Below are positions 1 to 57,246 of a DNA stretch of 57,246 bases, in pieces. The stretch covers positions 1 to 57,246 of IMG/VR virus record IMGVR_UViG_3300012030_000005; one strand, given 5' to 3'. The stretch's first letter is position 1. Each line of letters starts with the position of its first letter. Under the pieces are notes generated by a model. It did not search any database. It was not told the DNA's origin and worked only from the letters and a program-made list of their open reading frames with translations. The position numbers and the translations under genes are program-made. Source of the DNA: a virus.

Positions 1-825
1 CCGGGCGATCGGATCCGTGACATGGTCATGCAGAATGGCTGGATCTATTACGTAGGCGACGAGGCGGACGGAGCAGGTAGCGTACCAGCAGGCGTCGCGT
101 TCGCGGTTATCGACACGGCGTCGGTCTCTACGCTCGCCACGGAGAGCGGGAACCTGAATGGCAACGGACTGTACATCGACGTCTGGGGAGAGTTTATTGC
201 TATCTGGACGGATAGCGGATCCAACAGCCTGGCAATTGGACGTCTCCAGGGAGGTACGATCGACGCGAACTACATGACGCAGTACGACAGCTGGACGAGC
301 GTACACGACATTGCCGTCAACGCGCGAGGCGTCGCGGTCGCCGGCGCAGACAACTCGTCTTCAGACCCGAAGGTTTCATTTCGGTACCACGACGAACGAG
401 ATCAGGAGATGTATGACGACGATCTCGGCATTGACACACCAGACCGGATATGCCTGGCGCGAACGAAGAACGAATTTTTTGTGTCGCTATCCGACCAGTC
501 TGCACCCGTCGCTTTCGTACGCGGCTACTCTCTGCACGGTACGACAATATTCGAGACAGACACCGTCAAGCAGCCTATGCGTGCGTTCGAGTTCGACCTG
601 GGGCTCGCCGGTTCGCAGTTCTTCTACGAGATGCAAACCGACGGCGTGTACCTGACCCTGGTTCGAATCGACATTGGTGGCGGAGACAATGAGCGGCTGT
701 ACCGGTACGAGATGGGACGCGGATCGGGTCACTGGATTGTCAACAACCGCGGATTCTCGACTGGCGAATACATCCCGCAGGCGATCACTCCGCTTACAAC
801 GGTTTCGGCGTACCCAGATACTTGA
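1..825 (+). CDS. Beta-rich structural protein, 5' end outside window
   Basis: The reading frame is open from base 1 (P-G-D-R-I-R-D before the first Met at 22), so the gene very probably starts upstream of the window. The visible 270 or so residues are rich in aromatic, Gly and Asp residues. They show repeated short beta-strand patterns (WIYYVGDEAD, LYIDVWGEFIAIW, IAVNARGVAVAG) that resemble a beta-propeller or a fibre/adhesin-like virion protein. I see no catalytic motif, membrane segment or signal peptide. It ends 8 nt before the next gene, in a run of closely packed plus-strand genes. A tail or host-contact role is only inferred from composition and position. Confidence 0.6.
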   Translation, partial: PGDRIRDMVMQNGWIYYVGDEADGAGSVPAGVAFAVIDTASVSTLATESGNLNGNGLYIDVWGEFIAIWTDSGSNSLAIGRLQGGTIDANYMTQYDSWTSVHDIAVNARGVAVAGADNSSSDPKVSFRYHDERDQEMYDDDLGIDTPDRICLARTKNEFFVSLSDQSAPVAFVRGYSLHGTTIFETDTVKQPMRAFEFDLGLAGSQFFYEMQTDGVYLTLVRIDIGGGDNERLYRYEMGRGSGHWIVNNRGFSTGEYIPQAITPLTTVSAYPDT

Positions 826-833
826 GGCAGGAC

Positions 834-1187
834 ATGATTTACCGCGTTGAAAATACATCCAATGAGCCGCTCTACTTCGATATGGAAGGAGAACCGACAC
901 CTCCGGGAGGCACACTTGTGCTGGCCGGAGGGCTTCGCGAACCGCTTCATCTTCGAAACTACGCCAAGGCGGAAAAGGCGAAGCTGACTCGAGTCGACGT
1001 CGCTGAGGAACCGCACCTTCTGACGAATATTCCGCTCACAGGATCTGAGTTCAGTGCGCTGTACGCGGACCAACAGAAAGATGTGCTGATGATTCTCGGT
1101 ATCCGGGACGAGGAGTCGCTTCGAAACGGTACCAACAGAGAAAATGCCTACGACGCGTACCTCGAGTCCATCGAGGAGAACGAATGA
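834..1187 (+). CDS. Hypothetical protein, 117 aa
   Basis: I place the start at ATG 834, because GAGG at 824-827 sits at a normal distance before it. A TTG at 822 would add four residues. The N-terminal half (IYRVENTSNEPLYFDMEG, then a PPGG turn) looks beta-rich, and the C-terminal half is charged and helical. It has no motif that I recognise. It overlaps the next gene by 4 nt (ATGA), which suggests translational coupling in the same operon. A small head or tail accessory protein is possible, but nothing in the sequence fixes it. Confidence 0.65.
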   Translation: MIYRVENTSNEPLYFDMEGEPTPPGGTLVLAGGLREPLHLRNYAKAEKAKLTRVDVAEEPHLLTNIPLTGSEFSALYADQQKDVLMILGIRDEESLRNGTNRENAYDAYLESIEENE

Positions 1188-1573
1188 GCCTCGCTAAGAC
1201 CTACACCAAGCTCAAGAAGAAGACGGAGGAGCGATCCTGGTACACCAAGTGGGTGTGGTGGGTCGCGGCTGCCGGGCTCGGTATTATTGTGCTGTCCCTG
1301 TGGTCTCTGGCAAAGAAACAAGAAGCACGCAACCGGGCTGCCCTCGAGATCGCTGAATCACGCGCCTCCCAGGCACGTCTTTTGGCGCAGTCGGAGCAGG
1401 ACCGAGAGCTCGCGCAGAAGTACATGCGAGAAGCACGTCTTGCGTCGCGGGAAGCGGACAAACTCAGCGCCAAACTCGTCAAGTCATCGAAGAGTCGACG
1501 CGAGCTCGAAGCTGCGGTGAAGGGCGCTGACAGCTGGGAAGAGCTCGACGAGATTGAAGAGGACATCCGATGA
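1184..1573 (+). CDS. Membrane-anchored coiled-coil protein (inner-spanin-like)
   Basis: 129 aa. A short basic N-terminus is followed by one transmembrane segment at about residues 23-43 (W-rich, then GLGIIVLSLWSLA). Behind it lies a long Ala/Glu/Arg heptad region (about 48-125) that should form a coiled coil. This is the layout of an inner-membrane spanin (Rz type), which spans the periplasm and helps fuse the membranes at lysis. The next gene overlaps by 4 nt and encodes another exported membrane protein, but no lipobox partner is visible. The spanin role is therefore an inference from topology and context; a structural membrane protein is the main alternative. Confidence 0.55.
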   Translation: MSLAKTYTKLKKKTEERSWYTKWVWWVAAAGLGIIVLSLWSLAKKQEARNRAALEIAESRASQARLLAQSEQDRELAQKYMREARLASREADKLSAKLVKSSKSRRELEAAVKGADSWEELDEIEEDIR

Positions 1574-2052
1574 AGCTTGTTGCGCCACTTCTGATTGTCT
1601 TGCTCCTGGTCCCGGCACCGCTCCTTGCGCAAGAGCCGGCCAGTGCGCCTGAGCTCGAGTTCGTCGAGAAGCCAAGTACGACGATGTGTGGCGAGCCGCC
1701 CATGAAGTGCTTCGACCAGGAAAACTTCAAGCGGTACCTCCAGATGCGCGTGCAGTATGCGTGGCTTTTCGACGCACACATGACATTGTGGCCCGCGATC
1801 GTGTCTGAGCTAAAAAAGAGCGCCGCGGCTTCTGAGAAGGCTGCCGGCGTTTACGAAGAGGACGCCGTACGCTGGGAGACAGCATACAGCGAGCTCTTCG
1901 TAAAATATGAAGACGCAACGACTCGAGCCGCCGAAGCAGAGGCGATGTCGATCTGGGGCGGGGGACTGCCCTGGCTCATCACGGCACTCGTGGTAGGGCT
2001 CGGCGCTGGCGTCGGGCTAGGCGTGTACATCCAATCCAAGGCATCTGAATGA
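1570..2052 (+). CDS. Exported membrane protein with signal peptide and C-terminal TM
   Basis: 160 aa. A clear signal peptide (about residues 1-20, MKLVAPLLIVLLLVPAPLLA, then AQ) is followed by a periplasmic part with two close Cys residues (CGEPPMKC) and a helical, coiled-coil-like region. The C-terminus carries a Gly-rich transmembrane helix at about 132-155. It overlaps the neighbours by 4 nt on each side. Two membrane genes in a row suggest a lysis or envelope module. It has no lipobox, so it is not a classic outer-membrane spanin; a unimolecular spanin normally needs a lipobox too. The function is unknown. Confidence 0.6.
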   Translation: MKLVAPLLIVLLLVPAPLLAQEPASAPELEFVEKPSTTMCGEPPMKCFDQENFKRYLQMRVQYAWLFDAHMTLWPAIVSELKKSAAASEKAAGVYEEDAVRWETAYSELFVKYEDATTRAAEAEAMSIWGGGLPWLITALVVGLGAGVGLGVYIQSKASE

Positions 2053-2303
2053 CGGCGTTCGAGCAGGGATACAATCTTTTCATGAAGCTTGCGTACCACG
2101 GCGACCCTTCGGATGAACCCGTACCGGCTGAGCGAAAGAGCAAGCAGTACACGCGCGAAGACGTCGCGTACATGGATAGCTCGCCGCACCCCGACGCCAA
2201 CTGCGCGAAGTGCAGCCACTACCAACCGGACGGGGCGTGCGCCATTGTGATGGGCTCCATCAACCCGAACGGTATCTGCGATCGGTACTCGCCGAAGGCC
2301 TAG
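2049..2303 (+). CDS. Small four-Cys protein, HiPIP-like
   Basis: 84 aa. The C-terminal half has the pattern C-x2-C-x8-C-x13-C (CAKCSHYQPDGACAIV, then G-x-I-x-PNGIC). It resembles the cluster-binding region of high-potential iron-sulfur proteins, including the conserved G and the C-terminal YSPKA. A 4Fe-4S or zinc site is therefore plausible. The N-terminus has LFMKLAYHGD, very like the start of the 53557 gene product (LYKLAYHDV), an example of the K-x-A motif common to virion proteins here. It overlaps the previous gene by 4 nt and converges with a minus-strand gene. A virion-associated metal protein is my best guess. Confidence 0.6.
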   Translation: MTAFEQGYNLFMKLAYHGDPSDEPVPAERKSKQYTREDVAYMDSSPHPDANCAKCSHYQPDGACAIVMGSINPNGICDRYSPKA

Positions 2304-2650
2304 TTCTTCACCAGTGTCAGCGACACGCAGAAAATGTCGTCGCTTTTCACCGGAAAACCCTCAAACCACTCGGCGGGGAGCGCGTCAGCAATATCGCTTA
2401 CACGAGCCAGGCGGATGAGTAGCGCGTTCAGACGCTCGCCAGACGATGTCCGCCAGGGCAGCTTGGGTATCGGATGGAGAATCTCGTGCTTTTCTTCAGG
2501 CGAGCCGGTGTAGGCTGCGAGGGCCATCTCCAGATGCTCGACGAGCCACGCCGTTGTCTGGTTGATGGGACCGAGCGTGTCGTTGGAGATGATGACGCTG
2601 CCGGAGCCGGAGCGAAAAATACTGACATGGTCAAGGCGATCGTGGGCCAT
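2300..2650 (-). CDS. Hypothetical protein, 116 aa
   Basis: Its ATG overlaps the stop of the upstream RuvC-like gene (TAATG at 2652-2648), so the two are probably co-translated. The protein begins MAHDRLDHVSIFRSGSGSVI and looks like a compact alpha/beta fold with a Leu-rich C-terminal half. I recognise no motif. The last bases overlap the end of the convergent plus-strand gene. The coupling hints at a role near recombination or resolution, but that is only context. Confidence 0.6.
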   Translation of the reverse strand: MAHDRLDHVSIFRSGSGSVIISNDTLGPINQTTAWLVEHLEMALAAYTGSPEEKHEILHPIPKLPWRTSSGERLNALLIRLARVSDIADALPAEWFEGFPVKSDDIFCVSLTLVKN

Positions 2651-3231
2651 TAGGGCACCTTATGGATTCGAGTTGAGGTTTGTAGAGCGTGCACGACTTC
2701 GGCTTCCGCACGTGTTTGCACCTTATCGGTATACACCGCGTGCGCGATTCGGGCGAGGCCAATGGCGTCGGCCAGGTTGTCGTCTTCGATGACGACATCG
2801 AGCCATTTTGGGCCGCCGGCATGTCGAGACAGGAATTCGTTCGCAGCCTCGACCATCCACTCCTTGAGAGCGCCCGGCTTTCCTGTCTGGAATTTCTTTA
2901 GCTGCGCAGGCGCCACTTCGATGAGGCCGCCGGACAGATGGGCCCAGGCTTCGAGTTGAAGCACATGCTGGATGCCGCCGAGTTGGTAAAGACGACCTGC
3001 AGCACTGAATGCACCGTCTTCGATGGCGGCGTATTGAATCGCAGGTAGATCAGACAGCCACTCCTGGGTAGCGTCGCGTAAGTAGGCCAGACGCCGGGGG
3101 CCTTTCCGTTTGCTGGAGTTCAGCGGCAGGTAGCGGAACCAGGCGTAGGGCTCGAAGGCAAAAAGACCCACGTTTACAAGCGCGGTGTCGATACCGACGT
3201 ACGTCGTAGCGTCAGCGGACGGGTTGTTCAT
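2650..3231 (-). CDS. RuvC-like Holliday junction resolvase
   Basis: 193 aa, the usual RuvC size. Visible motifs are GIDTALVNVG near the N-terminus (first catalytic Asp), AAIEDGAF (Glu, about residue 72), a VAPAQLKKFQTG segment like the VxPxxVKKxxTG of RuvC, and EDDNLADAIGLARIAHA with the final acidic residues. RuvC cuts four-way junctions during recombination; phage versions also trim branched DNA before packaging. The start at 3231 follows a strong AGGAGGAGC site. It stands alone with the 116-aa gene among plus-strand structural genes, away from the main replication cluster. Confidence 0.85.
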   Translation of the reverse strand: MNNPSADATTYVGIDTALVNVGLFAFEPYAWFRYLPLNSSKRKGPRRLAYLRDATQEWLSDLPAIQYAAIEDGAFSAAGRLYQLGGIQHVLQLEAWAHLSGGLIEVAPAQLKKFQTGKPGALKEWMVEAANEFLSRHAGGPKWLDVVIEDDNLADAIGLARIAHAVYTDKVQTRAEAEVVHALQTSTRIHKVP

Positions 3232-3284
3232 TGCTCCTCCTGAGCCGAAGTCATATAGTGAGCAAACCGCGCTGAGGATACGCC

Positions 3285-3644
3285 ATGCCTGCTCAAATCA
3301 TAGTTGATGTTGTCGGCACCGCCGAGCTCGACGGCAGCTACACGGTGACGTGGACTGCGACGGGCTCGACTGACATGCCGACGGAAGTTTTCGTTCACAA
3401 GTTCTCTACGGAAGAATTCGACCATGTCGCGAATCCTGGAGATCTCATCTGGCCGACTTCCAAAGACCCGACAAAAGCGTGGTATCGATTGGCCACGGCG
3501 TCGGCGAATTACCCCGACATCGACACCGCAGACGCAGCCAAGGCAGAAGTGCAGGCGGACCTGGGCTCGCTCGTCGACGCGTACGAAGCAGGGCTGTCGA
3601 CGTTTCTGACGCCAGACACACTCACCATTGACCCGACGCCCTGA
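3285..3644 (+). CDS. Hypothetical virion-type protein, 119 aa
   Basis: The ATG at 3285 follows GAGGATACGCC. The N-terminal part (IIVDVVGTAELDGSYTVTWTATG) is beta-rich; the C-terminal half (DTADAAKAEVQADLGSLVDAYEAG) is helical. It has no enzyme motif. The stop overlaps the next ATG (TGATG), so the two genes are probably translated together. Composition and placement suggest a small tail or head accessory protein. Confidence 0.55.
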   Translation: MPAQIIVDVVGTAELDGSYTVTWTATGSTDMPTEVFVHKFSTEEFDHVANPGDLIWPTSKDPTKAWYRLATASANYPDIDTADAAKAEVQADLGSLVDAYEAGLSTFLTPDTLTIDPTP

Positions 3645-4699
3645 TGGCTACCTCCTCGTTCGCACAGCAGCTTCGAAAGGCCGTCGTCAGTGACGCGGTC
3701 GCGAAGTATGAATTGGAAATGGCGATCACGGATCGTGGAGAAGTCCCAGATGCGGGGTTCTTCTTGATGCGGATCGTCTTGACAGATGACCCGAAACAAG
3801 ACGAGCTCGAGCGAGTTGCCGGCGTGGGAGACTTGTTTGAGTGGGAGATAGACCGACCCACAGCGCTACGAAACGGCCAGGACTTCTACCGAACCAGCGT
3901 CGTCACCAAGGTCTACGAAGACATCCAGGAAGCCATCACGGCAAAGGATTTCCTTGCCGAACAGGTCAACACCCTGGTCGATGATTACATCACCTACGAC
4001 ACGCAGTTTGAGGCGAACCCGACGCCAGAGATCTTCGAGTTCCCAGAACCTTCCGTGGGTGTACTGACGCCGCTTATCGAAGACTACGTGGCGAAGACCG
4101 AAGAGGTCGAGGCACAGCAAGAATTCCTGACGGAGAAAACAGCGGACTGCGCAGATCTCGACGCGGCCTATCAGGTTGCGCTCCAGGTTCGAGACGACCA
4201 GCAAGCTGCACTCGACGCGCTCAAGCGTACGCAGACCAGTATCAACGCTGCACTGAGTGCGATGCAGGCATTCAAGACAGTGAGTGAGAACCTGACGGGA
4301 GACGTCGTCTCTGCGTTGGAAGCGTGGGCATTGAACCGAGGTTCGATGAGCCCGGCACCCGAAGTCCAGGACATGGACGACGAGTTGCTGAGTGACCCGC
4401 CGGGCCCGGCAGGCACGCTGTACTCGGGGTACTATGACGAGTACGCGCCGGCAAAGATTACGTTCGACACGGCCATCCAGGTCGCAATTGCTGAGTCTTC
4501 TGAGATTGGGACCCGAGTCGCAGCGCAGACTACTGCACGTGACGACGCTCAGAATGAGGTCAATCAGGCTCTGTCAGATAAAGAAACGTGCGCGCAGGCA
4601 GAGGCCACGATATCGTCGGTGCTGGCCACACTCCAGCAGGAGCAGGCACAGCTTCTATCCGACATCGTGGCGCTCTGTCCTAACTACACGCCTCCCTGA
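3644..4699 (+). CDS. Coiled-coil structural protein, 351 aa
   Basis: The N-terminal third is a mixed fold. Residues of about 140-215 and 265-345 are long Ala/Glu/Gln/Asp helical stretches that should make coiled coils (for example AYQVALQVRDDQQAALDALK). A Pro/Gly/Tyr linker (SDPPGPAGTLYSGYYDEYAP) separates them. This is typical of fibres, whiskers or tail chaperones, not of enzymes. The gene ends 1 nt from the convergent 562-aa gene, leaving no room for a terminator. The exact role is unknown. Confidence 0.55.
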   Translation: MATSSFAQQLRKAVVSDAVAKYELEMAITDRGEVPDAGFFLMRIVLTDDPKQDELERVAGVGDLFEWEIDRPTALRNGQDFYRTSVVTKVYEDIQEAITAKDFLAEQVNTLVDDYITYDTQFEANPTPEIFEFPEPSVGVLTPLIEDYVAKTEEVEAQQEFLTEKTADCADLDAAYQVALQVRDDQQAALDALKRTQTSINAALSAMQAFKTVSENLTGDVVSALEAWALNRGSMSPAPEVQDMDDELLSDPPGPAGTLYSGYYDEYAPAKITFDTAIQVAIAESSEIGTRVAAQTTARDDAQNEVNQALSDKETCAQAEATISSVLATLQQEQAQLLSDIVALCPNYTPP

Positions 4700-4700
4700 T

Positions 4701-6389
4701 TCATGCAGGCAAAATCCCGTCTTGACGTGTGAAGCCCCGCCGGTGGACATGCCAGAAATCTTTCATGTTCTTGAGGAGTCCGAGACTGTAGCCGCCGCCC
4801 TGAGGCATGACGGCGGTGACGTAAGACGTGCCGTCGTCTCGGGTTGATACGATAGGCTCGTAACACTCCACGGCGTGAGACGAGCCCCCGAAACCTCCGC
4901 TGACCTTGATGCTGGTCATGCTCTGAGCGGCGTAGAACACGCACCGTATCAGGTCAGAGACTTCGATCTCTTCGGCTCGAGCATCTGCCTCATCAAGCTG
5001 TGAAAGCTCCCAAGGAGCCCATCGCCGAAACCACCGACGCATGGCTTCCCAGCTTGGGAAGGTGTAGAGCATGCGATCTCGCTGCGTGCCGCGCATCATG
5101 CGCCAGAGTACTTTACCCTGGCTGCGTGGACGTGAGACGCCCGCGAAGTAACCGGTTCGAATACGTCCTGTGTCGGCGACGTAGGAGAACTCATTCATTT
5201 TCAGCACAGCGCTTCGCTGGATCTCGTGAACGGGCGTCTTCTGACCCATTTTCGAAAGCCGCGCGAGTGCTTCTTCGTTGAGCTCGTCTTCGTGCTGCCG
5301 TCGGTGCGTGCACCGCACGCTGTAGCCTCTCCACGCCATGCAGTCGTACTTTCTAAGCACGCAGGCCTCGTCGCCTCTGCCGCACACTTCGTCATGTGCC
5401 TTGCGTGTCTTGGCGCCTTTTTTCGCTGCATCACGTCTCTTCTTTGTCTGACGATCAACGGACGGCCACGCCATCTTTATCCGGGAGATCGAGCTGTCCC
5501 GACCTGCGTTGACGGCGTTGGTGCTTACTCCGTACCACCCGTCGATGTCGATTTTATCCAGGAAGTTGGACACCTGCTTCGAGGACCACCTGGCGTCGCC
5601 TCGAAGACTGACTGCTCCGCTACCTAGCCGCCATTGCCGGAACCAGAGCGTGCGATCCAGGATGTCGGGGCTCACGGCGTCCAAAGCTTCCCGGAGGAAT
5701 CGAGTTCGGCAGAATATATCGTTGTGTGCGCAGCCTACGCAGCTATCGAAGCCAGGGTCGATGAGGACCCCGATGAGAGGGCAGGCGTCGTGCATGTCTT
5801 GGAAAGACACGGAGTGAAGCTCGCCCTGATACAGGGCGTGAATTGCGTACTCAGAAAACCCTGCTCGCCAGTCTTCCGTCGCGAACACAGCCGGATCGAA
5901 ATGGATGACTGCCTGCCAGGACTCGTCAAACCGGAGCGGTGCGACGGATGCCTTCGCGTAGACCCATTCGTTTTGGTCATTCTTTTTCCGGTAGATGTCG
6001 ACGCCCGGATGCGTGTGATTGTCGTAGAAATCGCGCAACCGGTCCTGGTTGATCCACCGGTAAAGCTGCCCGGGAACGCGAGGCAGGAGAGTGAGATAGA
6101 GCGTCGGATCGAAGTCGAGACTAAACTCAGCGCGCATGCGTGATTGCATCTCCTCAAGCAACGCCATGGTTCTCTTCTCCGGGTCCTCGACTCGAGGCGG
6201 AATGCTGAGCGCCACCAGCGGCGCTTTTTGCCGCGTTCGGTAGGAAGACGGAGCTTCTCTTGGCGGAGACCAATCTTCAGAGGCGTCTTCGGGGCGGAAA
6301 TCGTCGGAACAATGCTCAGGGCGATACTCCTCGGCGTACTCGACGTGAGTCCCGCAGAAGTAGAAATCTTCATCTTCGTAGTCCATCAT
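4701..6389 (-). CDS. 562-aa protein coupled to the reverse transcriptase
   Basis: I do not recognise a family. Its ATG (6389) overlaps the RT stop (ATGA), so it is almost certainly made together with the RT. The N-terminus is acidic and aromatic. The middle has Cys clusters (CVGCAHNDIFC near 235-245; CGRGDEACVLRKYDC, then RC about 355-385) that could bind metal. Between them lies a basic region (QTKKRRDAAKKGAKTRKAHD) fit for nucleic-acid contact. The C-terminal part is Trp/Arg-rich. RT systems often pair the RT with an effector or nucleic-acid-binding partner; here that is inferred only from the coupling. No nuclease or NTPase motif is evident. Confidence 0.65.
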   Translation of the reverse strand: MMDYEDEDFYFCGTHVEYAEEYRPEHCSDDFRPEDASEDWSPPREAPSSYRTRQKAPLVALSIPPRVEDPEKRTMALLEEMQSRMRAEFSLDFDPTLYLTLLPRVPGQLYRWINQDRLRDFYDNHTHPGVDIYRKKNDQNEWVYAKASVAPLRFDESWQAVIHFDPAVFATEDWRAGFSEYAIHALYQGELHSVSFQDMHDACPLIGVLIDPGFDSCVGCAHNDIFCRTRFLREALDAVSPDILDRTLWFRQWRLGSGAVSLRGDARWSSKQVSNFLDKIDIDGWYGVSTNAVNAGRDSSISRIKMAWPSVDRQTKKRRDAAKKGAKTRKAHDEVCGRGDEACVLRKYDCMAWRGYSVRCTHRRQHEDELNEEALARLSKMGQKTPVHEIQRSAVLKMNEFSYVADTGRIRTGYFAGVSRPRSQGKVLWRMMRGTQRDRMLYTFPSWEAMRRWFRRWAPWELSQLDEADARAEEIEVSDLIRCVFYAAQSMTSIKVSGGFGGSSHAVECYEPIVSTRDDGTSYVTAVMPQGGGYSLGLLKNMKDFWHVHRRGFTRQDGILPA

Positions 6390-7450
6390 TCGTTAGGAAA
6401 TGTCTCCTCGAGCTGCGTCAAAAGCGGCTCGATTGTTTGAGGGGAAATGCGGACCCAGTATCTGAGCTCCGCGAAGAGTTTATCCAGCGCCTGCGATCGC
6501 TGACGGGACGCGGCAAAGATGTTGTCCGCGTCGTAGCAGGGGTGTCGTTGCGTCACCATGTGGTGAACACGTGCACGCAACAGGCGCTTCTTCTCTCGGG
6601 GGACGTTGGGCTTTTTGTGGATGCTCATGCCGAGCATACGCTGCGGAGCGCTCTCTGCGGGACGCGACACGGCGACGCGGGTCTTCTTGTGGTTGAGATA
6701 GTAGCCAGAGTCTTTGACGACCTGACGTACCCCCTCCATGAACACATCAAACTCGTCTTTGGGGAGAAACCCATTGTACGAGATCGTCAGGTCGTCAGCG
6801 TACCGGGTGTAGTCCCAGTCAGTCAGACCTGCATTCTCCAGGTACGCCATCAAAGGCGCGTCGAGTCGAGCAGAAGCCACGTGGTTAGTGACCGCGCCGG
6901 ACGTGGGTGCGCCCTGAGGTACGACGTACGTCACACCATGGCGTCGACGAACTGGCACGGTGATCAGACCCGACATTGGCACGACGACCTCCATACCGTA
7001 GCCCAGGCCTTCGAGCCATTCACGAACCCACGTCCGCTTGGTGGAGCCGAAGAAATTGGACAGGTCGAGCGAGACGACCACATCTTTGTTCGTGTGCTTG
7101 TTTACGGAGTAAACCATGTCCCGGCCAGGGACGTAGGCTCCGACCCAGTCACCGACCGGGAGTTTGTTGAAGTAGACCTGCAAGAGGACACGCTGGACTC
7201 GCTTGAGCGTGGCTCGAGGTGCGTGAATTTGGCGAGACCCGCCGCTTTTTTTGGGAACCCGAAATACGTCGTAGGCTCCCCTTCCTGCTGCGATGCAGTC
7301 GATTTTCGATGCGTGTATGAGCCACCAAACCGTTCGGTTCTGCAGCCCCAACGACAGTGCGAAGCTCATGTCGTCGAATACGGCGGGCATGCCGTCTGGC
7401 AATCCCTCAGGAATCGCCAGGGAGACTAGACTCCCTGCCTGGTACGTCAT
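6386..7450 (-). CDS. Retron-like reverse transcriptase
   Basis: 354 aa. RT core in order: RVPKKSGGSRQIHAPRATLK (about 64-83), motif A SLDLSNFFGS (127-136), VPQGAPTSGAVTN (177-189), catalytic YADDLTIS (217-224), LNHKKTRVA (252-260) and LGMSIHKKPNVPREKKRLLRA (273-293). The latter parallels the thumb-side segment of retron RTs. It copies RNA into DNA. The start at 7450 follows GGAGAATCAG. It overlaps the upstream gene by 44 nt and the downstream gene by 4 nt, so there is no space for an adjacent msr-msd RNA as in typical retrons. The classic retron NAxxH and VTG signatures are not exact. Diversity-generating or abortive-infection RT types are less likely by motif style. Confidence 0.88.
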   Translation of the reverse strand: MTYQAGSLVSLAIPEGLPDGMPAVFDDMSFALSLGLQNRTVWWLIHASKIDCIAAGRGAYDVFRVPKKSGGSRQIHAPRATLKRVQRVLLQVYFNKLPVGDWVGAYVPGRDMVYSVNKHTNKDVVVSLDLSNFFGSTKRTWVREWLEGLGYGMEVVVPMSGLITVPVRRRHGVTYVVPQGAPTSGAVTNHVASARLDAPLMAYLENAGLTDWDYTRYADDLTISYNGFLPKDEFDVFMEGVRQVVKDSGYYLNHKKTRVAVSRPAESAPQRMLGMSIHKKPNVPREKKRLLRARVHHMVTQRHPCYDADNIFAASRQRSQALDKLFAELRYWVRISPQTIEPLLTQLEETFPNE

Positions 7451-8114
7451 CTGATTCTCCGTTTTCTTCTAGGTACGCAGCGAGGTGCTGCAGAAAGGTT
7501 GGACCGGCGATGGTGTGCACATGCTTGGCGCAGATCGGATCGCCGAAGAAACATCGACCGGCGGCGTTATGCGCGTATCGAGGACACTCAGAGCAGACGC
7601 CTCGGTCGGGCTCACCCTGTACAGCAAGCACAGGGTCGAGCAGGACTTGGGGCTCAGGTCGCGGCGGCTGGTTTCGACGGCCGCGCCAATTCCCTGCAGA
7701 GCGGTGACCGAAGTACTTCGGAGATCCATGACCGGAAGGACCCCGAGGCGGCGGAGCGTCGAGCGGATCACCTGAGCTACGCTCCGCCTCCTTGATGCGA
7801 GGCCAGCCAGACATCAGTACGGTCGGCACAGCCATGTACCAGTCCGACTCGATCTCGAAGAACTCAGGCAGGACTTCGATGAGCGTGTCTGCATGCTTGT
7901 CTTCGTAGGCGGGGGCATCGTGGTTCCATCCGGGTTCTTGAGAGTGAACGTGCACCTGCGCCCAGTTCTTGAGCCTCAACTGAGAGGGTCTCAACTCGAA
8001 CAGGGCGGGGAACGCAGCGCGGATGGCTTCGCGCTCGTCCTCTTTGTACAGGTACACGACAGTGAACGGCACCAACTCGGGGACGTTGCGCCGGGAAATC
8101 TTGAGTTTCAGCAT
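7407..8114 (-). CDS. 235-aa protein with Cys cluster, upstream of RT
   Basis: I take ATG 8114 as the start: it lies just after the stop (8116) of the vWA gene, so the frame further upstream is only a shadow. The N-terminal half is a compact alpha/beta region (MLKLKISRRNVPELVPFTVV). A Pro/Arg/Gly-rich linker follows (about 118-160). The C-terminal part has C-x2-C, then C and C (CSECPRYAHNAAGRCFFGDPIC, within about 185-210), a possible zinc or Fe-S site. It is placed between the vWA metallopeptidase and the RT, with a 44-nt overlap into the RT. Function unknown; membership of the RT module is inferred. Confidence 0.6.
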   Translation of the reverse strand: MLKLKISRRNVPELVPFTVVYLYKEDEREAIRAAFPALFELRPSQLRLKNWAQVHVHSQEPGWNHDAPAYEDKHADTLIEVLPEFFEIESDWYMAVPTVLMSGWPRIKEAERSSGDPLDAPPPRGPSGHGSPKYFGHRSAGNWRGRRNQPPRPEPQVLLDPVLAVQGEPDRGVCSECPRYAHNAAGRCFFGDPICAKHVHTIAGPTFLQHLAAYLEENGESDDVPGRESSLPGDS

Positions 8115-8115
8115 G

Positions 8116-9822
8116 TTACCTCTCGATGACGTGTCCAAATGAAATGTCCGAAGTGCGCGAGTTACTGGTCGTGAGCCAGATGGTCGGACAACTGGGGCGC
8201 ACCTTGTCGCTGGGCATCGGGGCGTAACCGTCGGTGTGGTAGACCACCACGTCGACAGTGTCGTAGTCGCGCAGAAGACGCCGCGTCTCTTCTGGGTTCG
8301 GAAGGCGAGGTGGCCTGCCCTCGTCGCGAATGTAGTTCGCAAGCATGAACGGGTCGTCGAACGTCGTGCCGCCGTATGACGTGCGGCCGATGGTTTTGAC
8401 GTACTCGTCAACATCCATGTCGGGCCCAACGACCTCCACCGAGGAGATGCGCGTGTCGCACTGAACGGCGATGAGATGCGCATCCTCATACGCGTCGAGG
8501 ATTCCTTTCATTTCGGAGAGGCCCTCTTTGATGTCGTTCTCGGACATCGAGCCCGAGGTGTCGATGGCGAAGAGAGCGACGTACGTGCGGTCCCGGGTAT
8601 GTCCGGGGTACTGTGGAATGGCACGCGCGTATCGCTCAATGAGGCCCGTGTCCTCATTGAAGAACCACAGAATGTGGCGCCGCTTGTGTGGACGGGTCAT
8701 GGTATTTTTTCGCCGAGCAAGCATACGTGCCACAACCATGTTCTTGAGTAGACGTGCCCATGGCACGATTGGCTCTTCGAGCATGGCGTCAATCTCGACG
8801 CGAAGGTCGGCCGGTACGGTACCGCGCGCGTTTTCTTGCTCACGTACCGCGTGCTTAACCAGCTCTTTTCCGGCTTCTTCCAGAAGCGTCGCATTGGCGT
8901 CGAGCTCTCCGGCGTCCATGCCAGAGTAGTCTGCGTCCGACTCTCCGGTGGGCTGCCCGTCTTCGGCCGGTCGAATCGACCACTCGTGTGCCCCTGCCTC
9001 CGCGAGGTCGGCCATTGCCTGGGCGGTATTCTCGAAGGCGTCGGTACCTGGAGCCCAGGAGTCCTGAGACTTCTGACTCTCGCCGGAGCCGGAGCCGGAC
9101 TGACCGTCGCCCTGGCTTTGACCCTGACCCTGACCCTCGCCGTCGCCTTTGCCCTGACCCTCGCCGTCGCCTTCCTCTTCGCCGCCTGGCGCCGGGGTGC
9201 TTTGTCCCTCTTCGTCGCATTTCTGCTTCCGTTCCTCCAGAATTTCTTGCATGCGCTGCATGAGGGCCTGGCGGTAACTCCACATGATTTCGAAGAGGTC
9301 CTCGAACGCAGCGTTTTTAGGCAACCCCAGCGGCTCTGGGAAAACCCAGTAACCGGAAGCACCGGTCCGCATGTGGGGAAAGTGTCGCTCGATCTGCTCG
9401 TTGAGCGTCGCGTCCATAGCCACATTCATGATGTGGTGCGCAGCGGCTCGATCGTTCGGGTCGAGAACTGCGAGACGGCGCATACTTCGCGGGATGTGAC
9501 GCAGAATGATGTGCATCGATTCGTGCGCGAGCGTACAGACGAACTCCGTGTAGGTTGTTCGCCGGGTCCACTCGGGGTTGTACAGCAGCACGTAGCTGCC
9601 GTGCAGAAAGCCGACGGCCATGTAGCCGACCTGCTTCGTTGCGTGAGTCTGCATGCCGGATAGCACGCGGGCGTAGAAGCTCAGCCTCGGATTCTTTGCT
9701 TGCGTCGAGCTGTGCAAGAAGAACAGAATCCAGGAACGAAAGGGGTCTTCCTTTCGTACTGCTTGCTCACTGCCCTCTTGCTCTGCTACTTTAAGCGGGC
9801 TTTTGTCGTCATTCATTCGCAT
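8116..9822 (-). CDS. Metallopeptidase-like plus vWA protein (MoxR partner)
   Basis: 568 aa. The N-terminal domain carries a zinc-peptidase-type HExxH (HESMH at 100-104). A low-complexity Gly/Gln/Glu/Ser linker follows (about 205-260). The C-terminal domain is a vWA fold with a MIDAS-type DTSGSMS (about residue 420) and a later HTDGYAP segment. This is the layout of vWA-like metallopeptidase proteins that work with MoxR AAA+ ATPases in remodelling or in conflict systems. A MoxR gene does lie 1.7 kb upstream on the same strand (11510-12856). The start is near 9822, after GGGAGAACCC. It leads the operon that contains the RT. Confidence 0.8.
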   Translation of the reverse strand: MRMNDDKSPLKVAEQEGSEQAVRKEDPFRSWILFFLHSSTQAKNPRLSFYARVLSGMQTHATKQVGYMAVGFLHGSYVLLYNPEWTRRTTYTEFVCTLAHESMHIILRHIPRSMRRLAVLDPNDRAAAHHIMNVAMDATLNEQIERHFPHMRTGASGYWVFPEPLGLPKNAAFEDLFEIMWSYRQALMQRMQEILEERKQKCDEEGQSTPAPGGEEEGDGEGQGKGDGEGQGQGQSQGDGQSGSGSGESQKSQDSWAPGTDAFENTAQAMADLAEAGAHEWSIRPAEDGQPTGESDADYSGMDAGELDANATLLEEAGKELVKHAVREQENARGTVPADLRVEIDAMLEEPIVPWARLLKNMVVARMLARRKNTMTRPHKRRHILWFFNEDTGLIERYARAIPQYPGHTRDRTYVALFAIDTSGSMSENDIKEGLSEMKGILDAYEDAHLIAVQCDTRISSVEVVGPDMDVDEYVKTIGRTSYGGTTFDDPFMLANYIRDEGRPPRLPNPEETRRLLRDYDTVDVVVYHTDGYAPMPSDKVRPSCPTIWLTTSNSRTSDISFGHVIER

Positions 9823-9833
9823 GGGTTCTCCCT

Positions 9834-10847
9834 ATGATTGTTGATCAGTTTACGGACCCGCAGCATCGACTCCTCTTTCAACTGAAGAGGGAGTTTCCGC
9901 GCGAGGTTCTTCGAGCCAAGACTGCATCGCTGGACGGAAAGTCTGTACCGTCCACGTCGTTCGCAGATCAGGACTCACGATTGTTTCCAGTGCACTCCCC
10001 GGAGCAGGCGCTCCTGTCAAAGCTGTACGCAGTCAAGCAAGCGGCGTACGTTTCTGACGATGTTATGGGGCGCATCGACAAGGCACTCGATCTCTACGGC
10101 GTGGATTGGAAAGACCCGTCGGAAGAGCAGGTGACCAAAGAAGCCGAGGATGAGTCGTCTCACTACCTTCTACCACAACACAAGGCATTGTTGGTGAAGG
10201 AAGCCGCTCATGTCGAGCCGGTCGCGAATGCACTCTTGTCGCAGCGCTACAAGCTCACTATGCCTTCGGTGATGAAGGCCGCAACAGGTCTCGTGAAGAA
10301 AGCAGCGGCATTTAACCTGCCGCAGAGTTCACTCCCAACGGATATTTACAAGTACGCAGGTCTGACGACGTGCGACGTAGGTGTCCTGGCGGATTGGGTG
10401 GAGGCACGTGCTGTCGCTGCTCCGACCAAAGAGCTGCGAAGCGACTACGAGAAGGTCGCTGTGTATCTCTCAGAGAATGTCCCGCACGACGGTATCCTTC
10501 GAGAGCGTGAAGACCTCGTCAAGATCGCGTCTATCCTCGAGAACCTCGACATCAAGGCCAAGATGGCGCCGCGGTACGGGCGCACGCTTCTCGACCCGGT
10601 CGAGACGGTGTTCAACATGGACAAAGTCGCTGAGGCGACTGCGACGATTGCCGGAAACCAGGTACCCGTTCGGAAGCTCCAGGCGCTGCCAACGGAGCTC
10701 ATGGAAGAAGTCCTCGGCCCTGATGTCATGCAACACGTCAAAGGCGCAGACGGCAACGCCGACCCCAAGCAGCTCATCGCCATGATGGAAACGCTGCCTG
10801 CTGATCTCCAGAACATTTTCTACAACAGCGCGAAGGCGTACCTGTGA
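9834..10847 (+). CDS. Virion-type protein rich in K-x-A motifs, 337 aa
   Basis: A mostly helical protein with no enzyme motif. It has at least eight short K-x-A segments (AKTASL, VKQAAY, VKEAAH, VKKAAA, EKVAVY, VKIASI, DKVAEA and others), the same motif that marks the structural proteins at 42.7-55.2 kb. It is therefore probably a head-internal or scaffold-associated protein. The start codons of this gene and of the divergent vWA gene are 11 bp apart. Its stop overlaps the GTG of the next gene. It splits the MoxR and vWA genes, which would otherwise be adjacent. Confidence 0.6.
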   Translation: MIVDQFTDPQHRLLFQLKREFPREVLRAKTASLDGKSVPSTSFADQDSRLFPVHSPEQALLSKLYAVKQAAYVSDDVMGRIDKALDLYGVDWKDPSEEQVTKEAEDESSHYLLPQHKALLVKEAAHVEPVANALLSQRYKLTMPSVMKAATGLVKKAAAFNLPQSSLPTDIYKYAGLTTCDVGVLADWVEARAVAAPTKELRSDYEKVAVYLSENVPHDGILREREDLVKIASILENLDIKAKMAPRYGRTLLDPVETVFNMDKVAEATATIAGNQVPVRKLQALPTELMEEVLGPDVMQHVKGADGNADPKQLIAMMETLPADLQNIFYNSAKAYL

Positions 10848-11518
10848 GCCGACGACAGCGAGCCGCAAAACGGCTGCTGCAAGACGTCGACACCAGCGCC
10901 TCCATTGTCTACATGAGCGCGCTGGCGTTGTTCGGCTCTCCTCTGCAGGAGTACGAGTACGAGACGCTCGAGCTTGAGTGCAATCACATGCAGCTCGACG
11001 TCCCTTCTCAGAACTGGGAAGAGCTCTACGCTGCACTGGCACTTCGCGGCGACGGGCGCTTCATGTACGAGGCGATGACGTTTGAGAACACGATCGTCGC
11101 GTTCAACGGAAAAGAGGCAGAGTCCGGAAGTCTCCAACCTGTCGCACCCGCTGAGATTGCGTGGGCTGTCCGAGAGGCAGACACCATCGTCGCGGATCTG
11201 GTCAATGAATCCATCGTAGATTGGCTAGACTACGAGCCCGTAGGCTACACGGCTGTGATGTGTCAGGCGCACGGCATGGTGTGCGTGCCGCCGAGTCTTT
11301 CGTTTTGCGAAGACCGACTCGACGAGCTCACGCCTGAATGCTCGAAGCTTCGAGCCGAGGTAAAAAAAGCGTGGGGCGAGCAGAAAGGCCTCGACCCACG
11401 CGAGATTGAGTTCGGAGAGGATGCGATCGGCATCCAACTCGCTCTCATGCACGCCGTAGAGACGTACGTCGAGAAGCGCGAGCAGATGCACGAACGTCAG
11501 CTCCAGCGGTTACTCTAG
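10844..11518 (+). CDS. Hypothetical protein, 224 aa
   Basis: It begins at GTG 10844, which overlaps the previous stop (GTGA). The start SRRQRAAKRLLQDVDTSASI is basic; the rest is acidic and helical, and the last 40 residues look coiled-coil-like (MHAVETYVEKREQMHERQLQ). No motif is recognised. It is coupled to the 337-aa K-x-A protein, so a shared virion-assembly role is plausible. The last 9 nt overlap the end of the convergent MoxR gene. Confidence 0.55.
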   Translation: MSRRQRAAKRLLQDVDTSASIVYMSALALFGSPLQEYEYETLELECNHMQLDVPSQNWEELYAALALRGDGRFMYEAMTFENTIVAFNGKEAESGSLQPVAPAEIAWAVREADTIVADLVNESIVDWLDYEPVGYTAVMCQAHGMVCVPPSLSFCEDRLDELTPECSKLRAEVKKAWGEQKGLDPREIEFGEDAIGIQLALMHAVETYVEKREQMHERQLQRLL

Positions 11519-12856
11519 GCCTTCCTCAGCGACGCGCTCGCGCTGCTGTTTGTCGCGCAGGTTCTCCGTGCGACGATCCCGAAACTCTTTGAACGCTGGC
11601 TGTTTGTGCAGCAGACGGACAAGACCGGTGGAGCGCTGAGAAGGCCCGCCCGTACTCGCGCCGACCTTTGAGTCTGCGTCTACGATGGCGTCCAACAGCT
11701 GCCCGCCGACGTCGGTCGGGACCATGTTGAAGATCTTGGCGAGGTGCGGTGCACAGTCTTCTGACGTGAATTCTTCGGCCTCGACACCTTCAGCCCACAC
11801 GATGGCCAGGTTGTTGAGCGCACCGGCGACGTGACCGGCATGTCCGGCTTCGAGCAGCTTCTCGACGCGTCGGCAAGAGCGATTATCCTCATCAGCGAAG
11901 TGCAGGAGCATGTCGCGCGGATCGAGCGCCGACGCCTCACGGTTGTGGTACTCGAGCAGCGACTTGGCGTGCGTGTGACCGATGTGACCGGCGAGCTTGG
12001 TCAGAAGAGCAAGCTGCATACTGGCGCTGGATGTGTCGATCTCGAGACGCTCCAACGTGTAGAGCGTATCGGAGCAGGCGTGCCAAGTCGACGGGCAGGC
12101 GAATATCTTGCCCGCGTCGCGCGCCTGTCTGTCCAGCGCGATGTCGACGTTGGCTTGCAGGAACTCAACAACGCTCGGATGCCACGGGCGTTTACGGTGT
12201 AAACCTACCGGCTCGAGAACGCCGTCTTCGCTGAGCTTCGGCATGTTGAATTGCGTCGCAGACGCAGGGTCCTTCGCCCATGCCAACAGATCGTTGACCG
12301 AGAAGTTGACGACGATCTGGCAGGTACGCCGACGCATGGCCGGGTCACTGCTGAAGCTCGACGTGACGGCGTAGTCACCGTCCGGGGGGTTCATATCGGA
12401 GACGACGATGACATTCTCTCCGAGCTCGTGCGTGCCGAGCTGTCGGTCGGTCCATACCTGGAAGGCAGCATTGTGCACGGTGCTGTCGGCACGGTTCACC
12501 TCTGCCAGGTCCATCATGACGAACCGGTCCTCGCCGGCGTGTCCCTTGATGGGGATGTTCGCCGGCGGCAGGTGCTGGAAGGTGACGCCGTCCGAAGAAG
12601 GCATCATCGGACCGGTGAGATCAGACGCCTCCTTGTGCGCCAGACCGTAGAAGAGGAAGTCGAGCTCGTTGTACTCAGCGAGCTGACGTAGAATGGCCGT
12701 CTTGCCGGTCGATGTTTCGCCGATGAGAAGCGGCACGTGCCTGTCGTATGCACAGAGCTGGATGACCCAGGCGGCCGTCTTGAGGCTCACCGGAACCAGG
12801 CCGATCTCCTCTGCGTAGTCGAGCGTCTTGTTGCTGGATGGTGATGCTTGTGTCAT
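11510..12856 (-). CDS. MoxR-type AAA+ ATPase
   Basis: 448 aa. Walker A is GETSTGKT (46-53), Walker B VMMDLAEVNRAD (about 109-120), sensor 1 VIVVSDMNP and an arginine-finger-type DPAMRRRTCQIVVNF. The C-terminal part is helical. MoxR ATPases act as chaperone-like remodellers with vWA proteins; the likely partner is the vWA/metallopeptidase at 8116-9822. The two are separated by two plus-strand genes. In phages such pairs are seen in some large genomes without a firm role. Cobaltochelatase-subunit-like or gas-vesicle-type activity is unlikely in this context. Confidence 0.8.
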   Translation of the reverse strand: MTQASPSSNKTLDYAEEIGLVPVSLKTAAWVIQLCAYDRHVPLLIGETSTGKTAILRQLAEYNELDFLFYGLAHKEASDLTGPMMPSSDGVTFQHLPPANIPIKGHAGEDRFVMMDLAEVNRADSTVHNAAFQVWTDRQLGTHELGENVIVVSDMNPPDGDYAVTSSFSSDPAMRRRTCQIVVNFSVNDLLAWAKDPASATQFNMPKLSEDGVLEPVGLHRKRPWHPSVVEFLQANVDIALDRQARDAGKIFACPSTWHACSDTLYTLERLEIDTSSASMQLALLTKLAGHIGHTHAKSLLEYHNREASALDPRDMLLHFADEDNRSCRRVEKLLEAGHAGHVAGALNNLAIVWAEGVEAEEFTSEDCAPHLAKIFNMVPTDVGGQLLDAIVDADSKVGASTGGPSQRSTGLVRLLHKQPAFKEFRDRRTENLRDKQQRERVAEEGLE

Positions 12857-12883
12857 GGTTTTCCCTACTGCACGAATGTGTGG

Positions 12884-13081
12884 TTATTGGTGATCGCTCG
12901 AGTCTCCGTATACGTGGTCGTGGTAACGACGCCAGTAATCGAGAGACCCAAACGTGAGAGTGAACAGGCCGTAAAGCGTGCCTGCGATGATAAGCAGGAA
13001 CACGAGACCCGGGTGGGCAATGCACGCGCCGAGAAGCGCGATCGCTGCCCACGCTAGAATTGCAAACTTGAGTAGTTTCAT
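12884..13081 (-). CDS. Small membrane protein, 65 aa
   Basis: Two hydrophobic segments (about 5-22, LKFAILAWAAIALLGACIA, and 25-46, GLVFLLIIAGTLYGLF) are followed by a charged tail with several His residues. The start codon (13081-13079) overlaps the start codon of the divergent terminase on the other strand. The Cys in LLGACIA is a weak lipobox candidate. A holin or membrane accessory function is possible for a protein of this size, but there is no direct evidence. Confidence 0.5.
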   Translation of the reverse strand: MKLLKFAILAWAAIALLGACIAHPGLVFLLIIAGTLYGLFTLTFGSLDYWRRYHDHVYGDSSDHQ

Positions 13082-14675
13082 GAGTGTGTTCCAGTCGATT
13101 AGACGCGAGGAAGAGAGTGTCGGGCAGTTTACCCGGTCTCAACTCACGGAAGCTATGGTGGTACTGGACGGGAAGAAGTTCTCGTTTGAGAACTACCCGT
13201 TTTACCGAGACATCTACGATGGGTACCACCAAGAGCTGGTGATGAAATGCGGCCGCCAGGTCGCTAAGTCGACTACTGGCTGCAACATGATCCTGACGAA
13301 CTCGGTTTCGCAGGACTACTTTCGAACGCTGTTTGTGTCGCCTACACAGCAGCAGACGACTCGGTTTTCGCACTCCCGTCTCCAGAAGGCGATCACCTAT
13401 TCTCCGTTGATCTCCAAGAATTACACCAGCACATCGATGCCGATGAACGTGCTGATGAAACACTTCTCGAACGGGTCGGAGGTCGTGCTTTCGTACGCCC
13501 AGGACGACCCGGACCGCGCACGTGGCGTCTCGGCGGACCAGGTCGTATGGGACGAGGTCCAGGACATCATTTACAAGTCGGTGGTGCCGGTCGTCAACGA
13601 GTGCATGGCAGAGTCGGAGCACGGGTGGACCTGGTACTTCGGGACACCGAAGTCGATGGAAAACACCATGGAGTTCCTTTGGCAGCAATCCACGCAAGAC
13701 GTGTGGATGATGAAGTGCACGGGGTGCAACAAATGGAACTACGTGACCACGGTCCGCTCGATCGGTAAGTCGGGCGTTATCTGCGTCAACTGCGGCAAGA
13801 AGCTGCGGCCTCGAGACGGGCAGTGGTACAGCATGAATCCGGGCGCCTACGTCCGCGGGTTCCACATCCCGCAGCTCATCATGCCACAGAACAATGAGGT
13901 GCAGGCCCGGTGGGACCGTATCCTTCACAAGTACAACACCTACCCAGACTCGCAGTTCAGGAACGAGGTACTGGGGATGAGCGACGCGATCGGCACGCGC
14001 ATGGTGTCGCTCGAAGAGCTCGAAGCGCTCTGCCGGAACTACACGATTGAGCGCAAGCCAGACCCCAAAATCTTCAAGCATGTCTCGAAGATTGTCGCAG
14101 GGGTCGACTGGTCGGGAGGCGGCTCCTCGACGTTCACGTCTCGAACAGCGATTCACGTCTGGGGTTTGCTGCCGAACGGCCAGATGAAGACGCTGTACTA
14201 CCACATCTTCCCGACCTCGAACCCGGTTAATGATGTGAAGGAAATCATCGAGATCTGTCGAGACTACAAGGTCTCTCTGGTCGCTGGTGACGCCGGAGTT
14301 GGCGCAGTCTCCAACGCAATGCTGGTCGACGCGCTTGGGGCAAACAAGGTCGTTCAGATTCAGTACGGCTCGATCTCGAAGATGCTCCGATGGAACAACA
14401 CAGATCGGTATATGGCGGACCGGACGGCAGCCATCGATTCGATGATGATGGACTACAAGCGAGGCCGCGTCGTCTTTGCGAAGCAGAAGCAGATGAAGCT
14501 CGCGATTCAGGATATCCTCGCTGAGTATGAGGAAGTTACGAAACAGGGTCAGGGGCGCCGGGTTTGGAACTGCTTCCCGGCCACCCCTGACGATGCTCTT
14601 CACGCCCAGGTATTCGGGCGCCTTGCGATGCAGATTGCCACCGGTCAGGTAGCGTTCTACCCAATGTCTCTCTGA
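13080..14675 (+). CDS. terL: Terminase large subunit (TerL)
   Basis: 531 aa from ATG 13080; a later ATG at 13155 has a better ribosome site but would cut the N-terminus. The ATPase domain has a Walker A-like CGRQVAKST (57-65) and Walker B VVWDE (155-159). A zinc-ribbon insertion follows (CTGCNKW ... CVNCGKK, about 205-235). The RNase H-like nuclease has VAGVDWSGGG, VAGDAGVGA and a C-terminal TPDDALHA as acidic sites. It pumps DNA into proheads and cuts it. No small terminase is recognised nearby. The stop codon lies inside the closing stem of the first structured-RNA unit, so the RNA array is effectively its 3' UTR. Confidence 0.9.
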   Translation: MSVFQSIRREEESVGQFTRSQLTEAMVVLDGKKFSFENYPFYRDIYDGYHQELVMKCGRQVAKSTTGCNMILTNSVSQDYFRTLFVSPTQQQTTRFSHSRLQKAITYSPLISKNYTSTSMPMNVLMKHFSNGSEVVLSYAQDDPDRARGVSADQVVWDEVQDIIYKSVVPVVNECMAESEHGWTWYFGTPKSMENTMEFLWQQSTQDVWMMKCTGCNKWNYVTTVRSIGKSGVICVNCGKKLRPRDGQWYSMNPGAYVRGFHIPQLIMPQNNEVQARWDRILHKYNTYPDSQFRNEVLGMSDAIGTRMVSLEELEALCRNYTIERKPDPKIFKHVSKIVAGVDWSGGGSSTFTSRTAIHVWGLLPNGQMKTLYYHIFPTSNPVNDVKEIIEICRDYKVSLVAGDAGVGAVSNAMLVDALGANKVVQIQYGSISKMLRWNNTDRYMADRTAAIDSMMMDYKRGRVVFAKQKQMKLAIQDILAEYEEVTKQGQGRRVWNCFPATPDDALHAQVFGRLAMQIATGQVAFYPMSL

Positions 14676-14785
14676 TTGCCATGATCACGCAGCTCCCGGA
14701 GGAGCTCGAGAAAAGCTCAGACACGAAAGTGTCTGGGAGATATGGCGACGAAACATCGCCCTCCACAAACGGGAGCCAATCAGAG
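14670..14785 (+). ncRNA. Structured RNA unit 1 of 4
   Basis: Closing stem: CTCTGATTG (14670-14678) pairs perfectly with CAATCAGAG (14777-14785) and contains the terL stop. Inside are hairpins AGCTCC/CGGA/GGAGCT (14691-14706) and CAGACAC/GAAA/GTGTCTG (14718-14735), the conserved hairpin GGCGACGAAACATCGCC (14744-14760; 5-bp stem, 7-nt loop) and a short 3' hairpin CTCC/GGAG. An alternative inner stem GCTCCCG/CGGGAGC (14692-14698 with 14770-14776) is also possible. The GNRA loop and A-rich loops favour the plus strand. No family is recognised. Confidence 0.65.
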
Positions 14786-14786
14786 G

Positions 14787-14941
14787 TGAGTTGCTGTGCT
14801 GAGCCTGGTCTTCCAGGCCTAGCTGGGTTGAGGAGCGTATGCGACGAAAACCGCGTGGCCAGGAAGACCTCGCTCGCGTTTGCTCCCGGTCCTACTTCAT
14901 ATGGCGACGAAACATCGCCCACCGAGATCGGTGCCAACTCA
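14787..14941 (+). ncRNA. Structured RNA unit 2 of 4
   Basis: Closing stem TGAGTTG (14787-14793) with CAACTCA (14935-14941), 7 bp, perfect. A long inner hairpin pairs 14807-14819 with 14857-14869 (12 of 13) plus GAGC/GCTC outside it. Its loop holds a decayed copy of the conserved hairpin (14838-14855). The conserved hairpin GGCGACGAAACATCGCC is at 14903-14919, followed at once by CACCG/AGAT/CGGTG and then the closing strand. It starts 2 nt after unit 1 ends. Confidence 0.62.
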
Positions 14942-14942
14942 A

Positions 14943-15059
14943 GTGCGCTACTAATTCTACACCTGGTTGCTAAACCAGGTGAAGAGATAGTGAAACAAAA
15001 TGTGGCGACGAAACATCGCCTCGAGGGATCGTCCTTGATCACCTCAGTGTCTAGCGCGT
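14943..15059 (+). ncRNA. Structured RNA unit 3 of 4
   Basis: Closing stem GTGCGCTA (14943-14950) with TAGCGCGT (15052-15059), 8 pairs including two G-U. Inside are a 9-bp hairpin CACCTGGTT/GCTA/AACCAGGTG (14960-14981), an A-rich single strand, the conserved hairpin GGCGACGAAACATCGCC (15004-15020), and a 3' hairpin GAGGGATC/GTCCTT/GATCaCCTC (15023-15045). The gap to unit 2 is 1 nt. Confidence 0.62.
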
Positions 15060-15064
15060 GCGTA

Positions 15065-15206
15065 TGAATGAACTACCATTTCCGCCGAAGTAGTGAGCTC
15101 GAGGCGGCCTGGTGCTCGGCTTCAAGCCGGCGGCCAGTACTAAAGTACTGCTATGATATGGCGACGAAACATCGCCCACAGCTAAGTGTCTGTACTAGTT
15201 CATTCA
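15065..15206 (+). ncRNA. Structured RNA unit 4 of 4
   Basis: Closing stem TGAATGAACTA (15065-15075) with TAGTTCATTCA (15196-15206), 11 bp, perfect. Inside are CCGCC/GGCGG (15082-15107), CGGCT/TCA/AGCCG, CAGTAC/TAAA/GTACTG (15135-15150), the conserved GGCGACGAAACATCGCC (15160-15176) and a weak ACAG/CTGT 3' hairpin. The 3' closing strand overlaps the end of the convergent minus-strand gene (stop at 15200). Confidence 0.62.
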
Positions 15207-15496
15207 CCCTCTTGTACCTCAAAATCCGGCGGATTTTTGTGCATCTCGAGCCACGACTCGTAGATGGAACTGAAGTCTTCGTTGAGCACCCCGAAGCCAA
15301 TGTAGCTCGACACCTTCGCGTGGAAGTTATCGAGCACGTCGATCGGCGTCAGGATGCTCTGTTCTTTGAGCACCGTGAGGTGAGCGGCGTCCTGAAGAGC
15401 GACGGTGTTCGTCGACAGGATAGCGTCAGGGGCGGCACTGCTCTGGCCGACTATGTAGCGACCGGGTGTCTCCATGGCGAGGGCGTAAATAGGCAT
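15200..15496 (-). CDS. Hypothetical protein, 98 aa, downstream of DNA polymerase
   Basis: Its ATG overlaps the polymerase stop (15496), so it is likely co-translated. The sequence MPIYALAMETPGRYIVGQSS opens a small mixed fold; the C-terminus is acidic. It has no motif that I recognise. As the last gene of the replication operon it ends inside the closing stem of RNA unit 4 on the other strand. A polymerase accessory role is only contextual. Confidence 0.6.
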   Translation of the reverse strand: MPIYALAMETPGRYIVGQSSAAPDAILSTNTVALQDAAHLTVLKEQSILTPIDVLDNFHAKVSSYIGFGVLNEDFSSIYESWLEMHKNPPDFEVQEGE

Positions 15497-18400
15497 CAGG
15501 CGGTCTCCGAGAAGAAGGTGAGCCCTGCCCGCTCCATGCGAGGACGGGCTTTCTTGAGGACGTAGTCCGGGATGTCGTCCGGATCGGATTCGAGCAGGCC
15601 GAAGTCGACGAGCTCACCATACGAAGGTCCAACTTCGAGGTCGTAGGCGAACGGAACGGGCAGCCAGGGGAACTTTCGCTTCACTTCGTCCACGACATAG
15701 TGGTCGAAGAAGGCACGCATCAGTGGCACCTTGTCGACATCGATTTCCCCGGCGATGGAGTCATGCACCGTGAGGAGCACTTCTCCGCTAATCTCTTTGA
15801 TGGCTTGCTCGACCGCACAGAGCTGCGAGAGGACGATGTCAGAAGCCGACGATTGGATTTTGAAGTTGACCGCCTGGCGCTCGCTCTTCCGAGCTTCCTT
15901 CCAGGAGGCGTTTCGAAGGTCGAAGCGACGACGTCGCCCGAAGTACGTTCGGACCTGGTCGAACAGTTGGACCTCCGCGATGGTCTTGGAGATGTACTCC
16001 TGAATCTTCGGGAAGCGCTCGAAGACCATGTCCATGACAGACTGCGCGAAGGCAATCTGCGTTTCACGCTCGGCTTCGTCGGTAGCCAGACCGCCGTAGA
16101 TCTGCTCGGCAATCTTGTAGGGACCGGCGCCGTAAATCAGGCCGAACACCACGCGTTTGGTAGCGGTTCGCTTCAGCTTGAGGTCGGGGTCGGTGTCCTT
16201 TCCAGCCACGAACTCTTCGTAGGTATGGTCGAACACGTGCGAGGCCACGAAGGAGTGAATATCCTGACCAGCTTTGAGCGCCGAAATCAGACGCTCGTCG
16301 CCTGCGTAGGCGCAGAGCACGCGAATCTCGGCTGCCGAGATATCGAGCTGGAAGTACACTTTTCCGGGCTCGCTCGGGATGAACAATGCCTTGATGTTCC
16401 ACCCCGGGCTCGAGACCTTCGTGAACTTGGGGTGCGGCGGGAATCGACACATCCACAGTGGAACGTTCTGCAGGTTGGGCGACGAAGAAGACAGCCGACC
16501 AGTCGCGGTTCCGTTCAGATTGAACGAGGTGTGGATACGTCCGTCGTACTGAGTCAACCGACGGAACTTCGCGAGGAATGACGAGATCGTCTTCGCTGCC
16601 TTCTTGTAAAGGCGTATGTAGTAGATGACTTCCTGCGTGAACTCGTCGGCGCACTCTTCCTGCTGTGTAGCCAACCAGGCGTCCGTGACGCTGATGGCTC
16701 CCGTGGCAGTGTAGGTGAACGCATCGGGGTCGATGCTCAAGACGTTGACCACCAGGTCTGCCATCTCGGCGCTGGAGTTCGGATTGAACTCGGGCTGGCA
16801 CACCATCTCTCGGATGATGCGAAGTGTGTCGTCTCGAAGTTGGCCGATCTCTTCTTCGTATTGGTCGAGCAGATCGTAGTCGAGCTTGGTGCCTCGATAC
16901 GACATGGTGGACAGTGAATCCGTTCCAGGCACGTACAGGTCGGCCATCACGTTCTCCAGGTCTCGTTGGAGCGTGACATTCGGCGTGGTCATGCCCAGGT
17001 CTCGCTGGCGTCGGGCGGCAATCATGCGTTGCCCGGCGCATACCTGTCTCGTTACGTCAGCGTCGACTGCGGCGTACCACAGGAGCATGTCGACCGGGAT
17101 GTCGTCGTAGCCATTGTCGCCGACGTCGAAGGAGCGGTCGTTGACGGTGTCAGGCGGGTCGAGGTCGTACTTCTTGCAGCGCCGTCGGATGCGACCTCGT
17201 GCGCGAGTCTTCGACTTCTTCTCGCCGTCGCGGTGCGCGTTGAGGTAAATCACTTCGTTCTCGAAGAGTTCAATACGGACGTCCTCTCCAAGACTTTCCC
17301 AGTCGATGCTGTCGTCTTCGGCAACTGGCTTGTATTCGAGGTCAGCGAAGAAGGGCATGATCTCCCATGATTCTTCGTGGTCGGGTTCGCGGTCTTCGTC
17401 TTCTCCGAGACCCTTAGCTTCGGCCAGCGCCTTCTTGACGAAGTTCGCTCGAAGTTCTTTCTCGTAGCCCATGTAACGGGGAGCGTAGAGCCCGATGACC
17501 TCTTTGAGGCCGTAGACACCGCTCTTGTCCTCGTCGAGGAAGTGCTCGGCAAGAATGGTATCCCACCACAGGTTGGGGACCTTGAGTCCTTTGCGGTTTC
17601 GCAGGAACTGGAGATCGAACTTTCCGTTGTGGAAGATTTTCTTGACGTCGCTTTCCAGGATGGGAATCACAGCTTCCCACGCTTCTTCGGCGTCGTAGTA
17701 GGAGCGAGGGTGGTCAAGGAGGATGGCGGTAGCCTGCCCCTTGTCCCAGGCCAGCGAGACGACCGAGGTGTGACCGTCAGTGCGATACGGGTTCTTGGTG
17801 TTCGTCTCGATGTCGACGCTCATCGCAGTGATGTCGCCAGATTCGATACGCTCGAGCAGGTCAGTGCAAACGTCGCGCACCTCTTCGATGTTCTGCGGAA
17901 TGATGTAGTCGGTCGTCAGTGAGTGGACGTCGACCTTATCCTCGCGCCCCTCTTTGAGGGACAGCGTGTAGGCTTTGGAGATGTCGTGACTCATCACTCG
18001 AGCGTAGCCCGGCTTGACGTAGAGCTGCGCTCTGCTGAACGTCGGACAGACCAACCACTCGTACCCACCGAATTCGGTGGCGACAGTTTTTCCGCGAACC
18101 TCTTTGAGGGTTCGTACGTCAGGAAGAAGTGCCTGCGTGCAGGCTTTTCCCAGCGGAACCAGGACGTGGTTTCGACCTGCATGCGGGCCGTGTTCGAATT
18201 GTCGACGCGCGTCGAGCAGCTTCTGGTTCATGTACTGCGAGCAAGCAGCGATCACCTCTTTGCCGGGGGCTTTTCGGGATTCTGCTCCTGTCAAATACAC
18301 GATGTTGTAGGCGATGGCTGTGCCGTGCTTCTCGGTCAGGTTCTGCATGAGCTGCGCGATGATTGCTTCGTCTCGGCTCCCCAGCGGCTGCACACGGTCG

Positions 18401-18603
18401 ATGGATTCTTGCCCCGGCGATGCCAGGATGATGGTCATGCTCGCCTGACTCAACCAGCGGCCCATCAGCAGGCACGAAGCGTCTTTGTTGGGGCAGGTAC
18501 TACAGAAGGTCCCCTTTTGGTTACTCGTCCACCGTGCGGGGGCTGCTTGGATCGCGCTCGAGTAGTTCTTCGAAGGGGTCGGTGTCGTTGTCTCGGTCGT
18601 CAT
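15496..18603 (-). CDS. UDG-like / family A DNA polymerase fusion
   Basis: 1035 aa. Residues of about 30-220 look like a uracil-DNA-glycosylase superfamily domain (Cys-rich FCSTCPNKDASC; LASPGQESIDRV; LVPLGKAC; CPTFSRAQ). A 3'-5' exonuclease follows with SVDIET, HNGKFDLQF and YAAVDADVTRQV. The polymerase has motif A LDISAAEIR (about 752), motif B RTATKRVVFGLIYG (about 812-825, Phe at the nucleotide-discrimination site) and motif C VHDS (about 944), where Ser replaces the usual Glu of HDE. Phage SPO1-type polymerases have a similar N-terminal addition. It is the replicative polymerase; the start overlaps the upstream gene by 83 nt. Whether the UDG part is active is unknown. Confidence 0.9.
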   Translation of the reverse strand: MTTETTTPTPSKNYSSAIQAAPARWTSNQKGTFCSTCPNKDASCLLMGRWLSQASMTIILASPGQESIDRVQPLGSRDEAIIAQLMQNLTEKHGTAIAYNIVYLTGAESRKAPGKEVIAACSQYMNQKLLDARRQFEHGPHAGRNHVLVPLGKACTQALLPDVRTLKEVRGKTVATEFGGYEWLVCPTFSRAQLYVKPGYARVMSHDISKAYTLSLKEGREDKVDVHSLTTDYIIPQNIEEVRDVCTDLLERIESGDITAMSVDIETNTKNPYRTDGHTSVVSLAWDKGQATAILLDHPRSYYDAEEAWEAVIPILESDVKKIFHNGKFDLQFLRNRKGLKVPNLWWDTILAEHFLDEDKSGVYGLKEVIGLYAPRYMGYEKELRANFVKKALAEAKGLGEDEDREPDHEESWEIMPFFADLEYKPVAEDDSIDWESLGEDVRIELFENEVIYLNAHRDGEKKSKTRARGRIRRRCKKYDLDPPDTVNDRSFDVGDNGYDDIPVDMLLWYAAVDADVTRQVCAGQRMIAARRQRDLGMTTPNVTLQRDLENVMADLYVPGTDSLSTMSYRGTKLDYDLLDQYEEEIGQLRDDTLRIIREMVCQPEFNPNSSAEMADLVVNVLSIDPDAFTYTATGAISVTDAWLATQQEECADEFTQEVIYYIRLYKKAAKTISSFLAKFRRLTQYDGRIHTSFNLNGTATGRLSSSSPNLQNVPLWMCRFPPHPKFTKVSSPGWNIKALFIPSEPGKVYFQLDISAAEIRVLCAYAGDERLISALKAGQDIHSFVASHVFDHTYEEFVAGKDTDPDLKLKRTATKRVVFGLIYGAGPYKIAEQIYGGLATDEAERETQIAFAQSVMDMVFERFPKIQEYISKTIAEVQLFDQVRTYFGRRRRFDLRNASWKEARKSERQAVNFKIQSSASDIVLSQLCAVEQAIKEISGEVLLTVHDSIAGEIDVDKVPLMRAFFDHYVVDEVKRKFPWLPVPFAYDLEVGPSYGELVDFGLLESDPDDIPDYVLKKARPRMERAGLTFFSETA

Positions 18604-18877
18604 TTTTAGGTTCCCAGGTTCGAGGTCGGTCAGTGGCGCCGCCGGGCGAGTAGGCTTCGTCGACTTCTTCTCGGAAGGTGAAGTCTACGTCAGCCAGCTC
18701 TTCATGCTCTTCGGCGCGGGCGAGCACCTCGTTTTTGGTGCTGCCACCAGTGACCCATATCTCGGCGGCGGTGGAAGATAGGGCTCGAAGACCAAGGACT
18801 CCGTTGAGGTCGTTGGTCAGGTTGAGGAGCTGATTGTTCAGCTTATCGGTGTCCATGCTCTCTTTGAGGGTGGTCAT
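18521..18877 (-). CDS. Hypothetical acidic protein between primase and polymerase
   Basis: 118 aa, starting at an ATGA overlap with the primase stop (18874). The first 60 residues are helical (LNNQLLNLTNDLNGVLGL); the rest is charged and probably disordered (NDDRDNDTDPFEELLE). The end overlaps the start of the polymerase gene by 83 nt in another frame. It has no recognised domain. Its place between the two replication enzymes suggests a small replisome accessory protein. Confidence 0.6.
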   Translation of the reverse strand: MTTLKESMDTDKLNNQLLNLTNDLNGVLGLRALSSTAAEIWVTGGSTKNEVLARAEEHEELADVDFTFREEVDEAYSPGGATDRPRTWEPKNDDRDNDTDPFEELLERDPSSPRTVDE

Positions 18878-21800
18878 AGTACGGTGTCCGGGTCAGGGGG
18901 CAGGAGCGGCGCTTTGTCGAAGTCCAATGCCTGGAATGACACCGCGAGAAGATCCTCAGCGCGGACACTCGGCATAAACTGACGCAGGTGCTGCATCGTC
19001 TTTTTGCTCCTGTTGAAGAACGGCGGATCGTATTTCACCTCGGGGTTTCTTTTGAGGTGATTGAAGATCTGGTTGGCGTTCGTGGAGTGGCGGTAGTTGG
19101 CGTTGTACTTGAGAATCTCGGCAATCTTCTTGGGGTACAGCACGACGAAAGTCGCCCCCGGCAGGTAGTACGCTCCGCAGTCTGCGTAGCTTAGATGGTT
19201 TCGCAGATCGGGGTTGGCGAGAATGTTGATGAGGCTTCGACGCTGGAACTCGTTCGGAATCGTGATGGCGTTGGTTTCGAAGACGGCCAGGAACATTGTC
19301 CGCTCGGCGGACGTGTTCGATGCACGCAGCAAATCGCTACGCCAGTCCAGAAAGGTTTGCCCCCAGCTCAGGTAGTCGACCTCCACGTCTTTCATGATGG
19401 TCAAGATGGGCGCCACAGACTTTGCGCCTCGAGTCGAGCGGGTCGTCAGGACGTCCTTGTCCCACACGTTCTGCAGAATATCTTGCTCCGAAAGGTAGTC
19501 TCGGTGCGCGTGTTGTAGTGAGTTCAACAGGATCGATTCGCGAAGGTCGGAGACGCCGTCCCAGCCCAGCTTCTGACGGATGTAGGCTTCGGGCGGAAGC
19601 TTGCCTGGCTGCTGCGTCAGCTCGAAGGTGAACCACCGGTTTCGGTCGGCCTCTTCTTGCAGAGGCTGAATGGCGGCCCCGGAGATCGGGAAACGGAGGT
19701 GCGTATCGGATGGGGTCCCGTAGCGACCGCCGCGAGAGCGTTGCATCCCTTTTCGGCCGCTGGCGTTTCGCACAGAGGCTAGGATGGCGCGGACTGCTCG
19801 GGCCTTGGAATCATTGCGGCTGGCGTCGTCTGCCGCCTCGAACTCTTCGAGACCCATCAGAATGGGCGAGCCCTCAGCGTGCTGCATGACGGCAGCGGCG
19901 GTGTAGTCATCGTAGCCTCGGCTGTGTTCGATGAGGCCAATCTCTCCCGGGTCCTCTCCGCGAAGAACACCTTTGAGCATCGTTGATTTACCTGACTGCG
20001 AAGGCGCGTTCAGCAGCACGTACGGCAGGTTCTCGAAGATGTCGCAATGCGTCAGCATCATGATGTAGGCCGCCCAGAAATGACGGACCAGGTCGTGCCG
20101 CTCAAAAGCCCACCCGTCTACTACGTCCAGGAGAAGTTCGTAGACTTCCTTGCGCGTGTGCTTGGGCTTTTTATTGGCGGAGTCAGCGCTTGTGAGCATT
20201 GCGCTCCAAGGTTCGTCGTCTCCCCACAACAGATTGAGGCCATGAACAGGCTCAGACAGCTCCTCGTAGTACATCAGGCCGTTTGAGCCGGGCGTACCCA
20301 TGAGACGAAGGTGGCCGTTTACGACGTAAACGCAGCGGGCAGGAGCGCTGGAGGGGAGACCCTCGGCTCGTACCGGGTCTTCGGTCACATCGCTCCAGTG
20401 AACGCCCTGTCGCCGCACTCGGTACTTGGACAAGGGCTTGGAGCCTGCCACGAAGTTCTGCACGGCGAGGTCGACGTGACCGGACAGGTCTTTGGCCTGG
20501 TGATTGATGGGACGCTCAGTCGGGACCTTTCCCTGGGTGTAGCGAACGCGGTCAGGGATGCCGATGTTCTCTTCGACGAAGTCGTAGGTCGTGCATCCGA
20601 AGACCTGCATTTGCAGAGCAAGCTCGATGTCGCGCGGCTTCTTGAGGTTGACCTCGAATATCTCGTTCGAGTTTCGACAGAACATCAGCGCCGTTTCTGA
20701 GTTCTTCATCGCAACAGGCGAGGCGTGCTCACCCAGCTTACGCTCGAGCGCGACCAGGAAACCTCGCTCGGTGTCGATAGAGATCATGTGCTTTGAGAGC
20801 ACGCCGCCGTCGAGACCTGTCGTGGCCGACACTTCGGAAACGTACAACCCGCGCTCGACGTCGTTCTTGATGAACGCGCAGCCCTTGTCGAGCACGTCAA
20901 TCTTCTCGACAGAGCTCGGAGAGCTCAGCGTCGCGATCTCTTTGAGGGCGGTATCCATCGCCCACATATGGAGCTCTTTGACGTCACTGCGTGTGGTGAG
21001 GCCGTGGATGAGGTCCGGGTAATCCCCACCTTGAACGACGTCGTCAGGATCGCCATACGTCTGCAGGGTCGACCAGTCGTAGACCCCGAAGTCGTGGATA
21101 CGTTCCTGCTCGGACACTTCCAGGATGCGTCGAACGAATTGGTCGCCGCCCGCATCGTTGTCTCCCACGAGCGTGACTCGGCTGATACGGGAATCAGCCA
21201 GGATGTCCAAGCTGGTCGGAGCCGAGCCTGAGCCGCCGAGCACAATGTGCTGCTGGTTGGGGTTCAGGTTTAACTGCGCCTGCAACATCGCCAGTTGGTC
21301 GAACTCCCCTTCGACGACATACGCCGTTTTGGCTTCCTTGAGGTCTTTACCTACGAGAGTGGTGAACTGGTTGAGTCCGAAGAAGCCGCGCGTCTCTTCC
21401 TTGTGGATACCCAGCCAGACTTCATTGTCCTTGTTCTTGGGGTCACGCAGTTTGAGGCGACCGATCGTCGTGGGTGAGGTGTAGTAGGGAAACATCAACC
21501 AACCACCGTAGCGCCCGACGGCCTTGGGCTTCTGCTCGAAGACACGAGGGCCGAAATACTCACCAATGGTGATCTGTGCGTCTTGGTCTGCGTGCTGAGC
21601 GAAGTGCTCGAGCGTCGGGAAGATGCCAATACCCAATGTCAGGAACGTGGTTGCTGGGAAGCCTCGCTGGGCCAGATAGGTGATCGCGCTTTGGGCGTAG
21701 GTGTACTCTTTACTTTTGGTGGATGAGGCGTTGACGAGAAGGTGTTCGCCGGCACGCAGCACCGAGTTCTTGAAGTGACTAAACAGGTCTTCCTGGACGA

Positions 21801-22161
21801 GCGCGTCGTCCAACTCGGCGTCGACTTTGAGACCGAAGCGCTGTCCGAATATCTCGGCGTACAGTCGCGAAACGGCGTGGATGCCGGTGATGTGCTCAAC
21901 GATGCGAAAGCCGTCAGACTCATACTGACCGCAACTGAAACACTTGGCGAAAACACGGCCCTCAGTGAACACAATGTCCATCGAAGGGTTGGCGTCCGAG
22001 TGCCCTGGAAACATGCAGCGCGAACGGATTCGGTTGCCGTGCCGTTCGCATTGATGCGAGGGGCGAGCTTCTTGGCAGAGAGCTAGGACGTCTTCGATGC
22101 CGACGTCAGCAAGCATTTTCGACTTCTCCTGCCGGGACAGGACTTTATATGATTTTGACAC
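18874..22161 (-). CDS. Bifunctional primase-helicase
   Basis: 1095 aa. The N-terminus has a CHC2-type zinc-finger pattern (CERHGNRIRSRCMFPGHSD ... AKCFSCGQ, about 38-78). A TOPRIM core follows (AYVVEGEFDQLAM, HIVLGGSGSAP, VTLVGDNDAGGDQ; about 282-345). The C-terminal half carries an ATPase with Walker A APSQSGKST (about 722) and an acidic ILMGLEEFEAADD as Walker B. It should make RNA primers and unwind DNA ahead of the polymerase. The spacing to the nuclease gene upstream is 25 nt. The ATPase looks more like a D5/SF3- or AAA+-type domain than a RecA-type DnaB helicase, but this is uncertain. Confidence 0.85.
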   Translation of the reverse strand: MSKSYKVLSRQEKSKMLADVGIEDVLALCQEARPSHQCERHGNRIRSRCMFPGHSDANPSMDIVFTEGRVFAKCFSCGQYESDGFRIVEHITGIHAVSRLYAEIFGQRFGLKVDAELDDALVQEDLFSHFKNSVLRAGEHLLVNASSTKSKEYTYAQSAITYLAQRGFPATTFLTLGIGIFPTLEHFAQHADQDAQITIGEYFGPRVFEQKPKAVGRYGGWLMFPYYTSPTTIGRLKLRDPKNKDNEVWLGIHKEETRGFFGLNQFTTLVGKDLKEAKTAYVVEGEFDQLAMLQAQLNLNPNQQHIVLGGSGSAPTSLDILADSRISRVTLVGDNDAGGDQFVRRILEVSEQERIHDFGVYDWSTLQTYGDPDDVVQGGDYPDLIHGLTTRSDVKELHMWAMDTALKEIATLSSPSSVEKIDVLDKGCAFIKNDVERGLYVSEVSATTGLDGGVLSKHMISIDTERGFLVALERKLGEHASPVAMKNSETALMFCRNSNEIFEVNLKKPRDIELALQMQVFGCTTYDFVEENIGIPDRVRYTQGKVPTERPINHQAKDLSGHVDLAVQNFVAGSKPLSKYRVRRQGVHWSDVTEDPVRAEGLPSSAPARCVYVVNGHLRLMGTPGSNGLMYYEELSEPVHGLNLLWGDDEPWSAMLTSADSANKKPKHTRKEVYELLLDVVDGWAFERHDLVRHFWAAYIMMLTHCDIFENLPYVLLNAPSQSGKSTMLKGVLRGEDPGEIGLIEHSRGYDDYTAAAVMQHAEGSPILMGLEEFEAADDASRNDSKARAVRAILASVRNASGRKGMQRSRGGRYGTPSDTHLRFPISGAAIQPLQEEADRNRWFTFELTQQPGKLPPEAYIRQKLGWDGVSDLRESILLNSLQHAHRDYLSEQDILQNVWDKDVLTTRSTRGAKSVAPILTIMKDVEVDYLSWGQTFLDWRSDLLRASNTSAERTMFLAVFETNAITIPNEFQRRSLINILANPDLRNHLSYADCGAYYLPGATFVVLYPKKIAEILKYNANYRHSTNANQIFNHLKRNPEVKYDPPFFNRSKKTMQHLRQFMPSVRAEDLLAVSFQALDFDKAPLLPPDPDTVL

Positions 22162-22186
22162 GGGTACCTCACCGTCTTGGCTTGGG

Positions 22187-22954
22187 TTATTTTATTGGGC
22201 ACGAATCCTGATATTCACAGAACTCGCAATACCACCCCTCCGTGGGTGTGGGGCGTTCTTGAGCGCGCGCTTCAGCGGACTGAAGGTGCTCCAAAAACTG
22301 AGGAAGTATGAGTTTTTCAATGACAGGGCGTTTGTACATAGGGCCCCAGGCGATGACTTCTTCATCCGCCGCCTCTTGCGCGCGGACCCAGTGAATGGCC
22401 GCCTGCGCGCCGACGATGTCGGGGTAGACTACCGACGCCATCGCGACGTAGGAGTCGAGCTGCGGCTTGTACTTCTCGATATCAGACGGCATGCCGGTCT
22501 TGTGGTCGATGATGACGGCGTACTTCTGGTCGCCGCGGGTGACCACGGTACTGATGTCGAGCACACCTCGGAAGTAGGCGTCTTTGTCCCAGTAGCCGGT
22601 CTCGCCGAGTTCTTCGGTGATGGCCATCTGAACTTCGGGGTAGACTTCTGGCTTCCCCATTTTGTCGCGCCAGTCTGCGAACCGCTCGATGAATCGTTTG
22701 ATGCCCTCTTCGTGCGTCTTCAGTTCCAGGATCTCTTTCCGAGTCAGTTTCTGGATGGAGGCATTGACGAAGGCGCGTTTGAATTCGGTGCCCTGGAGCA
22801 TGCGGTCCAGGATGTCGTGCACGGCAGTTCCGATCCGGCCCGCGGAGTTCTCGATACGCCGGCCTTTTGCGCGCTTGGTGTAGCGCATGTGGAATCGATA
22901 CGTGCACTCATGTGCCATGTTGGCTTTGGAGATACTCCACGGTGCGTTGCTCAT
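22187..22954 (-). CDS. PD-(D/E)XK nuclease with Fe-S cysteines (RecB/Cas4-like) A
   Basis: 255 aa. Motifs: first Cys in AHECTYRF (about 17), GTAVHDILDRML, YPEVQ, FRGVLDI, AVIIDHKTG (catalytic D-x-K) and QLDSYVAM. The C-terminal YCEFCEYQDSC supplies the last three Cys of a 4Fe-4S site. This is the RecB/AddB/Cas4 exonuclease family; phage members process DNA ends for recombination. The gene starts 24 nt after a strong terminator, so it either has its own promoter or depends on read-through. Confidence 0.82.
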   Translation of the reverse strand: MSNAPWSISKANMAHECTYRFHMRYTKRAKGRRIENSAGRIGTAVHDILDRMLQGTEFKRAFVNASIQKLTRKEILELKTHEEGIKRFIERFADWRDKMGKPEVYPEVQMAITEELGETGYWDKDAYFRGVLDISTVVTRGDQKYAVIIDHKTGMPSDIEKYKPQLDSYVAMASVVYPDIVGAQAAIHWVRAQEAADEEVIAWGPMYKRPVIEKLILPQFLEHLQSAEARAQERPTPTEGWYCEFCEYQDSCPIK

Positions 22955-22977
22955 GATACGTCCGATGGGAAAGAGGC

Positions 22978-23011
22978 AAAAAAAGGGAGAGGCCGCATAG
23001 CGACCCCTCCC
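22978..23011 (-). terminator. Intrinsic terminator between SSB-like gene and nuclease A
   Basis: On the minus strand a 12-pair stem (23011-23000 with 22996-22985, two G-U pairs) and a 3-nt loop are followed by seven T (22984-22978). It ends transcription of the upstream gene and may attenuate the downstream nuclease, whose ATG is only 24 nt further. Confidence 0.8.
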
Positions 23012-23032
23012 GATTGAGAGGGCGAATCGAGA

Positions 23033-23902
23033 CTACATCGACTCGCTGAACCCATCGTCTGCGTTGAGCTCGGCTTCGAGGTCATCGATGGCGCCGCCTT
23101 CTTCGAGGTCGGCATTGAGCGTCTTCTCGATGGCCTCACGCGCGGCCTTGAGCTCGGCGCTCTGAGCTTTTGCGGCCTGGTCTTTCTGCTCGTGGACGAA
23201 GCGTGCGAACGCTTGAACCTCGGGAGCAGGACGAGAGCCCGAGATCGGGGCCACGTCATACTTCTGCCAGGTGTTCGTGTCGGTTGATTGCTCGACGGAC
23301 GTCAGGCCGTACACCTTGCCCCACAGCGCGCGGCGTGTGTTGCGCAAGATGTTCTTGCCTGCTTTGGCGGAGGTGCCGCGGAAGTTGAGCACGTAGAAGT
23401 TGCTCATGTCTTCGGCCATCACGAGAAACGAGAACGTCTCATCGCATGCGGTCTTGTCGCTTCCAGGACGCACTTTCGCGCTACCCTTCCACGGCAGGTG
23501 TGGACACTCCACGCACGGCGTACCGTCATAAGCGGTCACACCATCGGGGCTCGAGCAGTCCGGCTGGCGCTTTCCGTAGACGAACTTCGAGTGCTGCTTC
23601 CAGTGATAGATCGGGATGAACCGAAACGGCTCGTCTTTCCCATCTTCTTTGCGTGACCACAGGATCTCGCCTGCAGCCCAGATGTCGCCGATCTCGGCGT
23701 TACCGGGACAGGCGTCGTCTGTAGTTGTAGGGGCCTTGATTTTTACGATGTCGGGACGCCATTCCCAGTCCGTGTTCTCCAGACCCATGGGAGGCGTCGT
23801 CATCAGGAAAACGAGGTCCTCGAGTTGCTGCTCCATCTCCGCAGTCAGTTCGTAATTCGCGAGTGCGGGGACGGTTTCGGTGAGAACGAGTTCAGTTGTC
23901 AT
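23033..23902 (-). CDS. Putative ssDNA-binding/recombination protein
   Basis: 289 aa from ATG 23902, chosen because GGAG lies 8 nt upstream; ten more residues would be possible from 23932 without a site. The middle has Cys residues (CSSPDGVTAYDGTPCVECPH) fit for a zinc knuckle and aromatic segments (FRFIPIYHWKQ). The C-terminus is Ala/Glu-rich and ends in an acidic tail (DDLEAELNADDGFSESM), as in many ssDNA-binding proteins. It is placed between ParB-like and nuclease genes. The SSB assignment is an inference; I do not see an unambiguous OB-fold. Confidence 0.5.
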   Translation of the reverse strand: MTTELVLTETVPALANYELTAEMEQQLEDLVFLMTTPPMGLENTDWEWRPDIVKIKAPTTTDDACPGNAEIGDIWAAGEILWSRKEDGKDEPFRFIPIYHWKQHSKFVYGKRQPDCSSPDGVTAYDGTPCVECPHLPWKGSAKVRPGSDKTACDETFSFLVMAEDMSNFYVLNFRGTSAKAGKNILRNTRRALWGKVYGLTSVEQSTDTNTWQKYDVAPISGSRPAPEVQAFARFVHEQKDQAAKAQSAELKAAREAIEKTLNADLEEGGAIDDLEAELNADDGFSESM

Positions 23903-24002
23903 TATCTTTCTCCAAGGGTGTTCGACAGACACACGTATACATTCGGAGTGAGGAATACGCTCCGGGTGGACTGTCTAGTTTGTTTTCCTCTGCTGCCAGG
24001 CA

Positions 24003-24032
24003 GGAGGTCTATCGTTGTAGCGATAGACCTCC
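24003..24032. other. Stable 12-bp hairpin upstream of the SSB-like gene
   Basis: GGAGGTCTATCG pairs perfectly with CGATAGACCTCC around a 6-nt loop. It lies 14 nt beyond the ParB-like stop and 100 nt before the SSB-like start. Neither side has a T run, so it is not a classic intrinsic terminator. It may protect a 3' end or act as an operator or leader structure. A smaller palindrome CTGCC/GGCAG adjoins it. Confidence 0.6.
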
Positions 24033-24045
24033 CCACTCGTCAACA

Positions 24046-25281
24046 CTAACTTGCTACTTTTCGCTTTACGTAGCGGATCGATTTGATCGAGCCCAGGGCG
24101 AATTTGAGCGCTTGCTCTGCTCCGGCGTAGTATGCGGCCTTCTCTGCGTCGCCCTTCTTCACGGCGTCGACTGCTGCTTGCGAGCACCGCAAGATTTCAG
24201 CTTCGAGATCGCCCTTACGTCCGTCGAACTCCATTGCGAGTCGACGCTCTGTGTCTTCCTCGAGAAACTTCAGTTTCTCCTCGTGAGACATCGTCTGCAG
24301 CACGTCTCCTCGAGACGGCTCGGAAGGCGCAGGAGCGGTGGTTGAGGACACCTCCTCTTCTCCCTCCGATTCTTCCGACTCCTCGGACTCCTCTGCCTCT
24401 TCGACAGGCGTCTCGTCGTTTTCTTCTTCGACGGGCTTGCTTTTCTTACCTGTCTTGAGCTGATCGATATCCTGCTTAGAGCGCTCCTCTTCGGACATTT
24501 CCCAGTCCTCTTCGGAGTCGTCATTCTTCTCGGCAGGCTTCTCTTTCGTCTTCTCTTTCGTCTTCTCTTTCGTCTTCTCTTTCGGTTCGGTCTCGCCGAG
24601 TGCTTTCTTCACGGCGCGTTTGACCTTTGCGACGGACGGCGACTCGTCTTGGAGAAGCTTGGTCGCGACGTCGGCCTGGTCCTTTTTCTTCTTGATGCGT
24701 GCGAGCTCACGGACGTGAGCCTGCCCCAGCTTTCCTTCCTGGACGCCGAGCTGTACGGACTCGTCCATGCGGAGCAGCGCGAGACGTTGCGACACCCAGC
24801 CCTTGCTCTTACCGAGCATCTTGGCGAGCTCGGACTGCTTCATCCCTTGCTCTTTCTGGATTCGCTTCATCGCCATCGCCTCCTCGAGCAGCGACATGTC
24901 TTCGCGCTGAATGTTCTCGACGAGACGGAAATGCGTCGTCGCATTGTCCTCCTCGTTGTAGACAGCGTCGTCGAGGTGGTAGGGCACGTTGGCGGCCCAG
25001 AAACATTTCTCCGGGTGCTTCTCCAGAAGAAACTTCATGGCGGCGTAACGACGGAAGCCGTAACGCAGCTGGTGGGTGTGACCCTCCTCCGTTGGTTTGT
25101 CGAGCTTCTGCAACGTGATTGGCTGCAGCAAAGTCTTCTCACCGTTGCTCAACGTGTGCACGGCGAGAACCGACTCGGCCAGCTCCTCGATAGAGTCCGG
25201 GTCGATGTTGAGGCGGATATTGTCCTCCGCCAAGATCTTAGATATGGGTAAATGTGGCATGTTTTTTCCGTCTGTATTCAT
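24046..25281 (-). CDS. ParB/Spo0J-like protein
   Basis: 411 aa. The N-terminal ParB-like domain has LRYGFRRYAAMKFL and an ENIQREDMSLLEEAMAMK segment (classic ENxQRxxLxxxEEA). A helix-turn-helix follows (KQSELAKMLGKSKGWVSQRL). The C-terminal half is low-complexity: four KEKT repeats and then Glu/Ser stretches, ending in a helical domain. ParB-like proteins bind DNA sites; in phages they act in partition, regulation or as nucleases. There is no ParA nearby, so plasmid-like partition is unlikely. The start may instead be ATG 25260 (GGA 8 nt upstream). Confidence 0.82.
   Translation of the reverse strand: MNTDGKNMPHLPISKILAEDNIRLNIDPDSIEELAESVLAVHTLSNGEKTLLQPITLQKLDKPTEEGHTHQLRYGFRRYAAMKFLLEKHPEKCFWAANVPYHLDDAVYNEEDNATTHFRLVENIQREDMSLLEEAMAMKRIQKEQGMKQSELAKMLGKSKGWVSQRLALLRMDESVQLGVQEGKLGQAHVRELARIKKKKDQADVATKLLQDESPSVAKVKRAVKKALGETEPKEKTKEKTKEKTKEKPAEKNDDSEEDWEMSEEERSKQDIDQLKTGKKSKPVEEENDETPVEEAEESEESEESEGEEEVSSTTAPAPSEPSRGDVLQTMSHEEKLKFLEEDTERRLAMEFDGRKGDLEAEILRCSQAAVDAVKKGDAEKAAYYAGAEQALKFALGSIKSIRYVKRKVAS
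24539..24586 (-). repeat. Four 12-bp repeats (KEKT) in the ParB-like gene
   Basis: CTTCTCTTTCGT occurs four times in tandem on the plus strand, read on the minus strand as a Lys/Glu/Thr linker between the DNA-binding and C-terminal parts. Such repeats change length easily. Confidence 0.8.
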
Positions 25282-25408
25282 CCAGGCTCACGATGTTTGA
25301 GCCCCGGTCCTGGGTGGGGGCTTGCTCAACCTCTTTCACGTACTGAAGAGTATACCAGTAGACGAGTAAGGCGAAGCGAAGCCGCGGTGTCATTCGTGAT
25401 CTCTCCGT

Positions 25409-26068
25409 TCAATAACAATATGGTTCAAATTGAGGTAGTGCGCGGAGGTCGACTCCCGTGAGAGGCACCCCCTGCTGAGGAGTGGCGTCTAGGGTTCGGT
25501 AACTCAGGCGCTTCGCAGATTGCCCTGCATCGAACCACTCGTCGTCGACCTTGCATACTTTCATGCAGTGAAAGCCGCTGATCTTGACGTAGCGTAGGTC
25601 CGCGAAGGGAAGACGCCCTGTGGCGCAATGAGCCCACAAGGCGCAGTTGTCACAAGCGTCGCTCGTGTCGGTTTGAATCGGGCAACCCTCAGGGAGGGCT
25701 CTTGGGGTGACGAATATGAGGTAGGGTTCGTCGCCGTTTCCAGCGGCATGGCTGGTGTGTGCTGCTCGGTACAGTATCTTGCTGTTCTGCAGAAAGAGCA
25801 GGTTATGCAGTCGTCCTGTTTTCTCCCCTTCCGCAGGCTCCCAGCTCCGAACCCGGGCGAGCGGCACAAAGCCGCGCGCGGGGCTCGGGTAATCCGAGTT
25901 ATTCGTCGGGGCTATCATCCCCAGCCAGCTTGACGTCGGAACGGTCAGCGGGCGCAGCTTCTCCCTGTACTTCGAAAGGCTCACTTCCATGTACAGGGCA
26001 TCGTCGAACAGCTCCGTCAACGCTGACAGAACGTCCGCACCAGGGGCAGGTTCGACTATCTCCGGCAT
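25409..26068 (-). CDS. Hypothetical Cys-containing protein, 219 aa
   Basis: The start at 26068 has an excellent AGGAG site 7 nt upstream, although it lies inside the 71-aa zinc-ribbon ORF in another frame. The middle has CPIQTDTSDACDNCALWAHC (about 128-147), a possible metal-binding group. The rest is a mixed fold with a Tyr-rich end. It has no recognised family. The 127 nt between it and the ParB-like gene hold a GC-rich hairpin (AGCCCC/GGGGCT on the minus strand) and no gene that I can see. Confidence 0.6.
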   Translation of the reverse strand: MPEIVEPAPGADVLSALTELFDDALYMEVSLSKYREKLRPLTVPTSSWLGMIAPTNNSDYPSPARGFVPLARVRSWEPAEGEKTGRLHNLLFLQNSKILYRAAHTSHAAGNGDEPYLIFVTPRALPEGCPIQTDTSDACDNCALWAHCATGRLPFADLRYVKISGFHCMKVCKVDDEWFDAGQSAKRLSYRTLDATPQQGVPLTGVDLRALPQFEPYCY

Positions 26069-26114
26069 TCTTTTCTCCTGGGCGATGGGTTTCTACTCCG
26101 AATTTCTCCATCAA
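25899..26114 (-). CDS. Small zinc-ribbon protein, 71 aa
   Basis: It begins at an ATGA overlap with the stop of nuclease B (26111). It has CPWCGRS ... RRCPVHGSEPFE, a CxxC plus C/H pattern with the CPxHGxEPFE ending typical of short phage zinc ribbons. The 170-nt overlap with the start of the 219-aa gene is unusual; both frames have good start signals, so I keep both. It is probably a nucleic-acid-binding accessory of the nuclease operon. Confidence 0.55.
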   Translation of the reverse strand: MMEKFGVETHRPGEKNAGDSRTCPWCGRSVSVDGAVRRCPVHGSEPFEVQGEAAPADRSDVKLAGDDSPDE

Positions 26115-27046
26115 ACGCTCTCTCCATCAGGGACAGTGTGAATGCTCTTCTGGGCGCCTCGGCACTCGCTAAAGTACGGGCACCATTTCTCGGTGCACAT
26201 CCAGCTCTCCGGATCGGCACGCATGAACACGCCAGCGGAGATGGACTTGGCGACATCTTCTACCACATCTACGGCGTGTTCTTTCTCCCGCTTGGAGCGG
26301 AAGGCGTCCTGCTTGGCGAACTCGGACTTTTTCTTCTGAACGAGCAGGTCGTACCCAACGTTCTCGAGCCCGGTGATCTCGGCGTACATCGAAAGCTGCA
26401 GGGAATTCTTGACGCGCTGCGCGCCGTACTTTCGACCGGTCGCTTTGAGGTCGCGAACGCTGTCTGTCGACTTCAAATCATCGAGTGACTTCATAGGCTG
26501 GAAGTCGACATCCATCAGGGACATCTCGATGAGGTCAGTGTACCCGACAAACGGGATGCGCCCACGGAGAACGCGCTTGAGCTTGAGCTCAACGGCGCGC
26601 GGCAGTACTTCGGGCAGGCGCGACTCTTCGTAGAGCCCCACCAACTCACGAGCCGTCTCTTCGAAGGTCTCGATGTCGGGGACCTTCGGGTCCCAGATCT
26701 CGATGTCCTGTGACATCTCTTGGAGGTGATCACTGATTGCGTCGTTCCCCAGGTCTGCGGGAGGCACGCGTTGCTCGTTGTCGATCTTGTACTGCAACAG
26801 GGTCTCGACGGCCTTGTGGATCAACCGACCGTGGCCCAGGTTCGAGGAAGGCGGCGTTCGTTGGTTTTCGACGTATCGACGCCGGTACCGCTCTCCGCAC
26901 TTCTGGTACAGCCCCACCTGGGACACCGAGAGGTATCCACTGGGCAGGTCGTACACTTTGTCGTACTCCCCGAAATCGTGGTTGCGGCTGCGTCCACGTG
27001 ATCGGGATGTGTCTTCGTCTTCTTCGTCTGTGATGTCGTCTGTCAT
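26111..27046 (-). CDS. PD-(D/E)XK nuclease with Fe-S cysteines (RecB/Cas4-like) B
   Basis: 311 aa. After an acidic/Arg N-terminus come LSVSQVGLYQKCGERYRRRYV (first Cys, about 50), GRLIHKAVE, RIPFVGYTDLIE, LDDLKST (D-x-K), QLSMYAEI and a C-terminal CTEKWCPYFSEC with the last three Cys of a 4Fe-4S cluster. It has the same superfamily and architecture as the nuclease at 22187-22954 but little direct identity, so the two are probably distinct acquisitions or old paralogues. It likely processes DNA ends in recombination-dependent replication. Confidence 0.82.
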   Translation of the reverse strand: MTDDITDEEDEDTSRSRGRSRNHDFGEYDKVYDLPSGYLSVSQVGLYQKCGERYRRRYVENQRTPPSSNLGHGRLIHKAVETLLQYKIDNEQRVPPADLGNDAISDHLQEMSQDIEIWDPKVPDIETFEETARELVGLYEESRLPEVLPRAVELKLKRVLRGRIPFVGYTDLIEMSLMDVDFQPMKSLDDLKSTDSVRDLKATGRKYGAQRVKNSLQLSMYAEITGLENVGYDLLVQKKKSEFAKQDAFRSKREKEHAVDVVEDVAKSISAGVFMRADPESWMCTEKWCPYFSECRGAQKSIHTVPDGESV

Positions 27047-27051
27047 AGGCC

Positions 27052-27798
27052 TTATTGGGTCACAAGGTCAGAGGGAAATGCGCTGGACTCGCCCGGAATC
27101 GGGTCTCGAGCCACCGCGGCTTCTTGGGCCAGCTCCTCGTGGAGCTGGGTGAATCGGCGTTGCCGTGTGTGGTCGTTCGGGTTCGATGCAGACGCATCTT
27201 CTTGGAGCGCCGCAACGGCGTCGGCAAAGCTGAGCGTCTCGTAAGAACCAGATGGCGCGCCAGTGCTCATGACACTGACAGGGCCACCGAGAGGCTCGGC
27301 GTCAATCGTAGGTTCAGGTTTCGGGGCAGGGAGGCGTGTCTCCGTAACGGCTTCGGAACGTGTCACGACAGTCTCGGTAGGTGTTTCTACGAAGACCGGG
27401 GTGGCTCGTTGCTTCTCAGCCAGGCTCTGAATCTCGAGCATGGTCTGCTGAGCGCTGCTACTCAACGCACGCAGGTCGTCGAGTCGTGACTCCAGCGCAA
27501 TCTCTGTGTCGCGGGCCTGCTTCTCGATGTGAGAAGCGAAGCTACCGAATGCGCGCTGGGTCTCTTCTACCAGAGAATCGATCTTAATCTGGAGACGGTC
27601 TTCGACGGACTCAGTCGGCAGATCGTGCAGCAGAAGCTCTTCCTGCGTCATAGGCCGTACGGACACCTGATACCCCAGAGAGCTCTCATCGGGGTGAATG
27701 TCCTCGACGAAGTACCCCTGAGACTCGACGTGCGCTTGCACGAGCTCCTCAACAGCAGTGTCATCGAACGATAGGGTTGCGTGTAGCGTAGGGGGCAT
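27052..27798 (-). CDS. Coiled-coil protein, 248 aa
   Basis: The N-terminal 60 residues are a mixed fold (TLHATLSFDDTAVEELVQAH). Residues of about 65-130 form a likely coiled coil (DRLQIKIDSLVEETQRAFGSF). A Pro/Thr/Glu-rich linker and a short helical end follow. It has no known motif. It is spaced 8 nt from the SNF2 gene upstream and 5 nt from nuclease B downstream, so it belongs to the same operon. A scaffold role in the recombination complex is possible. Confidence 0.6.
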   Translation of the reverse strand: MPPTLHATLSFDDTAVEELVQAHVESQGYFVEDIHPDESSLGYQVSVRPMTQEELLLHDLPTESVEDRLQIKIDSLVEETQRAFGSFASHIEKQARDTEIALESRLDDLRALSSSAQQTMLEIQSLAEKQRATPVFVETPTETVVTRSEAVTETRLPAPKPEPTIDAEPLGGPVSVMSTGAPSGSYETLSFADAVAALQEDASASNPNDHTRQRRFTQLHEELAQEAAVARDPIPGESSAFPSDLVTQ

Positions 27799-27806
27799 CG
27801 GATCTC

Positions 27807-29972
27807 CTATTTAAGCAGCGCAGGGCGCATTCGCAGTCGGCCTTCCTTCGACGAGTAGATGCAGTCTTTGTCGAACGGCTGGATTCCGGCAGCGTCGCAC
27901 TCCTTATTGCGGTCGCACAGTATACACTGAACGTGGTCGGTGAGGGCAGCAGAAATATCTTCTTTTCGCTCCAAGGAACGGAAAATATACTCGTTCACAC
28001 TACCAGGAACAACCAGCTGGTAAACCGTCACTGGACGCTCCTGTCCGATCCGGTCGTTTCGCTTCTGCGCCTGAATGTAATCACCCAGGTCGAAAGTGGC
28101 GTTATAGAACACGGTGTAGTTGGCCGCGTTCAGCGTGATGCCGACACCTGTGCGGATCTGGCTCAGGTAGATGCGACAGTTCGGGTCCGTGTTGAAGCGC
28201 TTCTTGGCCGCCTGCTTGTCTTTGGTGTTCCCGTCGACGCGGACAAAGTCCCAACCCTCCTTCGTGAAAGCTGCGTCCAACATGTTGAGCTCCGCCTGGA
28301 AGGTGGCCCACACGATGACCTTGTTGTCGTCCGAGGACAGGATGGACTCAAAGAGCTCCATGCTCTGGTCGCACCTGTCCTGCGCGTCCAACAACTCGGT
28401 AAGCTTGGGCGGGTCCTCCTGCACGATTGCACACTTGGGCGTGTAGGGGTTGATTTTGTTGCGAACGCAGTCCATCAGATGAGGGCAGGGCGGACGGTCG
28501 TCGCCGCCATCGCAGAGCTCGTAGTCCTTCTGCGAGTCGATGATGAACCCGGACAACACCTGGAGTAGCTTCGTCAATCGATCTGCAGCGTGCGCCACAC
28601 GGATCTGTCGACCACCAATCGCTGCAGAGTGTGTTCGGACGAGTTCGTTGTACATCTCCTTGGTCTCGTCGCTGGGATAGATTGGGTAGGTCAACGTGCG
28701 GACCGGCGGAAGGTCGAGGCAGTCATCGGCTTTCTTACGAAGCGCCACTTCGGTGACAATCTCATTGAGCACGTTGAGGTTCTTGTAGGCCACGACCTCG
28801 TCATGCTCAACGCCTCGGTGCTGGCGTCGGATGGCTACATTGTAGCGCTTGTAGAACTCCCACCAGGTGCCGGTCAGGAATCCGCCGAGCAAACGAAGCT
28901 GCACGTAGAGATGCATCGGCGTTCCGAGTGCCGGGGTCCCGGACAACAAGTAGCGATGACTCGCTTTGGCGCCCAACTTCAGGACAGCCTTCGACCGGTT
29001 CGATTTGTGGGAGCGGAGCATGTGCGATTCATCACAGATCAGGACGTTGTAGGGATAGGCGTCCAGGATGTGATTGAGATCCTTCTTGAGCACTGAGTAT
29101 GGCAACACCAACACATCGAAGTTCTTGACAGGCTCGGGAGCCGGATTGACTCGTTTTGCAGGAGCAGGCAAGTCGATGCCCCTCTTCTTGGCGTGACGAC
29201 GCATTCGAGCTCGAGCTCGTCCGCGCTCGTCGGAGTCGTCGCGTTGCGTCGCTTTCAGGTAGTCGAGTTCGTTATCGCCACCAGCGACACGGAAGGCGCG
29301 GTCAGGGCTGGGTTCGTATACGACATCGGGAAAGAGCTCACCCCACGGCTCGTCTGGGTGCCAACTCGGCTCGTGCTTACGCGTCCCATGATAGGCATGG
29401 CGCCGCTTCTTTGACCCAAGCGTTTTGGAGTTGTGGTCGAGTAGCGTTCGGACGCGAAGTTCGCCATCATCATGCGTAGCGAACTCTTCTTCCCAGTTCG
29501 GCGCAAGGTGCGGCGGACAGATAACCAGGGCACGCATGTCGGAGATCTTGCACTTCAACGCACGGATGAGATCGATAGCCGTTTTGGTCTTGCCGAGACC
29601 GCAGTCGAAATACAACGCGGTGCGCGGCTCGTATATGGCGCGTATCACACCTTCTCGCTGGTGGCCGAACGGCTCCGTGACGAACTCGAAGCCAGCCGGT
29701 AAGCTCTCAGAGTTCTGTCGACGCTTTTCGTTCTCTAACTCGGCAAGGTGGTTCTTTGCAGCCAGTGCCCAGTCCAGGTTCTCCTCGCCGTACACGATGT
29801 TGAGGTCGTTGACCACGTGCTCGGAGAATGGGAGAAATGCGGGGAAGAGGGCGAGGCCCATCTTGCGAACTCGAGTGTAGCCATACACTCGATTCAAATC
29901 TGAGTGATCGTCTTTTGTGGCGAACACCGGTGTATTATGGTGACGAATCAGTTGCAGTCGTATAGGTTGCAT
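27807..29972 (-). CDS. SNF2-family (SF2) DNA helicase/translocase
   Basis: 721 aa from ATG 29972, which avoids overlap with the divergent portal gene and follows AAGG. Motifs in order: FGHQREGVIRAIY (Q-like), DCGLGKTKTA (I), LVICPPHLAPNW (Ia), LICDESHML (II, DESH), YLLSGTPALG (III), IRTGVGITLNAA (V) and QAQKRNDRIGQ (VI). Between II and V lies a Cys-rich stretch (CDGGDDRPPCPHLMDC), and another is at the C-terminus (CILCDRNKEC). It should move along or remodel duplex DNA in replication or recombination. It heads the long minus-strand cluster. Confidence 0.9.
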   Translation of the reverse strand: MQPIRLQLIRHHNTPVFATKDDHSDLNRVYGYTRVRKMGLALFPAFLPFSEHVVNDLNIVYGEENLDWALAAKNHLAELENEKRRQNSESLPAGFEFVTEPFGHQREGVIRAIYEPRTALYFDCGLGKTKTAIDLIRALKCKISDMRALVICPPHLAPNWEEEFATHDDGELRVRTLLDHNSKTLGSKKRRHAYHGTRKHEPSWHPDEPWGELFPDVVYEPSPDRAFRVAGGDNELDYLKATQRDDSDERGRARARMRRHAKKRGIDLPAPAKRVNPAPEPVKNFDVLVLPYSVLKKDLNHILDAYPYNVLICDESHMLRSHKSNRSKAVLKLGAKASHRYLLSGTPALGTPMHLYVQLRLLGGFLTGTWWEFYKRYNVAIRRQHRGVEHDEVVAYKNLNVLNEIVTEVALRKKADDCLDLPPVRTLTYPIYPSDETKEMYNELVRTHSAAIGGRQIRVAHAADRLTKLLQVLSGFIIDSQKDYELCDGGDDRPPCPHLMDCVRNKINPYTPKCAIVQEDPPKLTELLDAQDRCDQSMELFESILSSDDNKVIVWATFQAELNMLDAAFTKEGWDFVRVDGNTKDKQAAKKRFNTDPNCRIYLSQIRTGVGITLNAANYTVFYNATFDLGDYIQAQKRNDRIGQERPVTVYQLVVPGSVNEYIFRSLERKEDISAALTDHVQCILCDRNKECDAAGIQPFDKDCIYSSKEGRLRMRPALLK

Positions 29973-30000
29973 AGGTGCCTTTTGAGGATGTGGAGTTCGG

Positions 30001-31722
30001 ATGAGTGGTGATATCAGCAGAGAGCCTTTCGACATTCTCGGGCAGTCGAATGCGCATCCGAACCCGATGTTCAATTTTCTGACGGGCTTCGTCCCTCGGA
30101 AGTTGAAGGATATGTACCGGTGGACGGAGTATATTTACTACAACTCCCCCCACATTTTCATCGCTCTTCAAAAACTCGCTGACTACGTCATCACGGACAT
30201 CACGTTCAAGACGGAGTCCGAGTCGCTCCGAACGAAGTACTCCGAGATTGTGCTCGAGACTCTTCGGGCGAAGGTGGTGCTGAAGGGTGCGTCCAAGAAC
30301 CGCACCCTGTACGGGAACGCTTTTTACTCTCTGTACTTCCCGTTCAAACGCATCGTCCCGTGCAAAGGCTGCGGGATGATGTGGGACATTCGGCGCATCA
30401 AAGACTACAAGTTCGACTACAAGAAGCGAACGTTCAAGTACAACTGCATGCAGTGCAAGGCGTCGTCGACGACGCGTCTGAGCGAGGTGCGCGACGTCAA
30501 GGTGTATGACCCCAAGCGCATGAACGTCATCTGCTGGGACCCCAAACACATCGACGTCGAACACAACCCCATCACAGGCAACACTGAGTATTACTATGAT
30601 CTCCCGGCGGAACTGAGAAGCGCCATCAAGGACGGAGATCGGCACATGATCGACGGGACGCCGAAAGCGTTCCTGGAAGCCGCGGACGACGACCAGGTTT
30701 TCCATTTCGACCCCACGAAAATCTTTCACCTCAAAGGCGATGTACCGGCGGGGCTTGGAGGAGCACTGGGCTATCCATCAGTGATCTCGGTGATGAAGCA
30801 GTTCTACTACGCGGAGGTCATGCGGAGGTCGAACGAAGCGATTGCACTCGATCACCTCACGCCGTTCCGTGTACTTCACCCCGCCCAGACGGGGAGCAGT
30901 AACGACCCCGTCAAAACACTGGCCTTTGCGCAGTGGATTGACGAGACCAAGCAGAACATCAAGCAGTGGCGAAAAGACCCGCTCCATATCATGTTCGCCC
31001 CGGTTGCGCTGGGCGTCACGCAGATGGGCGGACAGGGCCGCACGCTCTTGACGCTCGGAGAGGTGCAGGAAGTCGAGAACAACATCATCGCCGGTCTGGG
31101 CGTGCCTCGGGAGTTCCTATATGGGGGACTCTCTTTTACCGGAAGTTCGGTCACATTACGGATGCTGGAGAATCAGCTGTTGTCGCACTCAGCTGACCTC
31201 AGAGATCTGCTACAGTGGATCTGCGACTCGATTGCAGACTACCTCGGATGGGCGAAAGTTTCGGCGGATATCACGAACTTCAAGTTCATCGACGATATTC
31301 AGCAGAAGTCTCTCATCATGCAGGCGGACGCGCAGTACGACCTGGTGTCGCGACGCACCGTATCGGAGATTCTCGACCTCGATTACGACGACGAGATCGA
31401 GCAAAAAGAACAGGAGATGCTCGAGCAGACGCGACGACAGGCGAAGCTCAGCCGAAAGATGGAAGAGCTGCAGTCGACGCTCGCAGACCAGGCGCAGGCC
31501 GAGGCTTCTGCAGGATCGACAGGTCTCGAGTACGATCAGCAGGCCGTCATCGCCGAGGCCGATCAGATGGCGATGGAGCTCAGCCAGATCGACGAAGGAC
31601 AGCGCCGTTCGGTGCTCTCTTCGCTACAGGCCGAAGACTACGTCATGTACTCCGTCGTCATTCAACGACTCGAAGAGATTCAGCTGCAGGAACGAAACGC
31701 AGCGCAGGAGATGGTGAGCTAA
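30001..31722 (+). CDS. Portal protein with zinc-ribbon insertion
   Basis: 573 aa. It has portal-type features: an N-terminal RWTEYIYYNSPHIFIALQKLADYV, a central stem region with VPREFLYGGLSFTGSSVTLRMLENQLL (a common portal signature) and a long C-terminal coiled coil (EQKEQEMLEQTRRQAKLSRK). It forms the dodecameric vertex through which terminase loads DNA. The insertion at about 121-157 has CKGCG ... CMQC, a four-Cys metal site that is not usual in portals. The terminase has a comparable zinc ribbon, which may be related to their contact. The start follows GGAG. Confidence 0.85.
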   Translation: MSGDISREPFDILGQSNAHPNPMFNFLTGFVPRKLKDMYRWTEYIYYNSPHIFIALQKLADYVITDITFKTESESLRTKYSEIVLETLRAKVVLKGASKNRTLYGNAFYSLYFPFKRIVPCKGCGMMWDIRRIKDYKFDYKKRTFKYNCMQCKASSTTRLSEVRDVKVYDPKRMNVICWDPKHIDVEHNPITGNTEYYYDLPAELRSAIKDGDRHMIDGTPKAFLEAADDDQVFHFDPTKIFHLKGDVPAGLGGALGYPSVISVMKQFYYAEVMRRSNEAIALDHLTPFRVLHPAQTGSSNDPVKTLAFAQWIDETKQNIKQWRKDPLHIMFAPVALGVTQMGGQGRTLLTLGEVQEVENNIIAGLGVPREFLYGGLSFTGSSVTLRMLENQLLSHSADLRDLLQWICDSIADYLGWAKVSADITNFKFIDDIQQKSLIMQADAQYDLVSRRTVSEILDLDYDDEIEQKEQEMLEQTRRQAKLSRKMEELQSTLADQAQAEASAGSTGLEYDQQAVIAEADQMAMELSQIDEGQRRSVLSSLQAEDYVMYSVVIQRLEEIQLQERNAAQEMVS

Positions 31723-32139
31723 ATGGGAGACGATTTCGTCAGCAAAGTATCGCACGATGTTATGCAAGGACGCGGACCCTCGCGACGACGCCAGGGTGGA
31801 GGTACGACCTACCCCGGACAGGGAGGCCCTGCGGGATCAGCCTCGTCGTTCACCCAGAACAACCACGTCTCGGCGCGTTACAAAATGTTCGACCTCACCA
31901 AAGACAGTCAAGTCAAAGAGCTCGAGACGCTCATGACAGAGGCGTGTCGAGGCACGAAGATGATCCGAGAAGAACGGTGGTCGCATGACAAGGACGGGCT
32001 CACGGTGGTCACCGTGTCCTGGCTGGATGTGACACCTAAAAAGAAGAAGGCCGGACCTGAGTTCTACCGCGACGGCGAGATGCCCGACGAGGACATGGAC
32101 GGCACCGACGAGGTGGCGCACGTCACCAAACCTGAGTGA
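31723..32139 (+). CDS. Portal-adjacent hypothetical protein, 138 aa
   Basis: It starts directly after the portal stop (TAA ATG). The first 45 residues are Gly/Ser/Gln-rich and probably flexible. A compact alpha/beta part follows (ELETLMTEACRGTKMIREER ... LTVVTVSWLDVTPKKKK) and an acidic tail. It has no recognised motif. It likely belongs with portal assembly or head completion. A strong terminator follows. Confidence 0.6.
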   Translation: MGDDFVSKVSHDVMQGRGPSRRRQGGGTTYPGQGGPAGSASSFTQNNHVSARYKMFDLTKDSQVKELETLMTEACRGTKMIREERWSHDKDGLTVVTVSWLDVTPKKKKAGPEFYRDGEMPDEDMDGTDEVAHVTKPE

Positions 32140-32141
32140 TC

Positions 32142-32172
32142 AAAAAAAGACGCCCCCAGAGTCGGGGGCGTC
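32142..32172 (-). terminator. Terminator for the minus-strand block
   Basis: GACGCCCCC (32149-32157) pairs with GGGGGCGTC (32164-32172) around a 6-nt loop. Read on the minus strand it is followed by seven T (plus-strand A at 32142-32148). It ends transcripts of the 32205-33709 genes. Confidence 0.8.
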
Positions 32173-32180
32173 GTGCCTGC

Positions 32181-32211
32181 CCCTGTCCCACGCAGGGACA
32201 GGGCTTATTTT
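32181..32211 (+). terminator. Terminator for the portal operon
   Basis: CCCTGTCCC (32181-32189) and GGGACAGGG (32195-32203) form a 9-bp stem with loop ACGCA, followed by CTTATTTT. It overlaps the 3' end of the convergent minus-strand ORF. Confidence 0.8.
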
Positions 32212-32522
32212 AAGGACGACTTCTTTGCGCCTTCACCGAGGGTGACGCGCGACTCGTTATCCGAGTAGCGTCGGTAGCGCCGTGCAGGAAGTGGCGCGAC
32301 TCGATTCGCATACTCGTCGAGAAACTTCTGAACGTCTTGCATGACGTCCGCCAGTTCCCCGTAGAGGAATTCCAGGAGCTTGGTACGCCCCGTAGCCTTG
32401 CCATAATTGGCAGGCCACGTCCAACCTGGGTTGTGGGCGTCGAAACGCTGCGCAACCGCGAGGTTACGCTTCGTTTTGACCAGGCGCTGGGCGTAGTACA
32501 TCATGTACTCACGCCCAGCCAC
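32205..32522 (-). CDS. Helical protein, probably the -1 frame extension of the 346-aa gene
   Basis: 105 aa if started at GTG 32522. The same frame is open without stops back to 32756 and reads like real protein upstream of the GTG: a Pro/Lys linker SKPSPKPTPAKARPSRKRG, then NRWEIPRDVRKGIALANAYA. It contains no ATG, GTG or TTG before 32522. The simplest reading is that ribosomes enter by a -1 shift from the 32669-33709 gene, giving a product of roughly 500 aa. The downstream part (REYMMYYAQRLVKTKRNLAV) is helical and basic. Function unknown. Confidence 0.5.
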   Translation of the reverse strand: MAGREYMMYYAQRLVKTKRNLAVAQRFDAHNPGWTWPANYGKATGRTKLLEFLYGELADVMQDVQKFLDEYANRVAPLPARRYRRYSDNESRVTLGEGAKKSSLK

Positions 32523-32668
32523 CGCTGCGGCGGCGTCCCCTTTCGCATCCGCATACGCGTTTGCGAGTGCGATGCCCTTTCGGACATCTCTGGGGATCTC
32601 CCAGCGATTCCCCCGCTTTCGCGAGGGTCTCGCCTTGGCCGGGGTCGGCTTTGGAGAGGGTTTCGACG

Positions 32669-33709
32669 CTACGCCGTCGCCTCCCCCTTCGCCTGTTGCT
32701 TTCCCGACGGTGCGACCTCCGCCGAAGCGGGGTCGCTGTCTTCTGAGCCTTTCGACTCATCCGACGCGGCCGCATTGGCCTTGTTCTCCGAGTCCTCCGT
32801 GGACTCGCTGGACTCGTCCGAGTCTTCCGACTCGTCCGACTCATCCGACGCGGCCGCAGTCGCGACCGCTTCCTCGAGTGCTTCATCCAACTCCGCTTCC
32901 GCGGCCTCTACGGCCTCGTCAGCAGATTCAGCGACGGCGGCAGCCGCTTTGACCTTCGCCTTGATGGCGTCGGACTTGAGAGCCGGAGTGCTCTCGTTGA
33001 CTTCGTCCTCCTGGGTGGGGGACTCGTCAGCACCTTCCTCGGGTGAGGAGGCGTCGCCCTCGTTTGAGGGCTTAGCGTCCGATTCCTCGTCTCCGAGGTC
33101 GAGAACGACCTCTTCGTCGTCCTCAGGAGTCACAGCGTCCATCTGCCCGAAGATTTCCTCGCGGAAATTCTCGAAACGCGCCTCGAACTTGGCGCGCTGG
33201 TCTTTCATCACCTGCTTCGCAGCCCCCAGCTCGCCGGTGAGCTGGATGTTGTCGTACTTGACGTCCGACAGCTGACGATCGTCTTGACCCAGACGCTCGT
33301 TTCGGCGTTCTCCGATCGTCTTCGACCTGAGTGCCTGTACGCGCTCCCGGGCCTTTGCTCCGGCCTCGGGATCACGCTTGAATTCGGCGTCTCGGAGATT
33401 CTCGAGGTCGTCTCCGCGGACCGTGACGATGGTGTCGTCATGGTCTCGGATGGCCTCGATGAAATCGAAGCCGACTTTGCTGACCCTCCCGGTGTTTCCA
33501 CACGGGAGGAACACCTTTGCACCGTTCTTTCGGTAGTTCGCTACCGAAAGGATGGTTCTTTTGCCCACGGAGTGGGCGGTGCACCCAGCGCTGCCGATTC
33601 CGGCCAAGGCGATGGCCGCCTGAACCGGTGTACTTAATCCACTCCACGCCGCCGAGGCGAGCGTGGAACTGCTGAAGAGCGATGAGAGTACGTTGATTGC
33701 GACTGACAT
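32669..33709 (-). CDS. 346-aa membrane-linked acidic protein
   Basis: The N-terminal 60 residues are hydrophobic (LASAAWSGLSTP, then VQAAIALAGIGSAG), likely one or two membrane segments. A charged middle domain follows (DHDDTIVTVRGDDLENLRDAE; coiled coil). The last third is a Ser/Asp/Glu/Ala low-complexity tract. The start at 33709 follows AAAGG and is preceded by leader element copy 1. A 22-bp direct repeat occurs within the tail (about 32753 and 32836). Near its end a G5 run in GCG AAG GGG GAG lies in the overlap with the -1 frame. No known family. Confidence 0.6.
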   Translation of the reverse strand: MSVAINVLSSLFSSSTLASAAWSGLSTPVQAAIALAGIGSAGCTAHSVGKRTILSVANYRKNGAKVFLPCGNTGRVSKVGFDFIEAIRDHDDTIVTVRGDDLENLRDAEFKRDPEAGAKARERVQALRSKTIGERRNERLGQDDRQLSDVKYDNIQLTGELGAAKQVMKDQRAKFEARFENFREEIFGQMDAVTPEDDEEVVLDLGDEESDAKPSNEGDASSPEEGADESPTQEDEVNESTPALKSDAIKAKVKAAAAVAESADEAVEAAEAELDEALEEAVATAAASDESDESEDSDESSESTEDSENKANAAASDESKGSEDSDPASAEVAPSGKQQAKGEATA

Positions 33710-33735
33710 AGTTTTACCTTTGTCTGATACACACT

Positions 33736-33803
33736 CATGGGAGACGTTCCATCAGAATTGATGTAGTTGTCAGAGCGTGTTTTTCGTGTCAATATCTTAT
33801 ACC
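33736..33803 (-). promoter_or_regulatory. Leader element copy 1 (5' UTR of the 346-aa gene)
   Basis: On the minus strand: a core GGTATAAGATATTGA (33803-33789), ACACGCTCT, hairpin CATCA/ATTC/TGATG (33763-33750) and then TCTCCCATGAG. The core lies 80 nt from the start codon. Copy 2 has the same parts at 79 nt. The core may be a phage-type promoter and the hairpin a transcribed regulator; no good sigma-70 -35 box is conserved. Confidence 0.6.
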
Positions 33804-33895
33804 AAAAAAGACCCCTATATTTGTGATTTTAGGGGGTTTTTGGGCCCTTTTTAGGGCAAAAAATAACCCCCGATATAGGGGGTTTTTGGGTGAAA
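33800..33895 (-). terminator. Cluster of three hairpins ending the 58-aa gene
   Basis: On the minus strand, in order: AACCCCC/GGGGGTT followed by ATTTTTT, GCCCT/AGGGC, and ACCCC/GGGGT followed by CTTTTTT. At least two have the form of intrinsic terminators. They insulate the 58-aa gene from leader element copy 1. Confidence 0.65.
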
Positions 33896-33912
33896 TGACG
33901 TGCTTAGAGACC

Positions 33913-34089
33913 CTAGTCCCTGAGCACGACGAGCGCGGTGACGGCATTGAATGCCCCCATCCAGTCTCGCTTCACAATGCTGGTCGCCAGCCAGACTCCG
34001 GCGCCAATCTTCGCGCCTTTGAGAACACCATCCACGACCTTGTTGAAGGTCGATTTCGGCTTCGTCTGCGGCTGGTCGAGATGTTCCAT
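33913..34089 (-). CDS. Small protein, 58 aa
   Basis: ATG at 34089, TAG at 33915-33913. It starts MEHLDQPQTKPKSTFNKVVD, then GVLKGAKIGAGVWLATSIV (one amphipathic or membrane helix) and ends in ALVVLRD. An AGGGAA ribosome site lies 6-7 nt upstream, and leader element copy 2 precedes it at nearly the same distance as copy 1 precedes the 346-aa gene, which supports its reality. A membrane-active or regulatory peptide is possible. Confidence 0.65.
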   Translation of the reverse strand: MEHLDQPQTKPKSTFNKVVDGVLKGAKIGAGVWLATSIVKRDWMGAFNAVTALVVLRD

Positions 34090-34106
34090 GTGTTTTCCCT
34101 GTTCCG

Positions 34107-34182
34107 TACGCTCTTATGGGAGAGTTCGCTGCAGGATTGCAGTGTCGTCGAGAGCGTGTTTTCTGTATCAATATCTTATACC
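34107..34182 (-). promoter_or_regulatory. Leader element copy 2 (5' UTR of the 58-aa gene)
   Basis: On the minus strand: core GGTATAAGATATTGA (34182-34168, identical to copy 1), ACACGCTCT, hairpin CTGCA/ATCC/TGCAG (34142-34129) and TCTCCCATAAG. Two base pairs of the hairpin differ from copy 1 by compensatory changes, so the stem is conserved as RNA (or as a DNA palindrome) and not just as sequence. Confidence 0.62.
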
Positions 34183-34241
34183 GCATCGAGGGGGTGGATT
34201 TTTGATCGTTTTCCGGCGCTGGAATGCGCGGTAGTACTGCG

Positions 34242-34247
34242 TATAAT
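34242..34247 (+). promoter_or_regulatory. Perfect -10 box before the RNA polymerase gene
   Basis: TATAAT lies 24 nt before the GTG start at 34271. The -35 side (CTGGAA at 17 nt) is poor. If used, the phage RNA polymerase operon would be read by the host sigma-70 enzyme, as expected for a polymerase needed later. Confidence 0.45.
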
Positions 34248-34270
34248 GGCGGAACTTCCCAGGAGGCCAC

Positions 34271-37200
34271 GTGGCGAAAAACCCAACACTCTATCCCCTG
34301 ATGGGGCGCGCTGAAGAACGGCGTGAGATGATTCGAGACCACGTCAGGAAGGGGATTCAGGACTTTCGGGTCGAGACAGATAAGCACATTGTGGAGATTC
34401 AGGACGTCGAACCGACGAACAAAGTGTTCTCTCCCTCCGAGCAGAAGAAAGCCATCCTGGAGGGCAAGACCTTGGTCGAGCCGATGAAGGGTACGGTCGT
34501 TGTTCGTGACAAGAAGACGGGTAAGATACTGGATACGAGCAAGCGAACTCTGGCGCAGATCCCGTACTTCACAGAGCGGCACACCTTCATCATGAAGGGC
34601 AATGACTACACCGTCTCCAACCAGGTTCGAATCAAGCCCGGGGTCTACACACGGCAGCGCGGCAACGGAGAGCTCGAGTCCGCATTCAACCTCGCCAAGG
34701 GACGTAACTTCCGGTTGTCGCTCGACCCAGACCGCGGTCTCATCTTCATGGAGTACGGCTCAAGCAAGATTCCGCTCTACGGGGCCCTGTCAGCCCTGGG
34801 GGTGCGGGATACAGAGATCACCAAGTATTGGGGCAAGGACGTACTTCAACTCAACAAGAAGTACGCCGCCGGCAAGGAAGCTCGGTACGTCCGAAAGCTC
34901 TACAAAAAGCTCATTCCAAGCTTTCTGCAGGAGGACAACCCGAATCACCAGGAGATGTTGGAGGCGATCCGGGACTCGTACGACCGTACGCAGCTCGATC
35001 CGGAGGTCACCAACATCACGCTGGGTCAGAAGTTCTCTAAGGTCGAACCCAAGACGCTTCTGCGAGCCAGTCAGAAGATTCTGAACGTCTACAACGACAA
35101 AGAGGAGCAGGACGATCGAGACTCGACTGCGTTCAAGACCATCCACACGGTTGAGTCGTTTTTGAAGGAACGAGTTGAGAAAGACGCAGCGCCAGACATC
35201 TCTCGAAAGGTCAAGATGCGTCTTCGGAAGGCCGGGGACAATCCGAAGGTCTCGGACATCATGCCGTCGTCTCCTTTCACGAAATCCCTCCACTCTTTTG
35301 TGACGACGTCCGCACTCACTGCGACGCCGATGCAGATAAATCCGATGGAGATCGTTGATCATGCCGTTAAAGTCACCTCGCTAGGTGAGGGGGGTATTTC
35401 GTCGACTTTGGCCGTACCAGACGAAGCTCGAGACGTGCATCACTCCCATCTGGGTATCCTTGACCCGGTGCGAACGCCCGAATCAGGGAAAGCAGGCATC
35501 GATGTGCGAACTTCGATGTTCGCTCGGCGTGACGACGAAGGAAACATGTACGCCCAGATGCGCAACACCAAGAACGGGAAACTCGAGTACGTGAAGGCGT
35601 CGAAGCTGATGGAGAAAACCGTCGCGTTCCCGAACCAGAAGCTGGGCGGGCGCAAGAAGATCGACGCACTGAAGAACGGACAGGTTTACTCAGTAAACTC
35701 TTCGGAGGTGGACTATGAAGTCCCCGACCCCTCCCGGATGTACAGCCCGACGACGAATCTCGTGCCGTTTTTGAACAGCGCGCAGGGCAACCGAAACATC
35801 ATGGGGTCCAAGATGCACACCCAGGCGTTGCCGCTCATTGATCGAGACGAGCCTTATGTACAAATTCGGTCGTGGGACCCGGAGAAGACTGTCGAGAAAC
35901 AGATGGGTGAGCTCATCGTTCCCATGTCGCCGACCGCTGGCACTGTGGAGAAGATCGACAAAGACTACATCTACATCCGACCTGATCGCTCCAAGCGAAG
36001 CGCTGAAGGGCCTCAGGAAAAATCCCTTTCTGCATGGATGAAGACCGCCGCGGCCAAGACAGACGATCTCGTCAAGGTGCCTTACGCTACGGACTTCCCC
36101 TTGATGTCCAAGACGTACATGCACGACGACGTCAACGTGAAGAAAGGCCAGCGAGTCCAACAGGGGCAGGCCCTGGCGGAGACCAACTTCACTCGCAACG
36201 GAACGCTTGCTCTGGGGAAGAATCTGTCGGTGGGATACATGCCCTACTACGGTTACAACTCCAACGACGCTGTCGTGATCTCGGAGTCTGCGTCCAAGAA
36301 GCTGACTTCGAGGCACATGTACAAAGAGACGCTGTCGCTGGACCAGGGGGTCTCCACAGACAAGGACAAGCACCGGGCCTACTTCGGCTCGCGCTACTCG
36401 CGTCCGGAGTACGAACGGCTCGACTCCAAGGGAATCATCAAGAAGGGCCAGCAGGTGGACCACGGTGAGCTCCTCATCTCTGCGATCCGAAAAGATCAGG
36501 CATCTGCCCAGCAGCAGATGCTGGGGAACTTGCACAAGTCACTGGTGAAGCCTTACCGGGACGCGGCCATTACGTGGGATCACGACCATCCCGGCACCGT
36601 GATTGACGTCGCAGTCACCAACAAACAAATCACCGTCACGGTGAAGATGGACGCGCCAATGGGTGTAGGGGACAAAATGGCCGGGCGTTACGGGAACAAA
36701 GGCGTGGTGTCTAAGATCGTCCCGGACGACCAGATGGTGAAAGACGAGGCCGGCAAGCCGATCGACGTGTTGATGACGTCTGCAGGCGTGATCACTCGAA
36801 TCAACCCCAGTCAGATTCTCGAGACGGCGGTCGGCAAGGTCGCTGAAAAGACAGGCAAGCCAGTCATCATCGATCAGTTCGCCGACCACGACAACGTGAA
36901 GTGGGCGAAGAAGCTACTCAAGGACAACGGACTCAAGGACAAGGAAACCGTGTACGACCCGATGTCGGGAAAGAAAATCCCAGGCATCCACGTGGGGAGG
37001 CAGTACACCTACAAACTGTTCAAGTCGACCGACACCAACTTCGCTGCTCGCGGTATTGGCCCCGGGTACGACTCCAACATGCAGCCCACCAAAGGCGGTG
37101 ACGAGGGGGCGAAGTCCCTGGGCAAGATGGAGTTCAACGCACTCCTTGCGCACAACGCTCGAAACGTGCTGCAGGAGGCTGCGGTCGTTAAAGGACAGCG

Positions 37201-38725
37201 TAACGACGAGTACTGGCGCCGCATTCAACTGGGTCTTCCAGCTCCGATGCCGAGCGAGAACTTCGCTTACGAGAAGTTCAATCACATGCTGCACGGAGCA
37301 GGCATCAAAGTGAACAAGAAGGGTTCACGACACAGCCTGGCCCCGCTCACCGACCGCGACATCGACTCGATGGCAAAGACCGAAGTGAAGAACGCACTGC
37401 TCGTGACGCCGCGGAAACGCCAGGGCGTTACACAGCTCCAGCCTGAGGAGGGAGGGCTGTTTGACCCCGCGCTGACAGGCGGACTGACCGGCACGAAGTA
37501 CTCCAAGATTAACCTGGCGGAGCCGGTGGTGAATCCGGTGTTCGAAGACCCGGCCCGTCGGATGCTGGGGATGACGAAGAATGAATTCCGCGCATTCCGA
37601 GATGACAAGGGGGCGTCTGAGGTCAAAAAGAAGCTCAACGAGATCGACCTGAAGAGCGAACGCCGGAAGCTGAAGCAGGAGATTAAAACGGCTCGAGGCG
37701 CGACGCTCGACGATGCCGTCAAGCGCATCAAGTACATCGACGCTCTGCTCAAAGAAGACCTGACCGCGGGCGACGCCTATGTGCTGTCGAAGGTACCGGT
37801 CGTGCCTCCGACGATTCGCCCCATCATGCCCACGAGCGACGGGACCATGCTCATCTCGGATGCAAACTACCTGTACCGAGACGTGATGCTGGCAAACGAG
37901 TCCATTACCGAGACGCCCGAGGAGCTCGACACCGATGACGATCGGAAGAAGCGACGCAAACACCTGCACGACTCGGTCGGTGCTTTGTTCGGCTTCAATG
38001 ACCCCGTGTCTCCGCAGAACCAGGGGCGAGGAACGAAGGGGCATCTTCAGCAAATCACAGGCACCGGCTCGCCGAAGCATGGGTACTTCCAGTCGCGCAT
38101 GATGAAGCGACGTCAGGACCTGTCGGGCCGCGCAACCATTGCTCCGGATCTCAACCTGAACATGGACGAGGTCGGTATGCCTGAGGAGATGGCCTGGAAG
38201 ATGTACGAACCTTTCCTCGTCAAAGGACTGGTCCAGTCAGGGCACCGCGCAGCAGACGCCCGCAAGAAAGTGAAGAACCGAGACCCGGCGGCTCGACGCA
38301 TCCTGGGTACCGAAGTCAAGAAACGGCCTGTCGTCATGAACCGAGCCCCCACGCTGCACCGATTTGGGCTCATTTCTGCGTATCCGAAACTCATCCCGGG
38401 CAAGACCGTTCGACTGAATCCATTTGCAGAACAAGGCATGAACGCCGACTATGATGGCGACACCGTGCAGCTGCATGTCCCTGTGGCAGACGCCGCCGTA
38501 TCTGAGTCGAAGAGCATGACGCTGTCCAACCTTCTTCTCGGCGATGTATCCAAGGATGACCTCATGGTCTTCCCGGCACACGAAGCGCTGATCGGGACGT
38601 ACATGGCAACTCGAGAGGGTCCGCAAGGCGAGACGCGCGTCTTTGACTCGAAAGCCGATGCGATGGCAGCGTACAAACGCGGCGAAATCAAGATGAGCAC
38701 CCCCGTTAAGATTCAGAGGACCTAA
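34271..38725 (+). CDS. RNA polymerase beta fused to N-terminal half of beta-prime
   Basis: 1484 aa from GTG 34271 (AGGAGG upstream). The beta part has the rifampicin-region pattern HLGILDPVRTPESGKAGIDV (about 392-415), and GDKMAGRYGNKGVVSKIVPD (about 800-820) with the LMTSAGVITRINPSQILE helix. At about 1061 (GGLFDPALTGG ... INLAEPVVNP) the chain passes directly into the beta-prime N-terminus. The catalytic site is NADYDGD at about 1391 (Mg-binding Asp triad), after RPVVMNRAPTLHRFG. The chain then ends and the remaining half of beta-prime is encoded at 39377. It is much shorter than bacterial beta plus beta-prime N-half. It synthesises RNA from phage DNA; no alpha, omega or sigma gene is visible. 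Confidence 0.9.
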   Translation: MAKNPTLYPLMGRAEERREMIRDHVRKGIQDFRVETDKHIVEIQDVEPTNKVFSPSEQKKAILEGKTLVEPMKGTVVVRDKKTGKILDTSKRTLAQIPYFTERHTFIMKGNDYTVSNQVRIKPGVYTRQRGNGELESAFNLAKGRNFRLSLDPDRGLIFMEYGSSKIPLYGALSALGVRDTEITKYWGKDVLQLNKKYAAGKEARYVRKLYKKLIPSFLQEDNPNHQEMLEAIRDSYDRTQLDPEVTNITLGQKFSKVEPKTLLRASQKILNVYNDKEEQDDRDSTAFKTIHTVESFLKERVEKDAAPDISRKVKMRLRKAGDNPKVSDIMPSSPFTKSLHSFVTTSALTATPMQINPMEIVDHAVKVTSLGEGGISSTLAVPDEARDVHHSHLGILDPVRTPESGKAGIDVRTSMFARRDDEGNMYAQMRNTKNGKLEYVKASKLMEKTVAFPNQKLGGRKKIDALKNGQVYSVNSSEVDYEVPDPSRMYSPTTNLVPFLNSAQGNRNIMGSKMHTQALPLIDRDEPYVQIRSWDPEKTVEKQMGELIVPMSPTAGTVEKIDKDYIYIRPDRSKRSAEGPQEKSLSAWMKTAAAKTDDLVKVPYATDFPLMSKTYMHDDVNVKKGQRVQQGQALAETNFTRNGTLALGKNLSVGYMPYYGYNSNDAVVISESASKKLTSRHMYKETLSLDQGVSTDKDKHRAYFGSRYSRPEYERLDSKGIIKKGQQVDHGELLISAIRKDQASAQQQMLGNLHKSLVKPYRDAAITWDHDHPGTVIDVAVTNKQITVTVKMDAPMGVGDKMAGRYGNKGVVSKIVPDDQMVKDEAGKPIDVLMTSAGVITRINPSQILETAVGKVAEKTGKPVIIDQFADHDNVKWAKKLLKDNGLKDKETVYDPMSGKKIPGIHVGRQYTYKLFKSTDTNFAARGIGPGYDSNMQPTKGGDEGAKSLGKMEFNALLAHNARNVLQEAAVVKGQRNDEYWRRIQLGLPAPMPSENFAYEKFNHMLHGAGIKVNKKGSRHSLAPLTDRDIDSMAKTEVKNALLVTPRKRQGVTQLQPEEGGLFDPALTGGLTGTKYSKINLAEPVVNPVFEDPARRMLGMTKNEFRAFRDDKGASEVKKKLNEIDLKSERRKLKQEIKTARGATLDDAVKRIKYIDALLKEDLTAGDAYVLSKVPVVPPTIRPIMPTSDGTMLISDANYLYRDVMLANESITETPEELDTDDDRKKRRKHLHDSVGALFGFNDPVSPQNQGRGTKGHLQQITGTGSPKHGYFQSRMMKRRQDLSGRATIAPDLNLNMDEVGMPEEMAWKMYEPFLVKGLVQSGHRAADARKKVKNRDPAARRILGTEVKKRPVVMNRAPTLHRFGLISAYPKLIPGKTVRLNPFAEQGMNADYDGDTVQLHVPVADAAVSESKSMTLSNLLLGDVSKDDLMVFPAHEALIGTYMATREGPQGETRVFDSKADAMAAYKRGEIKMSTPVKIQRT

Positions 38726-39384
38726 TGGAAAAGAAGATCACCGGAGTCAAAGAACTGCTCGAGGGAATCACGGAAGAGCCTTCCGAGCCCAAAGGTATTC
38801 GGGAGCTCAAAGGCGATAACCTGTATGGGCTCGAACCGCTCACGTGGGGTGAACCCACGTCCCTGTTCGGACAGGACGCCGCGTCTCGTCTGGGCATCGA
38901 TATGGGTGCCCCCTCCATCAAGACCGCAATGCTCCGTCAAGCACTGCTTCACCCAACTCCGGAGGACATGGAGAAAATCGCGTTACTGAGTCCGCTGATT
39001 CAGGGCGGGAAATTTTTCGCCAAAGGGGTTGGGAAAGTCATCAAAGGGGTTGGGAAAGCCATCAAAGGGGTTGGGAAAGCTGGCGGAAAAGGGAGTAGCA
39101 ACTTCGGAAAGAAGAGTCGAAACTTCTTCTCCAACCGACGTCAGGCAAGCGCGGTGAAGTCTCAAACAGCCAAAGCAGAGCGAGCTGCAACACACGCGGC
39201 GAAGACTGAAGGCATGTCTCCGGGTCGACGCATGATGTCGAACGTTGGTCACCAGGCATCCGAAGTGGCGCGGGGCACGCCCGGCAAAGCACTGGCGGCC
39301 GGCGGAACCGCGTGGTCTTTGTCGGACGGAGTGAACGTAACGAAGAAACTGAGAAACCCTGGCGTTGGAGGGTACGGTGCCTGA
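38725..39384 (+). CDS. Unknown 219-aa protein between RNA polymerase genes
   Basis: The start overlaps the preceding stop (TAATG). The N-terminal third is soluble and acidic (KITGVKELLEGITEEPSEPK). A MEKIALLSPLIQGG segment carries the K-x-A motif. Then come three copies of KGVGKxI and a long basic, Ser/Ala-rich stretch. I recognise no domain, and no sequence match to a beta-prime insertion or to alpha, omega or sigma is apparent. It may be a polymerase-associated factor, or a virion protein that anchors the enzyme or binds DNA. Confidence 0.6.
   Translation: MEKKITGVKELLEGITEEPSEPKGIRELKGDNLYGLEPLTWGEPTSLFGQDAASRLGIDMGAPSIKTAMLRQALLHPTPEDMEKIALLSPLIQGGKFFAKGVGKVIKGVGKAIKGVGKAGGKGSSNFGKKSRNFFSNRRQASAVKSQTAKAERAATHAAKTEGMSPGRRMMSNVGHQASEVARGTPGKALAAGGTAWSLSDGVNVTKKLRNPGVGGYGA
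39021..39083 (+). repeat. Three 21-bp tandem repeats (KGVGKxI)
   Basis: CAAAGGGGTTGGGAAAG plus four bases occurs three times in tandem, nearly identical in DNA, giving an amphipathic Lys/Gly/Val peptide. The near identity points to recent expansion. Confidence 0.85.
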
Positions 39385-42300
39385 TGACAATCAAACTCTG
39401 GGGCACTTCCTTCTCAATGAGACGCTTCCCGGCGACATGAGGATGGACGGTCCGGTGACCAAAGGCATCCTCAAGAAGCAGATGACGGAGCTCGCGAAGT
39501 CGGACCCGGACACTTACGTCAAGACGGTGATGAAACTCAAGTCACTGGGCGACGAAGTTGCGACCCTGGAAGGGATCTCGGTGGGACTGGATGACATTGC
39601 GCCTGACTACAAACAGCGCGACCCTGTCATGAAAGACGCGCTTCGTCGCATCAAAGCCGCCAAGTCAGACGAAGAGAAGCGAAAGATCCTGCTCGAGACG
39701 CAGGACAAGATGGTCACCGCCACGGAGAATCATCCTTCCGACATGACCATCATGGCCAAGTCAGGCGGCAGAGGCTCCATTGCGCAGCTCATGAAGATTG
39801 TTGCGTCACCCGTCCTCGCGATGAACAAGGGCCAGGCGACACCGTGGCTCGTGACCAAGTCGTACTCGCAGGGAGTCAACCCGGCAGACGCGTGGGTGAC
39901 CGGCGTAGAATCACGTCGAAACGCGATCGCTTCCTCGGGCGCTGTTGTCGAGCCGGGTATGGTCGCCAAAGTCGTCATGAACAACATGGACGACCTGGTG
40001 GTGACGCAAGCTGACTGCGGCACGAGAGGCGGGATTCTTCTTCCCGTGACAGACCAGGTGCAAGACCGCTACCTCGCGCGAGATGAGGGTCCCGTATCCC
40101 GGAACACCCTCGTTACATCTGACGTCGTCAACAAGCTGAAAAAGGCCAACAAACCGAAGGTTTTGGTTCGAAGCCCCACGGCATGCGAAGCCCATGATGG
40201 AGTGTGCCAGAAGTGTGTGGGACTCAACGAGTGGGGCAAACCGCATCAGGTCGGAACGAATGTCGGCGCACGAAGCGCACAGGCGATGACCGAACCGTTG
40301 ACGCAGTTCGCGCTAAACGCCAAGCACGGCGTTCGACTCGCCAAAGGAAAGGGCCAGGGCGCAACCGAGCTCACGGGTCTCACGGGGTTTCGTACGCTCA
40401 CCGAAGTCCCGAAATCGTTCCAAGACAAGGCGGCTATCACAGAACACGACGGCCGCGTCGAGTCGGTGAAGAAAGCGCCGCAGGGCGGGTGGCACATCCG
40501 TGTTGCCGGCAAGAATTACTACACTCCGCCGCGATTGCAGCCGATCGTCAAACAGGGTGACATCGTCGAAGCGGGTGACGCACTGTCTGACGGCGTCGCA
40601 CTTCCGAACGCCGTCGTAAAACACAAGGGAATCGGCGCGGGCCGCGTGTACCTGTCGAACCAACTGACAGACCTGTACCGCCGCCAAGGCGTGGACATTG
40701 ACCGTCGCCATACGGAGTTACTGGCTCGAAACGCCATGAAGCACGTGCGGGTCGAGGAAGACCCGACCGACAAGTTCCTGCGTGGCGACATCGTTCCGTA
40801 CACCGAAGTCCAGAAGCGCATGTCAAAGGCCGGCAAGAGCGTGCCGGTGAGCAAAGCGAAGGGTCACTACCTGGCAGAGCAGACGCTGCACTTCTCGACA
40901 GGCACACGCATCACGCCGTCTGTACAAGCTGAGCTCAAGAACAACGGCATTGCCTCGGTGAGTGTATCCAACCTCCCTACTGTGACGACGCCTATCATGA
41001 AGTCCATGATCCAGGCGCCGCTGCTCAACGACGACTGGATGTCTCGTCTGTCGCACCGCTACCTCAAGCGCACCTTGGTAGAAGGCGCAGGGTTTGGTTC
41101 GACCACCGACATTGCGTCGACCAGTCCTGTTCCTGCCTACGCGATCGGCGCTCCGTTCGGCACGGGGCTACAAGGGAAATACGCTGCGGACGGCGGTGCC
41201 GTGGAAAAGATCGCGAGCAAAGCTGGTCTTTTGAAACGCATTTTGGTCGGGTCGGGTGATGAGTTCGCGGAGCAGGTCGCCTCCAAAGGTGACGAGGCCC
41301 TACGCATGATCTCGGATGCGCCCTGGACGGCTGGCGGAATTGACACAGCGGCACTCGACGCTGCGCGCCGTATGAAACGACTCCCCGACGATTTCATGTC
41401 TCGGGCGAACCTGATTCAGAATAACCAACTCACTGACGAGGGTGCGCGATTCGTTCGAACGCTCGACTCCAATGAGAAGGCCTTCAAGAACATCGGCGGC
41501 GCGCTCCAGGAGGCGCAGCAGGCGAGCCGCAATCCACACCTGAACTTGTCTCAATTCACTCGCGAGGCAGTGGAGAATGTACCGCGACGAGGCGCGGATG
41601 AATCGGCCCAAGCATTCGGAGAACGCTTGAAAGCGTTCGAAGAGACACACGGAAAAGCGCTCTCCGACTTCGCTCGAGCCAAGGTGGATTTGGAGAACGT
41701 CAATCCGGCGGCTGCAAAGATGTTCACCCCCGACGTGGCGCAGCAGTACGCGGCGGCGCGACCAGGGTTGGGGCGACGCATTGCCCGCGGCGCCAGCGAC
41801 GTGTCGATCGGGCAGAACCCCCTCAAGATAATGAAGCAGCGTGCCCAGATGGGCGGCATCTTCGGGCGGGGCGGGTTGCTTCACGGAGAGATGGCGATCG
41901 ACCCGGACGTGATGCGTGCCTGGCGAAATGCGCGAAACCCCAACGTGGATGCGGGATACGGTGGTATGGTCCTGCCCGTCTCGATGGACGTATTGAACAA
42001 GGGCATGGCGTACGGGATGCCGGCGGCCATGGTGCATGAAGCCGCCAACGCCCCTGACGTCGAAGGGCAGTCCAAGCTGGAGAATATCGGCGGCACGTTG
42101 GGCGACTCGCTGGGGTGGGCCATCGGGTCGCCCTTCGGGATGCTTTCCGGCGGCGCATTTGCGGCACCGTTCACCGCAGCCGGAAAAGCCATCGGACGGA
42201 AAATCGACCCGAACTATCAGCCTCCAACACAAGGTCAGCCTCCAACACAAGGTCAGCCTCCAACACAAGGTCAGCCTCCCGGTGGACAGCGAATGGCGGC

Positions 42301-42688
42301 CCGACCCTCGCCGCAGCAGATGCGCACGAACCCCAACGCGTGGGGTCAGGCTGCGCAGTACGGAGATCGGAGTGCCGACGCCGTATGGGGTTCGATGCAG
42401 AGCCATCCGTACCTCGCCCGACTTAACCTTGCAGAAGACGCATTGGGTACGGCAAGAGCGGAGTGGGAGCAGCACTCTCCTCAATTGCGTCAGATGTGGC
42501 AGCAGCAGCAGTTCGCCGCAGAGCAGGCTCGCGCACAGCAACAGCAGCGACCCGGTCTGCCAACGCAAATGAAACAAGACTTCTCTGTGCGGTCCGGCCA
42601 CTACCCCGCACGAGAGCTGCATCGAATGAAGACGCAGCAATCTTCCCAGAACGGTAGCGCTGTTGCGTCACCGTTCTGGAAGCGGTAA
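39377..42688 (+). CDS. RNA polymerase beta-prime C-terminal half with long tail
   Basis: 1103 aa from GTG 39377 (GGAGGG upstream). It begins at the TVGR-like region (TLGHFLLNETLP, then LKSLGDEVATLEGISVGLDD), the place where cyanobacterial rpoC2 starts. SGGRGSIAQL (about 130) and the bridge-helix region follow, the four-Cys zinc site (QADC, and CEAHDGVCQKC near 270), trigger-loop helix EPLTQFALNAKHG (about 305; catalytic His kept) and AEQTLHFSTGTRITPS (about 498). From about residue 600 the homology ends and a roughly 500-aa Ala/Gly/Arg-rich tail with EKIASKAG and PPTQGQ repeats follows. The tail resembles the head proteins downstream. Confidence 0.88.
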   Translation: MPDDNQTLGHFLLNETLPGDMRMDGPVTKGILKKQMTELAKSDPDTYVKTVMKLKSLGDEVATLEGISVGLDDIAPDYKQRDPVMKDALRRIKAAKSDEEKRKILLETQDKMVTATENHPSDMTIMAKSGGRGSIAQLMKIVASPVLAMNKGQATPWLVTKSYSQGVNPADAWVTGVESRRNAIASSGAVVEPGMVAKVVMNNMDDLVVTQADCGTRGGILLPVTDQVQDRYLARDEGPVSRNTLVTSDVVNKLKKANKPKVLVRSPTACEAHDGVCQKCVGLNEWGKPHQVGTNVGARSAQAMTEPLTQFALNAKHGVRLAKGKGQGATELTGLTGFRTLTEVPKSFQDKAAITEHDGRVESVKKAPQGGWHIRVAGKNYYTPPRLQPIVKQGDIVEAGDALSDGVALPNAVVKHKGIGAGRVYLSNQLTDLYRRQGVDIDRRHTELLARNAMKHVRVEEDPTDKFLRGDIVPYTEVQKRMSKAGKSVPVSKAKGHYLAEQTLHFSTGTRITPSVQAELKNNGIASVSVSNLPTVTTPIMKSMIQAPLLNDDWMSRLSHRYLKRTLVEGAGFGSTTDIASTSPVPAYAIGAPFGTGLQGKYAADGGAVEKIASKAGLLKRILVGSGDEFAEQVASKGDEALRMISDAPWTAGGIDTAALDAARRMKRLPDDFMSRANLIQNNQLTDEGARFVRTLDSNEKAFKNIGGALQEAQQASRNPHLNLSQFTREAVENVPRRGADESAQAFGERLKAFEETHGKALSDFARAKVDLENVNPAAAKMFTPDVAQQYAAARPGLGRRIARGASDVSIGQNPLKIMKQRAQMGGIFGRGGLLHGEMAIDPDVMRAWRNARNPNVDAGYGGMVLPVSMDVLNKGMAYGMPAAMVHEAANAPDVEGQSKLENIGGTLGDSLGWAIGSPFGMLSGGAFAAPFTAAGKAIGRKIDPNYQPPTQGQPPTQGQPPTQGQPPGGQRMAARPSPQQMRTNPNAWGQAAQYGDRSADAVWGSMQSHPYLARLNLAEDALGTARAEWEQHSPQLRQMWQQQQFAAEQARAQQQQRPGLPTQMKQDFSVRSGHYPARELHRMKTQQSSQNGSAVASPFWKR
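42221..42274 (+). repeat. Three 18-bp repeats (PPTQGQ)
   Basis: CCTCCAACACAAGGTCAG is repeated three times exactly, in the tail of the beta-prime C-terminal protein. It encodes a flexible Pro/Gln linker. Confidence 0.9.
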
Positions 42689-42695
42689 AACGTGG

Positions 42696-42724
42696 TTGTT
42701 TATCTCAAGACGAGTCCATATACT
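42696..42724 (+). promoter_or_regulatory. Possible sigma-70 promoter before the head-gene operon
   Basis: TTGTTT (42696-42701), a 17-nt spacer and TATACT (42719-42724). The start codon of the 371-aa gene is 32 nt further. The -10 is good and the -35 weak. Confidence 0.4.
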
Positions 42725-42756
42725 TCACGCATCATCGCGTTCCCAGGAGAGCTTTC

Positions 42757-43872
42757 ATGTCCAGCGTAACGAAACTTGCATTTGCCCGCGGAGTTGGAAA
42801 TTACCTCCAGCGAACGGGCACCACTCAAATCCCGACCGAAGGTCTGCTCAAGCAGGCATGCGCAATCGCGGCGAACTCACTCGATATCGAGCCTGCAGCG
42901 AATGCAGTCCCCTACGAGGAGACGTTCAAAGTGGCGAAACATCTCGTTGCGTTCAACGAAGCACTTTCCCAGCAGGGCAAGGTCGCTTCGGCCGGACAAG
43001 GCGCGACCATCGACCACGACCCGCAGGTTGCGTACGGGGACGTGATCACGCACCTGGTCAAACAGGCGATGCACCAGGGCTCGTCCGTGATTGACGGAAA
43101 GTCCTCGCCTCCCAACACCACGGCGAACTCGATGGACGCGAACAAAGTCCTCGACGAGCACCGTGGTGAAGGCACCAATGACCCGTACCTCAAAGGTCTG
43201 GGCGGCACGAACATCGACGGATTGGTTCCGGCCAACGCAGTTCAGGGCGCTGAGATGAAGCACCCCCTGGCACCGAAGGCACCGGGTGGCGTCGATTCGA
43301 ACTCGGTTACCCGAGCGTCGCAGAACAGTTCGGCGAACTCCAAAGAGGCCTCGGTTCAGGCCGCGCTTCGTAAGCTCGCCATGGGCGACCAACCGAAGGA
43401 TTCGGCTCCGGCTGATTCGGAGTCGTCGACCATCACCGGCGCTTCGAGCGCTCCGAACACGCAGCACGCTTCGCCCAGCGGCGAAGGCAAGCTCGACATC
43501 GCCCAGCGCCCCGAAGACTACGCAGCGGTCGGACAAGGTGGAGCCAACTTCGACGGCACCCCGTCGAACGCGGTGACCGGCATGGAAACGCCTCACCCTG
43601 ACCAGCCCGCGCACAGCGGCGACGCGTCGAACTCGGTGGTGGATGCCACCAAGAACGCGCAGTGGAATCAACACTTCAACGCGGTCGCCACACTGGTCGG
43701 CCCGCAGCTTCCGGACGCGATGCCGATGGAAGAGAAGGTCGCCGCCGTCAAGCAGTGCATGGGCCTCGAGCCGATCGCACAGCAGCAGTACCTGCAGAAG
43801 GTCGCGCAGCAGTACTCGCCGCAGAGCACCGTGGGTTCGCTTCTCGGTAGCCTCAATCAACTGACGCGATAA
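42757..43872 (+). CDS. Abundant-type virion protein with K-x-A motifs, 371 aa
   Basis: It follows AGGAGAG. The N-terminal 100 residues are helical with K-x-A segments (TKLAFARG, LKQACAIA, GKVASAGQ, VKQAMHQG). A long Asn/Ser/Gly/Pro region (110-290) has repeated motifs such as DGLVPANAVQGAEMKHP and DGTPSNAVTGMETPHP. The C-terminus is helical (EEKVAAVKQCMG, LQKVAQQY). The internal repeat and low complexity suggest a head-internal or scaffold-type protein. No enzymatic motif is visible. Confidence 0.6.
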   Translation: MSSVTKLAFARGVGNYLQRTGTTQIPTEGLLKQACAIAANSLDIEPAANAVPYEETFKVAKHLVAFNEALSQQGKVASAGQGATIDHDPQVAYGDVITHLVKQAMHQGSSVIDGKSSPPNTTANSMDANKVLDEHRGEGTNDPYLKGLGGTNIDGLVPANAVQGAEMKHPLAPKAPGGVDSNSVTRASQNSSANSKEASVQAALRKLAMGDQPKDSAPADSESSTITGASSAPNTQHASPSGEGKLDIAQRPEDYAAVGQGGANFDGTPSNAVTGMETPHPDQPAHSGDASNSVVDATKNAQWNQHFNAVATLVGPQLPDAMPMEEKVAAVKQCMGLEPIAQQQYLQKVAQQYSPQSTVGSLLGSLNQLTR

Positions 43873-43882
43873 CGAGGGCGCC

Positions 43883-44398
43883 ATGATCGGGCAACATGCC
43901 AACCGCGCGGCGCAGATTGCTGCCGCACGCGGGATTCCGGTCTCGGCATCTCCTGATCTCGGCTTGTTACAGGCAGCGATGCCTCGCGAACGAGCCGAGG
44001 TTTTGCATGCGAGCCCAGCTCCTGTAGCTCAGCGCGCACAGGTTGCCGCGCCCGTTACCCCCGCACCCGACGCGAAAGGTCGACACGCAGAACTTTTGCG
44101 GATCGCTAAGGGCATCAACGACATCACGCTTCTTGCGAGGGTGCCGATGCTTTTGGGCGCTTCCGCATATATCGAAGACCCTGAAGAGCGGCAGGATATC
44201 ATCAACGTACTCGACGTCGTGCAGTTGGCCTCGGGAGCGCCCCTCATGGGAGACAAGGCGAGAGCAGGCGCCTACACCCTGAAGCACTCTCCGGACACGC
44301 GACAAGCTTTGAAGCATGTCGGCCGTGACGTCGGGACTGAAGCAGCGCTGCAATCAATTCCGGTACTCAACGCCGTACTTTCCAGCATCCTGCAGTGA
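43883..44398 (+). CDS. Hypothetical helical protein, 171 aa
   Basis: ATG after GAGGGCGCC. The first 75 residues are Ala/Pro-rich (QIAAARGIPVSASPDL ... AQRAQVAAPVTPAP). The second half is a helical domain (ERQDIINVLDVVQLASGAPL) with a hydrophobic C-terminus. No known motif. It lies in the operon of virion proteins, so a minor head protein is likely. Confidence 0.55.
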   Translation: MIGQHANRAAQIAAARGIPVSASPDLGLLQAAMPRERAEVLHASPAPVAQRAQVAAPVTPAPDAKGRHAELLRIAKGINDITLLARVPMLLGASAYIEDPEERQDIINVLDVVQLASGAPLMGDKARAGAYTLKHSPDTRQALKHVGRDVGTEAALQSIPVLNAVLSSILQ

Positions 44399-44405
44399 GA
44401 TAACC

Positions 44406-46994
44406 ATGTCCGTATCTCCCCGAACACAAATGATGATGCAAGAATCCGGCGGGGGCGACCCGCAGGAGATCTTCGAGCAGTCATTTCAAGAGCTCGCTTT
44501 CGCCCAGCTCGTGTCCAAGGCGCCCGAGATTGTAGATTCGGTCGTGTCTTTCAAAGTTCAGGAGGCGGACCCTTCGACGAATCACGCGGTTGGCGCATTC
44601 ATCGTGGAGCGCGGCGGAGAAGAGGTGCACGTCCCGGCCATCTTCGCCGACAACGAGATGATGCCGTTCGACACGATGTACGTGAAGAGCCTCGACCAGA
44701 TGCTCCCACTCAACGAGCAGTGGCTCACTGAAGTGGAGCACGTCGGCGAGCAGCAGATGGGCGAAAGCATGAAGGCCCCGGAGACCCTGTCTTCGGACGT
44801 CGACATCCGAAACATCGTCGTCCCGCCGACCACAGGCCGGTACAGCTACGCCAGCGTCAATCAGCACACCAACCTCCCCGCCTATCTGTGGGAGGCCTCG
44901 AACCCGGTCAAGGTGGCTTTCGTTCGAACCCTGGAGAACAACCCTCACATCGCAAAGTTCGCTTTCGATGTTTACGGGGTAAACGCTTTGCGCGACGCCG
45001 TAACACTTCGCGCCCTGCCCCAGGTCAAAGAAGCGGCCCCGACGGTCAGCTTCATGACGATGGAGACTCCGGCCGAAGAGATCAAAGAGAAGGCAAAGGA
45101 AGACTCGTCCAATGTGTTCCGAACCATTGCTGAGCAGGGCTACGCCGCCTGGGACGAGCGTCCCGAGCTCGACATGGCGGTGATGTACGAGACGGAGACG
45201 CCTCTGCAGCTCACCATCCCGTCGGATACCGGTTACTACCGCATCTACCGAACCGATGGGCGTACACAGATTGCGCTCATCTTCGGGAAAGTGCTCACCG
45301 AGAACACGCTTCGCTACGGGAAAGGACTGACCGGCAAGACCGAGTACGACGACCGGAGCAAGCGCTCCTATGTGTGTCGCGCTGGGCTTACGGAAGACGG
45401 AGAGCTCTTCGTGCTCAAGGACGACTTCGTGGCGGAACCCGTTGGGCCTCAAGAGGTTCCGGAGAAGCTGTGGAAGCTCGTGACGAAGCCGACCTCTGAG
45501 AAGCCCAAGAACAATCAGAAGGGTATCTTCTACAACCCCGACCCGGGCAACTTGATTGCGCTCGAGCCGATGGCAGTGGAGCGGACCTGGTCAACCGACG
45601 GCTCGCACTACGCCGCCGGACAGGTCTACAGCGGCAACCAGGTCACGGTGCAGCAGATTGAAGGTGCACCAGGCGTGGTACCTCGTCTCCTCATTGGAGA
45701 GAGGACGTCCAGCGGGAGTCCGCACACGAACTACGTCCCCTACGCGTTCGCCGACAAGAAAGATCGGGGCGACCGTATCGACAGTGCTACACTGATTCTG
45801 GTGCCCGACCAGTGGGCGTTTCTCCCTGTGAAAGAAACGATCTCGGGAGACGAGATCATTCGCGATGCTGGCGACGTAGTGAACAGCCACTTCCATAAGC
45901 TGGCTGAAGCCGGCGCCGATATCATCCGTCTCCAAGATGCAGGCGCAGGCTTCCTGTACACAGACGGAGCAGAACGAGACAAGCTGGCCACGGTCAAGCA
46001 CCTGGTCTTCGAATACAACGTCGCAGTCCCCGACGCTGAAGAAGCGGTGAAAACTGCGCGAGACAAAGGTCTTGCTCAGTTCTACGTGCTTCAGCGTACC
46101 AAGACTGCGCAGCCTGCAGGCCCGCCTCCTGGCGGAGCACCTCCCGGTGGAGCTCCGATGGACCCGGCGATGGTGGACCCGGCGATGGTGGACCCGGCGA
46201 TGATGGACCCGGCGATGATGGACCCGGCGATGATGGGCGGAATGCCTCCCATGCCTCCGCCCCCGAATGTCGTCGAGATGGCGGCACAGGAAGTGGCTGA
46301 CCAGCTCGCCGAGCAGAACCAGCTCATCATGTCGCAGATGGCGCAACAAGCGCAGAGCATTCAAACTCAGATGGCAGCGATCCAGGCAGTAGTGGGCCGC
46401 GCCAACGAACTCTCGATGCAGACGGGCCTTCCTGCGCCGGAAGTCATGGCACCCCCGATCGAGCCCATGAACCCGGCGATGATGGGCGGCGCTGCACCTG
46501 ACATGGCGTCGATGGACCCGGCCGGGTCACAGATGATGGCCGAACGCGGCGGCATGTACCCAGGCGAGATGCCTCCTGAGGGTATGGAACCCGGAATGGG
46601 GCCCGGAATGGGGCCCGGAATGGGACCAGGCGGCGCACCGCCGGTGGGACCCGACGGTATGCCCGTGGAAGAGCCTGGCATGATGGAAGCCGCCATGGAG
46701 CTCGAAGACCCCGACATGTTTGATGCCGCGGCGATTGCGTCGCTGGCTGAGTCAAACAATTTCGACTCGACGGTGTCGGGCTTTTTGCCTGCTGTCCGAG
46801 AGTCGCTTGACGCCCTGGGTCGCATGCTGACCGAGGTTCGAATGAAGGCGCCTATCCTTCGTGAGAGAATCGGAGACGGGACCTACAACGAGATCCGTGA
46901 TAAGCTGCAGTCGCTATTCGAGGGAATGGGAGATACCATTCTTCGCATCAACGCCATCGTCGCAAGCGACGAAAACGTAGACGCACCCAGCTAG
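44406..46994 (+). CDS. Large virion protein with DPAM and GMGP repeats, 862 aa
   Basis: I use ATG 44406; the frame is open further upstream but overlaps the previous gene. Residues of about 1-560 look like a folded domain set with many aromatic strands (RYSYASVNQHTNLPAYLWEA, YYRIYRTDGRTQIALIFGK). A Pro/Met/Gly-rich linker follows with five M-x-D-P-A repeats, a Gln-rich helix, GMGPG repeats, and a C-terminal helical domain. It has no catalytic motif. The size and composition suit a major minor-head or connector protein. Membrane or pilot function cannot be excluded. Confidence 0.6.
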   Translation: MSVSPRTQMMMQESGGGDPQEIFEQSFQELAFAQLVSKAPEIVDSVVSFKVQEADPSTNHAVGAFIVERGGEEVHVPAIFADNEMMPFDTMYVKSLDQMLPLNEQWLTEVEHVGEQQMGESMKAPETLSSDVDIRNIVVPPTTGRYSYASVNQHTNLPAYLWEASNPVKVAFVRTLENNPHIAKFAFDVYGVNALRDAVTLRALPQVKEAAPTVSFMTMETPAEEIKEKAKEDSSNVFRTIAEQGYAAWDERPELDMAVMYETETPLQLTIPSDTGYYRIYRTDGRTQIALIFGKVLTENTLRYGKGLTGKTEYDDRSKRSYVCRAGLTEDGELFVLKDDFVAEPVGPQEVPEKLWKLVTKPTSEKPKNNQKGIFYNPDPGNLIALEPMAVERTWSTDGSHYAAGQVYSGNQVTVQQIEGAPGVVPRLLIGERTSSGSPHTNYVPYAFADKKDRGDRIDSATLILVPDQWAFLPVKETISGDEIIRDAGDVVNSHFHKLAEAGADIIRLQDAGAGFLYTDGAERDKLATVKHLVFEYNVAVPDAEEAVKTARDKGLAQFYVLQRTKTAQPAGPPPGGAPPGGAPMDPAMVDPAMVDPAMMDPAMMDPAMMGGMPPMPPPPNVVEMAAQEVADQLAEQNQLIMSQMAQQAQSIQTQMAAIQAVVGRANELSMQTGLPAPEVMAPPIEPMNPAMMGGAAPDMASMDPAGSQMMAERGGMYPGEMPPEGMEPGMGPGMGPGMGPGGAPPVGPDGMPVEEPGMMEAAMELEDPDMFDAAAIASLAESNNFDSTVSGFLPAVRESLDALGRMLTEVRMKAPILRERIGDGTYNEIRDKLQSLFEGMGDTILRINAIVASDENVDAPS
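46158..46232 (+). repeat. Five 15-bp repeats (M-x-D-P-A)
   Basis: ATGRTGGACCCGGCG-type units in tandem inside the 862-aa gene. A second tract of 12-bp units (GMGP, about 46584-46631) lies 350 nt downstream. Both encode flexible linkers. Confidence 0.85.
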
Positions 46995-47006
46995 CCCGGG
47001 CCTCAC

Positions 47007-47726
47007 ATGTTTGGATCTGTGAAACCGGACCACCTCTTCGTCAGGTTGGCGGAGGAGGTCGATGAAACCGGCGCAGCTCCAACCGATGACTCACTTCGGA
47101 ATGCGGTCGGTACACTCTTGCTGGGGCAGACATCTGCCCCGGAAGAGGTTCAGTATGCCTACTCCATTTATCTACATCCCTACAAACGAGAGGTGCTCGA
47201 AGCGTTTCTAGTCACCGGGGCCGACGCCGAACATATCAACGCTGTACTCTCGATTCCGGTCGAAGTGACCGACGTGTACACGGGGATGTTCTTCGATTTG
47301 ACGGCCTTCCGAGACCGACTCGACCTGGAAGCGTACGTCAGAGAATACCCCACAGCACATGATGACGGGTTCGGAGCGTCACTCAAGACAGACGCCTTAG
47401 AACGAGGCCGACACTGGATATCCGCGAAGTTCGGTCGCGAGCACTATCAAGTACCTTCCGCTGATGCCTTGAAAGAAACCATCAACCAGGCGTATATTCT
47501 GTCGAAAGAAGCAGGTAGTGTACCCTTGGATTCTGTGGAGGCGAAGGAAGCGCGTCAATGGTCTGGTACTATGATGAGTGGAATTCGAACGCTGCCAGAG
47601 ATTGAAGACGCTGAAGCAGGGGCAAGAGAGTCCCTGAAATTCGAGCTCATCATGATCCGGCGAAAGCAGACGCAGGAAGAGATTAACCCTGACGACATTA
47701 TGACGATCACAGAAGACGGCGAGTAG
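47007..47726 (+). CDS. Hypothetical virion-operon protein, 239 aa
   Basis: A soluble, mainly helical acidic protein (LRNAVGTLLLGQTSAPEEVQ; DLTAFRDRLDLEAYVREYPT). It is one of the few proteins in this operon with hardly any K-x-A motif. No domain is recognised. It is 12 nt after the 862-aa gene and 4 nt before the next, so it is co-transcribed with head genes. A packaging or head-completion accessory is possible. Confidence 0.6.
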   Translation: MFGSVKPDHLFVRLAEEVDETGAAPTDDSLRNAVGTLLLGQTSAPEEVQYAYSIYLHPYKREVLEAFLVTGADAEHINAVLSIPVEVTDVYTGMFFDLTAFRDRLDLEAYVREYPTAHDDGFGASLKTDALERGRHWISAKFGREHYQVPSADALKETINQAYILSKEAGSVPLDSVEAKEARQWSGTMMSGIRTLPEIEDAEAGARESLKFELIMIRRKQTQEEINPDDIMTITEDGE

Positions 47727-47730
47727 GTAC

Positions 47731-48552
47731 ATGAGCTACAACGACAAAGACTACCAGCGGTTTGCCAAATCCATCGTGGACACTTTCGTCCAGCAAGCCG
47801 TTCCGTTGGAAGACGGCGTAGTCAAAGTCGCGGACGACCGCTGCATGAACGCCTACGAAGCGCGACGTCTCTTGGAGGCAACGAACCTCAACGCACACCT
47901 GGTTCTCTTCGAGAAGATGGCCGACCACAAGTACGTCGAGTTCGATGTGGTGGAGCCTGAGAAAGTTGCGAGCCGTCTCTTCGCGTCTCCTGACCCTGAC
48001 GATCATGACGACGAGCCTGACTTCTTCGGGAAGGTCGCCTCACTGCGTCTCGAGCTACCGGACGAGCGTTGGGATACGCTGAGTCATCAGGTCGCAGAGA
48101 AGCTCGCCGCCGAAGCTTTCCCCGCTGCAGCGGAGCCCGAGCCGGAAGACCCGTATGCCGGTGACAAGATGCACCACGCCATCCAGCTCACCAACAAGGT
48201 GGCGGAAGAATTGAAGATGGCCGCGCTCGCTGCGCACATGGAGTACACCGACAAGGTTGCTGCTCTCGCTCAGACATTCAACTATGTCTCTTCGATGCCT
48301 TTCGAAGAGTTCGAGAAGGACGCCCACGCTCTCGCTGATTCGCAGGTTGCTGCCACGATCCTGGCGAAAGTCCGTGAGCACAATCCGCGTCTCCCCGAGT
48401 CTTCCGAGAAGACTGCCAGCGCAACGCGCTACGTCGTCGAACGAAAAGAGCACGGGATGTTCCGCGAAGTAGTCGCTGCATATAACGACGCACTCGAGTT
48501 GGCGCAGGGATGTGCCTGGATGGAACGTCAAGCGGAGCCACTTCTTCGGTGA
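47731..48552 (+). CDS. K-x-A motif virion protein, 273 aa
   Basis: Many K-x-A segments are present (VKVADDRC, EKMADHKY, EKVASRLF, GKVASLRL, NKVAEELK, DKVAALAQ, EKTASATR). Most of the chain is helical, with an acidic PDPDDHDDEPD loop in the middle. No enzyme motif. Its stop overlaps the GTG of the next gene. A head-internal or scaffold-like role is inferred from the motif and position. Confidence 0.6.
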   Translation: MSYNDKDYQRFAKSIVDTFVQQAVPLEDGVVKVADDRCMNAYEARRLLEATNLNAHLVLFEKMADHKYVEFDVVEPEKVASRLFASPDPDDHDDEPDFFGKVASLRLELPDERWDTLSHQVAEKLAAEAFPAAAEPEPEDPYAGDKMHHAIQLTNKVAEELKMAALAAHMEYTDKVAALAQTFNYVSSMPFEEFEKDAHALADSQVAATILAKVREHNPRLPESSEKTASATRYVVERKEHGMFREVVAAYNDALELAQGCAWMERQAEPLLR

Positions 48553-49763
48553 ATGATCTCTACGAAAAACTGGCTTCCAGCGAGAGCCGCGTTGCGCGAC
48601 GTCTGATGGACGTCTCCAAGGAGCTCGCTGAAGGCCCTGCGCGACGCCCGGGATTGCTCAGCTCGAGCTCTGCCATTCCGTCGTGGTTCGCCCAGCTTGC
48701 CACAGGGATGGGCGGCGCTGCAGCGGAGACGGTTCCGCAAGTCGCTGCGGCTGGAGCGCGTGGTACAGGGAAGGCGCTAGACGTAGCACTGCAGCCCGGT
48801 TCGCAGAGCGCGCTTTCCCCTGTGTACGGGGGAGTCGCCGACGCGGTAAGTAGCCGGATGACACTTCCTCGAGCGCTCGTCGGCGGTGCGGTGCTTTCTA
48901 TCCCATTCGCCGCTGACGAAGCTTATCTCAATTCAAGCACTGTCGCGCCGCTTGCCCAGGCGCAGGCAACCGGAGAAAACCTGATGACTGACCCATTCAC
49001 ATCCTTCGTACAGAAACGTGCAGCTGAGAAGACAGCCGTTAAGTCGCTCCCCCGCGCTTTCGGCCACGGCATTGACGTGCTCGGCGACCTGGTCGGTGAC
49101 CTTGTCTCCTCTCCGGGAGCCAAAGTGCCTCGGACCTTCGTCGACAAAGGTGTGCTGAGGAACGTCACAGACGTAGCAGGCAACATCGCCATGGAAGCCG
49201 GGCCGCGGCAGTTCTCCCCTGGAAAAGCAATGGCGCTGGCAGGCGGAGCGGCGGCACTGGGTGCTGGCGCTGACATCCTACAGGGCGACGCTGCTGTGGG
49301 GTCCGGGCTCGAGTACCAACTCGCCAAGAAGTATATCCCCATCGAAGACCGAATCCAGGCGACGGACACCGCGGCGGCCTCGTTCTTGTCGCAGTCGGGC
49401 AAGAACATGGCGAACCTGCTCGACGAAGCGATTCGAGAAGGCGTCAACGTGGGCGCAACCGCAGCGGTGCATCACAACCGCTCGTTCGACCAGGACGTCC
49501 AGTTCCAGAATGCGATGCAGTCCGATCCGTTGCTCAGTCAGGCGACGCCGGAAGACAAAGATATGCTGCGCCGATCGTTCAATTCGATGACCCGATTCTC
49601 GCCAGATCTCGCGACGGACGAATTCGCCGTGAAGAACTTCCTGCGAGAGTCTATGCTGGCTGCCAACGGACCCGACTACGCTACGCTGGGGCAAATGGCT
49701 CGCGTCAACGAAAGCATCGCGCCGCAAGCCCTGCTCCCGCAGAAGACCAAAGCACCGATCTAG
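48549..49763 (+). CDS. Virion protein with hydrophobic Gly/Ala segments, 404 aa
   Basis: It starts at GTG 48549, overlapping the previous stop (GTGA); a start further upstream would run inside that gene. The N-terminus has YEKLASSESRVARR. Gly/Ala-rich hydrophobic stretches (ATGMGGAAAETVPQVAAAG; MALAGGAAALGAGADIL) look like membrane-interacting or transmembrane helices, as in pilot or internal ejection proteins. The C-terminal half is soluble and helical. No enzyme motif is seen. An ejection or membrane-penetration role is inferred. Confidence 0.55.
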   Translation: MNDLYEKLASSESRVARRLMDVSKELAEGPARRPGLLSSSSAIPSWFAQLATGMGGAAAETVPQVAAAGARGTGKALDVALQPGSQSALSPVYGGVADAVSSRMTLPRALVGGAVLSIPFAADEAYLNSSTVAPLAQAQATGENLMTDPFTSFVQKRAAEKTAVKSLPRAFGHGIDVLGDLVGDLVSSPGAKVPRTFVDKGVLRNVTDVAGNIAMEAGPRQFSPGKAMALAGGAAALGAGADILQGDAAVGSGLEYQLAKKYIPIEDRIQATDTAAASFLSQSGKNMANLLDEAIREGVNVGATAAVHHNRSFDQDVQFQNAMQSDPLLSQATPEDKDMLRRSFNSMTRFSPDLATDEFAVKNFLRESMLAANGPDYATLGQMARVNESIAPQALLPQKTKAPI

Positions 49764-49771
49764 GAGACCTG

Positions 49772-50842
49772 ATGTCGAACATCGACCAACTACTTTGGCG
49801 CGCGATCGGAGGTGCCCTGGGCACTGAGAAGCGAGCCTTTCTGCAGAACTCGCCGCTGCCTGAGGTGCTCGGAGCGGACTCGAGTTTCGCGTTGCCGCAC
49901 GCTATCGGAGCGTCCATCTCTTCGAAGATGCACAAACAAGCCGAGGCGAAGTCTATCCAGAGTGGGCTCGAGGCTCTGGCTATGGTGGCCAAGGAAGCTT
50001 CGATCTCGCCGCGAGAGACGTTCACCGAGAAGGTGTCCCGGTCGTACAAGATTCGTACGCTCGAGCCGTATCTCTCCGGCGGAGAGAAGCAGGCCGCAGC
50101 ACGGACACGACGCACGCTGAACGTCGAGATCATGGACACGGTCAAGCAGGCCGGTGTCGGTACTGCCCTTTCTGGCATCATCAGCAACCCTGCGCTCCGT
50201 GAAGGCGCCAAGAAAATGATGGGAGGAGCCGCGCTCGCCGGCGGAGCCGCGTTGCCTGTGTACGCCGTGGGAAGCGCGCTCTCGGACAAGTTCACCGAGG
50301 ACTCACGCAACCGAGCACTACAGACTGCTGCGGGCGTGACAGGTCTCGGACTCGCGGGCTACGGCGCCAAGAAGCTGATGGACCAGGCTGCCCAGGACCG
50401 AACTCGCACGCAAAACTACGATGCGATGGGTCAGATGAAAGACCAGGATGCGCAGCGTCACAAAGACATGATCGAGTTCCACCGCAGCAAGGCCAGCCAC
50501 GAGAAGATCGCAGTCGATGTGTATGCTATGCTGCATCTCCCCGAAGAAAAGGTCGCTCACATGGCGACATGTGTGTACCTCGACGGGTGTCTCGCGTCGG
50601 TGGAGCAGACAGCCAAGACGGCGTCGCTTCGGGAGCTCAACGGTGAGTTTCTCACGGAGCTGCTGGCGACCACGGTGAAGATGTCGGAAGACTCGCCTAT
50701 CATGGCAATCAAGAAGAACCTGGACGCCGCAGACCGTGCGAAAGCTTCTCCTGCGAAGCGTAAGAAGATGGACGCCGGGAAGCCGGTTTCGCAGCCCAAG
50801 CGGACCTACACGCCGCAGGAAGTGGCCGGGAAGACGAAGTAA
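49772..50842 (+). CDS. K-x-A motif virion protein, 356 aa
   Basis: AGGAGA precedes the ATG. K-x-A segments include EKRAFLQN, HKQAEAKS, EKQAAART, VKQAGVGT, EKIAVDVY, EKVAHMAT and AKTASLRE. A Gly/Ala hydrophobic segment lies at about 143-200 (MMGGAALAGGAALPVYAVGS). The C-terminus is Lys/Pro-rich. Its stop overlaps the start of the protease gene (TAATG), so production of the two is coupled. Scaffold or internal protein fits best. Confidence 0.58.
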   Translation: MSNIDQLLWRAIGGALGTEKRAFLQNSPLPEVLGADSSFALPHAIGASISSKMHKQAEAKSIQSGLEALAMVAKEASISPRETFTEKVSRSYKIRTLEPYLSGGEKQAAARTRRTLNVEIMDTVKQAGVGTALSGIISNPALREGAKKMMGGAALAGGAALPVYAVGSALSDKFTEDSRNRALQTAAGVTGLGLAGYGAKKLMDQAAQDRTRTQNYDAMGQMKDQDAQRHKDMIEFHRSKASHEKIAVDVYAMLHLPEEKVAHMATCVYLDGCLASVEQTAKTASLRELNGEFLTELLATTVKMSEDSPIMAIKKNLDAADRAKASPAKRKKMDAGKPVSQPKRTYTPQEVAGKTK

Positions 50843-52788
50843 TGCTCGACAAGATCTACCAGTTCGACAGTCACTTCGAGCGTACAGGGGAAGCTCGGTG
50901 CCAGATCTACCATCCCGGAGATCGGCATCAGTACAAGTACGCTTCGGAGACTGCACTGGACTATGCTGGAACGCTAGCCCCTGTGGACGGACGTACCATC
51001 ATCATGGTTCTGGCGATGTCAGCTGGCGAGTACTACGGCCCCAACCGAAACGGGGACGCATGGTCCGAGCAGCCTATTCAGGTCAACGGAGGTTGGGCAA
51101 TCGCTCCGGGAGAGACGCTTCCTGACCACCACAAGACCTTCGAAGAGCACGCGACGGTCTACAAGCACCACATCAACAAAGACCCTGAGAACAACTACGG
51201 TGACGTGCTGCGCTCGTTCTACAACTGGAAGATGCACCGAGTGGAGCTCTTCTTGTCGGTCGACAACGCCCGAGCAGCAGACATCGTCGGACGAATCGAC
51301 GCTGAAGAATACCCTGGCGTTTCGATGGGCTGCCGCATCAAGTACGACGTGTGCTCGATTTGCGGCCACCAGGCTCCGACGACAGCGGACTACTGTCATC
51401 ACGTCAATGGGATGGACCCGTGCTACGGGATGAATGCGCTGCTTCCTGACGGACAGCGATGTTTTGTCTGGAACCCCAGCCCGTTGCTGTTCGACATTTC
51501 ATTCGTGTTCCGCCCGGCAGACCCGATCGGCTTCACGATGAAGAAGGTCGCGCATGAGCAGCCTTACGTGCTGCAGTCGAGCGCTGCGCTCGGTACTAAA
51601 GTCCGAGACCTATCTGAGAAGCGCTCAGCGCTACTGAAGATCTCGGACATCGACAAGATCATATGCGGCGACGTCGTGGACCCGCGAGACACGCCTTCGA
51701 TGTCTCCTGAAGAGCACCACGCTACACGGCGGCTTGCGGACGCGTTGCGGCCTGCGATGCAGGATACGCCGACGCTTTCGATGTCGATGACCAAGACAAT
51801 CAAGCATCGATCGCTACCGGAGTTTGCGAACTCGTTCATGCAGATGGGTATGCTGCCCACTGCCGTTGAGCTATTCCGGTTTATCTGCGCGCAAGCAGGC
51901 AAAGAGAGCGACCCTTTCCTCGAAGAGCAGATTGCGAAGTCGCAGGGCAAAGTGGCCGCATTGATGAGCCGGTCGCCGCAAATCCTCACGCAGTTTGAGG
52001 ACATGGGGCTACTGAAAATAGGGGCTGAGTACGCCCGTGACGACGTGATGGACAGTGTTGAACCTCTCCAAGAAAAGCGCGCGCTGTGGAAAGAATACGT
52101 CGCGCGAAAGTACGTCCCAGAGAGCCTTGGAAACCTGGCGGGCGCTACGGGTGCTGTAGATGCAGACGCTGCTTACTACACCCCGACCTGGCAGCCATTG
52201 ACCTGGGACGATCCGAACTCGGGAAAGACCTACCAGACGACACGACGCGCTGCAGAGCGTGCCGACGTCAGCAACACCTGGAAAGAGATGCTTGAGCTGG
52301 CGGGACTCGGCGCAGGATTAGGCGGCGCGTACAAAGTAGTGACGTCGCGTATCCCGGCGGCTGCAGCACCTATGGCGCTCGGCGGACTCGGTGCGATGAA
52401 GTGGATGCACGACACCCAGAAGATGCCCACCGTCAAAACAAGAGAAGGAGTAGACGTACCGTCCAACGTCGAGTTTGTTGAGAAACGCTCGAGCACGCTT
52501 CGGCGTGTCGGTACTCCTCTGGCAGGTGGCGCACTCCTAACTGCCGCACTTCTTAGCGACCGAGCTGCGCAAGTAGCGCCGCCGGAAGCGCACCGTGCGA
52601 TACAGTGGAGTCGAGAAAACCCTTACGGCGCGATGCTGGGGTCGACAACACTTCTCAGTGCACTGCAACACACATTTGACAAGGCGGCCCCTGTGTTGAA
52701 ACATGCCGCAGAGAATAATCCAACGGAGTTGGACCCCGTCGACATGAGCACGCTGTTCCGAGAGATCGGCCTGGCACTCGTGCGATAA
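50842..52788 (+). CDS. Prohead protease with long C-terminal extension
   Basis: 648 aa. The first 200 residues look like a capsid maturation protease: GEYYGPNRNGDAW, HHKTFEEHATVYKHHINKDP (His candidates about 97-110), VELFLSVDNARAADIVGRID and GVSMGCRIKYD (Ser 161 candidate). They are followed by a zinc-knuckle-like CSICGH ... YCHH (171-187). The remaining 450 residues have K-x-A sites (KKVAHEQP, GKVAALMS) and two Gly/Ala hydrophobic segments near 490 and 560. They look like a fused internal head protein. Cutting of scaffold and head proteins is the expected role; the catalytic residues are my reading, not proven. Confidence 0.72.
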   Translation: MLDKIYQFDSHFERTGEARCQIYHPGDRHQYKYASETALDYAGTLAPVDGRTIIMVLAMSAGEYYGPNRNGDAWSEQPIQVNGGWAIAPGETLPDHHKTFEEHATVYKHHINKDPENNYGDVLRSFYNWKMHRVELFLSVDNARAADIVGRIDAEEYPGVSMGCRIKYDVCSICGHQAPTTADYCHHVNGMDPCYGMNALLPDGQRCFVWNPSPLLFDISFVFRPADPIGFTMKKVAHEQPYVLQSSAALGTKVRDLSEKRSALLKISDIDKIICGDVVDPRDTPSMSPEEHHATRRLADALRPAMQDTPTLSMSMTKTIKHRSLPEFANSFMQMGMLPTAVELFRFICAQAGKESDPFLEEQIAKSQGKVAALMSRSPQILTQFEDMGLLKIGAEYARDDVMDSVEPLQEKRALWKEYVARKYVPESLGNLAGATGAVDADAAYYTPTWQPLTWDDPNSGKTYQTTRRAAERADVSNTWKEMLELAGLGAGLGGAYKVVTSRIPAAAAPMALGGLGAMKWMHDTQKMPTVKTREGVDVPSNVEFVEKRSSTLRRVGTPLAGGALLTAALLSDRAAQVAPPEAHRAIQWSRENPYGAMLGSTTLLSALQHTFDKAAPVLKHAAENNPTELDPVDMSTLFREIGLALVR

Positions 52789-52859
52789 AATACACCTTGG
52801 TTTTGAAAACCCGGTCATTTAGTATGGCGCTACGACGCGCGTAAACCTACGGAAGACAC

Positions 52860-53546
52860 ATGAACAGTGTTCAAGACATTCTCTCCGACCTGCGACGCTC
52901 CGCAGAGCCTGCCACCAAAACCGCTGCGGATGCTAACTCCGCACCGGATCTCGGTCAGGCCAAGCACGCCTTGCAGCAGAGTCTGCAGGCCGTCACGGCG
53001 CCACAGACCAAAACTGCTTCGAATAACGGAGCTGACGTCAGCGCTGTTCAGGAGCTGACCAAGATCGCCAGCGACCTGGCGGATGCCGACGAGACTGCGC
53101 AGGTGAAAACCGCGCAACTCATGGGCGCCGCCGCGTTCGACGGATTCTTGCAGCGTGCGAATCAGTACGCCGAGAATGCTCCGACGCAGAAGCAGGCATC
53201 GATTCAGGCCATTCCCGGGGGCGCCAAGACCGCCGCGGAACAGCAGCTCGAAGAGCAGACGACCAAGCTCGCCGCTGACCTCGGGTACTCCGAGGCTGAG
53301 AACGCCATCCAGCGTCTCGTGAGTGCTGAGAAAACCGCCGCGGCCCAGCGCCAGAACGGGCAGTATCAGCAGAATCAGCAGAATCAGCAGGCGCAGCGAC
53401 AGTATCAGCAGAATCAGCAGAAGGTCGCCGAAGATCAGCGCATCCAGGGAATCCTGGCCGCGGCTGAGAAGACGGCTGCCGCAGCTGAAGACTGCTTCGT
53501 GCGTGGCTACGAAGACATGCACAAGATTGCCGAAGCCCTGACCTAA
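52860..53546 (+). CDS. Scaffold-like protein dense in K-x-A motifs, 228 aa
   Basis: Almost entirely helical, Ala/Gln/Lys/Glu-rich. K-x-A segments occur about every 15-25 residues (TKTAADAN, TKTASNNG, TKIASDLA, VKTAQLMG, QKQASIQA, AKTAAEQQ, TKLAADLG, EKTAAAQR, QKVAEDQR, EKTAAAAE, HKIAEALT). A Gln/Asn repeat lies at about 166-187. It resembles scaffolding proteins in composition and in its place just after the protease. The 71-nt gap upstream holds a small GGTTTT/AAAACC palindrome and no clear promoter. Confidence 0.6.
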   Translation: MNSVQDILSDLRRSAEPATKTAADANSAPDLGQAKHALQQSLQAVTAPQTKTASNNGADVSAVQELTKIASDLADADETAQVKTAQLMGAAAFDGFLQRANQYAENAPTQKQASIQAIPGGAKTAAEQQLEEQTTKLAADLGYSEAENAIQRLVSAEKTAAAQRQNGQYQQNQQNQQAQRQYQQNQQKVAEDQRIQGILAAAEKTAAAAEDCFVRGYEDMHKIAEALT

Positions 53547-53556
53547 GAGACGATCT

Positions 53557-54456
53557 ATGACCACCCTCCTGACCGAATACGCTGAGCTATACAAGCTCGC
53601 TTACCATGATGTGTCGGCAGCTCATGACCGCCAGTTCGGTCAGGAGAAGCAGGCGAATCGTTTCGCAAAAGTCATGAACAAGGTTCAGGACTTCGTTGCG
53701 CCTCAGGTAGCAGGCCTGGGCGACGAGGCGATGGAGGGCGTGGTCCGGAACAGTTATCGAAAACCCGATGACTTGATGGATGCCATCGTACGGACCAAGG
53801 GGTTGCGTGGGGATCTCGACGAAGGCGCCGCAGCCTGGGCCAAACGACAGGATGAGCTCGCGGGGAGCATCGCAGAAAAAGAACAATACCTCCGCAACCA
53901 CCCTGCTCGTCAGCAGCTCATGAAAGACCTGGGCTACGAAAACGTCGACGAGTACAGCCAATGGCTCAAGACTCGAAACGCTGCGGGCGCTGCAGATGAA
54001 GCTGCGGGCGCTGCAGATGAAGCTGCTGGCGCCGCTGGTGCGGCTGCCCAGGGCGGCCAAGCTGCTGCTCCTGCGGCACAAGCTGCAGGTCAGGCAGCCG
54101 CGGAGGGCGGTCAAGCCGCTGCTAAGGGCGGCGGAAACGCGCTTCGAAACACGCTGCTCGCCGGTGGCGGTATAGGCGCAGCCGGTCTCGCCGGTCACGC
54201 TTATGGCGCCGGTCAAGAGCGCGAAAAAGGAATTCGAAATAGAAACCTCGCCTTTGGTGCGGGCGCTGCTGCAGGTATAGCGGCGCCGGGCCTGATGAAA
54301 AACATCGGGAGCACTCTTCAAGGCGTAGGTAATCTGTCCGGCGGCGGTCAAAGCCCCGGTGCAGGACGACCTCCGAGTGCGCCGCGACCTCATGCCCCTC
54401 AACAGGGTGGGCTGTCGGGACAGCAGCGCATGATGATGCGTCAGCGAGGATACTGA
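53557..54456 (+). CDS. Ala/Gly-rich virion protein, 299 aa
   Basis: The N-terminus LYKLAYHDVSAAHDRQFGQE and EKQANRFAKV carry K-x-A motifs. A soluble helical domain follows. Residues of about 140-190 are an Ala/Gln/Gly tract with AGAADEA repeats (21-bp DNA repeat near 53980-54021). A Gly/Ala hydrophobic segment follows, and then a Pro/Gln-rich tail. No known family. The hydrophobic Gly zipper-like parts suggest an internal or membrane-interacting virion protein. Confidence 0.55.
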   Translation: MTTLLTEYAELYKLAYHDVSAAHDRQFGQEKQANRFAKVMNKVQDFVAPQVAGLGDEAMEGVVRNSYRKPDDLMDAIVRTKGLRGDLDEGAAAWAKRQDELAGSIAEKEQYLRNHPARQQLMKDLGYENVDEYSQWLKTRNAAGAADEAAGAADEAAGAAGAAAQGGQAAAPAAQAAGQAAAEGGQAAAKGGGNALRNTLLAGGGIGAAGLAGHAYGAGQEREKGIRNRNLAFGAGAAAGIAAPGLMKNIGSTLQGVGNLSGGGQSPGAGRPPSAPRPHAPQQGGLSGQQRMMMRQRGY

Positions 54457-54683
54457 TGTCGAACATCGCAGAAGGAATTAAGCACGCCCTGGAACAGTCT
54501 CGACTCGAACGCGAGCAGACGAAGCAGGCAGAGATCAATGGCAGTGATGAGTCTGTCGCCGCCTCTACCCCTGCGCCAATGGGTCTGCGCCTCAAAGAGG
54601 CCGCCGAAGTCATCCTTGCAGCTGACGAAGAAGACGTTACTGTAAGAGATCTTCGGAACCTGATGACGACGGTGAACCAGTGA
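54456..54683 (+). CDS. Small helical protein, 75 aa
   Basis: ATG overlaps the previous stop. It starts MSNIAEGIKHALEQSRLERE with a TKQAEING K-x-A segment. The C-terminal part is acidic and helical (LRLKEAAEVILAADEEDVTV). The next gene starts in its stop (GTGA). Probably a minor capsid or scaffold accessory. Confidence 0.55.
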   Translation: MSNIAEGIKHALEQSRLEREQTKQAEINGSDESVAASTPAPMGLRLKEAAEVILAADEEDVTVRDLRNLMTTVNQ

Positions 54684-54820
54684 TCTCGGACGAACTACGA
54701 AAGAAGGCGGCGAGCATCCGGAAGCAGCCGCAAGTGTCGATGAAAAAGACTCTGAAAACGGCGCAGGTTCTCGAGGCCCTCAGCGGGCTCGAGCGACTCA
54801 AGCGTAAGATCCACGGGTGA
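54680..54820 (+). CDS. Very small basic protein, 46 aa
   Basis: GTG 54680 overlaps the upstream stop. It starts MISDELRKKAASIRKQPQVS and ends in a Leu/Lys/Arg-rich amphipathic helix. The coding frame fills the space between two genes exactly, with 3 nt before the next ATG, which supports its reality. Possibly a DNA- or scaffold-binding peptide. Confidence 0.5.
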   Translation: MISDELRKKAASIRKQPQVSMKKTLKTAQVLEALSGLERLKRKIHG

Positions 54821-54823
54821 GCT

Positions 54824-55183
54824 ATGAGCGTATCGAACGAAGCAATTGCTGAATTCCTCGAGAAGACTGCGGACTACCTCGACGCTCTCGAAGCCGAGAA
54901 CCGCAAGCTCGCTGAAGGTCAGAACGCGATTCATGAAGAGCGCGTGTCTGTCGAGGCGCAGAAACTCGCAGCGCAGTTCACAGAAATGACAGGGGAAGAG
55001 CCCGACATGGGTGTCTTCCGAAAGATTGCAGCGCACGGCGACGACGAAGTTCGTCAGGTTCTGCAGAAATTGGCTGCGCCGGAAACGGCTGACAATTTGG
55101 GTCAGTCGCGAAAGTCGCGAACGAAAGAAGCCGGCTCAGGTGATGACGCGTGGGATCGATTTGGGTCCTTCCTGCTCGAGTAA
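54824..55183 (+). CDS. Coiled-coil, scaffold-like protein, 119 aa
   Basis: Helical throughout. It has EKTADYLDALEAENRKLAEG as a heptad-like N-terminus and more K-x-A sites (QKLAAQFT, RKIAAHGD, QKLAAPET). The last 20 residues are Asp/Gly-rich. Size, composition and location just before the decoration and capsid genes suit a scaffolding or chaperone protein of the prohead. Confidence 0.58.
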   Translation: MSVSNEAIAEFLEKTADYLDALEAENRKLAEGQNAIHEERVSVEAQKLAAQFTEMTGEEPDMGVFRKIAAHGDDEVRQVLQKLAAPETADNLGQSRKSRTKEAGSGDDAWDRFGSFLLE

Positions 55184-55233
55184 AGGCTGACACACCCCAA
55201 CACTAAGCTCGGATTCGGGCGGAGGAGATAGAT

Positions 55234-55752
55234 ATGAGTATCCTGAACTCACTGTTCGACGTGGTCCGCGGATGGCCCAACGAGAACGCCATCGATGAGA
55301 CAGCGGAACAGAATTCGGCCATCGGCGCAGGTTCGCCGCTGATCGAAGGCGACATCGTCAAGATGGAGTCCGACGGAACCTGGAACCGCGCCACCAGCGA
55401 AGACTACGCTGCCGCAGGCTCGGTCGCAGCTCTCGCCGGCCTTCTGGCCGCCAAAGAGCTCTTCTGGGTTGTCTGCTCCGGCGTCGAAGACGACCAGTAC
55501 GACGGCCTGAAGCAGGGCTACGTCGGCGCTGACTTCACGTACGTCCCCTGGAAAGTCACCGCGATTCGCGGTCACATCATGTTCGAGACCCAGCGATTCG
55601 TCGCAGGCCGAGCATACGCCCCAGGCGACGCCATCTCCGTGGACGCGGGTCTTCTGGACCGTACCGCGGACTTCGGGGCAGGTCGTCGGCAGTACGCCGA
55701 AGTCTTGTCGTACGATTCGGCTCGCGAGCTGCTCACCGTCACCACGAGCTGA
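55234..55752 (+). CDS. Capsid decoration/stabilisation-like protein
   Basis: 172 aa, good AGGAGA site. The pattern IEGDIVKMESDGTWNRATSED with later AGRAYAPGDAISVDAGLL resembles beta-rich capsid decoration (lambda gpD-like) proteins found next to major capsid genes. It would bind the expanded capsid surface. It lies directly before the capsid gene. No K-x-A motif is seen, as expected for an outer protein. Confidence 0.65.
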   Translation: MSILNSLFDVVRGWPNENAIDETAEQNSAIGAGSPLIEGDIVKMESDGTWNRATSEDYAAAGSVAALAGLLAAKELFWVVCSGVEDDQYDGLKQGYVGADFTYVPWKVTAIRGHIMFETQRFVAGRAYAPGDAISVDAGLLDRTADFGAGRRQYAEVLSYDSARELLTVTTS

Positions 55753-55805
55753 GCCCACCGCGACGCGGTAGGAACTGCTGAAACCAAAACGACCAAGGAC
55801 AGGAC

Positions 55806-56708
55806 ATGTCTTACAATACAGAGACTTCGCGCACGAGCGCGTCACTCATCAACACCCGATTCGTCAAGAAAGTCGAGCGCGACAAGACCGCTGCAGAGAC
55901 CGAAGGTACTGCCTTCATCCGCAGCAAGTTGCGACAGGCTTCGTTCACCCGTGAAATCATCGAGCCTCAGCTGATCGGCGACGACCAGCTCGACCGTTCG
56001 GTGAACACGGACATGCCTCGCAAGATCGTCGAGCTCGAGCCTGACTCGGTCGCGACGTTCGTGCCGTTCAAAGGCACCGGTCGCCGCACCTGGTTCCGCG
56101 GTCGCAAGTACTCCGTGTACTTCGGCAAGACGGAATCGCAGCGATTCAAGAAGTCGAAGTTCGAGCTGATGACGTACGAGAACGACATCCGCAAGATCCT
56201 CTCGGACAACTCCGTCAAGGACATGGCCGATCAGGAAGACCTTCGATTCGTCGACACGCTCGATGCCATTCTGACCGCCAACCCCGGTCAGGTGCTCTCG
56301 CCGGCAGGCGGCCTCACAGCTGCCAACTTCGCCGACGCGTTCAAGAACCTGGTGTCGCGTAAGATTCCGATCGGCAAGATTCTGATGACCAAAGAGCTCT
56401 ACTACGATGCTCTGAAGTTGCCAGCGACGTCGATCGGTGACGTGGTCGCCTCGCGTCACTACGACGAAGGCGTGGAGTCGGAGAATCACCTCTGGGGATT
56501 CCCGGTCATCACGACCATCAAGAACGACATCATCCCGAGCAATCACGCGTACATCTTCGGACCGCAAAACTACCTGGGGAACTTCTATCTTCTCCAGGAC
56601 GCGACGCTCTTCATCGAGCAGCGCGCCGACATGATCGAGTTCTGGAGCTACGCTGCTCCGGGAATCGGCATCGGTAACACGCGCTCCGTCACCCGTCTCG
56701 AGCTCTGA
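55806..56708 (+). CDS. Major capsid protein (HK97-fold type)
   Basis: 300 aa. It has N-arm TRFVKKVERDKTAAETEG, E-loop-like FVPFKGTGRRTWFRGRKYSVYFG, helical spine NDIRKILSDNSVKDMADQED, and a P- and A-domain-like end (GKILMTKELYYDAL; EFWSYAAPGIGIGN). Position after protease, scaffold-like and decoration genes supports the call. It is on the short side. DKTAAE in the N-arm matches the K-x-A motif and may lie in a removable or scaffold-binding part. AGGACAGGAC precedes the ATG, and a strong terminator follows. Confidence 0.82.
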   Translation: MSYNTETSRTSASLINTRFVKKVERDKTAAETEGTAFIRSKLRQASFTREIIEPQLIGDDQLDRSVNTDMPRKIVELEPDSVATFVPFKGTGRRTWFRGRKYSVYFGKTESQRFKKSKFELMTYENDIRKILSDNSVKDMADQEDLRFVDTLDAILTANPGQVLSPAGGLTAANFADAFKNLVSRKIPIGKILMTKELYYDALKLPATSIGDVVASRHYDEGVESENHLWGFPVITTIKNDIIPSNHAYIFGPQNYLGNFYLLQDATLFIEQRADMIEFWSYAAPGIGIGNTRSVTRLEL

Positions 56709-56729
56709 TCGAGGCCGGAAGGCACGCAC

Positions 56730-56756
56730 AGCGGGGCTTCGGCCCCGCTTATTTTT
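56730..56756 (+). terminator. Intrinsic terminator after the capsid gene
   Basis: AGCGGGGC (56730-56737), loop TTCG, GCCCCGCT (56742-56749), then TTATTTTT. A UUCG tetraloop on an 8-bp GC stem makes it a strong terminator. Confidence 0.9.
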
Positions 56757-56773
56757 GACCTTCGAGGAGCGCT

Positions 56774-57246
56774 ATGAAGCACTACATCGTCAACCTCACT
56801 GGAGCCCGCATCAGCCTATTTGATGGCTCGCTTCAGTTGAACCCGGCTGGCCGTCGTGGCTACGTCAAGCCCCTGCCTCGCGACGCGCAGACGCATCGCG
56901 AAGTCGAGGCCCTCAAGCGCACAGGCAAAGTTCGTGTGCTGACTGCGGAGCAATACCGCCTGTTCCTCTCGAAGGGCGCCATCAAAAAGCCGCTGCGCGA
57001 GACCCGCGTTGAAGAGACGCCGGTCGAGGCCGTAGAGGAGGCCGAGCCGGAAGAGTCCGAGCCGGAAGAAGAGTCCGAGGAAGAAGAGTCCGAGCCGGAA
57101 GAGTCCGAGCCGGAAGAAGAGTCCGAGGAAGAAGAGTCCGAGGAAGAAGAGGCCGAGGAAGAAGAGTCCGAGGAAGAAGAGTCCGAGGAAGAAGAGTCCG
57201 AGGAAGAAGAGTCCGAGGAAGAAGAGTCCGAGGAAGAATCAGAAGA
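56774..57246 (+). CDS. Acidic-tail protein, 3' end outside window
   Basis: ATG 56774 follows GAGGAG; the frame runs off the end (157 codons seen). The N-terminal 75 residues fold as a basic mixed domain (HYIVNLTGARISLFDGS ... TAEQYRLFLSKGAIKKP). After about residue 85 it is a Glu/Ser tract. It follows the capsid terminator by 17 nt. The first part resembles small head-completion proteins, but no family is clear. Confidence 0.6.
   Translation, partial: MKHYIVNLTGARISLFDGSLQLNPAGRRGYVKPLPRDAQTHREVEALKRTGKVRVLTAEQYRLFLSKGAIKKPLRETRVEETPVEAVEEAEPEESEPEEESEEEESEPEESEPEEESEEEESEEEEAEEEESEEEESEEEESEEEESEEEESEEESE
57057..57246 (+). repeat. 15-bp repeats encoding a Glu/Ser tail
   Basis: Units close to GAGTCCGAGGAAGAA recur at least a dozen times up to the window edge, some with CCG or GCC variants. 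The true length may be affected by assembly of the repeat. Confidence 0.85.

What the first reader, a model, noticed from the sequence alone, without database searches (positions are those of the whole stretch)
14670..15206. Tandem array of four structured RNAs with one invariant hairpin and private closing stems
Seen directly: GGCGACGAAACATCGCC occurs four times (14744, 14903, 15004, 15160). Each copy lies in a unit whose two ends are complementary: 9 bp, 7 bp, 8 bp (two G-U) and 11 bp. The four stems have unrelated sequences, so pairing and not sequence is conserved. Units are 116, 155, 117 and 142 nt and tile the region with gaps of 1, 1 and 5 nt. Each has a short hairpin directly after the invariant one. 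The block fills the whole gap between terL and the convergent replication operon. Inference: an undescribed ncRNA family, perhaps a multi-copy regulatory, decoy or guide RNA. I know no family with this layout.
Basis: partly seen in the sequence, partly recalled or inferred. Interest (0 to 1): 0.93.

Follow-up and report, generated by a model that had tools for sequence, protein, structure and literature searches.

The report
Phage retron with four tandem templates
A large phage carries, side by side, what look like four different RNA templates for its own retron reverse transcriptase, and related phages carry similar arrays, so these viruses probably make sets of small single-stranded DNAs instead of the single one a bacterial retron usually makes.

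Summary
In detail: four exact copies of a 17-nt hairpin, each inside a unit closed by its own stem, fill the gap after terL. The reading has to be turned over. On the minus strand each unit has retron msr-msd anatomy: a1, priming guanosine, variable stem-loop, invariant stem-loop GGCGAUG-UUU-CGUCGCC, msd, a2. The same strand carries, 7 kb away, an intact retron-type reverse transcriptase (PADLOC RT_XIII 7.7e-56; nearest PDB sequence retron Ec86). Of 80 bacterial RT relatives, 26 carry a G-UUU-C hairpin on the RT strand, five nearly identical to this one; the Ec86 locus shows the same layout. 39 of 80 viral RT loci share gene order around the RT; the RT tree follows the terL tree (Mantel r 0.85). 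Nine of 14 whole contigs examined hold arrays of three or more units, two more hold pairs; hairpin arms differ by compensatory changes, and in five of these 11 the array lies right after terL. Retrons are known, and one duplicated bacterial msr-msd is on record. Ten searches showed no report of natural multi-template arrays in phages or of a retron as phage core gene. msDNA production is inferred; the role is open (decoy or sensor versus superinfection defence).

The parts
15065..15206 (-). Retron ncRNA unit U4, first on the minus strand: a1 15196-15206, priming G 15195, SL1 15178-15193, SL2 15160-15176, msd in between, a2 15065-15075 (11 bp)
   Evidence: sequence (SL1 limits by eye); minus-strand fold -55.9; best a1/a2 helix with G on both sides
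14943..15059 (-). Retron ncRNA unit U3: a1 15052-15057, priming G 15051, SL1 15023-15045, SL2 15004-15020, a2 14945-14950 (6 bp on this strand)
   Evidence: (SL1 by eye)
14787..14941 (-). Retron ncRNA unit U2: a1 14935-14941, priming G 14934, SL1 14920-14933, SL2 14903-14919, a2 14787-14793 (7 bp)
   Evidence: (SL1 by eye)
14670..14785 (-). Retron ncRNA unit U1: a1 14777-14785, priming G 14776, SL1 14761-14775, SL2 14744-14760, a2 14670-14678 (9 bp); overlaps the terL stop codon
   Evidence: by eye; the script's best helix for this unit was another pairing, and the MFE fold uses a competing stem in place of SL1
6386..7450 (-). Retron-type reverse transcriptase, 354 aa, YADD intact
   Evidence: Pfam RVT_1 6e-16; PADLOC RT_XIII 7.7e-56; PDB best retron Ec86 RT 1.7e-15; YADD at residue 217
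7407..8138 (-). P8: 243-aa protein with four cysteines invariant in 23 aligned relatives, upstream partner of the RT in the phage family
   Evidence: synteny, alignment A4; no Pfam, PHROG, PADLOC or fold match of weight
4701..6389 (-). P9: 562-aa protein overlapping the RT stop by 4 nt, eight cysteines invariant in 20 aligned positional relatives; candidate effector or partner
   Evidence: synteny, alignment A3; no convincing family match; AF2 model poor, pLDDT 49
8116..9822 (-). VWA / metallopeptidase-like protein (DUF2201), syntenic neighbour
11510..12856 (-). ATPase (phrog_1297; 'MoxR-like' is recalled), syntenic neighbour
12978..14675 (+). terminase large subunit (terL)
15200..15496 (-). 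98-aa gene next to the array, found also in L037 and L046 at the same place
15496..18603 (-). family A DNA polymerase, nearest large gene of the convergent replication operon

Best explanation
The block encodes four tandem retron template RNAs (msr-msd) on the minus strand. SHOWN by sequence: each unit has an a1/a2 closing stem, a G directly after a1 (and a G directly before a2), a variable stem-loop, then one stem-loop that is invariant in this genome (7 bp, UUU loop), then a unit-specific stretch. SHOWN: the genome carries a retron-type RT with intact YADD on the same strand, and the RT and arrays of this kind recur together in related large phages. INFERRED from known retron biochemistry: the RT binds the common stem-loop of all four RNAs, primes from the 2'-OH of the G next to a1, copies each msd, and so makes four different branched msDNAs. 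Tandem duplication followed by divergence probably built the set. INFERRED, weaker: P8 and P9, the conserved Cys-rich neighbours, join the RT-msDNA particles, and the msDNA set serves the phage as decoys or sensors for ssDNA- or replication-linked proteins (about 0.4), or as the sensor of a phage-borne exclusion system against rival phages (about 0.3); other roles about 0.3. The confidence below is for 'retron template array', not for the role.
For: (1) RT identity; 10 of 10 further viral RTs tested (7 of the synteny family, 3 others) also have RT_XIII as best PADLOC model. (2) Ec86, fetched from E. coli C, has the same layout: a1 TGCGCACCCTTA, then G; a2 preceded by G; hairpin GGATGTTG-TTT-CGGCATCC. 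A review reports that a C-terminal fragment of the Ec86 RT binds an 8-bp msr stem with a UUU loop and that the a1 stem contains, or ends directly before, the priming G (PMC6868368 passages). (3) Of 80 bacterial RT loci, 26 have G-UUU-C hairpins on the RT strand, 30 hits against 4 on the other strand by subtraction from the total; five loci (L126, L129, L133, L142, L180) have ones that differ from the window's only in the outer pairs, 0.2-0.7 kb upstream of the RT match. (4) G after a1 and G before a2: 25 of 43 units on the RT strand, 4 of 43 on the opposite strand, 8.3% with shuffled flanks (11 viral loci, the window among them). (5) Syntenic arrays with different arms in L037 and L046. (6) Triloop-hairpin chains: 22, of which 10 with three or more copies, in the 80 viral RT loci against 0 in block-shuffled copies; none in 207 kb of terL relatives (15 pieces; no RT in the 12 pieces tested for it). 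(7) Lower minimum energy on minus in 4 of 4 units. (8) RT and terL trees agree: 33 loci, Mantel r 0.852, 0 of 2000 permutations; 12 splits supported in both.
Against: No msDNA or transcript was seen; nothing here is experimental. The array is 7 kb from the RT, while a classic retron has its ncRNA beside it. Retron signatures are changed in this clade: NAxxH is [SAT][VAS]xxH in the 19 of 33 rows that were listed, VTG is LLG/VLG/MLG/FLG in 31 of 31 rows with letters. The priming context is TGGC, TAGA or TAGT, not the usual TAGC. The a1/a2 stems alone are weak: only 6 of 37 units tested beat 95 of 100 shuffles, among the window's units only U4, and for U1 the script chose another pairing. 18 of 43 units lack the G/G pattern. 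Unit 1 has the better z-score on plus. RT relatives outside the phage clade are at most about 36% identical. 3 of 14 whole contigs showed no convincing array and 2 of the other 11 only two copies; shuffled contigs gave 5 chains in 2.08 Mb. Only 6 of 39 loci showed a chain in the up to 1.6 kb held after terL, the window's twin included; in several of these loci less than 1 kb was held. Two RT splits conflict with terL.
Confidence: 0.92

Rival explanations
1. A new family of plus-strand regulatory, decoy or guide RNAs unrelated to the RT.
For: Plus strand also folds far better than shuffles (z -5.7; unit 1 better than on minus); unit 3's closing stem is 8 bp with two G-U on plus but 6 bp on minus.
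Against: Minus strand has the lower energy in 4 of 4 units; loop UUU and flanking anatomy match retrons; the G/G mark is on the RT strand, 25 of 43 against 4 of 43; arrays were found with the RT and not in the terL relatives without it.
Confidence: 0.04
2. DNA-level elements: a set of palindromic protein-binding sites (partition, origin or packaging site) next to terL; a ParB-like protein is encoded at 24046-25281.
For: The 17-mer is an inverted repeat; ParB domain; location after terL.
Against: Does not explain private closing stems, the G next to them, the strand bias, or like hairpins upstream of bacterial retron RTs. Arrays also lie away from terL, e.g. G006 near 101 kb with RT near 52 kb.
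Confidence: 0.03
3. Same anatomy but decayed or inert retron relics, or transcripts that only occupy the RT (no msDNA).
For: Changed NAxxH and VTG motifs; array away from the RT.
Against: YADD or YSDD in 33 of 33 family RTs, motif A Asp in the 26 of 33 rows listed; hairpin arms keep pairing while changing sequence; gene order kept and RT inherited with terL.
Confidence: 0.12
4. The msDNAs edit the phage genome (natural recombineering donors).
For: Engineered retrons do this (PMC12548924 passages).
Against: No msd of the window matches its own 101-kb twin contig beyond 15 nt (best E 0.12).
Confidence: 0.03

Closest known systems
Retron Ec86 (Eco1)
   Same: a1/a2 stem, G after a1, G before a2, two msr stem-loops of which the second ends in G-UUU-C, then msd (fetched and checked)
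   Different: one ncRNA upstream of the RT in a bacterial chromosome, with an annotated effector; here four ncRNAs, 7 kb from the RT, in a phage, with unknown partners P8 and P9
PADLOC type XIII retrons (RT_XIII)
   Same: best RT model for the window RT and for 10 of 10 other viral RTs tested
   Different: accessory genes of type XIII were not compared; P8 and P9 match no PADLOC model; NAxxH and VTG changed
Retron Nex1 (Ne160), Nannocystis
   Same: review reports several apparently duplicated msr-msd repeats (PMC6868368 passage)
   Different: those repeats have no RT within a kilobase and are bacterial; here the msds are unlike each other but share the hairpin, in a phage that carries the RT
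Saprospiraceae retrons L174 and L181
   Same: three and two tandem msr-msd-like units upstream of the RT, UUU hairpins with compensatory changes
   Different: bacterial MAGs; their units also share msd sequence; spacing 240-270 nt; the G/G mark was not seen there

Membership tests
Retron | retron-type reverse transcriptase with catalytic YXDD | tested here: met
Retron | RT signature motifs NAxxH and VTG | tested here: not met
   window SVNKH and MLG; the clade has LLG/VLG/MLG/FLG in 31 of 31 rows with letters. NAxxH as a signature is recalled. Verified retrons Eco6 and Vch2 also depart at VTG (PMC6868368), so I treat this as variation within the kind
Retron | ncRNA closed by complementary a1/a2 | tested here: met
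   11, 6, 7 and 9 bp on the minus strand; as a lone statistic weak, 6 of 37 units beat 95 of 100 shuffles
Retron | priming guanosine in or directly after a1 | tested here: met
   all four window units by inspection, 3 of 4 by script; 25 of 43 units in 11 viral loci with G/G. TAGC context itself not met (TAGA, TAGT, TGGC)
Retron | msr stem-loop recognised by RT, UUU loop in Ec86 | tested here: met
   sequence feature only: 4 of 4 window units; relatives also have UUA, CUA, UAA and other loops; binding not testable here
Retron | production of 2'-5' branched msDNA | not testable with these tools
   needs experiment
Retron | ncRNA adjacent to RT | tested here: not met
   7 kb apart in the window; within about 1.2 kb upstream in L067, L074, L100, L108, L174, L181
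Known Rfam RNA family | score above the gathering threshold | tested here: not met
   no match in the window nor at E<=10 in the block; the Ec86 locus also has none
Type XIII retron | type-specific accessory proteins | not tested
   only the RT model was matched; P8, P9 without PADLOC hit

The most novel reading that the evidence does not exclude
A family of large phages carries a retron as vertically inherited core equipment: one RT, two new Cys-rich partners, and a tandem, evolving set of template RNAs (from two to at least eight), so each virus makes its own repertoire of msDNAs during infection and uses it on the virus's behalf (decoys against host retron or nuclease sensors, or exclusion of rival phages). 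Retrons would then be viral tools as well as bacterial defences.
Probability: 0.55. Interest if true: 0.92.

Novelty: new variant of a known kind. Interest (0 to 1): 0.86.

Why it matters
Retrons are described as bacterial anti-phage systems, typically with one template RNA. A phage lineage that keeps a retron RT as a core gene and feeds it a set of templates with a shared recognition hairpin would turn that picture round, and would give a natural design for making several msDNAs from one locus, of direct use for multiplexed retron editing. It also makes a question testable: does the RT recognise only this hairpin? Phage arrays hold natural variants of it, and between phages its arms have changed by compensatory substitutions.

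Tried and rejected
Tested and dropped: tRNA or tmRNA (none); Rfam families (one sub-threshold gyrA hit elsewhere); a protein frame across the block; own-genome targets of the msds; a fifth unit beside the window's RT: GTCGATGTTTCTTCGGC at 7542-7558 (3 mismatches) lies in the P8 reading frame, and I leave it as probable chance. A promoter and terminator scan of the block gave counts near those of shuffles (1 against 0.6, 2 against 1.0) and was not used. A terL search by single protein found only the twin contig and two remote hits; terL alignment A1 found relatives that served as controls. The first hairpin scans asked for UUU loops and missed UUA, CUA and UAA loops; widened. The 13-mer search of 41 contigs was near its reversed-pattern background and was used only for handles and leads. 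P9 model too poor to search (pLDDT 49); P8 model (pLDDT 67) found nothing in the PDB (best E 4.6). Pfam hits for one or two members of P8 and P9 (DDE transposase, DciA, DUF7122 and others, E 0.0014-0.07) were judged chance. L020, one of the 12 sequences tested, also had a relative of the gene at 9834; none of the 12 had RT, ATPase or VWA in the stretch held.

Limits of counts. 39 of the 80 viral loci have the VWA gene upstream of the RT (33 distinct RTs in the tree), a further ORF between the two in 37 of 39, and a P9-sized ORF (378-562 aa) after the RT in 26 of the 27 loci where the next gene (relative of window 3644-4699) was found; that ORF overlaps the RT end, by its first start codon, in 20 of 26. 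Several loci are near-duplicates or contig fragments. Whole contigs: 14 of 42 virus handles were read in full (G001 and 13 others). Three or more units: G001, G002, G006, G011, G016, G022, G031, G032, G036; two: G010, G026; not counted: G008, G014, G019, although each shows two-copy chains (my reading). G032 lies outside the terL-VWA gene-order family. Array within about 0.5 kb of the terL end, by coordinates: G001, G002, G011, G031, G036. Of the 22 chains, several two-copy ones (L070, L071, L105, L111) look like chance; bacterial GC-rich loci also gave many chance-like chains. The 37 hairpins were chosen as paired hairpins, so 259 of 259 pairs holds by selection; both L048 hairpins (2 of 39 rows) were dropped for length. 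One search used simple letter shuffles, dinucleotide shuffles.

Literature: ten full-text searches listed no paper that I could recognise as describing natural msr-msd arrays in phages; I judged this from titles and abstract starts. Mestre et al. 2020 is not held, and subscription papers and bioRxiv are outside the library. Read as passages: PMC6868368, PMC8934634, PMC12548924. PMC13158370 seen only as listing and abstract start.
Full report
WHAT WAS CHECKED. Chance gives 0.47 such matches per window at up to 3 mismatches, and 0 of 100 shuffles reach five. Folding is far below shuffles on both strands. The minus strand has the lower energy in each unit: U4 -55.9, U3 -49.4, U2 -66.6, U1 -50.1 against -52.4, -48.1, -64.9, -47.6 kcal/mol; by z-score minus is better for three units and plus for unit 1. 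On the minus strand the invariant element becomes GGCGAUG-UUU-CGUCGCC, 7 bp with a UUU loop; on the plus strand only 5 bp pair.

THE PARTNER. The window encodes a retron-type RT at 6386-7450, minus strand: Pfam RVT_1 6e-16, PADLOC RT_XIII 7.7e-56, NCBIfam retron_St85 1.3e-44 but below that model's cut-off, best PDB sequence retron Ec86. Read on the RT strand, each unit is a1, G, variable stem-loop SL1, invariant stem-loop SL2, AUAU or ACAU, unit-specific msd, a2. This is the order in Ec86, which I fetched from an E. coli genome: a1 TGCGCACCCTTA, then G, SL1, SL2 GGATGTTG-TTT-CGGCATCC, msd, a2 TAAGGGTGCGCA preceded by G. The review PMC6868368 says that a C-terminal fragment of the Ec86 RT binds such an 8-bp UUU stem-loop and that the a1 stem contains, or ends directly before, the priming guanosine (passages).

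BACTERIAL RELATIVES. A script that asks for a UUU hairpin closed by G-C found 30 hits in 26 of these 80 loci on the RT strand, and 4 on the other strand by subtraction from the total of 63; most lie 0.2-0.7 kb upstream of the RT match. Five loci (L126, L129, L133, L142, L180) have hairpins that differ from the window's only in the outer pairs; the others have different arms. The best a1/a2 pairing scores 7 or more in 22 of the 30. Two Saprospiraceae MAGs have two (L181) and three (L174) units in tandem. The other 54 loci showed no such hairpin; they were not searched for other loops in the same way.

VIRAL RELATIVES. The RT alignment found 80 viral loci out of 359 confirmed. In 39 of them the VWA gene lies upstream of the RT, with an ORF in between in 37; a P9-sized ORF follows the RT in 26 of the 27 where the next gene was found, overlapping the RT end in 20. 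terL (42-71% identical in 36 of the 38 other loci that have it), the ATPase and the two genes opposite recur in the same order. P8 has four invariant cysteines in 23 sequences, P9 eight in 20. RT and terL trees from 33 non-redundant loci agree (Mantel r 0.852, 0 of 2000 permutations; 16 of 30 splits shared, 12 with support in both, 2 RT splits in conflict). The RT is thus mostly inherited with the phage. YADD or YSDD is intact in 33 of 33.

ARRAYS IN THE RELATIVES. In the two closest phages the same gap holds an array: L037 (terL 71%) has GTAGGCG-UUA-CGCCUAC in four units, one of them with a CUA loop, plus GACAGCG-UUA-CGCUGUC; L046 (terL 66%) has three units of (A/G)(A/G)CAGCG-CUA-CGCUG(C/U)U and one more distant. 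In the window, L037 and L046 the hairpin is nearly uniform within the genome and different between genomes. In others (G006, L053, L067, L074) the arms differ between units of one genome too, and still pair. Other viral loci have 2 to at least 8 units, some directly upstream of the RT (L067, L074, L100, L108), some after terL, some elsewhere (G006, G016). Chains of such hairpins: 22 in the 80 loci, 0 in block-shuffled copies; 0 in 207 kb of terL relatives and Arash, 12 of whose 15 pieces were tested for the RT and had none. In whole contigs the shuffled control gave 5 chains in 2.08 Mb, so single two-copy chains there are weak. I count arrays of three or more in 9 of 14 whole contigs and pairs in 2 more; in five of these 11 (G001, the window's twin, included) the array ends within about 0.5 kb of the terL end.

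A STRAND-SPECIFIC MARK. For 43 units in 11 viral loci I took the best a1/a2 helix by score alone and looked at the next bases. G after a1 together with G before a2: 25 of 43 on the RT strand, 4 of 43 on the other strand, 8.3% with shuffled flanks. It was not seen in the bacterial L174 and L181 units as paired by the script. The stems by themselves are not strong evidence: 6 of 37 units beat 95 of 100 shuffles.

EVOLUTION. In L037 units 1 and 2 are 92.6% identical over 108 nt while others are diverged, so arrays seem to grow by tandem duplication. In the window the four msds share nothing significant with each other or with the rest of the twin contig.

MECHANISM. Shown: anatomy, RT, hairpins that keep pairing while changing, gene order. 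Inferred: the RT binds the common hairpin and makes four msDNAs. Weakly inferred: P8 and P9 bind the particles. The role is open. The conserved, mostly vertically inherited gene set argues against a passing defence island and for a role in the phage's own cycle. I lean to decoy or sensor use, because bacterial retron Eco8 is reported to be triggered by phage SSB proteins (abstract start of PMC13158370 in the search listing only), and a phage with several msDNAs could blunt such sensors. Exclusion of rival phages by a P8/P9 effector is the main rival.

KNOWN OR NEW. By anatomy it is a retron; the RT motif deviations, the distance from the RT and the lack of known accessory genes make it a new variant. 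Multiple msr-msd copies have one precedent in Nannocystis. I did not find natural phage arrays or a phage-core retron in the ten searches listed under Tried and rejected.

Noticed in passing
L174 3780-4640; L181 4040-4640: Bacterial (Saprospiraceae MAG) retrons with three and two tandem msr-msd-like units whose SL2 arms differ by compensatory changes while the hairpin with GTTGGCTTCC/GAAGCCAAT arms is shared.
   Followed up: partly
L102 1-1100: Array of at least eight UAA/CAA-loop hairpin units upstream of the terL end in a 10-kb phage contig, the longest array seen.
   Followed up: partly
G036 contig, about 8.3-8.6 kb and 76.3-76.7 kb; G022 contig, about 22.3 kb and 132 kb: Single phage contigs that seem to hold two separate hairpin arrays.
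   Followed up: no
window 4701-6389 and 7407-8138: Two fast-evolving protein families with invariant cysteine clusters and no convincing relative in Pfam, PHROGs or PADLOC, flanking the RT.
   Followed up: partly
window 24046-25281: ParB/KorB-like partition protein.
   Followed up: no
window 33772-33803 and 34151-34182: 32-nt direct repeat, 91% identical, 379 bp apart, before the long ORF at 34271; possibly a phage promoter (the promoter idea is a guess).
   Followed up: no
window 57034-57246: 15-nt tandem repeat GGAAGAAGAGTCCGA that runs to the window end.
   Followed up: no
L117 6104-6313: Three hairpins with ACTGCGC/GCGCAGT arms after a retron RT in Polyangium, possibly another tandem set.
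   Followed up: no
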